From: Kappaphycus alvarezii
Taxonomy: Eukaryota; Rhodophyta; Florideophyceae; Gigartinales; Solieriaceae
Direction of reading: 5' to 3'
DNA: 64,000 bases
Assembly: GCA_002205965.3 (NCBI GenBank)
Contig: NADL03000666.1
Coordinates: 1,178,001-1,242,000 of the forward strand
Below the pieces are notes generated by a model. The model was not told the origin of the DNA. It ran no database searches and was given only the letters and a program-made list of their open reading frames with translations. How positions within the stretch are numbered: position 1 is the first letter of the stretch; every line of letters starts with the position of its first letter. This document shows positions 1 to 64,000 of the stretch, one piece after another. Both the position numbers and the translations under genes were made by a program.

Positions 1-18
1 TTTACTTTAATCGAACGT

Positions 19-806
19 ATGTTGGTGTTCTTTAGAATGGTGGGTTGTTGTCCAACACATGTGCCATTGCCTCCGGGAACTAATTTGATTTTGTTGGGAA
101 CTACACGTGAGGGGGAGTGCCAAGAGATAGACGAAACTCCATACCAACAACTGATTGGTTGGTTACTTCACCTCTCAAATACCACGCGCCCCGACATTGC
201 ATATGCGACGCGGTATTTATCCCGTTTTATGAATAAGCCTACTATACCGATTTTGATTGCGGCAATGATCGTATTGCGGCACCTAAAGGCAACTAAGAAG
301 ATTAGAGGTGCCTCCTATAGGAAAACTGATAATAATTGTGTAGGCTTTTCGGGTACAGTGACTCAGATTAGGATCAAGGGAGACCAACCCGTAAGTCGAT
401 AAGTGGTACGTGTTCATGCTTTCTGGAGGCCCTATCAGTTGGAGTAGAAAACTGCAGACATGTCTTGCGCAGAGCTGCGCTGAACCAGAGTATGTAGATT
501 TGGTTTATGCAGAACGGGAAGTTTTGTAGCTTCAAAAATTTGAGCCTGCCCTTGAGGTCACTCAATCAACAAAATTTGTCATCAACGAGAATATTAATGG
601 CTGCATTGAACTCCCTGAGAATGGCTTTGTTAACGACCGCTCAGAGCATATAAATCTAAAATACTAAATGATTATCGACTACGTGAAGAAAGGCAACATT
701 GTCTTGTGCTACACCCCTATATCTGAAATGATCACCGACCTGATGACCAAGCCGTTGGCACGGAATTTGTTCACTACTTTCGACAAGAAACTCGGTATGC
801 AGTAAA
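19..806 (+). pseudogene. Ty1/copia pol, C-terminal RT and RNase H (decayed)
   Basis: This is the 3' part of a copia polyprotein. The motif TRPDIAYATRYLSRFM (about 180-230) and the following RHLKAT match the region joining RT and RNase H in copia elements. Further on, broken by frame changes, SAEAEYV-like, LCYAEREVLWLQ-like, VNDRSKHINLKYH-like and KGNIVLCYTP stretches can be followed to a stop near 805, in the usual RNase H order. An open frame covers only 19-402; beyond it stops and frameshifts are common. The element enters from the left edge, so its 5' part lies outside. It is followed directly by a purine tract and LTR-like start. Family assignment is firm; the copy is clearly dead. Confidence 0.85.
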
Positions 807-822
807 TTTGTAGGACTGACTT

Positions 823-960
823 CGAGGGAGGGTTTTGATGTATTTGGAGAGCAAATATATCCTCTACGCAATTGTCATGAATTATGACATAAGTGTATGA
901 CACGTAATTATTATGAGTGAATTTATTTTAGTCTCTGTTCGTCATTTGGGAATTCCCTGA
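823..960 (+). repeat. copia polypurine tract and start of 3' LTR
   Basis: A purine run GAGGGAGGG (823-831) lies just after the end of copia RNase H and is followed by TGATGTATTTGG (from 836), the expected order of polypurine tract then 3' LTR. A TATATCC stretch lies inside. I could not place the LTR end. Confidence 0.5.
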
Positions 961-1273
961 TTAACAGATGGGTCAGGTAGACAACAATGTGTGAGGAAAC
1001 ACACTATGGACTCCGATTCTATGCTTAAGCCTAGCCTTGAAGACAGACAATAGATATGTGCAACTAAGAGAGTTATCATCAATTATAAAGAAGCTATAAA
1101 ATTAGCCGTGAATATCGAGAGCCATGAGGTGGACCTAAGCTTGAATGGTAGAAAAAAGACTAGCGTAGCGATGGTTCTTGAGAAAATTCTTGCCTATCGT
1201 GGCCACTACGGAATTATTGGCCAACGAGAAAAGTGGGCGGGATTTTTAAGGGCTAACAAAAAGATGTTGATGG

Positions 1274-2707
1274 TGATAAGGTAAAAATGACGCCTACGGA
1301 AAAGGTAGACACTGAATACTCGAGCTAAGAGTCGTTGCGAGCGACTAAAGTGCTAAAGTAGGCGTTAATGGGCGATTAAGAGGAGTGGGATTGAATTCTG
1401 AGAGACTGCTCTAGTAACTAGCTCTAACTCTAAACGATTAACATCTGTCACCTCGCTTAGAGGCTAGGTAACTAATTGAAGGTTTTCGTTTGAAGTTGAC
1501 TTCCCAAGTTTCTTTCCGTCTCATAGAGGAAAAAACTTTACTTAGCATATATAGACTTTTTTCCAAACTAAAATCTCTATAAAAAATTTTAGAAGCACCA
1601 GAAAAAAGGAAAAGCTTGCATGTGGGCGCAATGCGCTCGACAGAAAATATTTGAAAGAAACTAAATGAGTCTACTTTTCAAAATCTTCATGCTCCTGGTC
1701 AGAACCTAGCACTTTCCTCAACATATCAGAAGTACCCATGTAGTCCCCACACAAGCCCGTGAATTTTCCACAATTGCCAACCCCTCGGTCCAACGAATAC
1801 TGCTCACCTGAGGCCCCTTCATCCAGGTCCATGACCGGGACCACCTTGCCCAACTAATTCATTCCTTCCGCTCCCATTGAACCCTGTTCGAAATTTCCAT
1901 CGACATCCGGGGACTCTTCATCTTCCTCATGTTCCTCTCCTTTCTCCCGCGACCCGTCCCCGGCCTCCTCTTCTTCCATCTCGTAGACCAGCTCGGGGCC
2001 ACCCACTCCTCGAAGCATACCCTAACTTTACGATCCTCCTCCAGCCCCACCCCACTGGTTTCTTTGCTCTGATCTCCACCAGGTCACGAGAATCGAGCTC
2101 CGTCAGACGTTTCCTGGTTTGACGACGAAGGTAGTCCTCGACGTCAGTTGGGCCCGAAGGGAGTAAAGGAGAGATGGTGATGGAGCAGGGGTGACGGATT
2201 CTGGAAACGGGGGTGCGACAAGGGGGTAGTCGGTGCATGATGGCTGTCAATGGGTGTGTGAATTTTTGATTCTTTGTTCTTGTAGGGACGTGGACAAATT
2301 TTGGACGGTGCTCGAATTGTTTAAATAGCGCCAAACGGCTTAGATTGACAGGCCCGCTGAATTAAAAAAGCAGGCGAAAATTAGTCCTGTACTGTGATTT
2401 ACTGAAAACTGCCTTAAAAAGGGTGATTTGTGGCGAAAATCGTATGTAGAAATATTGGCTGCGGAAAAAGATATTCAGGGACGAGTAAAATCAAATTAAA
2501 GGAAAAGAATAAAGACTTACCATCAAAGGGGAAGACAATCGCCCATTAAAAGAGAAAAGAGAGAAAGAAAAGAGTATAAAAAATGTAAATTTCGTCGCGT
2601 AAGAGAAAAAGTGGAGGGAGAAACGAACGAGAAGGTAGTGAAGAGAGAAAAGTAAAGGGCGGGGATTACTGAAAATAAAGATAGTACTTACAGTTTTTCG
2701 CTCAACA
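1274..2707 (-). mobile_element. Solo LTR (copy 1) of the acidic-ORF gypsy family
   Basis: On the minus strand this unit starts TGTTGAGCGAAAAAC and ends with a decayed form of the family terminus (plus strand TGATAAGG at 1274). It is flanked on both sides by GATGG (1269-1273 and 2708-2712), a perfect 5-base target-site duplication. Inside, in order, are a CTATTTAAAC box, a decayed acidic frame, a TATATATG box (about 1547-1554) and a conserved downstream part including GCGACTAAAGTGCT. This copy is the most diverged of the five LTRs. No internal gypsy sequence is attached, so it is a solo LTR formed by LTR-LTR recombination. Confidence 0.8.
1671..2238 (-). pseudogene. Acidic LTR-encoded protein, subfamily 1, decayed copy
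   Basis: On the minus strand a conserved N-terminal part (VEDYLRRQTRKRL) is followed, in a second frame, by FEEWVAP and an acidic stretch. In a third position comes the conserved end (VVPVMDLDEG, then GLCGDYMGTSDMLRKVLGSD). The same order is seen in the copies at 31.5, 38.7 and 41.5 kb, so this is the same gene broken by at least two frameshifts. The start at 2238 is chosen because an ATG lies there at the position matching the other copies. Function unknown; see the intact-looking copy at 38.7 kb. Confidence 0.7.
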
Positions 2708-2712
2708 GATGG

Positions 2713-4506
2713 CGTGCGGATGACTGGACAGTGCGATATAATGTAGAAGGGTGTCCATGCGGAATCTTTCGTTTGTAGGGGATGTTCCCGACAGAGGAAA
2801 GTGTACCGGTCGTAGGTTGAAGGCCGTTTGTTGGTTGCCGGAGACTGGATGGGACCTTTGGTCGGATCTGTTCGCGTCTGCGGACATATCCCTCCAGCGA
2901 GGGACAATTGGTACCAAGGACATCTAGTGAGTCGCGGAGGAGCGGGTGTTCAGATACTGAGTGCAATCAGCGAAGACACAGTTGCATGCTGGCGAAGATG
3001 GGGTCACTGAAGCGAAGTTTAATAATCATAATCTATACATTGGGATCGACCTGGGGAAAGGTTTGGGGATTTTTACTCTTTGAAGATAAGTTCGATCCAT
3101 CCTAAAGTTTTCCAGACAACCATATTCGAAACAAAAAGGTTTACCGACACGGTAATGGGAGTGAAACTGCTCTCCCTTAAAGGCAATTTTATTTCAACCT
3201 TGGTGCAGGCTCTGGGCTCAGGCAATTACGTGAAATGGAGGGGGAGAACTGCGTGCAATACTCGCGGTTTCGTGCAAGACGTTGGGAGAGAATTCGATAT
3301 CTGAGGGTCATAGAAGTATGACATTAGGCGAGACGTGTGACAGATAGCCAATGGCGTGAGTTATATGCCAAGGATGGAGCCCTATTATTGTAGGATTGCA
3401 AAGACACTGGCCGACTGAATTAACGATGAGGATGAGTTGCGAGTAAAGTTGGGCATGGGAAGCAGATAGGGACGAAGTTAGCCAGCCTTCGAAAGGGAGA
3501 TGTACGGAAGCTCGAACGAGAAGAAAGTTACTCAGCATGGAGCTCTAGAAGGGTAGAGAAGAGACGGGCGCAGTTAAGGTCAGCCCAAGGCCCCTGGAAG
3601 AAAACTTCAAAGTAGCACAGACCCAGCAATCATCGTGGCACCCCAGATGAATAGATCCGGTTGACCCTTGCAGTTCCAGATCGGAAAACTATGAATTGAA
3701 AAAGATTACTTGCATCTGTCTAATTAGACAAACAAAAATCACGCGGCTCGCACCAGCGCATTAACGAAGGAGATTAAAGTCTGCTTGAGGGTCGTTAAGA
3801 TACTTGAGTGCTTCCTACAGTTTCCTGTCCTGCTAGAGTTGTGTGTAAATGAGTGTGAGTCATGCCCCAAGGTGACCAATAGGATATGTAAGAGTGGTAA
3901 TAGCAGTGCAGCTGTTGACCGTGCACAGGAGAGCGGGACGTTGTGGAAATTGAACCAACACGCCTCACTTTTCTGGAAATCAGTGAAAACACTGACATGA
4001 ATAAATATTCGAGAATGAGATTTTCCTCGGCTATTTATTCAAATTCTGAACCATTTGGGTCTGCACTTTAAGTTTTCTTCCAAATTGCTTGTCCTCTCCT
4101 GATCTAAGCTCTTTACTTAACTTGTATAGAATTTTCAGCTGACCCTACAGTATCAAACAAGAATACTAAGTACAATAAAATGCATACAGAGGACACGAAC
4201 AGATGAGAAGAACTAGATGAAAGATATTTCTTCGAGTTTTATATATTGATGACATGCCCTTGGTCTCAATCCATTAGCAAAGAATGGAATAAACGTGGCC
4301 GATATATAGAGTTTTCAGAATCGTACTTGGTATCTCCCAGAACCTTGGCGTTTATTGAAATCAAGTACTGCCAGCATGTCGTAAATTAATAAAGATATTC
4401 ATGATTTGTCGCACTCAACCAAATTGAAAAAATATATTGCAGAATTAGATACTGTACTCAAAGTTGATCCCTTATTCTGATATTTTTTCCTGGTCCTAAT
4501 TGTACA
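2713..4506. other. No gene recognised
   Basis: Flank of the solo LTR. Short open frames occur on both strands (for example 2688-2966 minus, 3308-3538 minus, 3785-4000 plus), but none shows a family I recognise. Base composition is mixed rather than AT-rich, so part of this may be decayed downstream sequence of the LINE whose RT fragment follows on the minus strand. Confidence 0.4.
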
Positions 4507-4944
4507 TCAAATACCAAAAACAGATATGCCAGTACTGTAAGAAAAAGACACAGGAAGGAGGTTGCGGAATCCTTCTAGATAACAATATTTGCGTTTCAGC
4601 TTACCATGAACGGAGCGAAGCCTCCAGAAAGATTCACGTAAAGGAATGAGGAAATATTTTGTTAGCAGTTTGTAAAGGTGCGTGAAAAGAGGATCTCCCT
4701 GAATGGTGCCCTCCCTAGAGAAGAAAGAGTTGATGTCGAAGAGAAAGTGCGATGGAGATCCATAAACAAGGTGCTTGTAACGAGCAATCTGTAGGCCATG
4801 AGAGATGAACTCATGGAAAAAAAAGAACTGTGCAATTCGATTGAACGAATTCGCCAAATCTACCGTAATTAGTGCGTATACGCTGAATGTGATGAAATGA
4901 AATTTAATTCAAAAGGCGTGAGCTATGATTTCAGCACCATTTTT
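4507..4944 (-). pseudogene. Non-LTR reverse transcriptase palm fragment
   Basis: Read on the minus strand, this shows the RT order GAEIIAH, then ALITVDLANSFNRI, then KHLVYGSPSHFLF, then SREGTIQGDPL. In LINE RTs of algae and protists the matching motifs are GAE..VHA, DF.NAFN (motif A with its catalytic Asp), an intervening Y.SPS segment and GVQQGDPL (motif B). One in-frame stop lies before motif A, and motif C was not found. The open part is 116 codons. The flanks, especially 4950-5450, may hold more of the same protein but no motif there is convincing. A dead LINE fragment. Confidence 0.7.
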
Positions 4945-7900
4945 AAAGCCGAAGGGATGCTACAACTGATGGAGTTAGGATGCGCTGGTGCTCGACAACC
5001 ACAATTATGTGAGCGACGAAAATACGGAAGAGAACACGTATGGATAATAGGAGAAGATATCGCTTCACCTTGGAAATCTGTAACCGAAACCAGAGAGGGC
5101 GCGGCGAACCAAGGTTAATAGGAGACGAGGATATCACCATTGGTCAGCATGTTAAGAATTGAAGTGAGGTAGGCGAAAGCGGTGGCGAATAGCTAGCAAC
5201 AGCAGGGTATCTGAAAAGAAGAGAGAGGGTGGCGGGTGAATTCCGTCGGGTCAGGTGCAGGGTGAAAAGGTAATTTGAAGAGAGCACAGCGGATACTAGA
5301 CTTATTAAAGAGGAGGCGAGAGAAGGAAGGAGCATGGTAGGGGATTATACGGGGTGGCAGGGTCAAGTTAAATGGCATGGATGGCAGGAGGTGTCTCGGT
5401 GGAAGTAAGAACAGGTGGGTCGATGTGGAGGAGAACTTATACGGCCTTAGCAATATTTACGCCACAAAAAAGGCCCCGAGAGCGTTGAGTTGGGAGAGAG
5501 CAAGGAAGAGAGTGAGGTCGAGCATTGATGAATGAGCCAAAACGTTTCCAGGCAGCTTTTTCATTAATCCTCCAACATAGCTACCGTGAAAAGCCTTAAA
5601 CATAAGGTTGAAAAGAAGAAAAGGCGGACTAGGAGCGTTTTATGGTTTCTTGTATACTATTGTAGCGGAGGACAAGCTCTGAGACTGAAAAATCTCGCAA
5701 CTTCCTCTGAGCGTCTGGACTGGGACCGTCTGGAGACAAAGCGGTAGAATAATTTGTAGTAGATGCCGTAGAAAGCTGCGAGGATACAGTCAGGAAGTTT
5801 GAGGGAGATAAAGGTGGATATTGCAGAGCATAAGCTTTGATTGAATTCGTTTTATTTAGAGTTTAGCCATCTTATTGCTTCAGAACGTGGAAATAAACCT
5901 CATTCTGAGTTTTATTCACTTCTGAAAAGTGCATCATACTTTGATATCCATAATACAGCTTTTATGGCAAATAATCGCAAAAAGGATAAATTCCGACAGG
6001 TATACGTAGCAATTCCGGCGGCTGAGCGATATATTCTCTGCAGTCACTTCATACATATACATTAAAAGGTATCCACACCCCGTCTGACAGTGTCTCGTGG
6101 AAGAAACTTATAATATCCTACCCTTGGAAAATAGGATACATTTGGGGTGAGTTCGTGCCTGAATGAACTTACGCTTGCTCTCCTTAAAAATTGAGAGGCC
6201 ATTTTTTGCCTGAAAGTTTTATATTAATGGTTAAAAGATTACAAGCTCTCTGTGAACTGAATAAGATTGATTTATATAACATGTTAGAAAGTTTGCTCGT
6301 TTTGACAAGAAGGGAGAAGAATTGGCCGTAAGGATGAGGAAAACAGGGAACGCGAAAGGAATGATTTTCTCACAAAACGGGAGAAATTTTTTCTACAATA
6401 TAATAATGAAGAGCGCAATTAGATCCTGATCGTGGCGAGTCTTTGAAATCTCAGAGCTTCTCCCTTTACAAGCCTCTGAGTGTGGATACTAAAAAATAAA
6501 AAGACTTTTGTCTGCGACGCAATCAAATAAAGAATATCTAAAATTCTCTTTTAAAGTAAATTGCGGGGCAGATGTATCCACTTGCGGAAAAATTATATTG
6601 GGAAATTATTGTTTCCTTATTTACCTTTTCCGAAGAAAGCAAAGCTAGAACGCTGACAAAAAGAAAACAATCAAAATACAGTACCTGAATATAGCGCTTT
6701 ACATACTATGAGATAATATGCAACCTTCAAATAAACTGATAAATAGATGCTCAGAAAAAAATAGAAATTTAAAGTGTGAATAAGATAAACAAAAAATTGA
6801 ATGGAGATATTATTTTTGTCTTTTCGATCAGTCTCAACTGAACTACCAAAATGAAAAAATTTTGCAAGTTGACGTTCCTCCGTCGGAGATGATTATAATT
6901 TTGTACGAAACATAATTGGACTGTACTTGGGTAAAGAAAAGTAGAAAATAAATTAGCCTAAATAATTTAGTAACGTATTTATCGATGATGAAACGAAATG
7001 TTTATTTTTTCAAGTGAAATAGTTCTAATTGCTATAAAAGAGTAAATAGTTAAAAGAATAATTGAACACAAAAAGTTGTGTTCATTTAAGTATCTGTAAC
7101 AAATAAACACAGATAACTAGCTTTTTTGAAAGGTCAGTGTAATATTTTCGAAAATTAAACGTCAAGAGAAATATTGGAATCATGAAAAACTAAAAATTTG
7201 AACTAAGAATAGTATCCGATCCTCACACTAAAAAAACTCAATTTTTTGGGCTTTCAAATACCGCACAAATATCTGACGTATATTAAAATTTGCTAACTGA
7301 GAAAATGATTGATACTTTCTTTGCAGGGCTGTAACGAAGTTAGACAAGATAATCCACTTCTCAGTAACGCGAGAAAAGAAAATTTCGGTATATTTATGAC
7401 TATTGATGACTAAGAAGAAGACTCATTGCCATAATTTGTTACTAAAGAAGTAAATAATGCTCTCTGAGTTCAGAGATTTTTGGAACAACCACATAATTAG
7501 TACAAAACGAGTTTCAAGGCTAGCATTTAAGACTTTTCTCTAACTCCATCAATTTACCATAAACTTGAATGGAAAAGAGCAGGAAAAGCAATTTTGGCTT
7601 CATTTATATCTTTCAGGAATAACTTCGAGCTAGGCTGCAAAAATTTGTATATTTACTGATAAATGGTAACCCAAATCTAAGTCTATCTCCATACAAAGGC
7701 CAGATTCCATGTTGGAAAAAATGTGATCTTACAGAATAAGGATCTCATTAGCGAGTATAATAACGCCCAATGATGTACTTTTCATGTGATATTGTATCAA
7801 TTTGAGGATCTATATTAAATTTAAAAACTTGTCTTGAAACAGGAATTCCAACAGTTCAATAACATAATTATGGAAACGTCATTAAAAAGTTTCCTCTGGA

Positions 7901-10900
7901 ATTAAAAAATGGAAAATGTAAAATTTCTGTTACGATCTTACGGCTTTTAATGCTCTTATTTCGTCAAGACGTATAAATAAATTAACTGCAGAAATGGGTA
8001 TCTTCTTAGAATTTGACATTTGAAATTATTTTATTTTTAAAAAGAACGATGATTATTATAAGCTCTTTTCTATTTACTTTAGGTATTCAGAGGAAGAAAA
8101 GATGTTTATCTAACCAAGAAGGTACTGTTTCTTTCACAAAGAGCTTCAGAGAATAGCTTGACGCGGTTAAAGGACTACAGTCTCGTCAATAATCACTAAT
8201 AGTACGTTTTACAGATGTAAAACTGGCATTTATACCTTACGGACAACTCTAATTAAAAAAAGGTTATTGGAAAACATAAAAAAGTTTTTTGATGCCTAAA
8301 AAGCTCTTCCTTTTTTTAAAATTGTATTAATAACAATTCATTTAATGAAGAATTCATCTTGTCAAAATACATTCTGGAGTTCTTGCAAACATTCATATTT
8401 TTCCTTTTCAGTAAAAAATGATGTCGGAAAAAACTGTTAATAGCATAAATTTCAAAAGTACGACGCCGAAATGCAGGCATTAATCATTTTTCTATGAATT
8501 TATTCACATGAACTTTGATGAAAAGCGATTATGATGGAAATAAGGACCATATTGATAATTAAACTTCGAGAGATCATTTCTGAAAACAATATGATTTACA
8601 AAACGATTTTTCAGGTTTTATGGCGACATAGTTTACAAATTGTCAAAAATTTTTATATTGCTTTGTGACTTATCGTGAAATATCATTAAATATTGAGAAA
8701 AAATTAACATATCGTTGTAGAAAAACAGTCAAAACAAATGGTATTGGACGATAAGTGTCCGGGCAAGAAAGTATTACGTCATGGGATTAGGGGACAGCAA
8801 TGGAAAGCGTGTAATACGTCTATATATCGAAGAAGATCTGTGGAATAGTAATTGTAATGAAGAAACCATAAGGATGTGATGCAGATTAGTGTAACTCATG
8901 GAGCACGATGGAAGTTTCTAGAAACCAATGGAATCGTTCCGAGTACACATGAGTTCACATGTTGAAAGTCAGGCTGAGTCTTCTGAAGTATCGGAAGTAC
9001 ATATGAGGAAAATTTTATCTGCTAGATAACGCTTGGATAGAATTAAATAAAGCAAGTCAACTCGTACGTATATACGAGGCACTAAGACGCCTTCACCGCA
9101 CTGCCATAGTGCATCAAATAGAATTTTTGATGGTTGCGACAAAAATAAATTTAGACATTCTCATTGTTTCCATTAAAGGTGGGAAGTACGTAATGAAAAT
9201 AAAGGAAAAATAAGTATTTCGATATTTCAGATTTTATTTCAGATTTGGGGATACTTAAGCAAAAAGACTACCCTGGATCAATCAAAATTACTAAAGTTAT
9301 CTTTAAAATCGAAGAACTGCTGTAATGGAAACTTACTGGAATTATGCAAATCCAATACACAAATTGGGAAGTTATTCTTTCAAACAATGTTGCGTCTCTG
9401 TCCTTTCTTATACCAAATGGCTGTTTTGTTCTAGTTATTCTTTCGGATATCACGCAGTAAATGTTAGGTATTTGTTTACTGAAGGTTATTTGTAGCAGAT
9501 AAAAGATATTTAGCTGTTTTCACGTCCATGATAGTGAGTAGTCCAGAAAATCCGAAGGAAACGTTCTTGTACTGAAATTTACACTTACCGGCCACAAAGT
9601 GTTTCGCAATGAAGGGATAAAAACTTGAGGAACCATATTTCTTGAAAAGAATAACATATCTGTGATAGCAAGGAATTATAGACCCACTATGACTTTATGG
9701 GGTAATAAAAGAGGAGTTTGTGGTAATTAATGTTCAAAGTGACGTGTCTGAGGTTTGTCCTATTCAAGAAACTGCTAATGGGAACTTCTATTTGAAACGT
9801 TCTAGTAAGAAAATTAACCATGAATCGATATGGTATAGACAGCCGAGATATAATTTCTAATTTATTTTACATTTTTAGCGAAAAAGGTCCTCGATAGACA
9901 TGGCACCTGTTTTGCGAAGGAAAAAGTTCTATGTTTGCGTCAAAAACATCTCCTTCAAAACTTTTCGGGTCTAAACGGATCTGATATGGCTTGAAAGAGC
10001 TGCATCACGAATACTATCAGCTCCCCTAGCGGTGAGGATAGTACCTTGCCACGAAGGGGGAGCCTTATAAAGTTCTTAATCATAAAAATTTGCAAGGTAA
10101 GCCATCTTTTTTTCCAATACTGTGCTTTAAATTATTACAACTCTACCGCACTAGACGCGCGTAACGCCCTGTCACAGAAATTGAAATTTGCACTTTTTGC
10201 AGTTTCAAGTATCGATCCTAATATTTTCGTAGCATAGAGAGGGCCCAGAACCAATTTTTTATTTTCTATGACCCTCTCGGAGGCAAAAGCAATGTCCTTC
10301 TCCTGATCGAAAATAGTAATTATATATGTAACTTCCAGTATAGTATTAAAATTTCAAGCATTAAATACCTCTGTCAATTTTTCTAAACAATAAGGACCAA
10401 CAGTATGTGCAAAGCAAAAGGCAAGAGAAGGATATTGCTATCGCAGCCAAGTATCTCAAAATTAGTTCCATAGGATCTCTTCCCTTCATCATCGTATTTT
10501 CCTGTATTCGCGGTGCATTTTCCACTTAGTCTTACAAAATTCTGCTTAACTGATAAAAAACAGTAATCTACCCTGGTATATCCCCTCATCTTCTTTTTTA
10601 TGAAAATTCACATTATTTTCATGAAATATTCCTTCCTGAGACGAAGATAAATTTAGAGTGAATAAATTTGGCAACTTTCACCCGTTGCATCTTTATTTGG
10701 TCCCCGGTAAGGAAGTTTATTCTAACTTTGCGACTTTCATGTTGTAGTGGATCTACATAGGCTTCCAATAAAGCCCTATGAAACGCACTTTTGGCATCTT
10801 AACAACTTTCAAGTTACATTTACACTGTTGTGTGGTATTGGTATGAAGGCTACAAACGGCCAAATGATTTGGGCTTCAATAAGTTTGCTACTTCAGCAAT

Positions 10901-13900
10901 TGTATTTCAGGATTCTGGGTAAATTAATGGACAATTTCACAGGCAGTCTGATTGGAGGTGTAAAAACCACCAAATAGTTCCTTACTTTTCTTCCTGCACA
11001 TCAAGAAGCCGTCCTGAAAGTTTTTTTTTTGGTGTGTCGTTTACTTTCATCTACCATGACGTTGTTTCCAGTCAAAATTTTATGGTTTTGCATTTTCCAT
11101 TTCCTATAAAATTCACTATGAGTCTCGATTGTGTATCATAATCACCCATTTACATTTTTTTCTACTTTTAATCCCTAAAAACACCGAGACTGGTTGTGTC
11201 AGCTCTAATAAGCCCTTCAAATTGCCATACGCCCCTGAGAATAATTCCATCTGACAATCTAACTACCACTAACAGAGTTGGCTTTTAAAAAAGAACGCGT
11301 ACTACTTTATGTCATAGTGTAGCTCTATTTTTCTCCAGTTTACCCTTCTTTTTGATTTCGTTTTGATCTTCCGGGGGTTTGAAAATTTCTGAGTTACTAG
11401 GCTGTGAAAGCTTCTCACGTTGAGGTGTGGTGGGGTCTCTGCTTTTACTAATACATAGTCAGAGTGAAATCAATTATCCTCTATTACCACCATAATATAC
11501 AAGCCCATCTAAAATCTGTTGGATGCAAGCGGAACGCGGTCATCGTAATCACCGGTAGGCCCGTATTTCTCGAGGAGTCCCTATCTTCTTAGTCTCTTCC
11601 AGAAGAATATTGCACACCATGATTTTTTTCATCAAGTAGATACCCCATGGAGTAACCTTGATCTTCACCAAATGCGTCAGTTCCAATGCCTCCGTATTCA
11701 CTTGGCGTATACCAAAAATCGCAACCCCGCGTCTCTGTGCCTCTCTTACTACCCTATTTTGGCTCCCGTCATCAATAAAGTCCTCCATTACCACTACCAT
11801 CAAGGTTTTCACTCCCTATCAGATTATGAACTGATCTACCGCATTCTATGTTATCAGACTGCCATTTCAGCATTTGTAATATGAATCTCTACCTGCTTCT
11901 CGTTGCCATCAGAAGCTGTTTAATTCCCCTCATCTCGTGCGCAAATCTCTGGGCTTGGACTTTCTGCAACTCCATGGAAAGATTTTAATATATTTCTTCA
12001 TACTTTATTTGCATTAAATCATCCTCAAAATTTTTTTGAAACACTCTCCATCATTTTGCAGACCTCTACCCCTGCGCTGAAACATGATAATAGACCTTTG
12101 CATTCTTACATCTCCTTTTTCAACCATATATTCTTACTACTGATCATAGTATCCAAGAAATTGCCTTCTTCCAAGTGTCTATATGAGCACTTATTATCTA
12201 ACAATACCTTCAAACTCGAAAATCTATGCTTCTCGAAGTCCCCAGAAGCGAATTCATTTCCCAACTGCTATGTACTTCTTGAAAGAATCTTTGGACACTA
12301 CATGCATGCTTCTTGTCATTTACTGAACTCCAGGGGAGTTTGTCGGGGTGAACCAGTATCTATATATGTCGGAGTTGTAGCAAAATTTGGGCACCGTGGG
12401 GCGGTCTATCTGTTTGGCGATACTGGTTGGTTCCGTGAGGTATACAACAAAGAGGGGTAAAATGTGCTTTCACTCTTTCCGAAATTTCGAAAGGTTTTGC
12501 CCCTATTCAAGTTTAATGTTCACATATTGTACTTAAAATATCTAGTAGTTTCGAAGATGGCGTAAAATACACCGTTTGCATTTTAGAAAGGAATTTTTGC
12601 GGTTGTGATATTCGTGAAAATCTACAACTTCCTAAAGAACTGAAAAAGCTCGTGGAAATTTTTAACTTGGGTGTTTGTGAAATATTCTGAAAAGGAGACT
12701 GTGTTAGCGGAACCTGAAAATCACTGTGATTCGTCATGCAAATAATTAGATGGCCTTTTCATTACTGTAAATATTTTTTGCGAATTGCATTACAATTATG
12801 GTTAATATTTTTTCTCTGTAGTAGACATTTGTTACCTCTGAAAATGTTTCCATTGGCTATCTTCGCTGTTCATTTAAAGTAAAGCCTGATTTCAACTATT
12901 AAATTGGCAAATATACATTGTGAATTTTATAGTTATGTATTTTCAGTTCTAGACTTAATTTCTACACCAAAGTCGCTTGCAAATTATATTAAGAATTTCT
13001 CAACTCACCATATTTATATGAATGTTGCCTAATATTCACCACTTTATATTTTATATTATCATTTTCACATTTTCAACGAAATATTTTCAATTTAATATAC
13101 AGTTCCGTGCGGAAAAAGAATTCATCGCCATGAGATAATTTATTTATCCCGAAAAGAATCAGGCTGTGCATAAAAATTGAGTAAACGTCGTTTACATCAT
13201 TTTCAAGAAAAAAATGTACTTTCAATTATTTCAACCTATATATATATTTAAAACACGGTAAAAAGCCAGGTAGCTTCTGTGGAGTCATGAAAATAATTAT
13301 TGGCAATTACCTCTTGTTTTAATCGACATATAATCAATCAGACTGATATGAATCAACTGCTGCTGCGAAGTGTGGATATTATCAACCATTGTTAAGTGTC
13401 TGCGAATGCAATTTTTTTTGAGGAAAATACGAAAAATACGGGAGTAGTCTGTCAACGTTCTAGAATGAATGGGTGAAGCAATATAAATTCTTGGCAATCT
13501 GTGTCCTAAGCGCACTTGTATTTTCAAAATACGGACTTTGTGCATACCACGAACTAATCTCTCATACTATACTGTCTGCTCAGTGCAACAAGTTGATTCT
13601 GTTCTGTATTACTGTTTTTGATTACAAAGTTCTGGAAACTAGGTGCTGAATAATTTCAAACATTTTCGATGAAAGAGTTTCCCGTTATATTTTTTGCACG
13701 GCTTCAACAATGGCCTTTTAAGAAATATTGTCAGGTAGCTCGCATAATTCATATTAAATTCATTTAAGGCACTTAAACTAAATTAAACTAAAATATTAAT
13801 CTGTTGGTTTTATAAAAATTTTCTCAGATACCAGGAAGGTGTTTTAAGGTACTTCCGCATTTAAAAATGTGGTTTACGGATAAAATATTTTTGATTTTAA

Positions 13901-14929
13901 TGAGAGATATTAGTACTGTTGAATGGCAGCCAAACAAGTGTTTCATTTATATTTTGGATTGGTCAGAAAGAAAGCAGAATTGTCCCCAGCAATATGTTCG
14001 ATCATCGCACAAGCTTAAAGAACTTTATTGATCACAGTTCTCAGTAATAAATCGCATTTACTGCAATTAGCCGCAAATATTTGAAGAAAATTTTCTCCAG
14101 TTCTCAAATAATCCAATTCTTGAGTAGGAAGAGCCACAAATTTGGGGTGAACATAGTAAAAGATCTTAGATTTGTCTGTATTTTATATGCATAGGAAAAT
14201 TTTGTTTCATGACGGCTTCTATCTCGGTTTCATGTTGGTATTAACTAACTAAAAAAGGTCACAGTGGGAAATTATTACTCTTGAAATTAGCGAGAGAGCG
14301 GTTTGTACTAGTTTAAACGGTATATTTTCCAGTAGAATTACATTCTCCATCGCTGATTCCACTGGATCCGAAGTCGTTGTAACTCCACCCGTCCCACTGT
14401 ATCCACTTCTCCTTCAAATCTTACCCGAAAAAATCATATTCTTGGTTTCACTCTCAATTGTTGAAAGAATATTTCTTTTGCATTTCCCTTCATTTTCACA
14501 CCATTAGCTCATTTCGTTACGATGTTTTGCCGTTCGCAGAAAAGCGTCGCTACTTTTCACACGAATCGATATTATTAGCCCGCCGTAGCATATTCAACGC
14601 ACAAAATTGAAGCTCTTTATATATAGATATTTTTTCGCTTGCTCAGAAATATGCAAGCCACACACCATGGCTCAAACTTAAGGAATCTCAAGAAAATGAA
14701 CTGAGCCACTTTTTTCTGAGCTCGGATGAGTTACGGATTTCATGGGCCTTAGTTTTCGGAACATTGCGGTAATGCATAAGAAATTTACCGTAAAAAAGTA
14801 ATTTAAGAAGACTAGATAATGCTGTGGTAAAATTTGTGTTGCTTTTATTGCAAATTGCGAAATGTTGAATTGTGAAGATCCTCTTGAAAAACATTTAACC
14901 GTATGAAATGCATCTAATTCATGTGTCTA
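4945..14929. other. Long AT-rich stretch without recognised genes
   Basis: About 10 kb, strongly AT-rich from roughly 5.8 kb on, with only short random-looking open frames. The longest (12056-12460 plus, 134 codons) matches nothing I know. The only compositional island is about 8730-9120. It carries a TATATATCG box and several GC-richer blocks and might be a solo LTR or promoter, but I could not define its ends or find a second copy. Confidence 0.4.
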
Positions 14930-15230
14930 CCCTTTGAGGGTGGCACCCGGACGCGTACGCGGTGCTAGCAGATGTCGAGCGGAAGGTGTCCGTTCGCGAA
15001 CGATGGAGACCTATGGGAAGGTTAGAGCGGTGCTTACCCAAAGGCACGCTGTCCAGGTCATCATCTCTAACTCTGCATGCATGCTCGCTGTCATTGAGCT
15101 GGACCTACAGGTAATGCTATTTATTGGTACCCATTAGTGACGGCTTATCCAGAGCAACGCATTAGAGGCGTGGATACAATCAAACACATCTTCCATACAT
15201 TAAAAACACTCAAAAATTGCCCTTCTATTG
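14930..15230 (+). pseudogene. LINE C-terminal tail, lineage C, with 3' end
   Basis: A plus-strand frame begins GWHPDAYAVLADVE and, after a one-base shift, continues METYGKVRAVLTQRHA, then ISNSACMLA. The same protein end occurs at 30.7, 47.95 and 50.7 kb (minus). The 50.7 kb copy shows that it belongs to the end of a LINE endonuclease-like domain. A shared 3' region follows, with CGCATTAG, GCGTGGATACAA and CATCTTCCAT blocks (to about 15230). This is a 5'-truncated dead copy isolated in AT-rich DNA. Confidence 0.7.
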
Positions 15231-16971
15231 CATGAACCAATGCATCAGTGGAACAAGGTGTGAGTAACAATACTTATGAGTAACCTGTGGGATATATAAA
15301 AGTTCTGCCTCACAAGCTCCGTTATTTTTTACCCGTCAGAACTTCAGTAGATTCGGCACTTCGAGTTTCAAAAAGGATATTAAAGAACATCTTGAACATA
15401 TGTGGAAGTCTTTTTGTGTAGCTGTCGCATGACTGCCCATTATTTTAGTAGCCCCTTTATAAAATATGAGAAAAGAATTATACGTTGAAGCTACATGAGG
15501 TATGCATATTTATCCTCGGCAGCATTAGAGAATCTTTTATGTTATCTTTGCGAGTTCCGAAAAAGTTCTTATTCGAACTGAAAAGAACGTTTCTACTAGA
15601 CGAAACAGAGACGCACATATCAATCACCTAATCATGACCCTGAAAAAATCCACCGCAGCCACGAACATTGAATATATTGGCAAGTACTTTCCTATTTTGC
15701 CCTGCCTACACTCTAGATCATAAGTGATCTTGCAGCTCTTTATCAAGAGAACTCCATTCGGCAAATTTTAAATTGCAATGAACGGAAAAAAGCAGAGAAG
15801 TGGAATGAAGTGGATGTAAAATACTTTTGACTTAAGAGAACCTTGGGCTTCCAAGACATGGCAAACAATCTTTTACATTCGTCCCGAATTAATTTTAGAC
15901 TTACGGTAAGCGAGTCATTTTAGTTAAGGCGGTCAAATTGACCAAGAAAAGCTCTTCTACATTGCTTAGGAATCTACTATTATCGTTCCCACTGCAGGGT
16001 ACTGCTACGGTCACTCATACCCAGGGGCAATTAACTTTTCAAAAATCAGAGGTCTCCGAAGATAGCTCTCAAGTTGATTACTGGGACAATGAAGCACATA
16101 AGTCAACTTAATTTGAAATTGTATAGTATTAAGTTGTAATTTATTGAATTATGCCTAGAATTTCCTTGAAATTCTCTCACCATTTGCAACCATGACATCT
16201 CTTTCCCTTCAGTTTCATCCAAATTGTCTCGCACTTGAGTTATATCTTTTTCAGAGGCGCTTATATTCTTAACCACTAAAACACGCAAGGTATTATCCTC
16301 CTGTGAATTACAATATTCAGTATATCGACATGTTAGCGCCCCTTATTTAATAACGAGACAAAAGGAGATCAATGGTTAGGGATTTTCGCAATCCCTCATG
16401 TAAGTTACCCCAATGCTTAAAAAATTAACATATTTAATCTCTTTATCTCCTGTTATAGACGGAACGATAAATAGGAGCAGTCCCGCATCTGACTTGCTGC
16501 CCTGATTATGAAGGTGTTCTTCCTTTCCTATTTTTAATGCAAAGAACAACATCTGGGCAAACTGTCAGTTCATCGTCCTGTTTCCTTTTAAAAAAATCCA
16601 TTCCATTCAATTATATCATCTTTGGAAAAACTTGAACATGGAACTTTCTTTATATGATTGTTCTTTCATTGCGAAGTATTGATACTATTTAGTAATAAAG
16701 GTAAGTATTCGGATGGTTTGGATTGAGGAAAGTGCCACCAAATTTGTTAGGTGGATTGGGATAATGGGGTAAGGTCGATATGGTTTGGATATGTTGTTCT
16801 CATAGCCCGAATATTCCTATTTTTAGTAAGAAAATTCGAATAGAATTTATAGGAGAAGGGTTCAAGAGGCGTTAAAATCCATTTTAAGAAGTAGTCGTTG
16901 TAAGCTTCTTTCTTGTGATGTTCACCAGCATATTATTGTCTAAAAACCTTCGCGTAAAACTAATTATATTC
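15231..16971. other. No gene recognised
   Basis: AT-rich sequence between the LINE tail and the start of the large duplication. Only short open frames; nothing recognisable. Confidence 0.4.
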
Positions 16972-19900
16972 TCCGGAAGTACCCATATTGTAACTACGAA
17001 GTATTTTAGGTATATTATGATGGATTTTCAAAAATATAAGGTTATTATTCATCAAAAACTTGAAGGTACTGAATATAGTTAAAAATTTCAAGGCCCTCCA
17101 GCAATTGAAGATATCTGGAAAAGCTGACCACGAAACTTTTAAAAAAGAAGTAATTATGAATATCTTGCAAACCAGATTGTAAGCACTTGCTGTGCAATGT
17201 TGTTTAACTGTCGGACAGTTAAGTTGCTGAGTTTTCGATGTTGATTGGTTGAAAAGGTCAAAATATTTGTGCTTGGAATGAGTTTAGTCCCATGATTTGC
17301 TTGGAATTGGGAATAGAAAAAGTTATTCCAAGTGATTTTAACACCAGATCTTTTACTCTTATCAATCGAATTGAAATGATTTACGTAGATATCTCCTCTT
17401 TTGCTTCCAAATAAGAGTGTGTCCAGTCCGTCTAACTGGGTATTGACAGCATTTCTTCTAATAGGAATATTTACAAGGGAGCGCAAAGATATTGCGGGTA
17501 AATTTTGAAACAAATTGATGCTTTGACCAGGCACCTTATTGGAGTTCGAAGGTTTAAGAATACTTTATGAAGAGAACTGATAAATAAGGGACTTGGAAGA
17601 TAAATGTTGCTGAAATGAACTAGGGAGGAGCACTTCTTGGGCGACAGCCAGGAAGAGGCATGAGATTTAAAGTAATGGGATTGGGGATTTCACTGTATCT
17701 TGTTGCTCGAAGCAGCGAGTTCTGTTAAAAAAATGTATCGTGAATAACGGAGAATTTGCCAGTTCAGACAAAAGGAATCAATCCCAATTGGAAGAGAACT
17801 AAGCCGGATTGAAAATCGTAGACAAGAACACATAATGTGATGCAAAAGCATTTTGACGATCAAAAAATGGATTTATAGGTCGTGTTCGAGATCAAAGTGT
17901 TATAAAGAATGCTTACTAAGCTCGAACTAGCCATCAAATTGTTACAGAAAGTACTGCTGTGCCTTTAGAGGGGTCAAAATGTCATCCATAGTCAGCAGGA
18001 GACAAACATGGAGAGACTGATGACTTCTTTAAAATGACAATGAACCTCGAATTTCCTGTATTGAAACGGTAAAAACCCATTTCCAAAGCAAGAAATAAAT
18101 CCATTGAGCTCTCGAGATATCATTGCTCTCGAGATATCAAGTCGTCATAAATCTTCCATTGTCCGTCTATCTAGATAAAGATTATTATTTGAAATGGTAT
18201 AGAGATGTAAAATTAGAAAAAAGCGATGAATAACTTGACTTGGCATTGTCGTAAATGATAAAATAGGACTTAATTGGATTAAAGAGATTAAAAAGAGAAA
18301 ATACAATTTTGCCCTCACGTCTCTTCACAAAGCTTTTACGTCATATAAAAGACTAAATAGGAAGGAAGTTGTGTGGGTATTAAATCCCGGAGGATTTAAA
18401 GGGGAAAAAAGGTTAGCTGGACAGCCCCATTACGAATATGGTTCATAGATTAACCACAGAGAGAGCCGAAGCATTCTCTTATCAAACTACAGATCATCAA
18501 GAGGCGCATTGAATTCAATTTATAGAAATACAGGAGGCATTGGTGATAAAGCGGAGACTTCCTTGGCAGGGAGGCATTTAAGAGCTAGGAAACATATGTC
18601 ACATGATTACTATGGGAAATGTATCAGCAATTTACCGCAAAGAAAGCAGAAAAAATATGCGTAATACAGATCCCGCCGCCTTTAAAGAGAATTTGGATAC
18701 CATCCTTTGCAAAGTATGGAGGTGCCCGGAACTTCTCAAAGTTCTGATAGTGTGGAACTGAATATGAGTAAACCTGCAATGGAGGTTAAGAATTTAGAAA
18801 CCATTGATTCTGTTTAGATGGAAAAAGTGAGAGGTGCAGATAATTTCTTTAGAATATTCAATGAGATTTTATATCAGGCAACGCCATTAGAAGGCACTAT
18901 CGTGTCGATGGAAGCGTTTCTCAGAATTATTATAGATTTACACTGTTCTTAGGAATCAAAAATAGCTGGGTACCGAAATGATAGTTTCCTTATCTTTTTA
19001 GCACAAAAAATAAAGACAATAAGCATACTAAAAGATTCAGTAAATCACTTATGGAGGAAAGTTTGAAAATATATACAGTAACAAATAAATTCAGCAAGAC
19101 AAATACATCTGGAAGCATAAAACAGAAAATATTTAAGAATATGGTGTACGTCAAACACTCGAGCTTTGAAAGAGATGTTAAGAAAACAAGGAAAATCACG
19201 AAAAAGATCTGGTAAAGCTACTAGATTTCCTTTCAGGTAAATATTTCTCTACATTTAACAAAAATGTACTATATGTTTCATCCGATCACAGAAGCTTGCA
19301 TTTGGATATGTATCCACAAAATATTTGTAGGCGAAACCAATAAGGATCACTCTTTTTAATTAATAGAATACTTTTACATCATCAGGGGTGGCGACAATAA
19401 TTTTTTCATAAAAATCAATAATCTTTTTAATGATCGATAGATAAATTTTAAATCTCGGCACAAATTTTTTTATCGCATGTTGTCTCATAATATTAATCTT
19501 AGAACAATCTAAATTGCTCCAAATTCTCATACTTATCCAAGGAAAATTATAGACCCGAAAACCACAATCGAATTCATTAAGTTTAATTACTATTGTGTCA
19601 GATATTTAAATTTTGGTGTCACATTTGAATTGGAATTCAATATTTAAGCAAACGAAATTCTATCAAACTACAATTAGCGAATATATTTGCCCTTTATATT
19701 GTGCAAAAATATTTGGTCAAGGCCAAAAACCATTCTTAGATATCTTCTACAATCATTATAGGGGGTAAATTTGGGTAATTTATTATTCGGAAAGTACTGT
19801 AATGCATTACACTGTTGCTCGGAGTTATAAGATTTCATTAACACAAAATCAAATTAATTAATTGATTACTGTATTTAAACGAATAAAATCTTCCAGGCTA

Positions 19901-21444
19901 ATAAAAATGACACATAATTATTAATTTTTTATTTGACTCATTGCGAAGAATGTAAATAATTGACACATTTGAAACCCTGTCCTACAATGTTCTGAAATGG
20001 TATCTCAAAATGTGTGCGTTGATGCTGAAAAACATTTGCTATAAACTTTCTGTAATAAATCATTTTCGGCAAGTATGGCTCTATTAAAAATCAACCTTGC
20101 AAAATTCACGTGTGACATTTATAGTCTTAGTATCCCCTTACTTACTCTTTTATCTACGTATATAACAAAAAGCCCACGTTTTGGAACTTAACTGACTTTC
20201 ATAAAGACTAAATCTATAAGATAATAATCATTGATGATAAAAGAGGTGAGATAAGAATTAATGGTAAGGACGAAGTGATAATGTGAAACGTGGATTTATA
20301 GCCCCAACTGAAATCCTTAAGTTTTTTGAGGGCTTAAAAAATTAGTCTTCCGGTAAATTTTACGCTAAATGCTGTACATTTTCTCAGATAGTTTTCTTCT
20401 GACAGAGCTTTTATTTTTTATAATTTAATTTCTCATTACATCCCATATTTAAAACCTAAATTGAAAAAAGCTTTTGTGACAGAATTTAAGTAAAACAGAA
20501 ATTATATGGGTGATTTTTATTCCAATCAGTCACTTTTATTCGCGAGCGGATCGTTTTGAAAAATTAAATAGAAACACAAAAAACCACTCAAATAAAACAA
20601 TTTTCGTATGAAAGTAATCAAAATGAGTTTGATTTTATTCAAAGGACCCTTAAATCAAGATTTAGGGGCAAAAATACAAAAAAATGCGAAGATTAGCATT
20701 GCGCTTAATAAAGGAAACATTAAGCCAAATAGGCCTCCATTGAATTTTTTTTCATCATTTAGAATCAGTTCCTATCTAAATTCCCCATGAAATAATTAAT
20801 CCACTGCATAAGCATAAATATTTCCAATTTTCCCCCGGTCTAACTTTAGATGCACCAAACCATTCCTAAACAGGTTTTCTCAACTCTTCATAATGTTTTG
20901 AGAGATAAAATGTTTTTTGTCATATAAACTCAAATAGGAAATGAGTTTTCTATATCAATTCATGTCAAATTTGCTTTAATAAGGCGGATTTAAATGTTAA
21001 AATTGTGTAATAGGTCGTTTTCTCTATTAATTTTAACAATCAAAAGCACAGATTATCGTAATAATTATCGTAATAAAATATGAATTTTCAGTATAAAAAA
21101 TATTGATATTGGTATACTACGCTCAATTTAATCTCAGGTAACTCAATTATTATTCAATCCCAATCAATTATGGATGAAGTCCAAGAACGGAAAATTTTAG
21201 ATCTTAGTGCACATCTATAAAAACAGTCGAAATTGATTTCTTAGGTCCTCGTTTATAACAACTTGCTTCACTCATAGACTAAATAAGAGAACTCAAAATG
21301 AAGCGAAAGGCGTTTTTTGCAGATATTACTTTCTAGAAACTAAATTTTTCTTCTATCGTTTTGGTAATCATATTAGTAACACCGAAAAAGTAGCCTCCTA
21401 CGCTGGTATTGCTAAATGATACCCAGTAAGCTGTTATATTTGAA

Positions 21445-23925
21445 AAATATTCTTTCATCCGGATTATACTTCTAATAGCTGTCCAATCTGATTTGTTACA
21501 GAGAGTGGCCTGCCGTCGAGCTACACAAATGTTTCAAGTACTATCCGAACATCTTTGCATGAAATTTATCATCAATGATCCTGAGTTTTCCGCCAGTTCT
21601 GAGGGCTTCCTTATTGCTATTTTCAGACGAGAACATACCTCAGTTGACTGCGATTTATGGAACTACCGCCCTATATCGGTCCAAAATTATTCAAGAAAGA
21701 AGATCAAAGAAGAATAATATAGGATACTACGAGAACATGAAAGCATAGAGCTCGAAATAGCTGGCAGGATTTATATGGGGAGTTAGAGATAGCTTCGCAA
21801 TTGGGCCAGGAGAATCATTCATATCATCTCCTGCAAAATGAATATTTCTTCACACCAGCAGTTTCTCCTTACCCGCTTCGCTTCCCTTAGTTGTTCAATA
21901 TGCTACTTTTTTCTTCAATAATGCCTTTGAGCCCTAAAAATTAAATAAAACTCATCTTTTCGGTAAATGAACTTCATTATTCCCTTTTTCATGATTATCT
22001 GAGCTTTATTAGATGCAGAAGTAATTTAAAGTACTATAGCTGAGCAGTTCTAGTCGTTTCAGAAGGAAATTGAGAAACAGGAATCAATTTTTTTATGTTC
22101 GGATGCTTTACGAGTAAGGTAGCCACAAACAATGCTAATAAAGAAACTTTAAAGTAAATTCAGTGTAGCATTTAAGGTGCGGCCGAGCAGGTTAGCTTTG
22201 AAACTTTGGTTAGGGTCAGTTAGATTTCGCAAGCCTCTTAATGATAGGGTTTACGTATTACTACTGATAGCTAAATTTATATGCATGATGTATTCCATAG
22301 ATGGCAAAGACAAGCCTTTTGTTGCATAACGGCCCTGAAAGTATTGTGATGAGCGATTTTGGAAGTTTTTTCTTGCATGTTCGATTTAACACTAATACAT
22401 TTCAGATCCATGTGGCGTTTGAAAACATGGCATATTTTGATTTCTAGAGCGTAGAAGGGATTGAGCCCTTATTTGTGTTGTTACAACTGTACTACTGAGT
22501 TTCACAAGCAAAGAGTCTCTTTTTCGGGGAGGCAACTCGCATAATAAGATTGCACAACTCGCATCATTTCTAAGACTTTGTTGCCATTATCAACTTTCTA
22601 ATGAGCTAAACAAGCGCAAAAACTCCTGTTCTGCTTTATCAGGGAGAAAAAAATTGGCACGTAAATGAAAGAAATTGGAACACAAATGTAATGAGGCTGT
22701 TCCATCTTTGTTTTGTTGAAAACTGCATGAATGATTGCGTGAATGGTTGCGTAATTTTAAGTTGAGAAGTTAGATCCATCAGAAAAAAATCCTCATCAAC
22801 GATTTCCTTGAAAATTAGGCACCCCTATCTTCTCGCACGAAGCTTTTCCGAATTTTGGTACTTAGAATAAGTGCCCGTTATTCAAGAACAGTTGGTTTAA
22901 ATTCTTGATATCACCGTACTAATAACAACATGAAATCGGTTTAAAACATTTTATTAACATCATTCTCTAAATTTGGAAAAGAACTTCCATCCTCGGGCGG
23001 AAGTTTATTTTTTAACTACATTCGTCCAAAAATAGAAGAAATATGCTAGCACTTGGTATTTTTTCCAAGGAGTATTAAATTATCCATCCCAATTCAAGTT
23101 CAAATCGAAGTATATCGACTTCATTGGTAGCAAAACATTATAGTCTAACCCTAAAGAAGGCAGTTCATCTCATTCGTCCTGAAGATAAAAGCAGCAAAAT
23201 AGGTAGTTATCGATCTGCATGTTCATAATTTCTGAACCTCCGATATTTTGGTTGAGAATCTTTACGAATTCTCAGCTGTACCACATATGGGTTCATGAAA
23301 GTCTGCCCAAACGTTTAAGTAAACTTGGCATAACTTCTTACAACACCATAAGAAGGAATCGTCAATTCAGTCCATGAACAAGTCTTAATTTAGTGACGAA
23401 TACTTTAGGTCATGGGTAGCCATTCAAAAGGATATTTTGCTGGTGATAAACATCTGCACTGAGTCATTTCGAGAGGAATTAAGTATTTAAACTTGTTTCC
23501 GTTGGGTTTCTTGTACTGCTTACTAGGTAATAAAGCTTTCACAGCATTAGCGAACAACGTTTCTCTTATCATTTGAATAAAATTTTCAAAAGCAGGAGTT
23601 CTTTTCGAAAAACTGGAATGATCAGTCATTTTTTAGTCGTGAGAAATATACAGAATATTTACCAATGAACTTCAAAGCACTCAAAATTTTACATTGAATA
23701 AGAGCAGAGAATAAATTTTCGGATTATCCGCAGAATTTTTTAAAGTTTCTGCATCTGGAATTCATTCTCTGTTCATTCTATATCTACCGCTTCCACGACT
23801 GGACCGGAAAACTTATCATCACGCTTATGTATGACCTGATCCTAGTCGACTTAGAAGATTTCCAAGTCACTCACAGAAACATCACAATATCAGTGAAAAA
23901 TGAAGAACTTATGATAATACATATA
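21445..23925. other. Extra block present only in duplication copy 1
   Basis: Sequence on either side (TGTTATATTTGAAAAAT at about 21431 and TTGCAGTCAGGAAG at about 23950) is adjacent in copy 2 near 60830-60875. This block was therefore inserted in copy 1 or lost from copy 2. Its left end carries a LINE tail fragment (21490-21615). The rest shows no recognised gene. Confidence 0.6.
21490..21615 (+). pseudogene. LINE C-terminal fragment, lineage D
   Basis: The frame reads KFIINDPEFSASSEGF, matching NCFINDSEFAASPQAF in the better preserved copy at 44.9 kb. It is a short decayed fragment of the last part of a LINE protein at the left edge of an inserted block. Confidence 0.5.
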
Positions 23926-25475
23926 ATTGAATTGAAATTTCGGGTTTTATTGCAGTCAGGAAGTTTCAAAGGTACTAATTGTTTAAAAATAACATTTTTA
24001 TTTCTGACTGAATTTTTTATTTACAAAAAAAGTTTTCCAGTACTATATTTTCTGCGCAAAACTCGAAAACGATTTTTAAAAGAAACATCAAAGTATCCCG
24101 AATATAATAAGCTCTCCATATCTTGCAGTTTACCTGCGCTCAACTGGTTATAATTCCTTACCATAGAATATAATGGTATGCTACTTTGCATTCTCGTCCA
24201 CCTGAGTTAGAGTTCCAACGATATAAATCAGTTATGTATCAGGCTGGCAGCTAAATGGCTTCACTCAGTCTTCAGGAACTAATATCGGAGTCAAAATCAT
24301 ATCCTGTTTGAGCTCCCAGAATAATTTATCACACAATTCCATTTTCCCATTTTCAATCCTTCCACACCACATTCGTTGGGTGGGGCGCGATTTTAAAGAA
24401 TTTGATGCAAACTAGCGGAGTTCTTTCTCCGCTCTATTATTCGTCGAAATTTCTTTCCGTCTAGTTTTTTATGCTAATGCTCTTTTCTCGGTCTGAATAA
24501 TTATCGGAATGTAAAATAGTTTACTGCCGTTATTGGAAGAATGGTGTCAACTATTAGTATTCCGGACATAATTTTGATGCACATCCAACAGAGATCATAA
24601 CCAGTATTGTAAATTGAAGAATCAGAAGTATTAGAGTGCTTTCCACGCTTAAATATTCTGCTGAAACTTGCAATACATGCCTCCTCGGTCGCAAATTTAC
24701 ACTGAAGGCGTGAAATGACTTTTCTATGAAAAATCTCAGAAAAATTCCGATTTCAAGTCATTCTTTTCACTGAAAGATCTTCAGTATGTTATCTGACATT
24801 CTAAGTATTTTAAAGGTTATTGAAACCGATTGGAAATCGAGTAATAACACGTATGCATACATCGGTCGCGTTTCAGTCATCAAGACTACACATAAAGCCA
24901 TTAGCAAAGATTCCAGATCTTTGATTAGTCCTTGAGATTATTACTCAAGTTCTTTTTACTTAGATTCAACTATTCCCATTATATCTTCTTTTAAAAATAA
25001 GTTAAGGTCTTATTTACATTTTCACCAAATCTTGTAAGCAGCCTATTTTTCCGACTAAAAGCCATCCTCATGCATCACCTTCGTGTTAGTAAAACCAGAA
25101 CCGACCCTTCTCTGCATCTCGAGTACCACAAAAAGACGCATATATATTTATTTTGAAGAAAATAAATACACAAAAAACCAAACGAAATCCTCACACCAAC
25201 GATTCCTTCAAATGAGCAAGGAATAAGTAATGGAAAACTTGTGCTCGACTGGCCCAGAACGAGGGAGCTTAGTCAGCAGCTTAGATAAAACTGAAAAATA
25301 AGGGAGACTTAAATTGTGTCTAGTCACCCAAATCAATACGTTAACAAATATGGCGGTGATGCTATTATACTCCAAGATGGATTCGATAAATGACCTCCGG
25401 TTAGCGTACAAACAATATATACCTATTGTAAGCACGTACCCCGTAGGAATATTTCTGTGCTGTGCAACCCCCTAA

Positions 25476-26929
25476 TTCTGGTAAATTAACGTTAGTCAGA
25501 ACGCTTAAGCATTTTATATCGATTAAAGCGTTGTAAAAACAATTAAAAGCATATTAAGGCACCCAATTGTACTATCGATCACTTCGTTAATTCATAACAT
25601 CCACTTCCTAAACTCTTGCCAAATTTAACAACCTCTGCTACTAAATAATCAAAAAATGAACCCAATTGCCCGGATACATCACCGTCCCGGCATTGCTGCA
25701 GCAGTTTCTCACGGACTGCGGTGACTTTATGTGCATTAACTAGCTGTAGCTGGTGATAGGGTGCGTTCTTTAGCATTTACTAAAATATACAGAAGAGGTA
25801 GATGAAGATGAGTAAGATGAAAGCTTATAAGAAAAATAAGAGTCAATGGATCCGTGATAGACGTTGCAATATAATCGCGATGATGTTTCAATAGGGTAGT
25901 TGAGCGCCACTTGTGGATTAATATTGATATTAGGGATAATTAATAGTTATTAAAACTTAGTAGTAGGAAAAATTAGATAAAGAGAGTAAGAAAAGGAAAA
26001 TTCAGGACTTTCGTGTACCAGAGGAGGCTATTTACCATCATGAGCTGGTCACGGGGAGTTTTTCTGACTGTATTGGGTACAAGGATATTTATGAAGAACC
26101 AGTTGTTTGAATCTCTTAATAATAGTCTGTGAAAAGTAGATCTATATGGTAGATACATAGTTTTAGAAAAAAATTTATTTCAAAGTATTTGTTAAAATGC
26201 ATTTTATGGTATTAACATGAGTTGGAAGACTTCTAGATCTGGAAAATTGTCTATATAAGCTATAAAATGCTTTCTCTGGGAGAGTTCAAACAAATTGAGT
26301 GACAAACTAAATCCCATATACGAACTTTCACAAAGCTGAAACTCAACCTTTTTGGATTAGAAGCGTCCAACTTCCGTGCAACTCCTAAAATAAGGTACTT
26401 TAATATTCTCTTTACAGCCACATTTGTATATTCTGCGTCCTACTCTTCATTCCACTTCTCTTTTCCCCCAAAATATACTGTGGTAGCACGTTTTTAGCTT
26501 ATAACAACTCCGTTTTGGAATAGTATTAAGAATCCAATTCCGCTGATTTGCTCGTATCAAATTTTATCAAAAATTACGCGTAAAATAAAATATGCTGTTA
26601 TGAAAGCAACAAGAGAACGCGGAAAAATATTCAAGAGCTCAATTACATCATTCCGTTATCTGAAGCTGTACCTAAGACGGTCTTTAAGTCTCAATTACAC
26701 ATTCATGTGACAGAGACTTTCTACAAGGGTGTGAAGTTATACTAAAAATAGCTTTTTTTGGTTAAAGGTCTGGATCGTTTTATAAAACTAAAGTTTGTTA
26801 ATGGGTTTTTCATTGTGAAGTATAAAACGTGCATTACAGTAATTGGGGTTGAGCTATAGGTTAAGTAACGAAGCTTAATTTTTGTGGTGACAGACGTACA
26901 AATGGGGTTCGGTAACTGTCCTCAACGCC
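25476..26929. other. No gene recognised
   Basis: AT-rich sequence after the end of duplication copy 1. Only short open frames on both strands. Confidence 0.4.
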
Positions 26930-27769
26930 CATCTTGGCTCCTCACAGTTCAGGACGCAACTTATCACCTCTCATGTACATTCCCTCGACGCATTCTTCAG
27001 CGCCGTCGTCGATATTGATAACACGCAAGTTGCATTTCAGCCCTTCCCAACTGCCTCAGGTCTGTAAGATAGGTTATTATTGTGCGTAGTACCGCCATCG
27101 TTCATCTCACACTGTGCTGCAATATTCGACGGAATGATGGAGCGTGGCGTCCGAACGTTGGTTGGAGGAGTCCTCGATTCTGAAATTTTTCGGGAACTGC
27201 AACTACCTGTAAAATCCAAGGAAGACAATAAAACTTCCCTTGGGGTAGGATTCACGCCTGTGAAAGATATCCTAGGTGCTGCATTTCTGGCCTCCAGTTC
27301 GGCCTCCAACAGGATGTGCGAAATTTTTTTGCTAGCCACCATCAAGAGTCTCACAATATATGAAGACGCCCTGGAGGCTCATCAGCTTTGGTATTAATCC
27401 TGCTTACAGTCAAGGATTCTTGCGTGCAGTGCCTTTTGCTTAAACAAAATATCTTCGCAGGAAACACTCACGGAAGTAGTCTGCGAGGCTGTGCAAGACG
27501 GTATACCTCTCGGAGAAGCAAGGAGGCAGTCTTTTCGTGCTTCGATGGCTCTACCACGGCCGAAAGATGGGCGTAATGTTACCAGTGCCCGGGTCTGGAG
27601 ACTAGCATCGACGCCCGCGAATTCTCGACATGGCTTCAATAATACTCTCAAGTTCCGCTTTTCGCTCCACACACACCGTGCCCGAAGGGAAACTGTCCGG
27701 AAAAACCGGACTGCTTCAGGGATCACCTCCTGCACTGTGTTCACGGAGGCCCCAGAATTCAAAGACTTT
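26930..27769 (+). pseudogene. LINE reverse transcriptase, thumb/connection region (decayed)
   Basis: On the plus strand, with frame changes, the order is SLDAFFSAVVDIDNTQVAF, then VVPPSFISHCAAIFD, then RELQLPVKS, then GFTPVKDILGAAFLASSS. This matches the region after the RT palm in protist LINEs, where a short Asp-rich helix, VPPS.I....FD, a LP(V/I) step and AAFLAS occur in this order. Reading continues to about 27765 with GIPLGEARRQSF and similar stretches I cannot align. The element is cut at 27769 by an LTR in the opposite orientation. Dead copy; the rest of the element is not adjacent on the far side of the LTR. Confidence 0.6.
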
Positions 27770-29223
27770 TGAGAGGGCTAAATCGTCGGAAGAAGAGATA
27801 CCCAGAACCAAATACCCCAAGAAGGAGGTGTTGCAAGCGACAAAAGTTCCGCCATGGTATAGTTGAATGAACAAAAAGGGTTGGGTAAGGACGACAGCTG
27901 AGATGGCTACAAGTAAGTATGGGAGTGGCAGCGTCTGCCACTGATGCTCTATGACCAGAGTAAGAAAAATGGTTCTTGGATCTGAAGTTGACTTTCAACT
28001 TCTTATTACTCGGGGTTTGACTTGAAGTTGTCTGCCAACTTGCTTGACCCCTACAAGAGGAAGCAGTTTACTCAGCTTTAACAGACTTTTTGGCAAACCC
28101 TTAAGTCTCAAATAAACATACTACGAACCATAAAATGCATCAAATGGAATCTTGTGAAGGAGAAAGACTAAGAGCAGATACTATCAGGATAAATACATAG
28201 ATTTCTTCCTTAATATCTTTGCCCTCTAGATAAAAGCCAAAAAATTCCCTCAAAATATCTGTTCCGCCCAAGCAGTCCCACAAATATCGTCGAACGGCTA
28301 AGAATTCTCCATTGCCTCTTGGGAAATATCTAGACCACTGAAGATGCCCCCATCCGGTTCAAGAGTCGGTACCATCTGGTCCATACTTTCCGGCCCCCTT
28401 CTTACCATTCCAGCACTTTCTATGCCTCTCTCTCCCTCATTCTCCTCTTCATCCTTGTCAGAAGAATCAGAGATAAATATTGCTCCCTCAGTCTCCCCTT
28501 CGTTCTCCAAAGGAGCTCCCCACTGTTGTACACTAGTGGCTCCCGCGGGTCCACCCAGTCCTCCTCTCCATCCTCCTCATCCTCCGCCTCCTCTTCGTCT
28601 CCGTCTTCGTCTTCTGGCTGCTCGAAGCAGTTACGGCGGACCCACTCCCGAAGGCGTTCCCGGTCCATTTTTCTACAGTAGTCATCGTAGTCGGATGGAC
28701 CATTTGCCATCAGGGCCAGAGCGTTGAGGGGATGGCAGCCTCGGGATGACTTGGCGATGGTGAGGGACGAGCGGAGGTTGGTCATGTTGAGGGGGAAAAA
28801 GGGGTAAGCCGATGGCATAGCTGATGGCGGGCGGGCTGCCTCAACGACGTCGATTTCGGACTTGAAATAGGTCAACGTACTCGAAGAGTTTCACGGACTT
28901 GGAAGAAATAAAAAATGTGAGGCAATGCCGCAGCTTTGAATATGCAAGCGACTAGGACAATAACTAAAAATCTGGTTGATAAAATATCAGAACTGAATTT
29001 GAGGGACAGAGCGGATCACGAGTCGAAAGATTCATATTTGAGAAAGGAGGACCACAATGCTAAACAAAATATAGAAATGAAATTGCACCGTGAATTTGGA
29101 TTCATAGGGGAAATTTGTTTCAGGATTTTGTTCGTAAAAGAGAATTGGTGGTAAGAGTTCTTTTTTTGAAAACTCATAAGGCAGGAAAATGCAGACGTTT
29201 GTGGAGATGACCATTTTCCTACA
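27770..29223 (-). mobile_element. LTR (copy 2) of the acidic-ORF gypsy family
   Basis: On the minus strand this starts TGTAGGAAAATGG and ends CCCTCTCA, with the family order between: U3 block shared with the 41 kb LTR (plus strand 28970-29110), acidic gene, TATA region, two hairpins (28025-28041 and 27984-28002) and conserved end. The second TATA box is decayed (TCTGTTAAAGC). The five bases beside it differ (ACTTT and AAAAG), so no target-site duplication is left. It belongs to subfamily 2 by its protein. Confidence 0.7.
28298..28785 (-). pseudogene. Acidic LTR-encoded protein, subfamily 2, one frameshift
   Basis: The start ATG at 28785 matches the other copies. The N-terminal part (PLNALALMANGPSDYDDYC, then RLREWVRRNCFEQ) is followed by a Glu/Asp-rich tract with DWVDPREPLVYN. 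A one-base shift near 28515 leads into the second half: GAIFISDSSDKDEEE, then MVPTLEPDGGIFSGLDIS, ending at a stop at 28298 before the conserved end (which continues in broken form to about 28245). It is the closest relative of the copy at 38.7 kb. The AIFIS-DSSD stretch resembles a SUMO-interaction motif. Function unknown. Confidence 0.75.
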
Positions 29224-29323
29224 AAAAGGCTCGGTCTTGTACCAACGGATTTTTTTGATTTGGTGTTTGAGCTGATCTCGGGGGTGCCTAATACGCAAAA
29301 GGGAGAATTTTGAATTTCACATT

Positions 29324-29399
29324 ATACAGTACTGTACATCATGCTTTCATATATGCCAGCATTTGAAATATTAACTGAAAATAATGTACAGTACTGTAT
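29324..29399. repeat. Perfect 16-base inverted repeat, 44-base spacer
   Basis: ATACAGTACTGTACAT at 29324-29339 is repeated as its exact reverse complement at 29384-29399. Each arm is itself nearly palindromic. A related TACTGTACTGTACAGTAC run occurs at about 45662-45680. It could be a tiny miniature inverted-repeat element or a strong hairpin. Confidence 0.75.
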
Positions 29400-29514
29400 G
29401 TACCTCGTAAGGCATATGCAGAGTTTAACTCCACTGATTCTCGGCCCTCTGGGCTCAAACATTTAGGACACCCCGTATTTTTCCTTGTTTATAAACGGGG
29501 GCATTTTATTCGAA

Positions 29515-29748
29515 TACCACAGCAAGTAATCCGCCGCCTTGCTCCCTTGTTGCTTCCCGTCGCGTTTCCTCCCTCAACAGGAGCTCCAACTTCGTTACCC
29601 GTTTTGCGTTAGTCTCCAAGTAATGCAGGCGCGACAGGTTTCCACCAGCCGCCCGCATCCGTAGTTAATTCATGAATACCCTCCGCACGCTTCTATGCAA
29701 CATTGGACAACCCATAAAAATTTACCTCCACAGCCAGAAAGGTGCTTA
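29515..29748 (+). pseudogene. LINE 3' end, lineage B, 5'-truncated
   Basis: Matches the last part of the element at 44.58-44.80 kb: CAACAGGAGCTCC, TTTACCCGTTTTGC-like, AATGCAGGCGCGACAG, CGCCCGCATCCGTAGTT and the terminal tail from GAATACCCTCCGC to about 29748. It codes in part for the end of the endonuclease-like domain. The terminal hairpin has a mismatch here (CGCACGCTTCTATGCAA). Confidence 0.75.
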
Positions 29749-29849
29749 CAAAGTCATTCGACGTGTCTTTGGGCAGACTCCATTGTACTTTCTTTCGTCA
29801 TTATCATCATAAAATACATATTACTCCCGAGAAAGTTCTAAATAGGACT

Positions 29850-30112
29850 ACAAGAAGTTGCTTTGTCTTTACTGCGGCATCGATCTTCATCCCTTGGTTA
29901 TGAGCATTTTTGCTTCTATCAGAGAAGGTTTCGAGCTGGGCATCGCTGGATCCAGCAAGATGCGAACTTCCTTGCTATCAAGCAAGCCACTAGCCCGTCT
30001 CACGAGAAGGGCTGCCTGCTTATCCGCCCTACCTCGCTCCTGACCCGATACGTTGCCGTCTCTGTCAACCGTCGCCACCTGGCTGATGCCTCCTCCCCAG
30101 CTGATTATGATT
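29850..30112 (+). pseudogene. LINE C-terminal fragment, lineage D
   Basis: YCGIDLHPLVMSIFASIREG matches YYGLDLHPMVADVYGCIGPG at 45.08 kb. After frame changes TRYVAVSVNRRHLAD matches VQYVATSVNRWRLDQ. This is the end of a LINE endonuclease-like domain. The 3' flank (GCGCTGTG) also resembles the 45.3 kb copy. Dead fragment. Confidence 0.65.
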
Positions 30113-30482
30113 AATCCTAAAGCCCGGCACCCAGCGCTGTGCTTTCCCTTGCTAGATCTGAAATAATGAGTTAAATGTGAGAATTCTGGAAGGGTTTCGA
30201 CTATTTGTTGTATGTCAAACCCGATGTGTTTTTCATGTTAGGTAAACTATGCAGCAAAGTATGCGCATATCAAAAGCAGTTAAAACAACTTTTCACTGCT
30301 GCTTTCCTTGCTGCGTGCCTTGATGAAAAAGGGCGACCCCTTTACTTTGAAGGTCAGTGAACGCTCAGGGTTGAAAAAACAATTTCTGAGAGCTTTCTAC
30401 TCACTACGGCCGCAACCTCGAGTTATGATATGTGTGGATTCACTGATGTGATTGGACCACACCTTTGCTCCACCTGCAGTAA

Positions 30483-30526
30483 ACAGATATATCTTCCAAG
30501 AGTAAACCACCCAAAACTTTCCCCTT
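30483..30526 (-). repeat. Conserved short motif shared by three sites
   Basis: GATATATCTTCCAAGAGTAA followed by CCACCCAAAACTTTCCCC. Close copies lie at 43179-43217 and 50293-50331, all in the same orientation. At 43.2 kb it sits just upstream of the first ATG of a LINE on the minus strand, so it may be the LINE 5' leader. At the other two sites no gene follows. Confidence 0.6.
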
Positions 30527-30681
30527 GCCGTAAACTAACCCAAATTCCAAGCCTTTGGTGGTTTTTGAGGTCTGACCGAACCGATTCCATGCAAAGGCAT
30601 AGGAATACAGATATTTCACGCTGCAATAAAGTTTGATTAACTCAATTGGAGGGAATAATTTATTTAATGTGCACTCATTCG

Positions 30682-30970
30682 AGCGATGGAGACCTATGGG
30701 AAGGTTAGAATGGTGCTTACTCAAAGGAACGCGGCAGCGGCCGTCATGTCTAATGCGTCCTGCCTGCTCGCTGGCATTGAGCCGGCCCTGTAAGGAATGT
30801 CATTTAGTGTGACCCATCAGTGACGGCTGCAGTGTACACGATAGATACTCAATGAAGTAAAGTTTCACATCTATCCCGCATAACGCATTAGCGGCGTGGA
30901 TACAAACGACCACATCTTTCATGCATTGGGAAATGTGGGGTGATTTAATATTTGAAAGGGGGGAAACTTA
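30682..30970 (+). pseudogene. LINE C-terminal tail, lineage C, with 3' end
   Basis: METYGKVRMVLTQRNAAAAV, then SNASCLLAGIEPAL and a stop at about 30795, matching the minus-strand copy at 50.7 kb. The shared 3' region follows (CCCGCATAACGCATTAG, GCGTGGATACAA, ACCACATCTTTCATGC, AAAGGGGGGAAA). Compared with the 50.5 kb copy it has about 45 extra bases in the 3' region (roughly 30830-30875) beginning CGATAGATACT. Strongly 5'-truncated. Confidence 0.7.
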
Positions 30971-30979
30971 GCTTTTATT

Positions 30980-31046
30980 TAATCCATGAAAAATATGGTC
31001 AGCTGTTCCCTGAGGAATGTCGTGATGTGGATAAAGGATTACAATG
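30980..31046 (-). pseudogene. Possible LINE RT sliver next to the LTR
   Basis: Read on the minus strand just beyond the LTR end, the frame DIPQGTADHIFHG resembles the helix before RT motif 1 in protist LINEs (pattern G.(I/V)P......FFG). It might be the other side of the LINE interrupted at 39771, which stops in VSALT/ISALTAVVTRL. The flanking five bases do not match (CAATG and GTAGT), so this is only a suggestion. Confidence 0.3.
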
Positions 31047-32308
31047 TGATAGGGGTAAATCGTCGGGAAAATAGATACTCAGAACCAATTACCCAAGGAG
31101 GAGGTGTTGCAAGCGACAAAAGTGCTACCGTGGTATAGTTGGACGAAAAAACAGGAGTGAATAAGGAAGACAGTTGAGAGGGCTACAAGCAAGTATAAAA
31201 GCGGAAGGGTCTACTACTGATGCTCTGCGACCAGCGTAGGAAATGTTTTTCTTGGATCTGGAGTTGACCCTAAGCTTTCTACTACTCTGGACTTGACTTG
31301 AAGTTTTCTGCCAACTTGCTTCACCTCGCCATGAGGAAGCAGTTTGCTCAGCTTATATAGACTTTTGGCTACCCCAAAAGTCCAAGCAAAACTACAGAAG
31401 ATACCAGGAAATGCATAAAAACACTTTTTCTGGATGATATACTCTAAACAAAAGATACTTAAGAAACAAACAATCGATCTGGTCCTCTTATTTCCCGTTT
31501 TCTAGATCAGACCCGAAAAACTCCTCCAAAATATCCATGCTGCCCAAGCAGTCCCCACAAATATCTGCGAACGGCTCATAGTTCTCTATTTCCTCCTGGT
31601 AGATATGTAAACCACTAAAGATACTCCCATCCGGTTCCAGCGTCGACACCACTTGGTCATTGCCTTCCAGCCCTGGACCCACCATTTCAACAATTCCCAC
31701 GCCTCCCTTTCCCTCATCCTTGTCTTCGTCCTCATCCTCATCGTCATCGTCATCCTCATCATCCTCGTCATCCTCATCATCTTCATCATCCTCGTCCTCA
31801 TCATTCCTCATTGTTAACCTTGTAGACCAATTCCGGGGCTGCCCACTCCTCGAAGGTCTCCCCAGCTCCCTCCTCGACTTCCCACTCCTGCCCCTCAGGT
31901 ACCTCCTCCGCCTCCTCCTCGACGAATAAGCGACGCACGAATTCGATCACCTCTTTTTTTGTTTGTCGGCGTAGGTAGTCATCACGGTCAGTACTTCCGA
32001 AATGGGGTAGGAGAATGGAGTTTAGGGGGCAGGGGTGGCGATTTTTGGTGATAGAGGCGGAGGGGCAGAGGTTTTTCATTTTGGTTGTAAATGGAGTGGG
32101 CCGATTGTGGATGGAGGGTAGAGGGTGCAAGGGGGAGGGTAGTGTGTGTAGGGGTTGGTGGATCTCAAAAAAGTTGGGTAAAACGGGTTTAAGTACACCT
32201 TCGAGGCGGACTGGAGTCGGTACAAAAAGTTAAAATCGAAATTACAATAGCGCATTTGCGTGAAAGTTCTCATAAGGAGTGAATTTGATGAAGAAGGTAG
32301 ATAAAAAC
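31047..32308 (-). mobile_element. LTR (copy 3) of the acidic-ORF gypsy family, 5'-truncated
   Basis: On the minus strand it ends with the family terminus CGATTTACCCCTATCA (plus strand TGATAGGGG at 31047). It carries TATATAAG (plus strand 31353-31360), the acidic gene and about 220 bases upstream of its start. The first part of U3 (about 220 bases by comparison with the 41 kb copy) is missing at 32308. There it meets, head to head, a 75-base remnant of an LTR on the plus strand. The second hairpin is degraded. Confidence 0.75.
31488..32079 (-). pseudogene. Acidic LTR-encoded protein, subfamily 1, one frameshift
   Basis: The ATG at 32079 begins MKNLCPSASITKNRHPCP. Then come DRDDYLRRQTKKEVIEFVRR, EEEAEEVPEG and FEEWAAPELVYKV. 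A shift near 31805 leads into a long Asp/Glu tract and the conserved end: MVGPGLEGNDQVVSTLEPDG, then FADICGDCLGSMDILEEF and FGSDLENGK before the stop at 31488. The Asp tract is a near-perfect triplet repeat in DNA (CAT/CAA/CCT triplets on the plus strand), so a slippage frameshift is likely. Function unknown. Confidence 0.8.
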
Positions 32309-32379
32309 ACCTCCTCCTTGGGTTAATTGGTTCTGAGTATCTCTTCTACCGACGATTTACCCCTTTCATTTGTTACTCT
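32305..32379 (+). repeat. Remnant of gypsy 5' LTR
   Basis: AACACCTCCTCCTTGGG to TTTACCCCTTTCA matches the last 65-75 bases of the other family LTRs. It shares the CCTCCTCC variant with the truncated LTR on its left (minus strand), while the 3' LTR reads CCTCCTTC. The next base begins the internal leader; I could not identify a convincing primer-binding site. Confidence 0.7.
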
Positions 32380-32457
32380 TGTGGAGGGTGTTGCACCGGA
32401 GGTATTCGAGCTGAGCAGTATCAGGCAACACTTCGGGGGAGTTTCTTTTCTGCAATC

Positions 32458-33878
32458 ATGGATCTCAACGCTGCTCGTATAACGTTCACAGGAGACAAGA
32501 GTGAAGACGTAGACCAGTTTCTCTATACATATGTTTTGTTTTGATGCGTGAGAAGAGCGATGAAGAGAAGGCCACAAGTATCTTTGCCTATCTTTATGGT
32601 GACGCAAAGCATAAATATAAGGCCAAGTTTATCTACGGGTGGTCTCTTAACGGGAATGGGCGTAACTTCGGTGAGTTATGTGAGTGGCCTGTGAATTATT
32701 ATGCCAAGGAGGTAGAACCAGATGAGATGATTCGTACCGTCATAGAGGCCCGGCTCAATTTCGACGATTTGTTAACCTCATTGGTATACTTGTGTGATCT
32801 CTAAGAAAAGGCTGGGTTCAACGCCCAAGGCAAGTGTGGAATGCTGCGTAAGGCGGCGGTGGAGGACAAGCGGCTCTTCGATTTCCCCCTCATCAAGGGC
32901 CCTCGCACTTTTAATGAACTGAAGGGTACTATAGTAGAATTTGTCAAAAACTCGGAGACATTTCTGTCACTGAGTGAGGTACCCAGGGAAACCTATACAT
33001 CGATGTCTATCGAACATCTTGGAAGGAATTATCAAAGGCCGGCTTCTAGTGCAGCGGCACTAGAATCTGTCAGGAGCGATGTCAAAAACTTGGAAGAACG
33101 GCTGGAAACCCGATTCGATAATCGACTTGACATGATTACCTCGCAGTTGGAGAGCCATACTCTTACCATTAAGAATAATCAGTCTGGGGCCCCTAAGGCC
33201 GCAGAAGCCTGTTCCTACTGTCACAAGCCTGGACAATTTGCAAATAGTTGTCCTGATAATCCACAAAGAAGAACTCGTTGTGGAAATTGCGGTTGATATG
33301 GGCATCATGAAAGTAACTGCTGGTCTAAAGACAACAGGAGAGTAAATTTATCGGCCGCAAGGAGCGAGTCAGGACCAGAGATGAAAATTTTACTAAATGA
33401 AAAGGATCAAAAGTTGACGGATGCCGGTAACGTATCCATCGCTGAAGAAATCAGTCAAGTCAATGTGACAAAAAGGGATGGGGAAGGGAACATTTTATCG
33501 AAAAACCCTAGGCTAGATTATGGAATGCTGGAACATATCCCAGCACCTGTACCTCCTCGGACCAAAAGGTCTGATCAAGTTTTTCCAGGAGTGGAAAACA
33601 CTCCGGCCAAGAAGACGGAAAAGAGTAAGAAATTTAAGAGTATCCCGAAGGACTTACTAGAATATGTGAAGAAGTACAATTTGGTGGCTGAGCTTGCATC
33701 AGCCCCAACTGTGATAACGTTTGGTCAACTTTTGAGGGGCGACGCAGAGGACGCGAGAAAGAACTCAAAAAAATTATCAGGTCTAATAAGTCCGCTAAGG
33801 GTAAGAAATTGTTTCTTCAATCGGCCCCGACAGCACCAAGACGTCTTAAGCTGGTACCAGTCAAGGTATTGGGAATAG
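32458..33878 (+). pseudogene. Gypsy gag with CCHC zinc knuckles
   Basis: The first ATG (32458) starts MDLNAARITFTGDKSEDVDQ, a typical gag opening; a frame change follows near 32535. The main frame (32541-33878) has stops at 32802 and 33294. Visible parts: a capsid-like region, a coiled-coil stretch with heptad-spaced Leu/Val (about 33060-33130) and two zinc knuckles. The first (33210-33251, CSYCHKPGQFANSC) has Gln where His is expected. The second (33279-33320) has the full C-C-H-C pattern but is interrupted by a TGA. A charged Lys/Glu-rich part follows. The end overlaps the protease frame by about 70 bases. Confidence 0.75.
33767..33773 (+). promoter_or_regulatory. Candidate -1 ribosomal frameshift site
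   Basis: Heptamer A AAA AAA in register with gag codons (Ser-Lys-Lys at 33765-33773). Slipping back one base enters the protease frame, which is open from here through the protease core. This matches the usual gag-pol arrangement. No downstream structure was modelled. Confidence 0.4.
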
Positions 33879-34174
33879 AATCCCAAGCTCTTTTCGATTC
33901 GGGCGCTGGTCCAAACCTCCTTTCGGAAACTTTGGTGAGAGATCTAGGTATCGGAATCATTCCAACTACTCGAAGAATGACTGTTGCCGATGTAACTGTA
34001 TCAAAATGCATGGGCACTGTTCACAAGGTTTCCGTGTTCTTCGGGGACTCTAAAGTTGGTGTAGACTATCTTGTCATGCCTGACCTACCTTTCGATGCAA
34101 TTAATATTTGCCCTACCATGGAAAGACTAGGGGCATGCTTGACTTGGTCAACCAAAGCGTTTCAGTTCATATAG
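33774..34174 (+). pseudogene. Gypsy aspartic protease
   Basis: The core motif ALFDSGAGPNLLSE (about 33888-33930) is the D-S/T-G-A active site of retroviral-type aspartic proteases. It is followed by a hydrophobic strand (DYLVMPDLPFDAI) where such proteases have their second conserved motif. The frame is -1 relative to gag and ends at 34174. An acidic linker in a third frame (34192-34386) follows before RT. Confidence 0.75.
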
Positions 34175-34739
34175 ACGGTAGAACCGTGTAAATGTCCCTG
34201 GACTTCGACAAAAGTATACACCCGGAAGATTTAAGAGACACGGACAGTGAAGATTTCACCTCTAGCTATGACATCGAAGAATTCGAACCAACTAACATTT
34301 TCAGAAATGGAAAAGGGTACGCTCGAGGGATAATGAACATGGCATGGGATTATTATGATTCTGGGTTTGAAAAAGATGACGACTGAAATTCTAGGGCAAA
34401 TTTGAGACCCGAATGTGTTTCCCCTTGCAATAATATCGAACCAAAGGACGTCATTCAGAGGATGAAAGAAGATTACCTTTGCGAAGAGGATTAGAATATG
34501 TGGATTTCCATATCTGAAGATATAAGAATTCTGGAAGAGGTCCTTCAAAATATGGATGGTAAGGATCAAGAAGAAGAAGGGCGCAAGATGGCAGAAAATT
34601 AAGAAAAATTACAGCACCTTCCCGCGCCCGCCTCAATGAAAATGTCCGACATGTTAACATCTTCCGAAGTAATTGCATGGAGCTTTTCAGATCTAAGACA
34701 AGCAAGTTAACCGGTCACTCACTCATTTGAACTTACTGA

Positions 34740-35440
34740 CACTCAACCAATTTACCACAGGCCTAGACGTAAACCGCCGAAATATGACCAATTTATCCCA
34801 GAGAATGTTACAAGTATGCTGGAAAATGATATTACTCGGGCAGTTTCATCCCCATGGTCCTTTCCAGTTGTGGTAGCACCAAAGAAAAATGGAAAACTTC
34901 GCTTTCGCGTCGATTACCGACAACTGAACCAGAGAATGATACCCGATCGATTTCCGATTCTAAAAATGGAGGAAATCCTCGAGAACTTGAAGGAAGGGAG
35001 ATATTCCACATCGATTGACCTTTACACTGGCTATTGGCAGATTCCATTGCATGAAAAATGTAACGAAAAAACAACCTTTACCTGCAAAGCCGGTATGTTC
35101 AGATTCGAAGTGATTCCTTTGGGTCTCATGAATGCACCAGCTACGTTCCAAAGAATCATGAACGAGTTTTTGAAATGAATTCCATTTGCAAGAGTTTATA
35201 TCGATGATGTGATGATATTCTCAAGAACCTTGGATCAGCACATGTCGCATGTCAAGACAGTAGTGGATAGGATATCGGTATACAGCCTGAAAATTAAGTT
35301 GAGCAAATCTTTGCGAAAACTTCTATCCAATTACTCGGTCATGTCGTCGATCAAAAGGGAATTGAAGTGGATACAGAGAAAAAGAAAAAAATCAAGTTGG
35401 CACCACGGCCCGCTTCAAAGACGGAGGTTCGAAGCTTCTT
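34740..35440 (+). pseudogene. Gypsy reverse transcriptase
   Basis: Clear RT motifs in order: SPWSFPVVVAPKKNGKLRF, VDYRQLNQ, STSIDLYTGYWQIPL (motif A with catalytic Asp), KTTFTCKAGMFRFEVIPLG, NAPATFQRIM (motif B) and VYIDDVMIFS (motif C, YIDD at 35197-35208). A TGA at 35176-35178 separates motifs B and C in the same frame, and a shift follows near 35310. All three catalytic aspartates are preserved, so the copy is only moderately decayed. Confidence 0.9.
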
Positions 35441-36000
35441 AGGACTTGCCTCATATTACAGAAGATTTATCAAAGGTTTCGCCAAGACCGCAGCACCGTT
35501 ACATGCCAGCACTACGAAGAACGGAAAATTTTACTGGAACAAGGAAATGAAAACTGCATTTGAGGAGCTTAAAGATAAGCTATGTGTCCCCCCAGTGCTC
35601 ATGTATCCAGATTTCGAGAGAACATTTGTTGTGGAAACAGATGCATAAGAACGTTCTTTGGGTGCCGTTTTGTCCCAAAAAGATGAAAACGAACGACTGC
35701 ATCCTGTTCAATTCGCAAGTCGCACTCTGAAGGATACGGAAAAGAGATACTCAGTCTGCGAGAAAGAAGCGCTAGCTGTCGTCTTTGCACTGAAAAAGTT
35801 TCGCCTGTACCTTTTATCACTCGAAACATTTGTCTTGATTACTGATCACCAGGCACTTAAGGCAGCATTCCAAAAGAAAGATGTACATCACCGCTTAGCT
35901 CGATAGCTTGATATTTTCGCAGAATATCGGTTTGAAATTGTGTATAGGCCCGGACACAATAATCAGCCTGCCGATTACCTATCCCTCTTGAGGGATCCAC
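35380..36000 (+). pseudogene. Gypsy RNase H
   Basis: After SFLGLASYYRRFIKGF (tether/connection), the RNase H core runs TFVVETDA (first Asp), then a stop at 35646, then EKRYSVCEKEALAVVFAL (catalytic Glu) and LITDHQAL (Asp). A stop at 35904 precedes EIVYRPGHNNQPADYLS, the usual RNase H end. Frame is otherwise continuous with integrase. Confidence 0.88.
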
Positions 36001-37110
36001 TGATTCCAAATGAAAAAGCTTCCGAGGACATCGTCGGAGTTGCCGAGGTGCAAGTGCCGATCAATAACGAGTACGAAGCTTATATTCACGTACTTATTAA
36101 ACTCCTTGATGGACTAGAAATGAGAAAGGTTGATCTCGAACACAGAAATTGGGTACTAAGGAACCAAAAGGCTTTTACATTGTGGAATAGGAAACTCTTC
36201 CGACACACAAAAGCCGGTCCTCGACTAGTGGCCCCTATGAAAGAAATAATGAAGATTTCGAGGACTTTCCATGATGAGTTAGGGCATTGCGATCTCTAAA
36301 CAACCAAAAACTTCATTACGGAGAGATTCTGGTGGCCCAATATCCATAAGAACGTCTATAATTTCGTGAAAAGCTGTGAAAACTGTCAAAAATTCACTCC
36401 GATACGAAAGTATAAGACAACTTTAAGCTTTCCAGTTTCCGGTCTCTTTGAAACCTTCTCAATTGACTTTGCCGGCTCATTCAAGGAAACCTCTTCGGGA
36501 AACAAAAATATCGTTACAGGGGTGGAACATCTCACTGGATGGCCAATAGCAGTTGCAGTTGAGGAGGCAAATGATGAGGTGGTCCTGAGATTCATCGAAA
36601 AAGAAATAATTGAACCGTTTGGTCTTCCGAAAAGGATCATCTCGGAAAACGCCCTTTGTTTTTCTGCAATTTCACTGCTTCGTTTTTTGGAAGAGAAAGA
36701 GATTCAGCTGAAGACAGTTCTTGCTTACGCTCCTATGTCAAACGGTAAAGCGGAGAGGATGGTTGGAACCCTCAAACTAGCAATATATAAAACTATGTCG
36801 GAGAATGAAATCCAGTGGGAAGATGCCTTACCAAAAGTACTATACGGCTATCGTCGAAGAAGAGGAAGAAATGGACGCTCACCATTCGAGCTAATGTACG
36901 GAAGGGCTCCTAGAATGTTACAGAGAGACATGGAAACAAATATTATCGATGAAGAGAGTAGAGAAGTTGAACTACTGGCCACCGAAGGCTGGAGATCACA
37001 CCGCGCGCTAACATAGACAAGAAATGAGGGTGCAGAGCCTCCAGTCCGAACCTTTTCAGTCGGCTCTAGATTACTTGTAATACATGGAAAAGCAATGCAG
37101 CAGGCTGTGA
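36000..37110 (+). pseudogene. Gypsy integrase
   Basis: A zinc-binding H-H-C-C domain is visible (FHDELGH, then NFVKSCENCQKF), broken by one stop at 36297. The catalytic core follows: TFSIDFAGSF (first Asp), IISENALCF where the second Asp is replaced by Glu, and NGKAERMVGTLK (catalytic Glu), then SPFELMYGRAP. The open part is 36366-37016. The Asp-to-Glu change would be expected to impair or abolish catalysis. The C-terminal part is degraded. Confidence 0.88.
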
Positions 37111-37326
37111 AGTTGCCGGCCTTCCAAACAAAGTACTCGAACCCTTGCATCGTCACGGAGGAAAGACACCCGCATTATAAGCTCTGTTCAAGCTCAGGAA
37201 GAGATTAAGGATGGCCATCCATGCACGTCGTCTGGCCCTTACCATCAGAGGCCTGAAGAATTCCTTCTCACACAGGACTATGCGCAACCACGGGGCATAT
37301 TCATCTTTAACTATAGAATAATTCCT

Positions 37327-38378
37327 ATGGGAGGAAAAAGGGCCTGGGAATGGATCATCTCGATTACGTGGGACTACTACGAACTCCACGTAATCATCCA
37401 TTTCTATATTAATATATGCCTATGTTTTCGTACATTGAACGGACCATTGCTACCTCAAGAAGATTTCCGACTATTAATAAGAGTCCTATTTTCATTCCAA
37501 AACGGAAGGTTCACGGAAGCAGGTCCAGAGTTTGTGGAAGTAATATATCATTAATCTATAGGAAGGTATGGAATGGTAGCTATCGGAGACTTGTCGCGAA
37601 CGTATCTGAACATTGTCCGTCCGATTTACGTATTTCTCAAGAACAACCAAGATGTGCGACTGAGAGGTTACGCCTTACCCCCTGATATGGAGTATCGACT
37701 GGTCCCGTATCCTCTATGGGAACCTTACGTTTCTCCGCTCAGGAACACAAACTCAGCTGAAGATCAAGTTCCTCCCGAGACCTTCATGACGATACGAGCA
37801 GGACCATCAAGTGATCGGGGCGGATCATCGAGGAGGGCAAGGCGTCAGGAGCAGCGAGGAAGATCACCAAGAAGATCACCTCGAACACCGCCTAGTCTCC
37901 CAGGGGAAACTATGCCTACTTAATTATTGGACGACTACCAATCAGACGTTGGCTTCGTGAGATAGCAGAGGACCCTCGAGAAGCAGAAGTAATTTCCTTT
38001 TTTGCCATTAGTATTTCCATGTGCTTCCAAACCATTCACGGGGCGCACCTGACTCTTGAGGACTCAGTTCTTATATTGGGAGTTTTTTTCTCCTTCAGAT
38101 ACCCGTTTCTGGACCCGTTGCCAGAAAAGTTTCCATACTACGTCTACTATCTCACATTTAGAAGGTTTGGAGATGTGAAACGGGAGAGGCTCATTAGAGA
38201 ACACTATGAGACCATACGCCGAATCTACGAAACTCTTGACAAAGGAGATGAGCCGGTCATCGCATGATACACACTCTCTCATCATATTGGAAATGAGCTA
38301 CTACCATATCCTTTTAGTCAATCATTTACTCTCCCTGATGAATGGATAGAACTCCCACAAGAACAACAAGGGCATTAA
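37327..38378 (+). CDS. Extra gypsy gene after integrase: two diverged modules joined by an Arg/Ser linker
   Basis: The first module (about 37330-37750) reads with one stop at 37552. The second (about 37925-38378) is in a shifted frame and carries one stop at 38265. They align: INICLCFRTLNGPLLPQEDF with ISISMCFQTIHGAHLTLEDS, RVLFSF with GVFFSF, YLNIVRPIYVFL with HYETIRRIYETL, and YRLVPYPL with NELLPYPF. Between them is a basic linker rich in Arg and Ser (RRARRQEQRGRSPRRSPRTP, about 37823-37890). No known family recognised. Its place between integrase and the 3' LTR is that of accessory (env-like or other) genes in some gypsy elements, but no signal or membrane segment typical of env is obvious. 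True start unknown; coding status inferred from the conserved duplication. Confidence 0.6.
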
Positions 38379-38401
38379 TGACGAGCCGGGACGATCGTCT
38401 T

Positions 38402-38417
38402 GAGCGGGAGGGCGTGA
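38402..38417 (+). promoter_or_regulatory. Polypurine tract before 3' LTR
   Basis: GAGCGGGAGGGCGTGA directly precedes the LTR start TGTGCGCAAAA, the expected site for plus-strand priming. It is not a perfect purine run, so the exact boundary is tentative. Confidence 0.5.
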
Positions 38418-38643
38418 TGTGCGCAAAATTTGCAAACGAAAAAAAATCTAGAGGAGGATCAAATTAGGATACAGTATCGGAATTTGGAAGATATTTTTAC
38501 AGTTTCTGAATTTGCAAGATATTTTTAATTTGGATGAGTGTGGAAAATTCATGACTTGATTATTTATTTTAAGACACAGTGTCATTAATGGATGTCATTA
38601 CTGTACACGTCCAAGGTCGACATACTTTTCGAAGACGTCGCAG

Positions 38644-38651
38644 TATTTAAA
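38644..38651 (+). promoter_or_regulatory. TATA-like box upstream of the LTR acidic gene
   Basis: TATTTAAA about 78 bases before the ATG. The same box precedes the gene in the LTRs at 41365-41372 and, on the minus strand, near 2331-2340; it is degraded in the other two. Conserved position suggests a promoter for the acidic gene separate from the retroelement promoter. Confidence 0.5.
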
Positions 38652-38728
38652 CTTCGAAGTCGACGTCGTTGAGGCAACCCCCCGCCATCAACTACCCCAT
38701 CGGCTCACCCCTTCTTTTAGCCCTTAAC

Positions 38729-39310
38729 ATGATCAACCTCCGCCCTTCCGTCACCATCACCAAGTCATCCCGAGGCCGTCGTCCACTCAACGCTTTGGCC
38801 CTGATGGCAAATGGTCCAACCGACTACGATCATTACTGTAGAAGTTTGGACCGGGAACGCGTTCAGGAGTGGGTCCGCCGTAACTGCTTCGAGCAGGCAG
38901 AGGAAGCAGAGGATGTGGAGGAGGGAGAAGAGGAGTTAGAGGAAGAGGAGGATGAAAAGGAGGACTGGGTGGATCCGTGGGAGCCACTAGTGTATAACGG
39001 TGGGGGGTCCCATGGAGGAAGGAGGGAGACTGAGGGAGTAATTGTGATCTCTGACTCTTCTGACGAGGATAAAGAGAGGAGAGAAGTGGAGGAAGAGGAG
39101 GATGAGGGGGAGAGAGACATGGAAAGTGCTGGATTAGTGGGGAACGGGCCAGAAAATATGGACCAGGTTGTCCCGACTCTGGAACCGGATGGGGACGTCC
39201 TCAGTGGTCTAGATATTTTGCAGGAGGCAATGGATAATTCTAAGGCGTTCGCGGATATTTGTGTGGACTGCCTGGGTGGAATGATATTTTGGGGAACTGT
39301 TTGGCTCTGA
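38729..39310 (+). CDS. Acidic LTR-encoded protein, subfamily 2 (most intact copy)
   Basis: About 193 residues from the ATG at 38729. Parts in order: basic start (SVTITKSSRGRRPLNALALM, 8-27), a helical conserved stretch (DYDHYC to EWVRRNCFEQ, 32-56), a Glu-rich tract with DWVDPWEPLVYN (57-90), VIVISDSSDEDKE (104-116) which looks like a SUMO-interaction motif, a second acidic tract, then the family end VVPTLEPDGDVLSGLDILQE and FADICVDCLGG. A one-base loss near 39278 changes the last residues; in the other frame the usual end (ELFGSDVED) can still be read. It lies wholly inside the 3' LTR, between two TATA boxes, on the same strand as gag-pol. Function unknown; a nuclear regulatory role is inference from composition and motifs only. 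Confidence 0.75.
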   Translation: MINLRPSVTITKSSRGRRPLNALALMANGPTDYDHYCRSLDRERVQEWVRRNCFEQAEEAEDVEEGEEELEEEEDEKEDWVDPWEPLVYNGGGSHGGRRETEGVIVISDSSDEDKERREVEEEEDEGERDMESAGLVGNGPENMDQVVPTLEPDGDVLSGLDILQEAMDNSKAFADICVDCLGGMIFWGTVWL

Positions 39311-39457
39311 TGTAGAGGACTACGATATTAAGGAAAGAATCTAGATATTTATCCTGATAGTATCTGCTGTAAGTCTTTCTCGTTCACACGATTCCACTTG
39401 ATGCATTTTATGGTTCTTAGTATGTTTCTTTGAGACTTTAGGGATACTCAAACAGTC

Positions 39458-39464
39458 TATATAA
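39458..39464 (+). promoter_or_regulatory. Retroelement TATA box in 3' LTR
   Basis: TATATAA followed by GCTGAGTAAACTGCTTCC, conserved in the LTRs at 42222-42228 and, on the minus strand, at about 31353-31360 and 1547-1554. Position after the acidic gene and before the hairpins and conserved terminus suits the U3/R promoter. Confidence 0.55.
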
Positions 39465-39770
39465 GCTGAGTAAACTGCTTCCCCTTGTGGAGGTCAAGCA
39501 AGTTGGCAGACAACTTCAAGCCAAGTCCTGAGTAGTAGGGAGTTGAGAGTCAACTTCAGACCCAAGAAACCTTTTTCCTACGCTGCTCACAGAGCATCAG
39601 TGGTAGACCCCGCCCCTTTCATACTTGCTTGTAGCCCTCTCAACTCTCTTCCATATACATTCCTTTTTGTTCGTTCAACTATACCACGGTAGCACTTTTG
39701 TCGCTTGCAACACCTCCTTCTTGGGATAGCTGGTTCTGAGTATCTCTTCTCCGACGATCTACCCCTATCA

Positions 39771-41036
39771 GTAGTCTTGTGACAACTGCAGTTAGCGCCG
39801 AGATGCCCGTCACACCTGCTTCAGGACTTACCGTTGTGTTGGCCAAGAATCAAAGGAGCCGAGGGGATATTCTGTCCGGACCGGCGCGGAGTCTGGGTTC
39901 AAGCGTCGGACGGCGTGTAGGACTGCCTCCTCAGTGATGTCCATCGGGAGCGGAGGTCTTTCATGTCGATGGCTGTCACAGGAGAGTTCGGTGCAGGGTG
40001 CAACTCTCGCAGACGTTCCAAAACGTGTGGGTCCCGCACGTCCGCAATTTGCGATTGATGTGGGGAGCGCATCGCATGCCCGTATTGTGCGTCTGCAGCT
40101 AGGTGGGCTGCCTGGCGAAACTTTGGGTCCCGCTTGTTGTCTGTCTGGTTTTTCTGCGGGCGATGTCGTACGGTTCGCTCTTCCCTGATCTGGTATGCTT
40201 GAATAGCTTCCCTGCACATTTCATTCCATTCGCCTGCGGTGGCGCGGCGGATGCGTTCTCGGAGTCCTTGGATTTGCCTTGTCTGAGACCGCCATCCGGC
40301 TTCCCACGCATTAAACGTCGCAAGACAGCGGTCGGGAGAAAATGTATCCGGAGGAAGGCAATGTGCACTGCTTTTGCATCCCGTGCGTTTGCTGCGGATC
40401 GAAACAGTCGAATGCGCAATATGGCAAGACTGTGAATGCAGTTCCCAGGAATTCGGTTGAAGATGTCCGAGGGCCTTAGCGGGCTGTGCAGTGCATCATG
40501 CACCGAAGGAAGAGAAGTGGTAGGGGTGGACTGGTCGTTGGTTGCGGATATAGTTGTTGGAGGCACCAGGGGCATTGATACGGGGAAGTGGGAAAGGAGG
40601 GATGGATTAATGGCGAGAGGCCTTGCTCTCCCGTTTTCCTGGTGGGGTGGATTGGTCGAGTTGTTCCTTCACCGTCTGCATCCCCTTTATGCGTTGTGAC
40701 AGGGCGTGGGTGCGTTTTGTGCGTCGTTCGGTCTTCCCCGTGTGTGTGGAGGGGGCTTCAGGAACGTCCGGCTTTGGTTGCGTAAGCTGGTGAGCCGCAC
40801 TTGTTTCCTGGGGTTTTGCGACCCTAAGGTTGACAGGTGAGGGTTGTCTAGGTGTGTGGGCCAGGGTAGTTTTGTTTGTCGCCTGTGGCGTCGCCCTGTC
40901 GGGTTCTTCATGGACTGTGGTGGTCTTCAGTGTTTCCACTCCACTGTCCGGGGTCACGTCGTTGTTGTCGTGGTGGGCCGCTGGTTGACTGTCTGCCTCC
41001 GATGCGGCGCCTCGGGTGTCCTGCGTATATGAAGTT
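39771..41036 (-). pseudogene. LINE ORF, middle part up to RT start (minus strand)
   Basis: Continues the reading frame of 42541-43165 across the inserted LTR. First comes a Pro/Thr/His-rich region (41036-40607), then, with frame changes, RIRRATAGEWNEMCREAIQA and DPHVLERLRELHPAP, then MDITEEAVLHAVRRLNPDSA and ISALTAVVTRL. The last parts match the segment just before and at the start of RT in protist LINEs (pattern ...VL.AVRRL...SAPGPDG..). The frame is cut at 39771 by the gypsy 3' LTR, so the RT core is not here. High GC compared with surrounding AT-rich DNA. Confidence 0.65.
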
Positions 41037-41364
41037 TGTCGGAACGAAAAAGGTCCTCTTCGCATCTTGAAATCCGTCCTTGACTAATCGACCAACCTTT
41101 GTCTTCCCAAAACAAATTCTGATTATCTTTTTCCTTTATGAATCCAAATTCACTGTACAACTCCATTTTCTATTTTATGTTTGAATATTTGGTCCTCCCC
41201 CTTCAAAGAGACGCCTTTCAATTCGTGGTCACTTCGCCTCCCAAATTCAGTTCTGATATTTTATCACGCAGATTTTTATGATGCCCCCGAATTCATGCAA
41301 ATCCAAGGCCGCATTATCGCCTTTTTTTTGACCAAGACCATGATGATTACCAAAGACATGCCCC

Positions 41365-41372
41365 TATTTAAA
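41365..41372 (+). promoter_or_regulatory. TATA-like box upstream of the LTR acidic gene
   Basis: TATTTAAA about 110 bases before the ATG at 41480; same relative place as in the 3' LTR at 38644. Confidence 0.5.
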
Positions 41373-41479
41373 GTGCTATAACATTGTCGCTGAAGCACCA
41401 CTCCTACCACCAACAATTTGATAAGCTGGTTACCCTTTCTGTCAACATCCGCAACCCCGCTCACCCCTTTTCCAGAAAT

Positions 41480-42093
41480 ATGACGTCAAATCGCCCCTCT
41501 GTGCCTATCTCAAAAAACCGCCCTTCCCGTCCCATCAATGGCCTCCGTCTCGCCGCCTACGGGCCAAACGATGCCGACAACTACATCCGGCGGCAAACTA
41601 AGAAGAAAATCATCGAGTTCGTTCGCCGCCTCTTCATAGAAGAAGAGGCGAGGGAGGTAAGTGAGGATGAGACTGAGAAAGTCGAGGAGGAGAGCGGGGA
41701 GTCCTTCGGGAATAGTTAGCCCCTGAGCTAGTGTACGAGAATCAGGAGAAGGATGGGGAGGAAGGGGAGGAAGAGGAGAAAGAGGAGAAAGAGGAGGAAG
41801 AGGAGGAAGAGGAGGAAGAGGAGGATGAGGAGGATGATGAGGACGAGGACGAGGTCGACGTGGATGAGGGGACAGAGGGCGTGGAAAGTGTTGGACTGGT
41901 GGGGCCTGGACTGGAGAGTATGGAACAAATGGTGCCGACGCTGGAACCGGATGGAGATATCTTTAGTAGTTTAGTGATCTCCCAGGAGGGAATAGAGAGC
42001 TATGAGCCGTTCGAAGATAATTGTGGGGACTGCTTGGACAGCATGGATATTTTAGAGGCGTTCCTGAGATCTGATTTAGAGAATGGGAAATAA
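41480..42093 (+). pseudogene. Acidic LTR-encoded protein, subfamily 1 (one shift, one stop)
   Basis: The ATG at 41480 begins MTSNRPSVPISKNRPSRPIN. Then come NDADNYIRRQTKKKIIEFVR, RLFIEEEAREVSED and a Glu-rich part ending at a stop at 41717. The next part, one frame over, has APELVYEN, a very long Glu/Asp tract (about 41745-41860), then VGPGLESMEQMVPTLEPDGD, EPFEDNCGDCLDSMDILEAF and LRSDLENGK before the stop at 42093. The C-terminal pattern of acidic residues with Met-Ile-Leu-Phe (SMDILEAF) resembles acidic activation domains. Subfamily 1 lacks the VIVIS-DSSD motif of subfamily 2. Confidence 0.8.
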
Positions 42094-42221
42094 GAGGACC
42101 TCATTGATTGTTAGTTTCTTAAGTATCTTTTGTTTAGAGTATCTCATCCACACAAATTATTTGTATGCAATTCCTGGTACCTTCTATAGTTTTGTTCGGA
42201 CTTTAGGGGGAGCCTCAAGTC

Positions 42222-42228
42222 TATATAA
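42222..42228 (+). promoter_or_regulatory. Retroelement TATA box in solo LTR
   Basis: TATATAA followed by GCTGAGTAAACTGCTTCC, conserved among the LTR copies. Confidence 0.55.
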
Positions 42229-42263
42229 GCTGAGTAAACTGCTTCCTCATGGAGAGATCAAGC

Positions 42264-42321
42264 AAGTTGGCAGACAACTTCAAGTCAAGTCCCGAGTAGT
42301 AGGAAGTTGAGAGTCAACTTC
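42264..42321 (+). repeat. Twin hairpins downstream of the LTR TATA box
   Basis: Stem 1 is AAGTTG / CAACTT (42264-42269 with 42275-42280). Stem 2 is GAAGTTGA / TCAACTTC (42303-42310 with 42314-42321). Equivalent pairs occur at 39500-39555 (plus) and 27984-28041 (minus). They lie about 35-100 bases after the TATA box, near the expected 5' end of the element RNA. Confidence 0.6.
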
Positions 42322-42540
42322 AGACCCAAGAAACCTTTTTCCTACGCTGCTCACAGAGCATCAGTGGTAGACCCTGCTCCTTCCATACTTGCTTGTAGAC
42401 CTCTCAACGCTCTTCCATATACACTCATTTTTGTTTGTTCAACTATACCACGGTAGCACTTTTGTCGCTTGCAACCCCTCCTTCTTGGGGTAGTTGGGTC
42501 TGAATATCTCTTCTCCCGACGATTTACCCCTATCAAAGTT

Positions 42541-43165
42541 TTCAACAAAAGCACCCCCTCTCGGAAGGGTTGCTGCTGCTGCGTCCATGACCACCCACCA
42601 ACCTCGCGGGCAGCAGCTACGCAAGTTCCATCTTTCCACTCGGTTGTAGGGAGCTCTGCGATGAGCTCGGAAAGCGGGCTGGTGGAGAGGCGGGCGCCAT
42701 CGTAAATGTTTGGGATCTTCCGGAGTATTTTAGGAGATTGTTGGAGTCCGCGGCGTAGTGCACAACAATTTTGCAATCTCCGGATGTGAGGAGTGCATGC
42801 TTGGGCAAGGGCACTCCGGCATCCTCGGCTGCGATCAGTAGGCTTGCTTGTGCGTCTTCGTATACCGGCAAGGCTCCAATGCCCGCAGGGCCTGCGGAGA
42901 AAGCCAGCGTGGACATCATAGGGGCCAGCGTTGGGGTTAATCCTGTCATACCATTCAGGGCGACAGGGGCTCTCGGTTTGGGGGCACGGCTCCGACGCTT
43001 CGGGGTCTCCTCGTGCGATGGGGCATTCGGAGCAAGCGATCCTGCCAGCAGTCGGCAGAAATCGTGCACAGTGGAGGGGGCCGTAGCTACTCGGGGGCTC
43101 TTGTGAGCCTTCACGATTTGTGCCCACGAAGGCGGAAGGCGTTTGGCCTTGGCAGCACTCTCCAT
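42541..43165 (-). pseudogene. LINE ORF, N-terminal part (minus strand)
   Basis: The ATG at 43165 begins MESAAKAKRLPPSWAQIVKA. A basic Pro/Arg region follows (KRRSRAPKPRAP), then LPVYEDAQASLLIAAEDAG and SGDCKIVVHYAADS. That frame ends at 42617. After a shift near 42705, LSELIAELPTTEWKDGTCVA and QQQQPFREGVLLLKT carry on to the LTR insertion at 42541. Beyond the LTR the same frame goes on at 41036 (SYTQDTRG). The start is chosen because it is the first ATG after a conserved leader (43179-43217). It is probably the gag-like or linker N-terminal region of a LINE; no nucleic-acid-binding motif was recognised. Confidence 0.55.
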
Positions 43166-43178
43166 ATGGGATAGACCG

Positions 43179-43217
43179 GATATATCTTCCAAGAGTAAAA
43201 CACCCAAACCTTTTCCC
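43179..43217 (-). repeat. Conserved LINE leader motif
   Basis: GATATATCTTCCAAGAGTAA then AACACCCAAACC; 14 bases upstream of the LINE ATG on the minus strand. Copies at 30483 and 50293. Confidence 0.55.
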
Positions 43218-43379
43218 TCTCCATATTGGCGGCTGGATCAGAGATTTGTGGGGGCGTTGGAGGAAGAAGAGAGAAAAGCAAAACAAGGGAAGGGGAAAAG
43301 GTGGGTATGCGTTTGATGCGTAGCGATGTGTTGCTCGGCTCTGGTATTTAATGTAAGCGCAGTCTCTACGCTTCCGCGG

Positions 43380-44418
43380 CAACCGGTCGTTCCTCCTCCG
43401 TCAGGCAGGGCCTTCGCTCCGCCGTTTCGCCCTGTCCATCCCCAGGATAGTCGACCTTTCGACCCTTGACCCTCCAACTCTAGCTGCTTCACCCACCAAT
43501 ACTCTAAACCTTCTCAAACGGGTGCAGCAAGAGGCGCGGGCAAGAATATATTGGCACGACGAATTCTGGGCGAATGCCCCAAATCCGACCGCACATAGCG
43601 ACGCCGACATTCGACATCGCATCCGTGGCTTAGCGTTCCGCCGCAGCCCCGCCGCGGCGTTTCTCTTCGCCCACCCACGGAAGCTACGAAGGTGCACACC
43701 ACACACACTGGCAGACCATGCTCCGCCGTCACCTCGGACTGACAGTGTATGATGACTCCATGCCCTCAACTGCCACCACTGTGACCACCCCTTGGACACC
43801 CGCGGGGATCACGCCGCCGACCTCTGCTGCCCTGGTTTCGGCCGTCGTCACCCCCATGACTCCCTCTGCTATGCGTTTGCGACACAAGTTACCCGCGCTG
43901 CGTATCGCTGCGGGTCTGGATACTCGGCACGAGGTTCCGCTCCTCATCCGGGGCACTGAGCTTCGGCCCGCCGATATCCTTGTACAACCCCCCCAACACC
44001 GGAAGGCACAACGTTGCGCCCCATTGCGTGTGACATCAATGTCGATTCACCGTTAAAGGCCGCAGTTCGCACCAAGGAGACCCAGGTTGCGGGAGGCGCT
44101 GCTGAACCGGCGGCCCGCGACAAGGTTACAACTCTGGAACGCAACCTCGCCCGACGCCTCCCGCTCCCTCAACTGGCCCATCTTCTGCGCCAGAAAAGGC
44201 CGAACTTCACGTTTCGACCTCTGGCGTTTGATTCCCTGGATGCCCCTTCCCCTGGTACTATTGCTTTTATCCAGGAGTTAGTTCCGGCGATCGCGTCCAA
44301 GTGTCACTCGACACTTGGCGTTATCCGCCGCCGTATCTACCAGCGACTGAGTTGCACCCTTTGGTCATCCATTGCTCAAGCTATCCTGTCCCGAGCCCCG
44401 ATGTGCATGGACGACTAG
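43380..44418 (+). pseudogene. LINE C-terminal region, lineage A
   Basis: With several frame changes the plus strand reads RVQQEARARIYWHDEFWA, MLRRHLGLTVYDD and a Cys/His knuckle (CHHCDHPLDTRGDHA, about 43760-43805). A further HP.DSLCYAF segment and RPADILV (about 43967) follow, then CDINVDSPLKAAV, GAAEPAARDK, RPNFTFRPLAFDS and IRRRIYQRLSCTLWSSIAQA. This is the standard C-terminal order of protist LINE proteins: zinc knuckle, RPAD motif, (D)VTV endonuclease-like core, closing helix. The stop is at 44418. It lies head to head with the minus-strand LINE at 43165. A second fragment of this lineage is at 61.3 kb. Confidence 0.75.
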
Positions 44419-44449
44419 GTACATCCGGTTAGATCTTGGCCGTATAGTT

Positions 44450-44800
44450 AGGACGTGCGCAGTCACCATCGATGTTACTGTTGCCTACCCCTCCGCACGC
44501 CACCACATTTCGCCAAGTACGGTTACCGCAGGCGCTGCCGCAACACTCGCAGAGCGCGAGAAACTCGTCATTACGGCGCTTACTGCAATGCCTTGCTTCC
44601 TTCGCTGCTTCTCGTCGCGGTTCCTCCCCTCAACAGGAGCTCCGCGACTTCTTTACCCGTTTTGCATTTAGTCTCCAAATAATGCAGGCGCGACAGATTA
44701 CTACCCGCCGCCCGCATCCGTAGTTTAGTTAATTTATGAATACCCTCCGCACGCTTCTGTGCGACATTGTACAACCCATAAAGATTTACCACCACGTCCA
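44450..44800 (+). pseudogene. LINE C-terminal region and 3' end, lineage B
   Basis: TIDVTVAYPSARHHISPST, GAAATLAEREK, then in other frames RHYGAYCNA and ASFAASRRGSSPQQELRDFF, matching the endonuclease-like end of protist LINEs. The 3' untranslated part contains CGCCCGCATCCGTAG and ends in a tail with a hairpin (CGCAC-GCTTCT-GTGCG at about 44751-44766) and AAAGATTTACCACCAC. Minus-strand copy at 46.84-47.25 kb; other 3' ends at 29.5, 45.55 and 47.88 kb. Confidence 0.75.
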
Positions 44801-44802
44801 CA

Positions 44803-44850
44803 GTAGATACTGAATGCATTAAACTTCTTTCTCTTTCTTTCTAACAGAAA
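44803..44850 (+). repeat. Shared motif with 3' splice-site look
   Basis: TAGATACTGAATGCATTAAA then CTTCTTTCTCTTTCTTTC and TAACAG. A near copy is at 46765-46803 (TAGGTACTGAATGCATTAAA then TTCACATCAG). The long pyrimidine run ending in CAG after a TACTGAAT box looks like a branch point and 3' splice site, ahead of the lineage D coding part at 44.89 kb. Confidence 0.4.
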
Positions 44851-44884
44851 ACTGCACATATATCCCACCACCTGACCGCCAGAC

Positions 44885-45305
44885 GGGGCTCATGCGTAAT
44901 CCCCCCCTAAACTGTTTTATTAATGACTCCGAGTTCGCTGCCAGCCCGCAGGCCTTTGATGTCTCTGTCATCAGTCCGCACTCATCCGGGTTTCGTTGTT
45001 GTCCTCCATGTGGCCATATCTCCAAGAAAGAATCAGAGAAACGCCACCATTACCATACTTTATGCGAATACTACGGACTGGACCTTCACCCCATGGTTGC
45101 TGATGTCTATGGTTGCATTGGACCCGGGTTTGATCAAGCTGTGCAACAAGTCGCCCACTTTCTCGCCAGCAAGCGTGGTACATCTGTTGCCGCCGAGAAA
45201 CATTCGCTCCTCGTTAGATTCGTATACCTGATTGTCCAATACGTTGCTACGTCCGTTAATCGGTGGCGTCTTGACCAGACCACCGATTTGGCCCCTGCTG
45301 TGTAG
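44885..45305 (+). pseudogene. LINE C-terminal region, lineage D
   Basis: An open frame of about 137 codons: NCFINDSEFAASPQAFDVSV, KESEKRHHYHTLCEYYGLDL, HPMVADVYGCIGPGFDQAV, ASKRGTSVAAEKHSLLVRFV and QYVATSVNRWR. This follows the endonuclease-like pattern: DV.V, then KR..Y...C...G...P.V, then a closing helix with R. It is a third distinct LINE lineage directly behind lineage B. Related fragments at 21.5 and 29.85 kb. Confidence 0.7.
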
Positions 45306-45387
45306 TCCCAGGCCCTGCGCTGTATGGCGCTAGCGGTCTCCTAAGTATTAATCAATAAAGGTGATGCTTTCTTATGAAATAGAAGTT

Positions 45388-45442
45388 CTTTTTTCTCACT
45401 CCAAATGAGTGAATTCTCTTTTTCTCATTCCAAATGAGTGAT
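45388..45442. repeat. Tandem 27-base repeat with hairpin
   Basis: Two adjacent units containing TCACTCCAAATGAGTGA and TCATTCCAAATGAGTGA, each preceded by TTCTNTTTTTC. The first unit is a perfect stem (TCACTC/GAGTGA). It follows the end of the lineage D LINE and an AATAAAGG signal, so it may be that element's 3' tail. Confidence 0.6.
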
Positions 45443-45548
45443 TCAATCTTTATTGCATAGTAAAATATCCTCATTCGGAGGCATTCGCACGCCATCTTTA
45501 GACGCGACGCCGCAATGAAAAGATACGAAAATCCCCTGTTGCTGTAAT

Positions 45549-45613
45549 TGATGAATACCCTCCGCACGCTTCTGTGCGACATTGTACAACCAATGAAGAT
45601 TTACCACCACTGC
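45549..45613 (+). repeat. Isolated LINE lineage B 3' tail
   Basis: Only the last 65 bases of lineage B (GAATACCCTCCGCACGCTTC to TTTACCACCAC), with an intact CGCAC/GTGCG hairpin. No coding part is attached. Confidence 0.75.
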
Positions 45614-45713
45614 TGCAGTGCAGAATGACGTAATGACCAGAAGCTATTTATAACATCTGCAATACTGTACTGTACAGTACAGGCCAGCGAAGTATTGCTG
45701 TAAAACAAAGCAA

Positions 45714-46187
45714 GTGACACAATTTGGCCCGATTGGATTTGAACTTTGCTTTTTGCAACATAAAACCAATCGGTCAACATCTAGGGCCTACCGGAAACCT
45801 CACGCTCATCATCTGGCGATAATGGGAGGCCCTTTTCTTCCTCGGAAGCCGCCCCTATTACATGCTAGCAAAATATTTGGCCCCTATGACAAGCTAGCAA
45901 AATATTTGGCTCTTGTGCTGGACATCTCATACTAATACCATAAAGTTACCATAAACAGCCCCAAAGCCACCTATAAGCTGGCGTTAACTGGGCGCGCGGG
46001 TGAGGCTATGACGAGCATGAAGACAACCACCGGTTTCCCTCTCCAGGGTCAGTATAGAGCAGAGCGCCCATGGGCGCCGGCTGGCTGGATGGATCGGTCT
46101 GGCTGTCATCCTGTGGAAGGCGACGACGTTGATAGGGACTTTATCGACACGGTAGAGTCAGATTCCATTGGGGAAAAGGATTCGTAA
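45714..46187 (+). CDS. Unrecognised open frame with one in-frame stop
   Basis: One frame runs 158 codons from an ATG-like start at 45714 to a stop at 46185, with a single TAA at 45933. Notable stretches are IFGPYDKLAKYLALVLDISY and, after the stop, KATYKLALTGRAGEAM, GFPLQGQYRAERPWAPAGWM and an acidic end DDVDRDFIDTVESDSIGEKD. Continuity across the stop suggests a former gene. I do not recognise the family; transposon or host origin is open. Neighbours are LINE tails on both sides. Confidence 0.35.
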
Positions 46188-46764
46188 ATTGTTGGTCCTA
46201 CGCGCAGGATATGACATCGCTGTGGTGTACATGTCATTCTTTCTGCTCCACGTTTCTTTGAGGAAAGTGGAAAAGTTCGCGTGCTTCATTGCGTAGAGGA
46301 GCTGACGACTGTTTCAAGAGAGGGAGGAGGCACAGCTACACACTAAAAACGAGCAGGAGGGGGCGCCTCTACTAGACTTGCGTAATGCCAGCCGAGAGAC
46401 ACACTGCATTGGACGAAACGGCTGCCGTTGATGAAATGACCCTATTTTCAAAATATGTAACTGCCCCAAAATCGCCTCTTCCAGATGGACACCTCGGTCG
46501 CGTGATCCCTATCAGCTATACCTTGCCCTTACGTGTCGGGAAGCGTTAAGATGCGTGAAACCATGAATCCCACGTATTTACGTATGTCGCAAAGAATTCG
46601 TGAGAAAAATTCTAAATCTCCGTGGCGTTGCGGTTTCCTCGCCCTCTAAGAACTGAAATTCCAATAACAAAATTGCCTTGTTTGCAAACTTTCACGATAA
46701 TTTCGCACTCGTCATAAACCGCTGTCATGACACAAGACAGCAAGAGTGAGAACTTTATGGCATG
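46188..46764. other. No gene recognised
   Basis: Mixed-composition sequence between the unrecognised frame and LINE remains. Confidence 0.35.
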
Positions 46765-46803
46765 TAGGTACTGAATGCATTAAACTTCTTTCACTTTCAC
46801 ATC
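46765..46803 (+). repeat. Second copy of the splice-site-like motif
   Basis: TAGGTACTGAATGCATTAAA, pyrimidine run, CATCAG; see 44803-44850. No lineage D coding part follows here. Confidence 0.4.
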
Positions 46804-46843
46804 AGTTAACGGGTGTTGGTACAATATATTAAATCCACGAATG

Positions 46844-47250
46844 TGGTGGTGGTAAATCTTTATTGGTTATACAATGTCGCACAGAAGCGTGCGGAGGGTA
46901 TTCATAAATTAACTACGGATGCGGGCGGCGGGTAGAAACCTGTCGCGCCTGCATTATTTGGAGACTAAATGCAAAACGGGTAACGAAGTCGCGGAGCTCC
47001 TGTTGAGGGGAGGAACCGCGACGGGAAGCAGCGAAGGAAGCAAGGCGGCGGAAAAAACCCTTGCCGTCGTCGCCCAAGGCGCCATAGATATCAATCCCTA
47101 CGGGGAGAGGAGGATATCGTTTTGGTTGCAGTAAGTGCCGTAATGACGATGTTTCTCGCGCTCTGCGAGTGTTGCGGCAGCGCCTGCGGTAACCGTACTT
47201 TGCGAAATGTGGCGGCGTGCAGAGGGGTGGGCAACAGTAACGTCGACATG
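46844..47250 (-). pseudogene. LINE C-terminal region and 3' end, lineage B (minus)
   Basis: Minus strand: HVDVTVAHPSARRHISQST, GAAATLAEREKHRHYGTYC, then the 3' region and terminal tail ending at 46844 (GTGGTGGTAAATC on the plus strand). It is inverted relative to the copy at 44.45 kb, so the two could form a long stem if transcribed together. The hairpin in the tail is intact. About 60 bases (near 47055-47110) have no counterpart in the 44.6 kb copy. Confidence 0.75.
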
Positions 47251-47875
47251 AATGTACAGTAGTATATATTTTTTGCTCATTACTTGTGTGAGTACCCGAA
47301 AACTAGCATGGTAGTCGAGCTGAAAGCAACATGTTCTTCGCGCTTGCAGACCGTACATTTTGGAGGAAAATACACGGATTTCCTCACAAGGCGAATGATT
47401 GAAAGTCGAAATGACACTTATTCTTCTTTCCAACAACAGATCACTTGGCCATTATCAGTCCAGCAAATCATTCTTCTCTAGTGCTTACAGTTCAAAAGTG
47501 CAGACAATTCTAACTTGCTTCGATCCCAAATGATCCTTGGTAAAATTCCTATACGATGTGCACTATAATTTCGATTGGGGAGCGGCACCTAGCACCAGGA
47601 CAAGTTTCTCCTTGTATGCTTCCACGCACGGGAATAATAATTTGGTCAGCAATGTATTACATTCATCCGTTAAGGTGGTGAAATCCATGTGAGGGCTCCA
47701 CAACCTCTCTTCATCTACGGCCACTGAGGAATTTCTTACGATATTTTGACACTGAGCACACTAATTGATCTTATGCCAGCAGGGCGAATTTCTAGATTAC
47801 TGCAGTAAAAATTCGACTCTGCTCATTCGGTAAAATAACTGTCACTGTATTGACAGTTCTACGCGCTGCTTATTT
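47251..47875. other. No gene recognised
   Basis: Short frames only; the upstream flank of the inverted LINE tail. Confidence 0.35.
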
Positions 47876-47938
47876 CTGAATACCCTCCGCACGCTTCTGT
47901 GCAACATTGTACAACCCATAAAGATTTACCACCCACAC
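47876..47938 (+). repeat. Isolated LINE lineage B 3' tail
   Basis: GAATACCCTCCGCACGCTTC to AAAGATTTACCACCC with no coding part; immediately followed by a lineage C fragment. Confidence 0.75.
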
Positions 47939-47944
47939 CACCTG

Positions 47945-48075
47945 CTAGCTGACGTCGCACGCGTTGTGGCTGCAAAGGCATTGGAGAACCATGGAAAGGT
48001 CAAACAGGTCTTGACACATAGGCATGCCGCAGTAGCAATGTGCAATGCAGCAGGTCTAATGGTTGGCTACAGCCA
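47945..48075 (+). pseudogene. LINE C-terminal fragment, lineage C
   Basis: LADVARVVAAKALENHGKVK, QVLTHRHAAVAMCNAAGLMV; aligned with TDVARNVAVQAMETYG and VLTQRHAAAAVMSNAACLL at 50.7 kb. More diverged than the other copies. The shared 3' end was not found after it. Confidence 0.6.
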
Positions 48076-48653
48076 GTTCTCCAGTTCTCCAAGGAGTTCA
48101 AGGCGCCTTGCTCATCCCTGTGTTCATAGGCTTGTACCCATTGTACCAAGTGCCTTTGGAAACAATGCGCCTCACTATTCAATCAGCAAAAGACCACAAG
48201 ATTCGCCCTGTTAGAGTATAGAGCATTGGGTCTTATGATAAACAGTTGTCCACCAGGCCCCCAACAACATAGACCAATGACGGCTTCTTGTTTGAGAATC
48301 AAAATGATTTCTGAAACTATCAGCTCCATGACGTACATGTCATACCGGAAAGCGTAAGACAACAAAGAGAGAACTTGCTCAATTTCGATAGTAAGTAGCA
48401 GGTTTTCGACACCATGGTCTGTTTCCACGCAAGAGGTAGCACCCAGGTAAACCGCAAATATCCCCTTGTAATGCAGGAACAGTGCGTCCGCTAATAGAGC
48501 TGTTGGACGATGAATAGTTTCGGCATTTCTCTCCAGCGAACAATGTATAAGATAAAGCCCTCAGCCAAGGAGAACTCTCGTCTACCAACCTTACCAAGCA
48601 GTGGCCATTACATAGCTGTAGACCGATTTGGCTGATACCACCTCCGTCTCGTC
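48076..48653. other. Upstream region of the vWA gene
   Basis: No gene recognised; open frames on the minus strand are short and match nothing I know. It should contain the promoter of the vWA gene, but I see no clear TATA box. Confidence 0.35.
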
Positions 48654-50062
48654 ATGAATTTCTTAATCTTCTCGACTGCCGTTCTGCTAACGATTACCTA
48701 TTGCATGGATGAAGCAAATTCGCTCCCAACGCAAGTGTCCCGAACCGAGATTCCCCTATCTACTTCTCCGGATCCGCTTTGCACCGGTTCCTGTTTCGTC
48801 GGCTCTGATGGACGATTCACGGCGGAAGCCGAGTGTCGGAATAGAATTGGCTGTGCTGTTAGCGCTTGTGCCGTACGATCAAGAGGTCCGAAATCAAGAA
48901 TCCGTCCAAAGTCGAAAAATCGTCCAAAGTCGAAAAATCGTTCAAAGTCAAGAAATCGTCCGAGATCAAGCACTCTTCGCTCAACGTCAAGCATCCGTTC
49001 AATGGCGGGATATGCGTGCAAGCCCGTACCTGCCGCTCCAATTATCCAGGAAGGTCCGCTTTCGATTCCTGCAGAAGTGGAATTTCCTCCCGAAACTATT
49101 GTTGGTGGGACTGTTACAGCTGAAATCACTATTGCCGTTGATGAACTATCAAGCTCTTCTCGAGAGGATTTTTACCTTCTTTCTGATGCCACGGGATCAA
49201 TGGCCGACCAAATCGCTCAGGTTCGGGAAGATTTCAGCAGCCTTGTTCAGGCTAGGACAAACGCCTCTGAAAGTGTAGCTTTTGGAGTAGGATACTACCG
49301 GGACGAAAGAGAAAGGCCACCATTCCGAAATTTACAAAGCATAACTGAAGATTTTTCCCTTGCAAGTGCTGCAATTAATCTTCTTGAAGCGCAGGGAGGC
49401 CTTGATATTCCAGAGGCAAACCTGTACGCTTTAAATGAGGTGGCAACTTCTGCCGAGATTGGATGGAGACCGAGCACACGTCGAATCCTCGTTTACTTTG
49501 GGGATTCCCCGGCCATGAGCCCACATGCCCTAACGGCGCAGAGCTAACTCGAGAAGATGTTATTGAACAACTTAATAGGGAGGGAATTGCTGTCGTGGCT
49601 ACTAACTTTGGTGGTGTTAGAACAGGGCTGAATGCGGTGACAGTGAGCACGCCGGGAAACGGAAGGTTTGGCTGTGGTAACCCCCTTGCGCGGACCAGGG
49701 CTGGACAAGCTAACGATATTGCTGCTGGAACGCAAGGTGTCGTTGCTATGGCAGATGATCCTAGGGAACTGGTCGACATTATTGTTGATGCAGTGCAGAG
49801 CTTAGATCAAGAGCTCTCTGTGGTCACGAATGATTGTGCCGGCAGAGTTAAAGTCGAATTTTCACCAGACTTGCCACTCCGTATTGCTGCGGGGGAAACT
49901 AGAACTATCATGGAAAGAGTCACTATTTTGCCTGGTGCTTGCAATACGCCTGATGGACTTCTATGCGAAATTAGCATCCAGGTAAGCGGTGTAGGAGTCA
50001 GACAAATTATTCAGACAACAACTATCGCCGGTTGCACCGGTGAAGATGGATTCTTTTCGTAG
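48654..50062 (+). CDS. Secreted vWA-domain protein (one frameshift)
   Basis: The ATG at 48654 starts a signal peptide (MNFLIFSTAVLLTITYC). A Cys-rich segment follows (residues 43-72, six Cys), then a basic Arg/Lys/Ser tandem-repeat linker (75-116). The vWA domain runs from about 150, with the metal-site motif LLSDATGSM (Asp178; DxTGS form), GGLDIPEANLYAL (249-260) and RILVYFGDSP. At about 49513 one base appears missing: the frame changes and continues GHEPTCPNGAELT, REDVIEQLNREGIAVVATNF and onward to a stop at 50062. The end resembles an all-beta domain (KVEFSPDLPLRIAAGETRTI). The FGD(S/A)PGHxPxC pattern is typical of integrin-beta-like vWA domains. Likely extracellular, adhesion or matrix. 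One frameshift could be a true lesion or a sequence error; no other stop is present, so I favour a real or recently lost gene. Confidence 0.75.
48890..48965 (+). repeat. 18-base tandem repeat in the vWA gene
   Basis: About four imperfect units of AATCGTCCAAAGTCGAAA, coding N-R-P-K-S-K. It forms the basic linker between the Cys-rich part and the vWA domain and may vary in length between individuals. Confidence 0.75.
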
Positions 50063-50658
50063 GTACTTCGCAATGAAAATTGCATCCAAGCGACGTTTTC
50101 AACTTTCTAATTCTTAAATCAGGTACTCAATATTGGTATCACTAAAATAGTTCCAATTTCCTGCAAGTTTACTGAAACAAAGCAGAGTCATGTGATCATC
50201 TTGCCGTAAATATCCTCTACCAATTCTACCCTTCTGCGACAATGTCTTGCATGTTTTACTCTTTGAAAGGGATAAATGGGTTGGTTTAGATCGGATTTAT
50301 CTTCCAATAGTAAAACACCCAACCTTTCCCCTGTTGGTTTACTTACATGTTTGGGTAAATGGGGTGTTAACGTCTACTTAATTCTCCTGATTAAGGCAAT
50401 AGATTAAGGCAATAGAGACCTAACTTGGGTAGCCACTGACATACCCTGAGAACAGAGATGCTCTGGAATTTAATACTTTCAAGTTGTGGCCTTCGGTGTT
50501 GGTTTACTGCGAGTAGGCAAGGGTTGGGGGTCTTATGAAGGGGGGAAATTTTGGGTTATTTTAATGCATGGAAGATGTGGTCGGTTATAACCACGCGGCT
50601 AATGCGTTATGCGGGATAAGTCGTCGCTGATGGGTAACACTGCAGTACATGACCTTCC
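50063..50658. other. Downstream of the vWA gene: LINE remains
   Basis: Contains a copy of the leader-type motif at 50293-50331 (GATTTATCTTCC, AACACCC). From about 50500 it holds the 3' region of the lineage C LINE on the minus strand (plus strand CATGGAAGATGTGGTCGG, GCTAATGCGTTATGCGGGAT). No gene recognised. Confidence 0.5.
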
Positions 50659-51030
50659 TTACAGGGCCGGCTCAATGCCGGCGAGCAGGCATGCCGCGTT
50701 GGACATGACGGCCGCAGCAGCGTGCCTTTGGGTAAGCACCGCTCTAACCATCCCATAGGTCTCCATCGCTTGAACGGCTACGTTCCGCGCGACATCGGTT
50801 AGCACCGCGTACCCGTCTGGGTGCCAGCCTCCGAGGGTGGGTATTGGGATAGGCACAAGCCTCCCTCTAGTAGCAGTCGCGAGCAGTGGTTCATACCTTC
50901 TACGTTTGGCGGAGATGGCTGCGTTGAGGGAGGTGAGTGGGTTGAAAGTACACAGTCTCCTAGTGGAGGGCGCAAGAGGATTGACGAACGTGACGTCAAA
51001 AAAGTCCGTTCCTCCGGTGCTACCTGTTAG
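50659..51030 (-). pseudogene. LINE C-terminal region, lineage C (best copy)
   Basis: Minus strand, one frame without stops from about 51030 to 50659: GGTDFFDVTFVNPLAPSTRR, LNAAISAKRRRYEPLLATAT, LVPIPIPTLGGWHPDGYAVL, TDVARNVAVQAMETYGMVRA, VLTQRHAAAAVMSNAACLLA and GIEPAL. The DVT.VNPLAPS start, AKRRRYEPLL, GGWHP and closing helix are those of the LINE endonuclease-like C-terminal domain. The copy is 5'-truncated within this domain yet still open for about 120 codons, so it is young compared with the others. Confidence 0.8.
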
Positions 51031-51419
51031 GCGCAGATTTTTTTGTCGCCGTCATCTACAGGCCTATAGTTTACTGTACTACCTCTCCTTGTCCAAATTT
51101 GCTTATAGTTCCGGTCCTTTCTCGTCCTCCCTGAACCTGCTTATCATTACCGCGGTCTTCCATCGTCATCCTAAGAACTGCCAACCACCGCATTTGTGAG
51201 AAGACCAGAAGGCCTGTGCATAAGTTGCAGACAGAAAGGGAACATAGCAAAAAACTGCCCAAAAGCTCGAAGCAATTGATTGAAGGTCCTCAATCAGTTC
51301 TGAATCACAGAAATATTATTGTTTCAACCAGAAAATAACAGGAGGCAATTAGATGAACACCAATTCAATCTTTTCAACGGAATCGTAGTGAACTTTTTAT
51401 TATTTAAGGAGTCATTTCC
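51031..51419. other. No gene recognised
   Basis: Between the LINE tail and the chromovirus protease. May include decayed gag, but no zinc knuckle is visible. Confidence 0.35.
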
Positions 51420-51660
51420 AATTGAGTAGCAACAGTTTTCATCGACCCAGGTGATCAGATCAATTTCCTCAGTGATTTATTCTGCTATAACCCTAAAATT
51501 AAAACTAGAGGATCAGAGAAGCTTGCCGAAAAGGAGAACGGTATTGGCCAAGAGTTGAGAGAAACGTACCGCCCCGTCATCGCCCAAATAAAGAGCCACA
51601 CAGAACCACTGTACTTCAGCGTGAGTCTCCTCAAGAGACATGGTTCAATCTCAGGAAAAT
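51420..51660 (+). pseudogene. Chromovirus protease fragment
   Basis: ATVFIDPGDQINFLSDLF matches the gypsy protease core (pattern VDSGA..NFIS), with the catalytic Asp kept but the Ser-Gly changed to Pro-Gly. Then a decayed segment to about 51660. Confidence 0.5.
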
Positions 51661-51929
51661 AATGATGTGGAGCTCATACAAAATTACCGACTCTGCAAGT
51701 AATGATGTTTCTTTCAAGTACAAGGATGAAAATTAATCCGTCACTTCCAATGAAATGACAAATAGTCCTTTCGATTCTGAAAACTCAGTAGTTACTGATT
51801 TGGAAAATGTAGCACTTACGCTGTCCTAGTACGACCACTAGACTCAACGAAGAGATTTTTATCCAGAAAATATTCGAGGTGTACTGAAAATTTATGAAGA
51901 TTTTTTCGCAGAAAACTTCCTAAACACCT

Positions 51930-52652
51930 TCCTCTGAATCGAAAGTATGATCAAATTGGAGAGAGATGCTAAGCCGAAGGATAAGGATCTTTATAGACTT
52001 TCAGGAAAAGAATTGACGGAGATTCTTAAGCAACTAGAAGATATACTGGAGAATGAATTCATAAAACCAAGCAAAAGCCCCCGGGGAGCGGCAATACTGT
52101 TTGTAAAAAAAGGATAACGAATTGCGGATGTGTGTGATTCACAGAGCACTAAATTATTTTACTGTAAAACACAGCTACCTCTTGCCGCGCATCGATGATA
52201 CCTTTGATCAACTCAACGGAGCCAGGTAATTCTCTAAAATAGATCTAAGTATGGGTTACCATCAGATCCGACTGGATGAGTCGTCAATCCCGCTCAAAGC
52301 GTTTCGATCCAGATATGGAAATTTTGAATTTTTCTTACTATCTCTTGGAAACGCAACAGCAGCTTTTATGAATCTCATGAACGGCATATTCAAAGATGTC
52401 CCGGGTTTATTCGTTATCGTTTATGTAGACGACATTCTTATCTTCAGAAAGACATGGGAAGAACATTTAGAGCACATTTATGCAGTACTAGAGATTCTTC
52501 GGAAGGAGAATCTATTTGCTAAACTGTCAAAATGTGTCTTCGGTGTTAATAAAGTAGAGTACCTTGGACACGTAATCTTTCAAGAAGTAATTGCGGTGGA
52601 TCCCAACAAGAAAAAGGCAGTCATAAAATGGCACTCACCAAATAAGAAGTAA
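51930..52652 (+). pseudogene. Chromovirus reverse transcriptase
   Basis: ELTEILKQLEDILENEFIKP and SPRGAAILFVKK (fingers). After a decayed part, KIDLSMGYHQIRLDESSIPL (motif A), NATAAFMNLMNGIFKD (motif B) and VIVYVDDILIF (motif C, 52422-52433) follow, then LSKCVFGVNKVEYLGHVI. The open frame is 52251-52652. Catalytic Asp residues are kept. Confidence 0.9.
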
Positions 52653-53210
52653 CAGCCCCGGTTATTCTTAAGACTGGTAATCTATTATAGAAGGTTCGTT
52701 AGAGGCTGCTCAATAGTTGCTAAACCTCTTACTGAGCTGACAAAAAACGTTCGATTTCTATGGACGGATACTCACTATGAATCAATCCAGATCCTTTAGA
52801 AGTTGTTATGCAGTGCCCCAGTCCTTAGAAAATTTGACTCTTAGCTTCAAATATATGTCACTACAATGGCCTCTTAGTACACAATTGGAACTGAATTGGA
52901 ATAGGGATATTCAAAATGCAGAAGACCATTTGCCTTTGCGTTTAGAACTTAAATTTATGCTGAGCTTAGCTATGCCGCTCATGAAGGAGAGCTCTTGGCC
53001 ATTGTAGAATACTTCAAATGGTGGAGAGCATCCATTCCCGGAAAATTTTTTATAGTTCATTCTGGCCACTACCCATTAAGATACCTCGAGACCCAGGAAA
53101 ATCTGTCACAAAGACAGGTCAGGTGGCTTGAAATAATAGCGAACTTTGATTTCAACATTATTACCATCTCCGGTAAATCCAACGTTGTTGCCGATGCCCT
53201 CTCAAGATAA
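52653..53210 (+). pseudogene. Chromovirus RNase H
   Basis: YYRRFVRGCSIVAKPLTEL marks the connection. The RNase H core is decayed until HEGELLAIVEYFKWWRASI and HSGHYPLRYL, ending with SNVVADALSR at 53207, the standard end of gypsy RNase H. Confidence 0.8.
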
Positions 53211-53404
53211 CCCCGGAATGCACCATCACCTAACCATCGAAACAGAGAACTCCTTTAGGAATTTATAACAAAGGCAAACCAAAATTGAACAATATACCTG
53301 TACTTTTTCTTGATAATTCTGACCTGGAAGAGCTGGCGAAAGAATAAAAGCTACATAAAAAACTATAAGACCAATACAAGGATCCGAAAGTACCTTTTGA
53401 AAGA

Positions 53405-54550
53405 AAAGGTTTGCTTCTACTAAGACACGGAACTATTTGCGACCCACAAGGAAAATATAAAGTCAATTTACTGCATGATTACCATTCTACTCCAAATACT
53501 GGACATTTGGGAATTTCAAAAACTATTAATAGAATATCACCGAAGTTTTACTGGAAACCCCTTGTACAGATGTACTCCGATACGATCTTTCTTGTCTCTG
53601 TCAAGAGAAAAACCATCCAATCAGAAACCGCAGGTCTTTTGCAACCTCTTAACCCACCGATAACCAAATGGTCTCACATAACGATGGACTTTATTACACC
53701 ACTTATAAAGTTAAAAAGGAGAACAGTGGCATCTCAAGTGTCGTTAAAATGTTATCAAAGATGATCCGAATTATCCCAACCACGCCTAAAATAGATGCTT
53801 CTTCAACTGCCAAGCTGCTCAAGGATCATATCTACAGAAATCACGGAAATCCAACTAACATCATTTGTTATAGGGGTTCAATTTTTTATTAGAAAGTTTT
53901 GAAAAAGTCTATTCAATCTTCTAGGTACCGAATTATCCCCTTCTTCACCCTATTACTCACAGAAAGATGGCCGATCTGAGATAATGATCAGAAAAATCGA
54001 ACAAATGATCCGATCTTTTGTTAGCTTCGACAAGTCGGATTGAAACAAATATTTGGAAGAATTCGAAGTTGCTTACAATTCAAATAATAATTCAACTACA
54101 AAATTATCTCTTTTCCTCTTCAATTATTTGATTCACCCTGGAACTTTTCCTTTGGACATACGCTCCGCAGACAACCCTGCTGCAACACAGTTCCTCAGAA
54201 ATATGCCAGAATCACTGCGAAAACCCCAAGAAAAGAATCAATAAATCAAATGATTCAACGGCCCCGTATGTTAAAAGCAGAAGACAAGTTGGTGGTAAAG
54301 TATGGTTTTCCACAAAAAAACCTAGCTCTAGAAGATGTTGCTGGTTCTCGAAAACTGAACCCACATTTTTGTGGTCCATTCAGAATATCTGAGGTTTATA
54401 GGGGGTTTAGGGTCAGAATATCTAAGGATATAAACGTACTGTTTAAATAATTACTAATCAATAATCGACAAGGGAATTCGCAATGCATTACATGCTAGTC
54501 TCACTAAGCCGTACATTGAAGATGTGCGTTATCGCCAAATTCCGCCATAA
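53405..54550 (+). pseudogene. Chromovirus integrase
   Basis: HSTPNTGHLGISKTINRISP (zinc domain; the Cys pair is lost), ITMDFITPL (first catalytic Asp) and NPTNIICYRGSIFY, where the second Asp is lost. Further on come AEDKLVVKYGFPQKNL and GSRKLNPHFCGPFRISEVYR, the C-terminal GPY/F-type module, and SLSKPYIEDVRYRQIP. Frames change at about 53760, 53900 and 54460. Inactive. Confidence 0.85.
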
Positions 54551-54594
54551 GCATCTATACGGGTTAAAGGTGCATAAAAGCAATACGAGAGCGG

Positions 54595-54740
54595 ATCTAT
54601 TCTAAGCCAAAATAAATAATATGGAAAATCAAAATAGCTCATTAGATGGGAAGGGTATTAAAATCAAGAGAACTCATGGCTTTCAGAAAATGAACTTCAA
54701 AAATTGTCAAGATTTGCTACACGAGTACAAGAATCGCGGA
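54595..54740 (+). pseudogene. Chromodomain at the end of the chromovirus integrase
   Basis: In one frame LIRWEGY, then NQENSWLSENELQK; in another NFKNCQDLLHEYKNRG. Together these match the chromodomain pattern (Y.V.W.GY....TWEPE.NL.NC..LL..Y). This type of domain directs insertion to certain chromatin. Confidence 0.65.
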
Positions 54741-54969
54741 AATTATTCTTCGTATGGGGGGTAATGTAGCTATTATGCCCATGAGTTACTTCAAGTACCC
54801 TGAAAGTATCCCTGTAGTGACCTTGAACAAGGATGTACACTGTAAGAAGACATCAGTGCAATTTGTACGCACCAGTCTAAAACACAAGATCATACCACTT
54901 TTGTGCCGAGCCAATTACATGGGGCCATCGAATTTATCTCCCTTGGTTCTCGAAAATTTTCGAATCCCA

Positions 54970-55391
54970 CCAACCAACAGTTCAACCATCGATTACTATT
55001 TGTGCGCTAACCCCCAAAGCTGACTTTCGGGGTGCTGCAAGCGAAGTCGCACATACTGGTGCCCCTATAAAATTTTATGTCCTTCGACGTGCTTGCAAAT
55101 GCCACGTGTTGCGCAATCATCCTGGATAATATGTGTTTGAAGGAATGTGATGAGTTCGGGACAGACTTCGGACTCGAAGACGACCATTCAGGCGACTTTG
55201 TCGTCTGCGGCGGCGTGTCGCCGATTTGGTGGGTTATTGTGCATCAGCATTGGATATTGGAAGTTTATATTGGTATAGGGTCTCCCGCAGCGCCGTGTGA
55301 GGCGCATTACTACATGGAGGACGGGTCAAAGCATAGGGTAACAAAGATTATGCTCATGGCTCACATGTGGAGGAAGTACGATGGGAAGTAA
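54970..55391 (+). pseudogene. PIF/Harbinger-like transposase, C-terminal part
   Basis: The frame reads TFGVLQAKSHILVPL, a stop at 55068, then FMSFDVLANATCCAIILDNM, CLKECDEF and, at the end, HRVTKIMLMAHMWRKYDGK. In plant and algal PIF/Harbinger transposases the C-terminal part reads FGVLQARF.I...P......L..I...C.I.HNM....E and closes with a helix ending in LW. The match in order and spacing is good. The catalytic DDE residues lie upstream and are not visible. An unrecognised frame at 54754-55023 precedes it. Confidence 0.6.
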
Positions 55392-55533
55392 AGTAGCGCG
55401 CAATGTAAACGAACTCTTTCTTCTTTGCGGGACGCGACAGAACAAGACGTAATTTTATTTGTTTTCGGGGATTGTTCTTATGATAATATCAAGAGCATGC
55501 TTCAGCCGCGCCCGAAGGCGCCGCGTGGAGGTC

Positions 55534-55758
55534 TTAATACTCTTGGTTTTCCTCAACTACCCCGAACATCTTGAAGTTCGAGGTCTTTTTGGCCTTTTTT
55601 GCCGCAAAGCGGTACTTCAGTTCCTGCAGTGCCCCTGTTCGATTCAAGGCAAAGAACTCTTTCGCCATCTCCGATTCTGATCCGCCAGGGCCACCCGTGA
55701 ACAGGAATATCTCGTTCGGTTGGGTACTATTGGATATTTTTATCTCCAATTTTACCAT
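55534..55758 (-). CDS. Unrecognised small frame beside the Harbinger fragment
   Basis: 74 codons: PNEIFLFTGGPGGSESEMAK and LQELKYRFAAKKAKKTSNFK. It converges with the transposase fragment. Harbinger elements often carry a second, DNA-binding protein gene, which this might be, but I do not recognise a Myb or trihelix pattern. Its start coincides with the left boundary of the large duplication copy 2. Confidence 0.3.
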   Translation of the reverse strand: MVKLEIKISNSTQPNEIFLFTGGPGGSESEMAKEFFALNRTGALQELKYRFAAKKAKKTSNFKMFGVVEENQEY

Positions 55759-58700
55759 CCGGAAGTACTCATAGTGTAATTGGGAAGGATTTTAGGTAAA
55801 CTATGATGGATTTTCATGAATAAAAGCTTATTATTCATTAGAAATGTCAAGGTACCGAAAGTGGTTGAAAATTTCAAGGCCCTGCAGCAAATGAAGATAA
55901 GTGGAAAAGCTGACCACGAAACTTTTAAAAAAGAAGTATTTTTGAATAGCTTGCAAAGCAGATGGCTAGTAGTTTCGGTGTGTTACTTTATAACTGTGGG
56001 AAAGTTACCATGCTGAGTTTTCGATATTGATCGACTGTAGAGATCAAATTATATGTGCTTTGAATTAGTTTAGTCCTGTGTTTCGCTTGGAATTGTTAAC
56101 AGAATCGGGTATTCCAATTAATTACAAGACAACATCTGTTACTCTTGTCCGCATTGAAATGATTCAAGAAGATCTCTCCTCATTTACTTCGAAAAATGGG
56201 TGTGCCCAGAGATATCTATATGAGTACTGACAGTATTTCTTCTAAAGGGAAGATTTACAAGGGAAAGCATAAAGATATTGCGTGGAAATTTTGGAAAAGG
56301 GGATGCTTTGAAGGGGTAATTTATTGGAGTTCAAAATTTTTGAAAAAAGAGATGCTTTGACGAGGTATATTATTGGGGTTCGAAGGTTTCAAAATCATTT
56401 ATGGGGAGAAATGATAAATAAGCCAATGGGAAGGTAAATGTTGCTGCAAGGAAATATGAGGGTAATTCTCGGGCGACAGCCAGGAAGAGGCATGGTATTT
56501 ACTGTAAGGAGACTGTTCGCTTTATCCTGTTCCAAGAAGCAGCGAGATATGTTGAAGAAATGTACGAAGAATGACGTAAAATATGCCAATTCAGACAAAA
56601 GATATCAATAATTATTGAAAGAAGACAAAGCAGGATTGACAAATCGTACAGAAGAACACATAATGTGATGCAAAAGCATTTTGATAGTGACAGAATAGAG
56701 TTATATGTCTTTTCCGAGGTCACAGAGTCAGACAGAATGATTACTAAGCTCAAGCTGGCTATCAAATTCTTACAGAAATTACTGCTGTGCCTTCAGGAGG
56801 GTCAGACTGTCATCTGGAGTCAGCAGGAGACAATCTTGGAAGGACTAGTGACTTCATAGGGATAATGTTGAACTTCGAACTGACTGTATTGAAATTGTAA
56901 ATAATCCATTACCAAAACAAGGAATAAAGGATTGACTTCTCGGGGCATCATTATTCCGAGAAAAAGCCTAATGAATCTTCCATTTTCCGTCTATTTAGAT
57001 AAGTATTATAATTTGAAATGGTACAAAAATGATAAATTAGAAAAAAGCGGTGAATGGCCTGATTTCGGATCGCGATAGAAGAGAAATAGGTCTTGTATGT
57101 CTTAAGGAGTATAAAAAAGGGGATAAAATACAAATTTTCCTCCACATCTATTCAAAAAGCTATTAAAGAATATAAAGGACTAAATAGGAGGAGTTTTGCG
57201 CAGATATATACTCTAGAAAGAATTGAAGGAAAAAACAGGTTATCTGGGCAGCCCAGTTACGATTGATGTTCATAGATTAACCGCAGAGAGAGCCTAAGCA
57301 TTGTATCATCCAACTAAAGATCATTTAGAGGCGATTTGAATTTAATTATAGAAATACTGGAGGTGGTGGTGATAGAGCGGAGGCTTTCTTACCAAGGAGG
57401 GACTTAAGAGTCGATAAACATATGTCATATGATTGTTATAGGGTTTTTTATTAGCAATTCACCGCACATGGAGCATAAAAGATTTGGATAGGACATAAAG
57501 CACCGCCTTTTAAAAGAAATTAGATAACATTGTTTGCAAAATATTGAGGTGCCCGCCCGGGGAAATTCTCAAAGTTTTGATAGTTTGGAACTCAATATGA
57601 GTAAACCTGCAATGGTGGTAAAGAATTTAGAAACCAATGTTTCGGTTTTGAGGGAAAGAGTGAGGTTTGCAGATACTTTCGTCAGAAGATTCAATGAGAT
57701 TTTAGATCAGGCAACGCCATTGAAAGACAATTTTGTGTGAGTGGAAGCGTTTCTCAATGAGCTATTCTAGGGTAAAGCTGTTCCTATGAATCAGAAAGAG
57801 CTGAAATACCGAGCTGATAGTTTTCTAACCACATAAGCACAAAAATGAAGACATTAAGCATACTAAAGGAGTTATTTAATCACTTACGAAGGAAATTTTT
57901 AAAAACATGTATCGTAACAATTAAATTCAGCAAGAAAAATATATCTGGAAGGACAACACAGAAATATTTAAGAAGAGGTGTGCGTCTAACTTTAGATCTT
58001 TGAGAGAGATTTTAAGAAAACAAAGAAAAATACGCAAAAGATCTGGTAAAGCTATTAGATTTGGTTTCAGGTGAAGATGTCTGTAAATTTAAGAAAATGT
58101 ATTTTAAGTTTCATCTGGTCACAGAAGTTGGCATAGAGATATGTATCCTCAGAATATTTATAGACAACACCCACGGTAATCACTCTTCTTAATTATTGGG
58201 ATAATTTTACATCATAAAGCGTAGCGACAATAACTTTTCCATATAACTCTACAACATTTTAATGATAGATAGATAAATTTGGAATTTCGGCATAAAATTT
58301 GTTTGGTCGCTTGTTGTCTCCAAATATTTCTAGAAATCCTAGAACGATGCAAATTATTCCAATTTCTCATACTCATCCAAGGAACTTCATAGACCCGAAA
58401 ACTTTAATTGAATTCATAAATGTTTATTAATATTGTGCCAGATATCTAAAGTTTGGTGTCACACTTGAATTGGAATTTAGTTTTTAAGCAAACTAAATTC
58501 CATCAAACTACGATTACCAAATGAATGTGCCCATTATTTTGTGTAAAAAGTTTGGCCAGAGCCAAAAAAAACCATTCTTAGACATATTCTAAATGCGCTA
58601 TGGTGTAGCTCGATAGTTAATAGAAAATGAAACGAATTGAGTTCTTACTATACTTAAACGAATAAGATCCTCCACGCTAGTAAAATTGACGCATATTTAT

Positions 58701-59849
58701 TTATGTTTTATCTGACTCTTCGCCAAGAATGAATATAATTGAAAAAGTGAATACAAAATTGAAACCCTGAATTGCAATGGTCCGCGATGGTATCAAAAAA
58801 TGTGTCCGATGATGTTTAAAATAAATGTCCAGTACTTTTTTTGTAACAAATCATTTTCGGAAAGTACAGTTCTTATAAAACCGAGTCTTACATAATTCCT
58901 GTGAGATATATATGTTATTATCATTTTCTTACTTACTGTTATATCTAAGGTACGTAGACAACAGAAGCTCAAGTTTCGGAATTTGATTGACTTTAATAAA
59001 GATTAATTATAGAAGAAGATTATCGTGGATGATGAAAGGGTGAGATAAGACCCAATGGTAAGGAAGAAGTGAAAATGTGGAACATGAAATTTATAGCGCA
59101 ACTAAAATCTCAAGCTTTTTGAAGACTTAAAACATTACAGTTTTTAATTTCTAAAATTACATATTTCATACATATTAAAGAAGTTTTCGTTAAACAATCC
59201 CGTTTTTAAAAATTAAATTGAATCGGAAAAGAGTTTGTGACTAAATTTAACTAAAAGAGAAGTTAGACGGATGATTTTTCTTCAAAATTTTCAGTTTTAC
59301 TCCCGATGAGATCGTTCTACGAAAGTAAATAAGTAAAAATAACCAATCAATCAAACAGTTTTTGTATAAGAGTAATCAAAGGGGTCAAATTTTATTCGAA
59401 GGACCATTAGATCAAGTTTTAGGGACAAAAATACAAAAAATATACCAAGATTCGCTTCGTGCTTCGTTTTGGTAAATTTTATGCAAAATAGGACTCTACG
59501 GAAATTTTGTCTTCATTCAGGATCAGTTTCTATCGATTTTCCCAAGTAACGACCTAATCCACTATATAAGCATAAATAGTTCCATTTACTTTTCCGGTCT
59601 AATTTCAGATACATCAAACCATGCATAAACGCATTAGGTCTCAATTTTTCATAGTTTTTTGAGACTTTCAAAGTGTTTTCTCATGCAAACTCAAATAGAA
59701 AACAAATTATCTATAAATTCATGTCATATTTGGTTGTATTATGCGGATTAAAACTTAAAAGTTTTGTAATAGGTCGGTTCCCTGTCAATTTATACAATCA
59801 GAAGCACAGATCATCTTGATAAAATATGATAGAGTAAAATTGAAAAATA

Positions 59850-60655
59850 ATTATAAGAATTGAAAAAAAAGACTCCGGGTACAAGGAAAAATATCTCAAA
59901 CATCTACAAATTTTACTAATGTAATGAAAGCTTCATTACAGTCTGAAATTGGGACCTTAACTTTTGTTGTGTTCGAATTTATAATCGAAAAAAACTCGTG
60001 TACTGGAAACATTTTCCCATAACATGTCTGAAGTCTTAATTTTCAAGATATAAGAAGATTTAGGTCCCTGTTTGTTACTTGTGTAGTTGTGCGCAAAGAT
60101 ACATGAAAAAATGTTCTTCTGTCCTTTCTTCATTCTAGAATTTTTAATTAATTTATTTCCTTCCTCAATTTCTTCTATTAGCTTGAGTAATGCTTTTCTG
60201 TACATTTCTTTCTATCTTGATAAGAAGAAAACCTTAATTTCCCGTTACATAAATACCAGAGCACCTATAAATCTTGCTGAAGCTTTTTCATGCACAAAAG
60301 TTTTTCTTGACCTGACAAGAGAAATTCCGCTTCGCTGAGGTGAATCATCTTTTTTTCTGTGAGCTTAATCACAAAATATCTTCGAATTACTTTCGTAAAC
60401 CATTCTATTTCTCTTCACTCTTTACTAAGAATTTATTTGGCCTTGTGTCTCGCAAATAAACTTGGAACCTTTTGTTTACCAGCTGAAAAATTACTTTACT
60501 ATTTTTCATCTTTTCTCGGGAACAGTACTATATTTGAGCAATATAGTCTCTGAATTCGGTAATATTCTTAGAACACTTTTTGCTGCAGCTTACTTATTTT
60601 TGTTGGTTTACTACTTCCCTGCTTTATTAAGTGATAAATAAAAGAAATATATTCA
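59850..60655. other. Extra block in duplication copy 2
   Basis: No counterpart in copy 1 between about 21075 and 21265. AT-rich, short frames only; nothing recognised. Confidence 0.45.
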
Positions 60656-61267
60656 GAGAAACACTTCTTTCACTTATGGATTAAATAAGAGAACTCAAGA
60701 GAAGCAAAAGGAGTTATTGGAGATATTGCTTTCTAGAAACAAAATTATTCTTCTATTTTTTGTCAAACTTTTTTAAAACACCGTAGAAGGAGCCTTGTAC
60801 GCTGATATTGCTAAAGGATAGCCAGTAAACTGTTATAGTTGAATTGAAACTCATTGTTTTATTGCAGTCGGGAAGTTTTAAAGGTAGTGATTGTTTAAAA
60901 ATAACATTTTTGTTTCTGACTGAATTTTCTTTATAAAAAAAGGTTTCAATACTATATTTTCTGCGCAAAATTCGAAAACGAATTTAAAGGAAACATCTAA
61001 GGATTCTAAAAAGAATAATATCTCTAATTTTTGCAGTTTAGCTGCGCCAAACTGATTCTATTTCCTTATCATATAATAGTACTGTGTGATTCTTTGTGTT
61101 CCCGTCCAGCTGAGTTATAATTCAAACCATAGAAAGCAGTGATGTATCAGGCTGACCACTAAATAGCTTCATTAAGTCTGCAGTAACACTAATATCGGAG
61201 CCAAAATATTTTCTTTTTGAGCTACCGGAATAATTTATCAAATTTTCCATTCCATTTTCCGACACTT

Positions 61268-61616
61268 CAATCCTTTCTCATCAGGACCTGGAACGCAAGC
61301 TGTCGCGCCGCCCCCCTGCACCTTCCGACACCCCGATCTGCTGCCCGAACTTTACGTTTCAACCGATTGCGTTTGATTCTCCCGGTGCGCCTGCCCACAA
61401 ACTGTTGTTTTGCTTGAGGAATTAATCCCGCAACTAGCGCGGAGGTATAATACGAATGCAGGCGTGATACGTCGACGTGTGTATCAGCGCCTTAGTTGCA
61501 TCATCTGGTCGTCTACCGCTATGGTTATCTGCTCGCGCAAGCCGCTGCACGTGACCGACGTGGAACATCCGGTTAGTTCCTATCCCTATAGTCGGATCCT
61601 GCAGTGGAAACCGTAG
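61268..61616 (+). pseudogene. LINE C-terminal fragment, lineage A, inserted in copy 2
   Basis: DLERKLSRRPPAPSDT-like start, NFTFQPIAFDSPGAP, then IPQLARRYNTNAGVIRRRVY and QRLSCIIWSSTAMVICSRKP, matching the end of the lineage A protein at 44.15-44.41 kb. The surrounding duplication sequence is continuous in copy 1 (about 24350), so this is an insertion younger than the duplication. GC-rich against an AT-rich background. Confidence 0.8.
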
Positions 61617-61691
61617 AAACCATTTGATGTAAAAATTTCACACATTCTTTGGGTGGGCAGCGATTTTAGAGAATTTTGATGCGAAGTTGCG

Positions 61692-62730
61692 GAAAAACTA
61701 AATGAGACTTAGAAATCTTCATAGTCCTGTGCCTGACTCTACCCTCGGCTATTTCTGCAAGACCTTCAAAATGTTCGGGACAAACCCGAATGCTTTCCAG
61801 CCCAAAAAAATCTGACCAACGAACTCAAGCTCAGTATGTAACAAGAGATGCAAGAATTTTATTCTTTCCGTAATGTTAATACAGTTTACAAATTCTCGTT
61901 TTGTTATTTTGAACATTAGAGGATAATATAACGAAAATAGCCAAGAGCAAATCAAAATATTCGTAGAAAGTTTATTTCATAAATTCTTGGAACGCAGCAG
62001 AATTACTGCAAATTTCGATGGCCGGAACAAGGCATTTTATGATTTCCTATACTTTATAATGAACGAACTCGTTTCTCGTTTCTTTTAGCCTCAACCTAAT
62101 CCATTGGAACCAAGTTTTTATCGCTTCACAGGGCTTTTGCTACCTTTTCTATTTCGACAATCCAGGGATAATTATAGGAACTCAATTCTATCTCTTCACT
62201 ATTGTAAGTACAGGTTAAGCCTTTGCTTTATTTTATCAGTTTAGCAGAACAACTTCAACCTGTAATAAAACTATGCTTTTTTATTTCCTGTTAATGCTTG
62301 GAAATTAATGTGTTGTCTATGAAACAATGAATAATACTATTAAAACGAAAACATTTGAGCGTCATTCTTTTTTACGTAATTTAATTTACTTTAATTGCCC
62401 AAATCGCTAAATCTACGATCATTTTCTTTCTCAAATTACAGTGCCTCGGCGTAGGTCCTTTAAAAATGCCTGATATTGGCCCCCGTTTTCAATGATTAAA
62501 AGGTCTCTATTCATCCTTCCCATTTAGCTGTCCAAAACTTTTAAAGGGTTCGATGAGGTAAATTTGATTCTTTGTCTACTTTAATCTCATGGTGAATCGA
62601 TTAACTTAGCGAAAACTCACCAGCAGTGTTATCCGTGAGCATATATTTCTATCCAGTAAGTAATTTTTTCTGTCTTTCGCTAAACAGAGTCCGTAAGCTA
62701 TGCACCTGGATGCATTGATAGGACTCAAAG
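61692..62730. other. Extra 1-kb block in duplication copy 2
   Basis: Copy 1 is continuous at about 24415-24424 (GCGGAG to TTCTTTCTCCGC), so this block was inserted here or lost in copy 1. AT-rich; no gene recognised. Confidence 0.5.
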
Positions 62731-63795
62731 TCCTTTCTCCGCTCTATCATTCGTCTAAATTTCTTTCCGTCGAATTTTTTATTTTAATGCTCTTTTCCTG
62801 GTCTAAGTAATTATCGGAGTGGAAAATATTTTACTATTTCTATCCGACGAATGTTGTCAACATTTTGTATTCTGGACAAAATTATGATGCACCTCCAACA
62901 AAAATCATAATCCTTATTGGAAATTGCAGAATCAGAAGTATGGGAATGCTTTCCAATCTTAAATACTCTGCAGAAACTTTTAAAAGATGCCTCCTCAGTC
63001 ATAACGTTCCGCAGAAGGCTAGATTTGACTTTCGTACGGAAAACCTCAGAAAAATTTCGATTTCATGTCAGTAAATTCATTGAAAAAACTTCAGTACATC
63101 ATTTATCATTCTAATTGTTCTAAAAGCTATTGAAACCGATTGCATATTGAGTAATAACACGTAATCCAACATTATGCATACATAATTCGTGTTTCTGTCA
63201 TCAAGACTAGACATGAAGCCATTGGAGGAGATTCCAGATTTTTTCATTAGTCCCTGAGATTATAACTCCATCTCTTTATACTTAGATTCGACTATTCTCA
63301 TTATAAATTCTATTAAAAATAAGTTAAGGTCCTACTTAAATTTTAACCGATTTTGGTAGGCAGCCTAGTTTTCCCACTCAATTCCATCCTCATGCATAGG
63401 CTAGGTGTTGAATGAAACCATAATTGACCGTTTTATGCATCTCAAGTCCCACAAAAGGATGCATACACATATTTATTTCGAATAAATAAACACACAAAAA
63501 CTAAACGAAATCCTCACACCAACGATTCTTTTAAATCAGAATGGATAAGTACTGGACAACAGGTGGTTTGTTGACCCAAAAGAGGGTACTTGGTCAGAAG
63601 CTTAGATATAACTGAAAAATAAGGAGATTTAGAAATTGTGTCTAGTCACCCAAATCAATACCTTAACGAATATGTCGTTGATTCTCTTATACTCCAGGTG
63701 GGCTTCGCTAAATGACCTCCAGTTAGCCTACAAACAAGAGATATCCATTGACAGTACGTACCCGTGGCAATATTTCTGTAGTGGTAAACCCTTTT

Positions 63796-64000
63796 TTTTA
63801 ACTCAACCCATAACCCAGTTGGTTTAGCCAGCTAGCTAAGGAGTATTGAAAGAGAATTATAGAAGGATACCTAAGGGTAATCTTGAGGGACTTTATCAGA
63901 AGTATGAAATAACGAGAAATCTAATTTAATCCGTCAAGACGGTTTAAGCACTTTTAAGTAGTGTTTCCCTAGCTTTACATGTATCTCCTGTCAGTAGGCG
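63796..64000. other. No gene recognised
   Basis: Unique sequence after duplication copy 2; the window ends here. Confidence 0.35.

Follow-up and report, generated by a model that had tools for sequence, protein, structure and literature searches.

Lentiviral nef and foamy virus bel2/bet are accessory genes that reach into U3 and overlap the LTR only in part. In MMTV, as described in the available portion of the source, U3 carries Sag/Naf and holds a separate promoter, P2, from which it is expressed independently of the other U3 promoter (PMC9412291). For Ty3/gypsy elements of plants and fungi, the accessible portion of another paper locates additional ORFs internally, in most cases downstream of pol and ahead of the 3' LTR, and reports that most copies of a family retain them and that they are mostly of unknown origin and function (PMC7264820). 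For crapaud, an LTR element of Podospora, the 5' half of the LTR is described as variable, and gene conversion or ectopic recombination is suggested in the excerpt at hand (PMC10787394). MMTV provides a known case of a gene contained entirely in an LTR, and a search of the open-licence PMC literature found no report of such a gene in a Ty3/gypsy LTR. The locus described here is probably an accessory protein gene situated wholly inside the LTR of a Ty3/gypsy retrotransposon with several subfamilies.

The window, i.e., the whole stretch of 64,000 nucleotides of Kappaphycus alvarezii DNA that was analysed, is abundant in retroelements. The initial annotation had reported five LTR copies in it, all of which exist. 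Copy A (1274..2707, minus strand) is a divergent solo LTR with the target site duplication (TSD) GATGG, and copy E (41037..42535, plus strand) is a solo LTR with the TSD AAGTT; both duplications are perfect, 5 bp long and located directly at the LTR ends. Copies B (27769..29223, start corrected to 27769) and C (31047..32309, end corrected to 32309) are on the minus strand, and a search for target duplications at these two copies found none. Copy D (38418..39770, plus strand, TGTGCG...TATCA) is the 3' LTR of a gypsy element. Copy C abuts the 5' LTR remnant of the same element (32306-32309), inverted relative to it and without a TSD, a junction that is likely a rearrangement or deletion. Copy A has no blastn match (E 1e-5) to the other four copies, and its gene matches that of copy C as protein with an E-value of 2.5e-9 against the window. 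A small fragment at 4057-4193 is 72-74% like the LTR part downstream of the gene, with no gene block among the tblastn matches listed. Elsewhere in the window, two long AT-rich repeats (16972-25458 and 55758-63779) are 72-81% identical in pieces and hold one open stretch of at least 150 aa between them. A short repeat family around CCCTCCGCACGCTTCT (29530-29734, 44469-44795, 45545-45613, 46846-47246 and 47870-47933) may be the terminal part of a non-LTR element. An integrin-beta-like von Willebrand A reading frame at 48636-50062 is split over two overlapping frames, the first of which matches Integrin_beta with an E-value of 2.2e-9, and a remnant at 1-840 resembles, by eye only, the terminal part of a copia-type pol.

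The element to which copy D belongs retains about 63 bp of its 5' LTR (32306..32368, plus strand), followed by an internal region (32369..38417, plus strand) with many stops, which comprises gag-like, protease, reverse transcriptase (RT), RNase H, integrase and ORF3 parts. Pfam recognises the protease, RT and integrase pieces, the RNase H was identified by eye only, and the frames follow the order protease, RT, RNase H, integrase. The RT piece (34711..35178, plus strand) matches RVT_1 with an E-value of 1.2e-17, and the nearest solved structure is that of Ty3 (4ol8, E 1.8e-27); the integrase piece (36300..37016, plus strand) matches Integrase_H2C2 (7e-10). Judged by domain order and the Ty3-type RT, the element classifies as a Ty3/gypsy (Metaviridae) LTR retrotransposon, which agrees with the earlier statement that one copy is a gypsy 3' LTR. 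LTRs of the TG...CA form with short target duplications are found in the gypsy family. The sequence that follows the 5' LTR was read by eye for a tRNA primer binding site, a reading that named no clear site, and ARAGORN detected no tRNA anywhere in the window. A search at E 0.01 turned up the gag, protease, RT and integrase pieces only once each in the window, and the window integrase has many copies in the genome, at 90-93% identity. Scans of viral and genome contig collections for integrase and LTR motifs returned no relatives. Between the integrase and the 3' LTR lies a broken ORF3 (37327-38264), in which an R/S-rich linker connects two domains, each about 100 aa long and related to one another (E 2e-10); Pfam gave no match for it, and its structure model is poor (45.5).

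Each of the five LTR copies contains a homologous sense coding sequence with an ATG block, an acidic tract and a C-terminal block. The conserved N-terminus, acidic tract and conserved end proposed earlier are therefore present in all five; of the further proposal that all five LTRs hold the same acidic-protein frame, the homology and the sense direction stand, yet the frame is open only in D, while A, B, C and E each have at least one frame change or stop. Gene copy D (38729..39310, plus strand) is a 193-aa frame plus stop, with its last residues in a shifted frame. In copy A (minus strand) the N-terminal frame, at 1930..2238, is broken, and the C-terminal block lies in a different frame at 1674..1853; likewise in copy B (minus strand), with a broken N-terminal frame at 28423..28785 and the C-terminal block in a different frame at 28301..28498. 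The N-terminal frame of copy C (31804..32079, minus strand) is broken in the acidic tract, with the C-terminal frame at 31491..31805, and that of copy E (41480..41716, plus strand) is also broken, with the C-terminal frame at 41716..42090.

The protein encoded by copy D is acidic, with a pI of 4.1 and 52 D+E residues, and its charge is unevenly distributed: net +4 over the 57 aa of the N-terminal part, net -29 over the 83 aa of the middle and net -9 over the 53 aa of the end. This acidic C-terminal end also holds bulky hydrophobic residues and, as we take it, resembles acidic activation domains; the stretch VIVISDSSDED resembles a SUMO-interaction motif. The structure model presents a long helix at residues 29-54 and three short C-terminal helices, at low confidence (mean pLDDT 55). 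When the D protein was compared with 5.8 billion proteins, nothing was found at E 1e-3 (177 candidates). A profile built from the gene pieces of the window yielded a single match at E up to 10, P0044 (E 1.5e-3, 4954 candidates); its identity to copy A is 49% along 95 aa. Searches of Pfam, PHROGs and PDB returned weak matches only and hence no known protein family. Pfam includes an entry for Sag. The matches from Pfam-A scans up to E 1 were weak and all fell in other families, and the protein is not placed with MMTV Sag.

A putative promoter of the D gene, TATTTAAA, is located at 38644..38651 (plus strand), 85 nt ahead of the ATG. The same box occurs upstream of gene copies E (41365..41372, plus strand) and A (2320..2327, minus strand), such that it lies 85-115 nt upstream of the ATG in A, D and E; the matching place reads TATTTCAA in B and only CTTAAA in C. 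The upstream box proposed in the initial annotation is hence exact in three copies, but not in B and C. In total, TATTTAAA occurs nine times in the window on both strands. A second TATA box, TATATAAG (39458..39465, plus strand), follows the gene in D and is the putative promoter of the genomic RNA, the U3/R border being a presumed one. It is also found 3' of the gene in C, E and L064, an LTR of a second element treated below, and it reads TATATATG in A and is mutated in B. The ATG has an A at position -3 in all five window copies, and an upstream ATG after +30 is absent in four of the five. Among the 30 best matches of the D protein in the genome, TATTTAAA occurs at most 130 nt before the start of the match in 23, and a purine stands three bases ahead of the match start in all 30, 27 of which begin at residue 1. 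As in the MMTV-like layout, the whole gene is enclosed by the LTR start on one side and the putative genomic promoter on the other, given the TSD-flanked solo LTRs and the position of the gene before TATATAAG. The gene is most likely located in U3.

Selection was assessed on the N-block, i.e., the 55-56 codons from the ATG, and on the C-block. With protein-guided alignments, the N-block yields a pN/pS of 0.29 (0.19-0.42) for C-E, 0.39 for D-E, 0.43 for B-E, 0.48 for D-C and 0.62 for B-C, pairs in which dS is past correction or above 2.7. The close pair B-D presents 0.79, which is not different from 1 and thus indicates no constraint, and the comparisons against A are weaker (0.63-0.75). For the C-block, the values are 0.26-0.51 for C-E, D-E, B-E, D-C and B-C, 0.53 for B-D and 0.52-0.89 for the A pairs. 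When the same base changes were placed at random, the observed protein identity was reached in none of 2000 placements, in both directions, for C-E, C-D, D-E, B-C and B-E, which make up 10 of the 20 directed comparisons; the A pairs reach it in 1 to 98 of 2000 placements and B-D in about half. These protein-guided alignments, in both the pN/pS and the random-placement tests, tilt somewhat toward protein identity. With DNA-guided alignment of the N-block, the true frame presents 0.30-0.65 for C-E, C-D, D-E, B-C and B-E, against 1.08-2.05 for the two other frames; in A-B, however, the true frame gives 0.83 and one of the wrong frames less, 0.78. In the C-block, the DNA-guided values are 0.74 for C-E and 0.87-0.96 for the A pairs. 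Controls taken from the non-coding LTR end are noisy, with a pN/pS of 0.38-1.66 and codon-position counts that are even for C-E (15, 14, 12) and uneven for B-D (21, 20, 9) and C-D (19, 8, 15). The N-block of L064 presents 0.34-0.40 against ten stop-free D-type copies, with upper limits below 0.60, as well as 0.29 against C, 0.63 against A and 0.40 against E (limits 0.14-1.12). On the level of sequence comparison, these values establish that purifying selection acted in the past between subfamilies, not within B-D and weakly with A. In our view, the LTR frame was a real gene, to judge from these patterns.

The host genome (336 Mb, 884 contigs) was searched with the RT family, the D protein, the window integrase and the D LTR end. 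In the D-protein search, 150 of 9253 first-look candidates were scored, which yielded 154 matches, figures that do not represent copy numbers; the best 30 matches, own copy included, were taken as the genome sample. They cover LTR D from end to end or within one base at 89.9-93.7% identity (100% for the own copy). Seventeen are solo LTRs with perfect 5-bp TSDs, three are 5' LTRs followed by the internal start, four are 3' LTRs preceded by the internal end (one on the basis of 38 bp only), and six were placed in none of these classes. The earlier claim of a conserved gene wholly inside a gypsy LTR is hence upheld, as TSD-flanked solo LTRs and 5' and 3' LTRs alike carry the gene. The matched part is a stop-free frame in 12 of the 30, and the stops fall in 16 different columns. 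Relative to the neutral expectation, the nonsynonymous share is 0.93 for private changes and 0.71 for shared changes; the pooled pN/pS is 0.66, and 0.83 in the first 60 columns. Given the private changes, the scattered stops and the minority of stop-free frames, D-type copies decay almost freely after insertion. The dN/dS test that had been called for thus gave a divided answer: between subfamilies the ratio is well below 1, yet the copies of one burst are close to neutral.

A sample independent of the gene was drawn with the D LTR end as query, which leans toward D-type LTRs: 40 of 3511 candidates were scored, and every second one of the 39 others, 20 in all, was read. Gene blocks are present in 18 of these 20, both blocks in 17, in one frame in nine and without a stop in two; the remaining two are short LTRs without the gene. 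The idea that each solo LTR stays a gene is therefore contradicted by this sample, with both blocks in one stop-free frame in only two of 20, by the window, where four of five copies are broken, and by the near-neutral private changes; the scattered stops and the 12 of 30 stop-free frames likewise lead us to reject every solo LTR as a live gene. A young element, C508 (L063/L064), has LTRs of 1531 and 1540 bp with eight mismatches in 1530 positions (0.5% apart), 11 gap columns and the TSD AACCG. Both of its LTRs have the gene block with the ATG, as expected from the proposed two genes per element, but the frame stays open only in the 3' LTR (203 aa), while that of the 5' LTR breaks after 90 aa.

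With the window integrase as query, both ends were read around 10 of 149 other hits, seven ranked at the top of the hits and three further down. Eight of the ten elements have pairs of short LTRs, with 717-737 aligned positions and 91-100% identity, four of which are flanked by TSDs; no ATG frame of 80 aa and no gene block was found inside these eight pairs. The gene is thus not general in the gypsy family, contrary to what had been assumed. Long LTRs in this sample are those of C508, and L057/L058 lacks a clean LTR pair and has a gene block in its 3' piece. Gene blocks are present on the reverse strand in L054 and L059, outside the LTR pairs. Short LTR L068 corresponds to D at both ends, with 84% identity along the first 185 nt and 87% along the last 434 nt; what it lacks is the stretch that includes TATTTAAA and the gene. 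Copies D and B are 89% identical in the gene N-block and 46% in the U3 part before the gene, while D and E are 92% identical at the LTR end and 48% in the N-block; we infer from these mosaics that parts of the LTR were exchanged between types. Since A, C/E and B/D, types that diverge from one another, all have the gene, its loss from the short LTRs is favoured. Since eight of ten integrase-sampled elements lack it, the gene is not needed for the recent transposition of the short-LTR subfamily, and since these relatives have their LTR ends in common with the gene-bearing window element, and an integrase 90-93% identical to the one found there, the gene is either dispensable for some elements or supplied in trans.

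Several other readings of the frame were weighed. It could be a chance or low-complexity frame, in which a GAG/GAA-rich acidic tract stays open without coding, and the tract is indeed repetitive and E-rich, with an antisense frame of 154 aa also present in D. However, the selection signal comes from the N-block, which does not include the tract, similarity is still seen between proteins where the DNA no longer shows it, and the 219-codon open stretch of LTR D was reached in none of 500 dinucleotide shuffles (the largest being 189). With frame-specific constraint seen in several comparisons, this reading was rejected as highly improbable. Even less credit is due to the frame being the tail of an internal gene that runs into the 3' LTR, a situation reported for some other gypsy elements. 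Although the broken ORF3 sits directly before the LTR, its stop falls at about 38265, ahead of the 3' LTR, whereas the open stretch of D begins at 38651, inside the LTR, and has its own ATG; moreover, solo and 5' LTRs carry the frame too, and on that ground the reading was discarded. It is doubtful that the gene belongs to R instead of U3, in which case TATTTAAA would be the promoter of the genomic RNA and the gene its first frame, repeated at both RNA ends. The conservation of TATTTAAA in divergent copies and the putative U3/R border would allow for this, but TATATAAG is kept as well, even in the two gene-less short LTRs that were aligned, as expected of a genomic promoter.

What the gene does for its carrier invites further alternatives. 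A foreign gene with its promoter may have entered an ancestral U3 as a selfish cassette that hitch-hikes and spreads by recombination without benefit. The module is present in some relatives and absent in others, and in LTR D a 5' end of the short type (84%) is fused to a gene of the B type (89% in the N-block, 46% before the box), both of which suit such a cassette; constraint on several subfamily branches, on the other hand, needs a benefit to something copied along with the gene, and we find this scenario unlikely. The protein itself may act as a particle, nuclear-import or integration factor, e.g., a chromatin-binding acidic protein, and not as a regulator of transcription. The long acidic tract and the predicted N-terminal helix fit histone- or chaperone-type binding equally well, yet recent transposition without the gene speaks against an essential role, unless the protein is supplied in trans. 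A particle or integration role is somewhat unlikely and ranks next after that of a nuclear regulator.

The preferred reading remains that of an accessory gene inside the LTR: it is located within the LTR in sense direction, it occurs in 5', 3' and solo LTRs, and one young element has two copies of it. Under this reading, the upstream box TATTTAAA, in many copies about 85-115 nt before the ATG, would be the gene's own promoter, and TATATAAG after the gene would most likely drive the genomic RNA. By analogy with MMTV, the upstream box may give rise to a short mRNA from either LTR, in which case the protein could be made apart from gag-pol. The product would have a basic N-terminal stretch with one predicted helix, a long acidic tract and a C-terminal block with acidic and bulky hydrophobic residues. 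Composition and the low-confidence model tentatively suggest a nuclear regulator of LTR transcription or chromatin state. A more speculative extension, which we consider improbable, is that of a trans-acting regulator pooled over many LTRs, solo copies included, which gene-less young relatives use as well, i.e., a common resource passed from one LTR type to another through recombination. If true, this would be the first two-promoter U3 gene in a Ty3/gypsy lineage, shared element-wide. A gene in the LTR is doubled per element, can persist where just a solo LTR is left, and can be exchanged along with the promoter region. Given gene-bearing and gene-less relatives exist in one genome, the benefit of the LTR gene and the dependence of gene-less copies on it are directly addressable.

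In comparison with the described systems, this family resembles crapaud in that strongly diverged upstream LTR halves are joined to a shared downstream half, and differs from it in the LTR gene, which the available part of the crapaud paper does not mention. With the Ty3/gypsy elements that have additional ORFs, so far as the accessible text describes them, it shares an accessory gene, yet here this gene is inside the LTR, and an ORF3 is found in the usual place as well. Unlike nef and bel2/bet, the whole gene lies inside the LTR. The family also departs from MMTV, a betaretrovirus, in being a Ty3/gypsy element with an acidic protein that has no Pfam family match and in lacking the gene in a related short-LTR subfamily. 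The likeness to MMTV Sag/Naf, as far as the consulted portion of that source goes, is in the layout: the gene is inside U3 in sense direction, hence one per LTR, with a separate U3 promoter, which is putative here.
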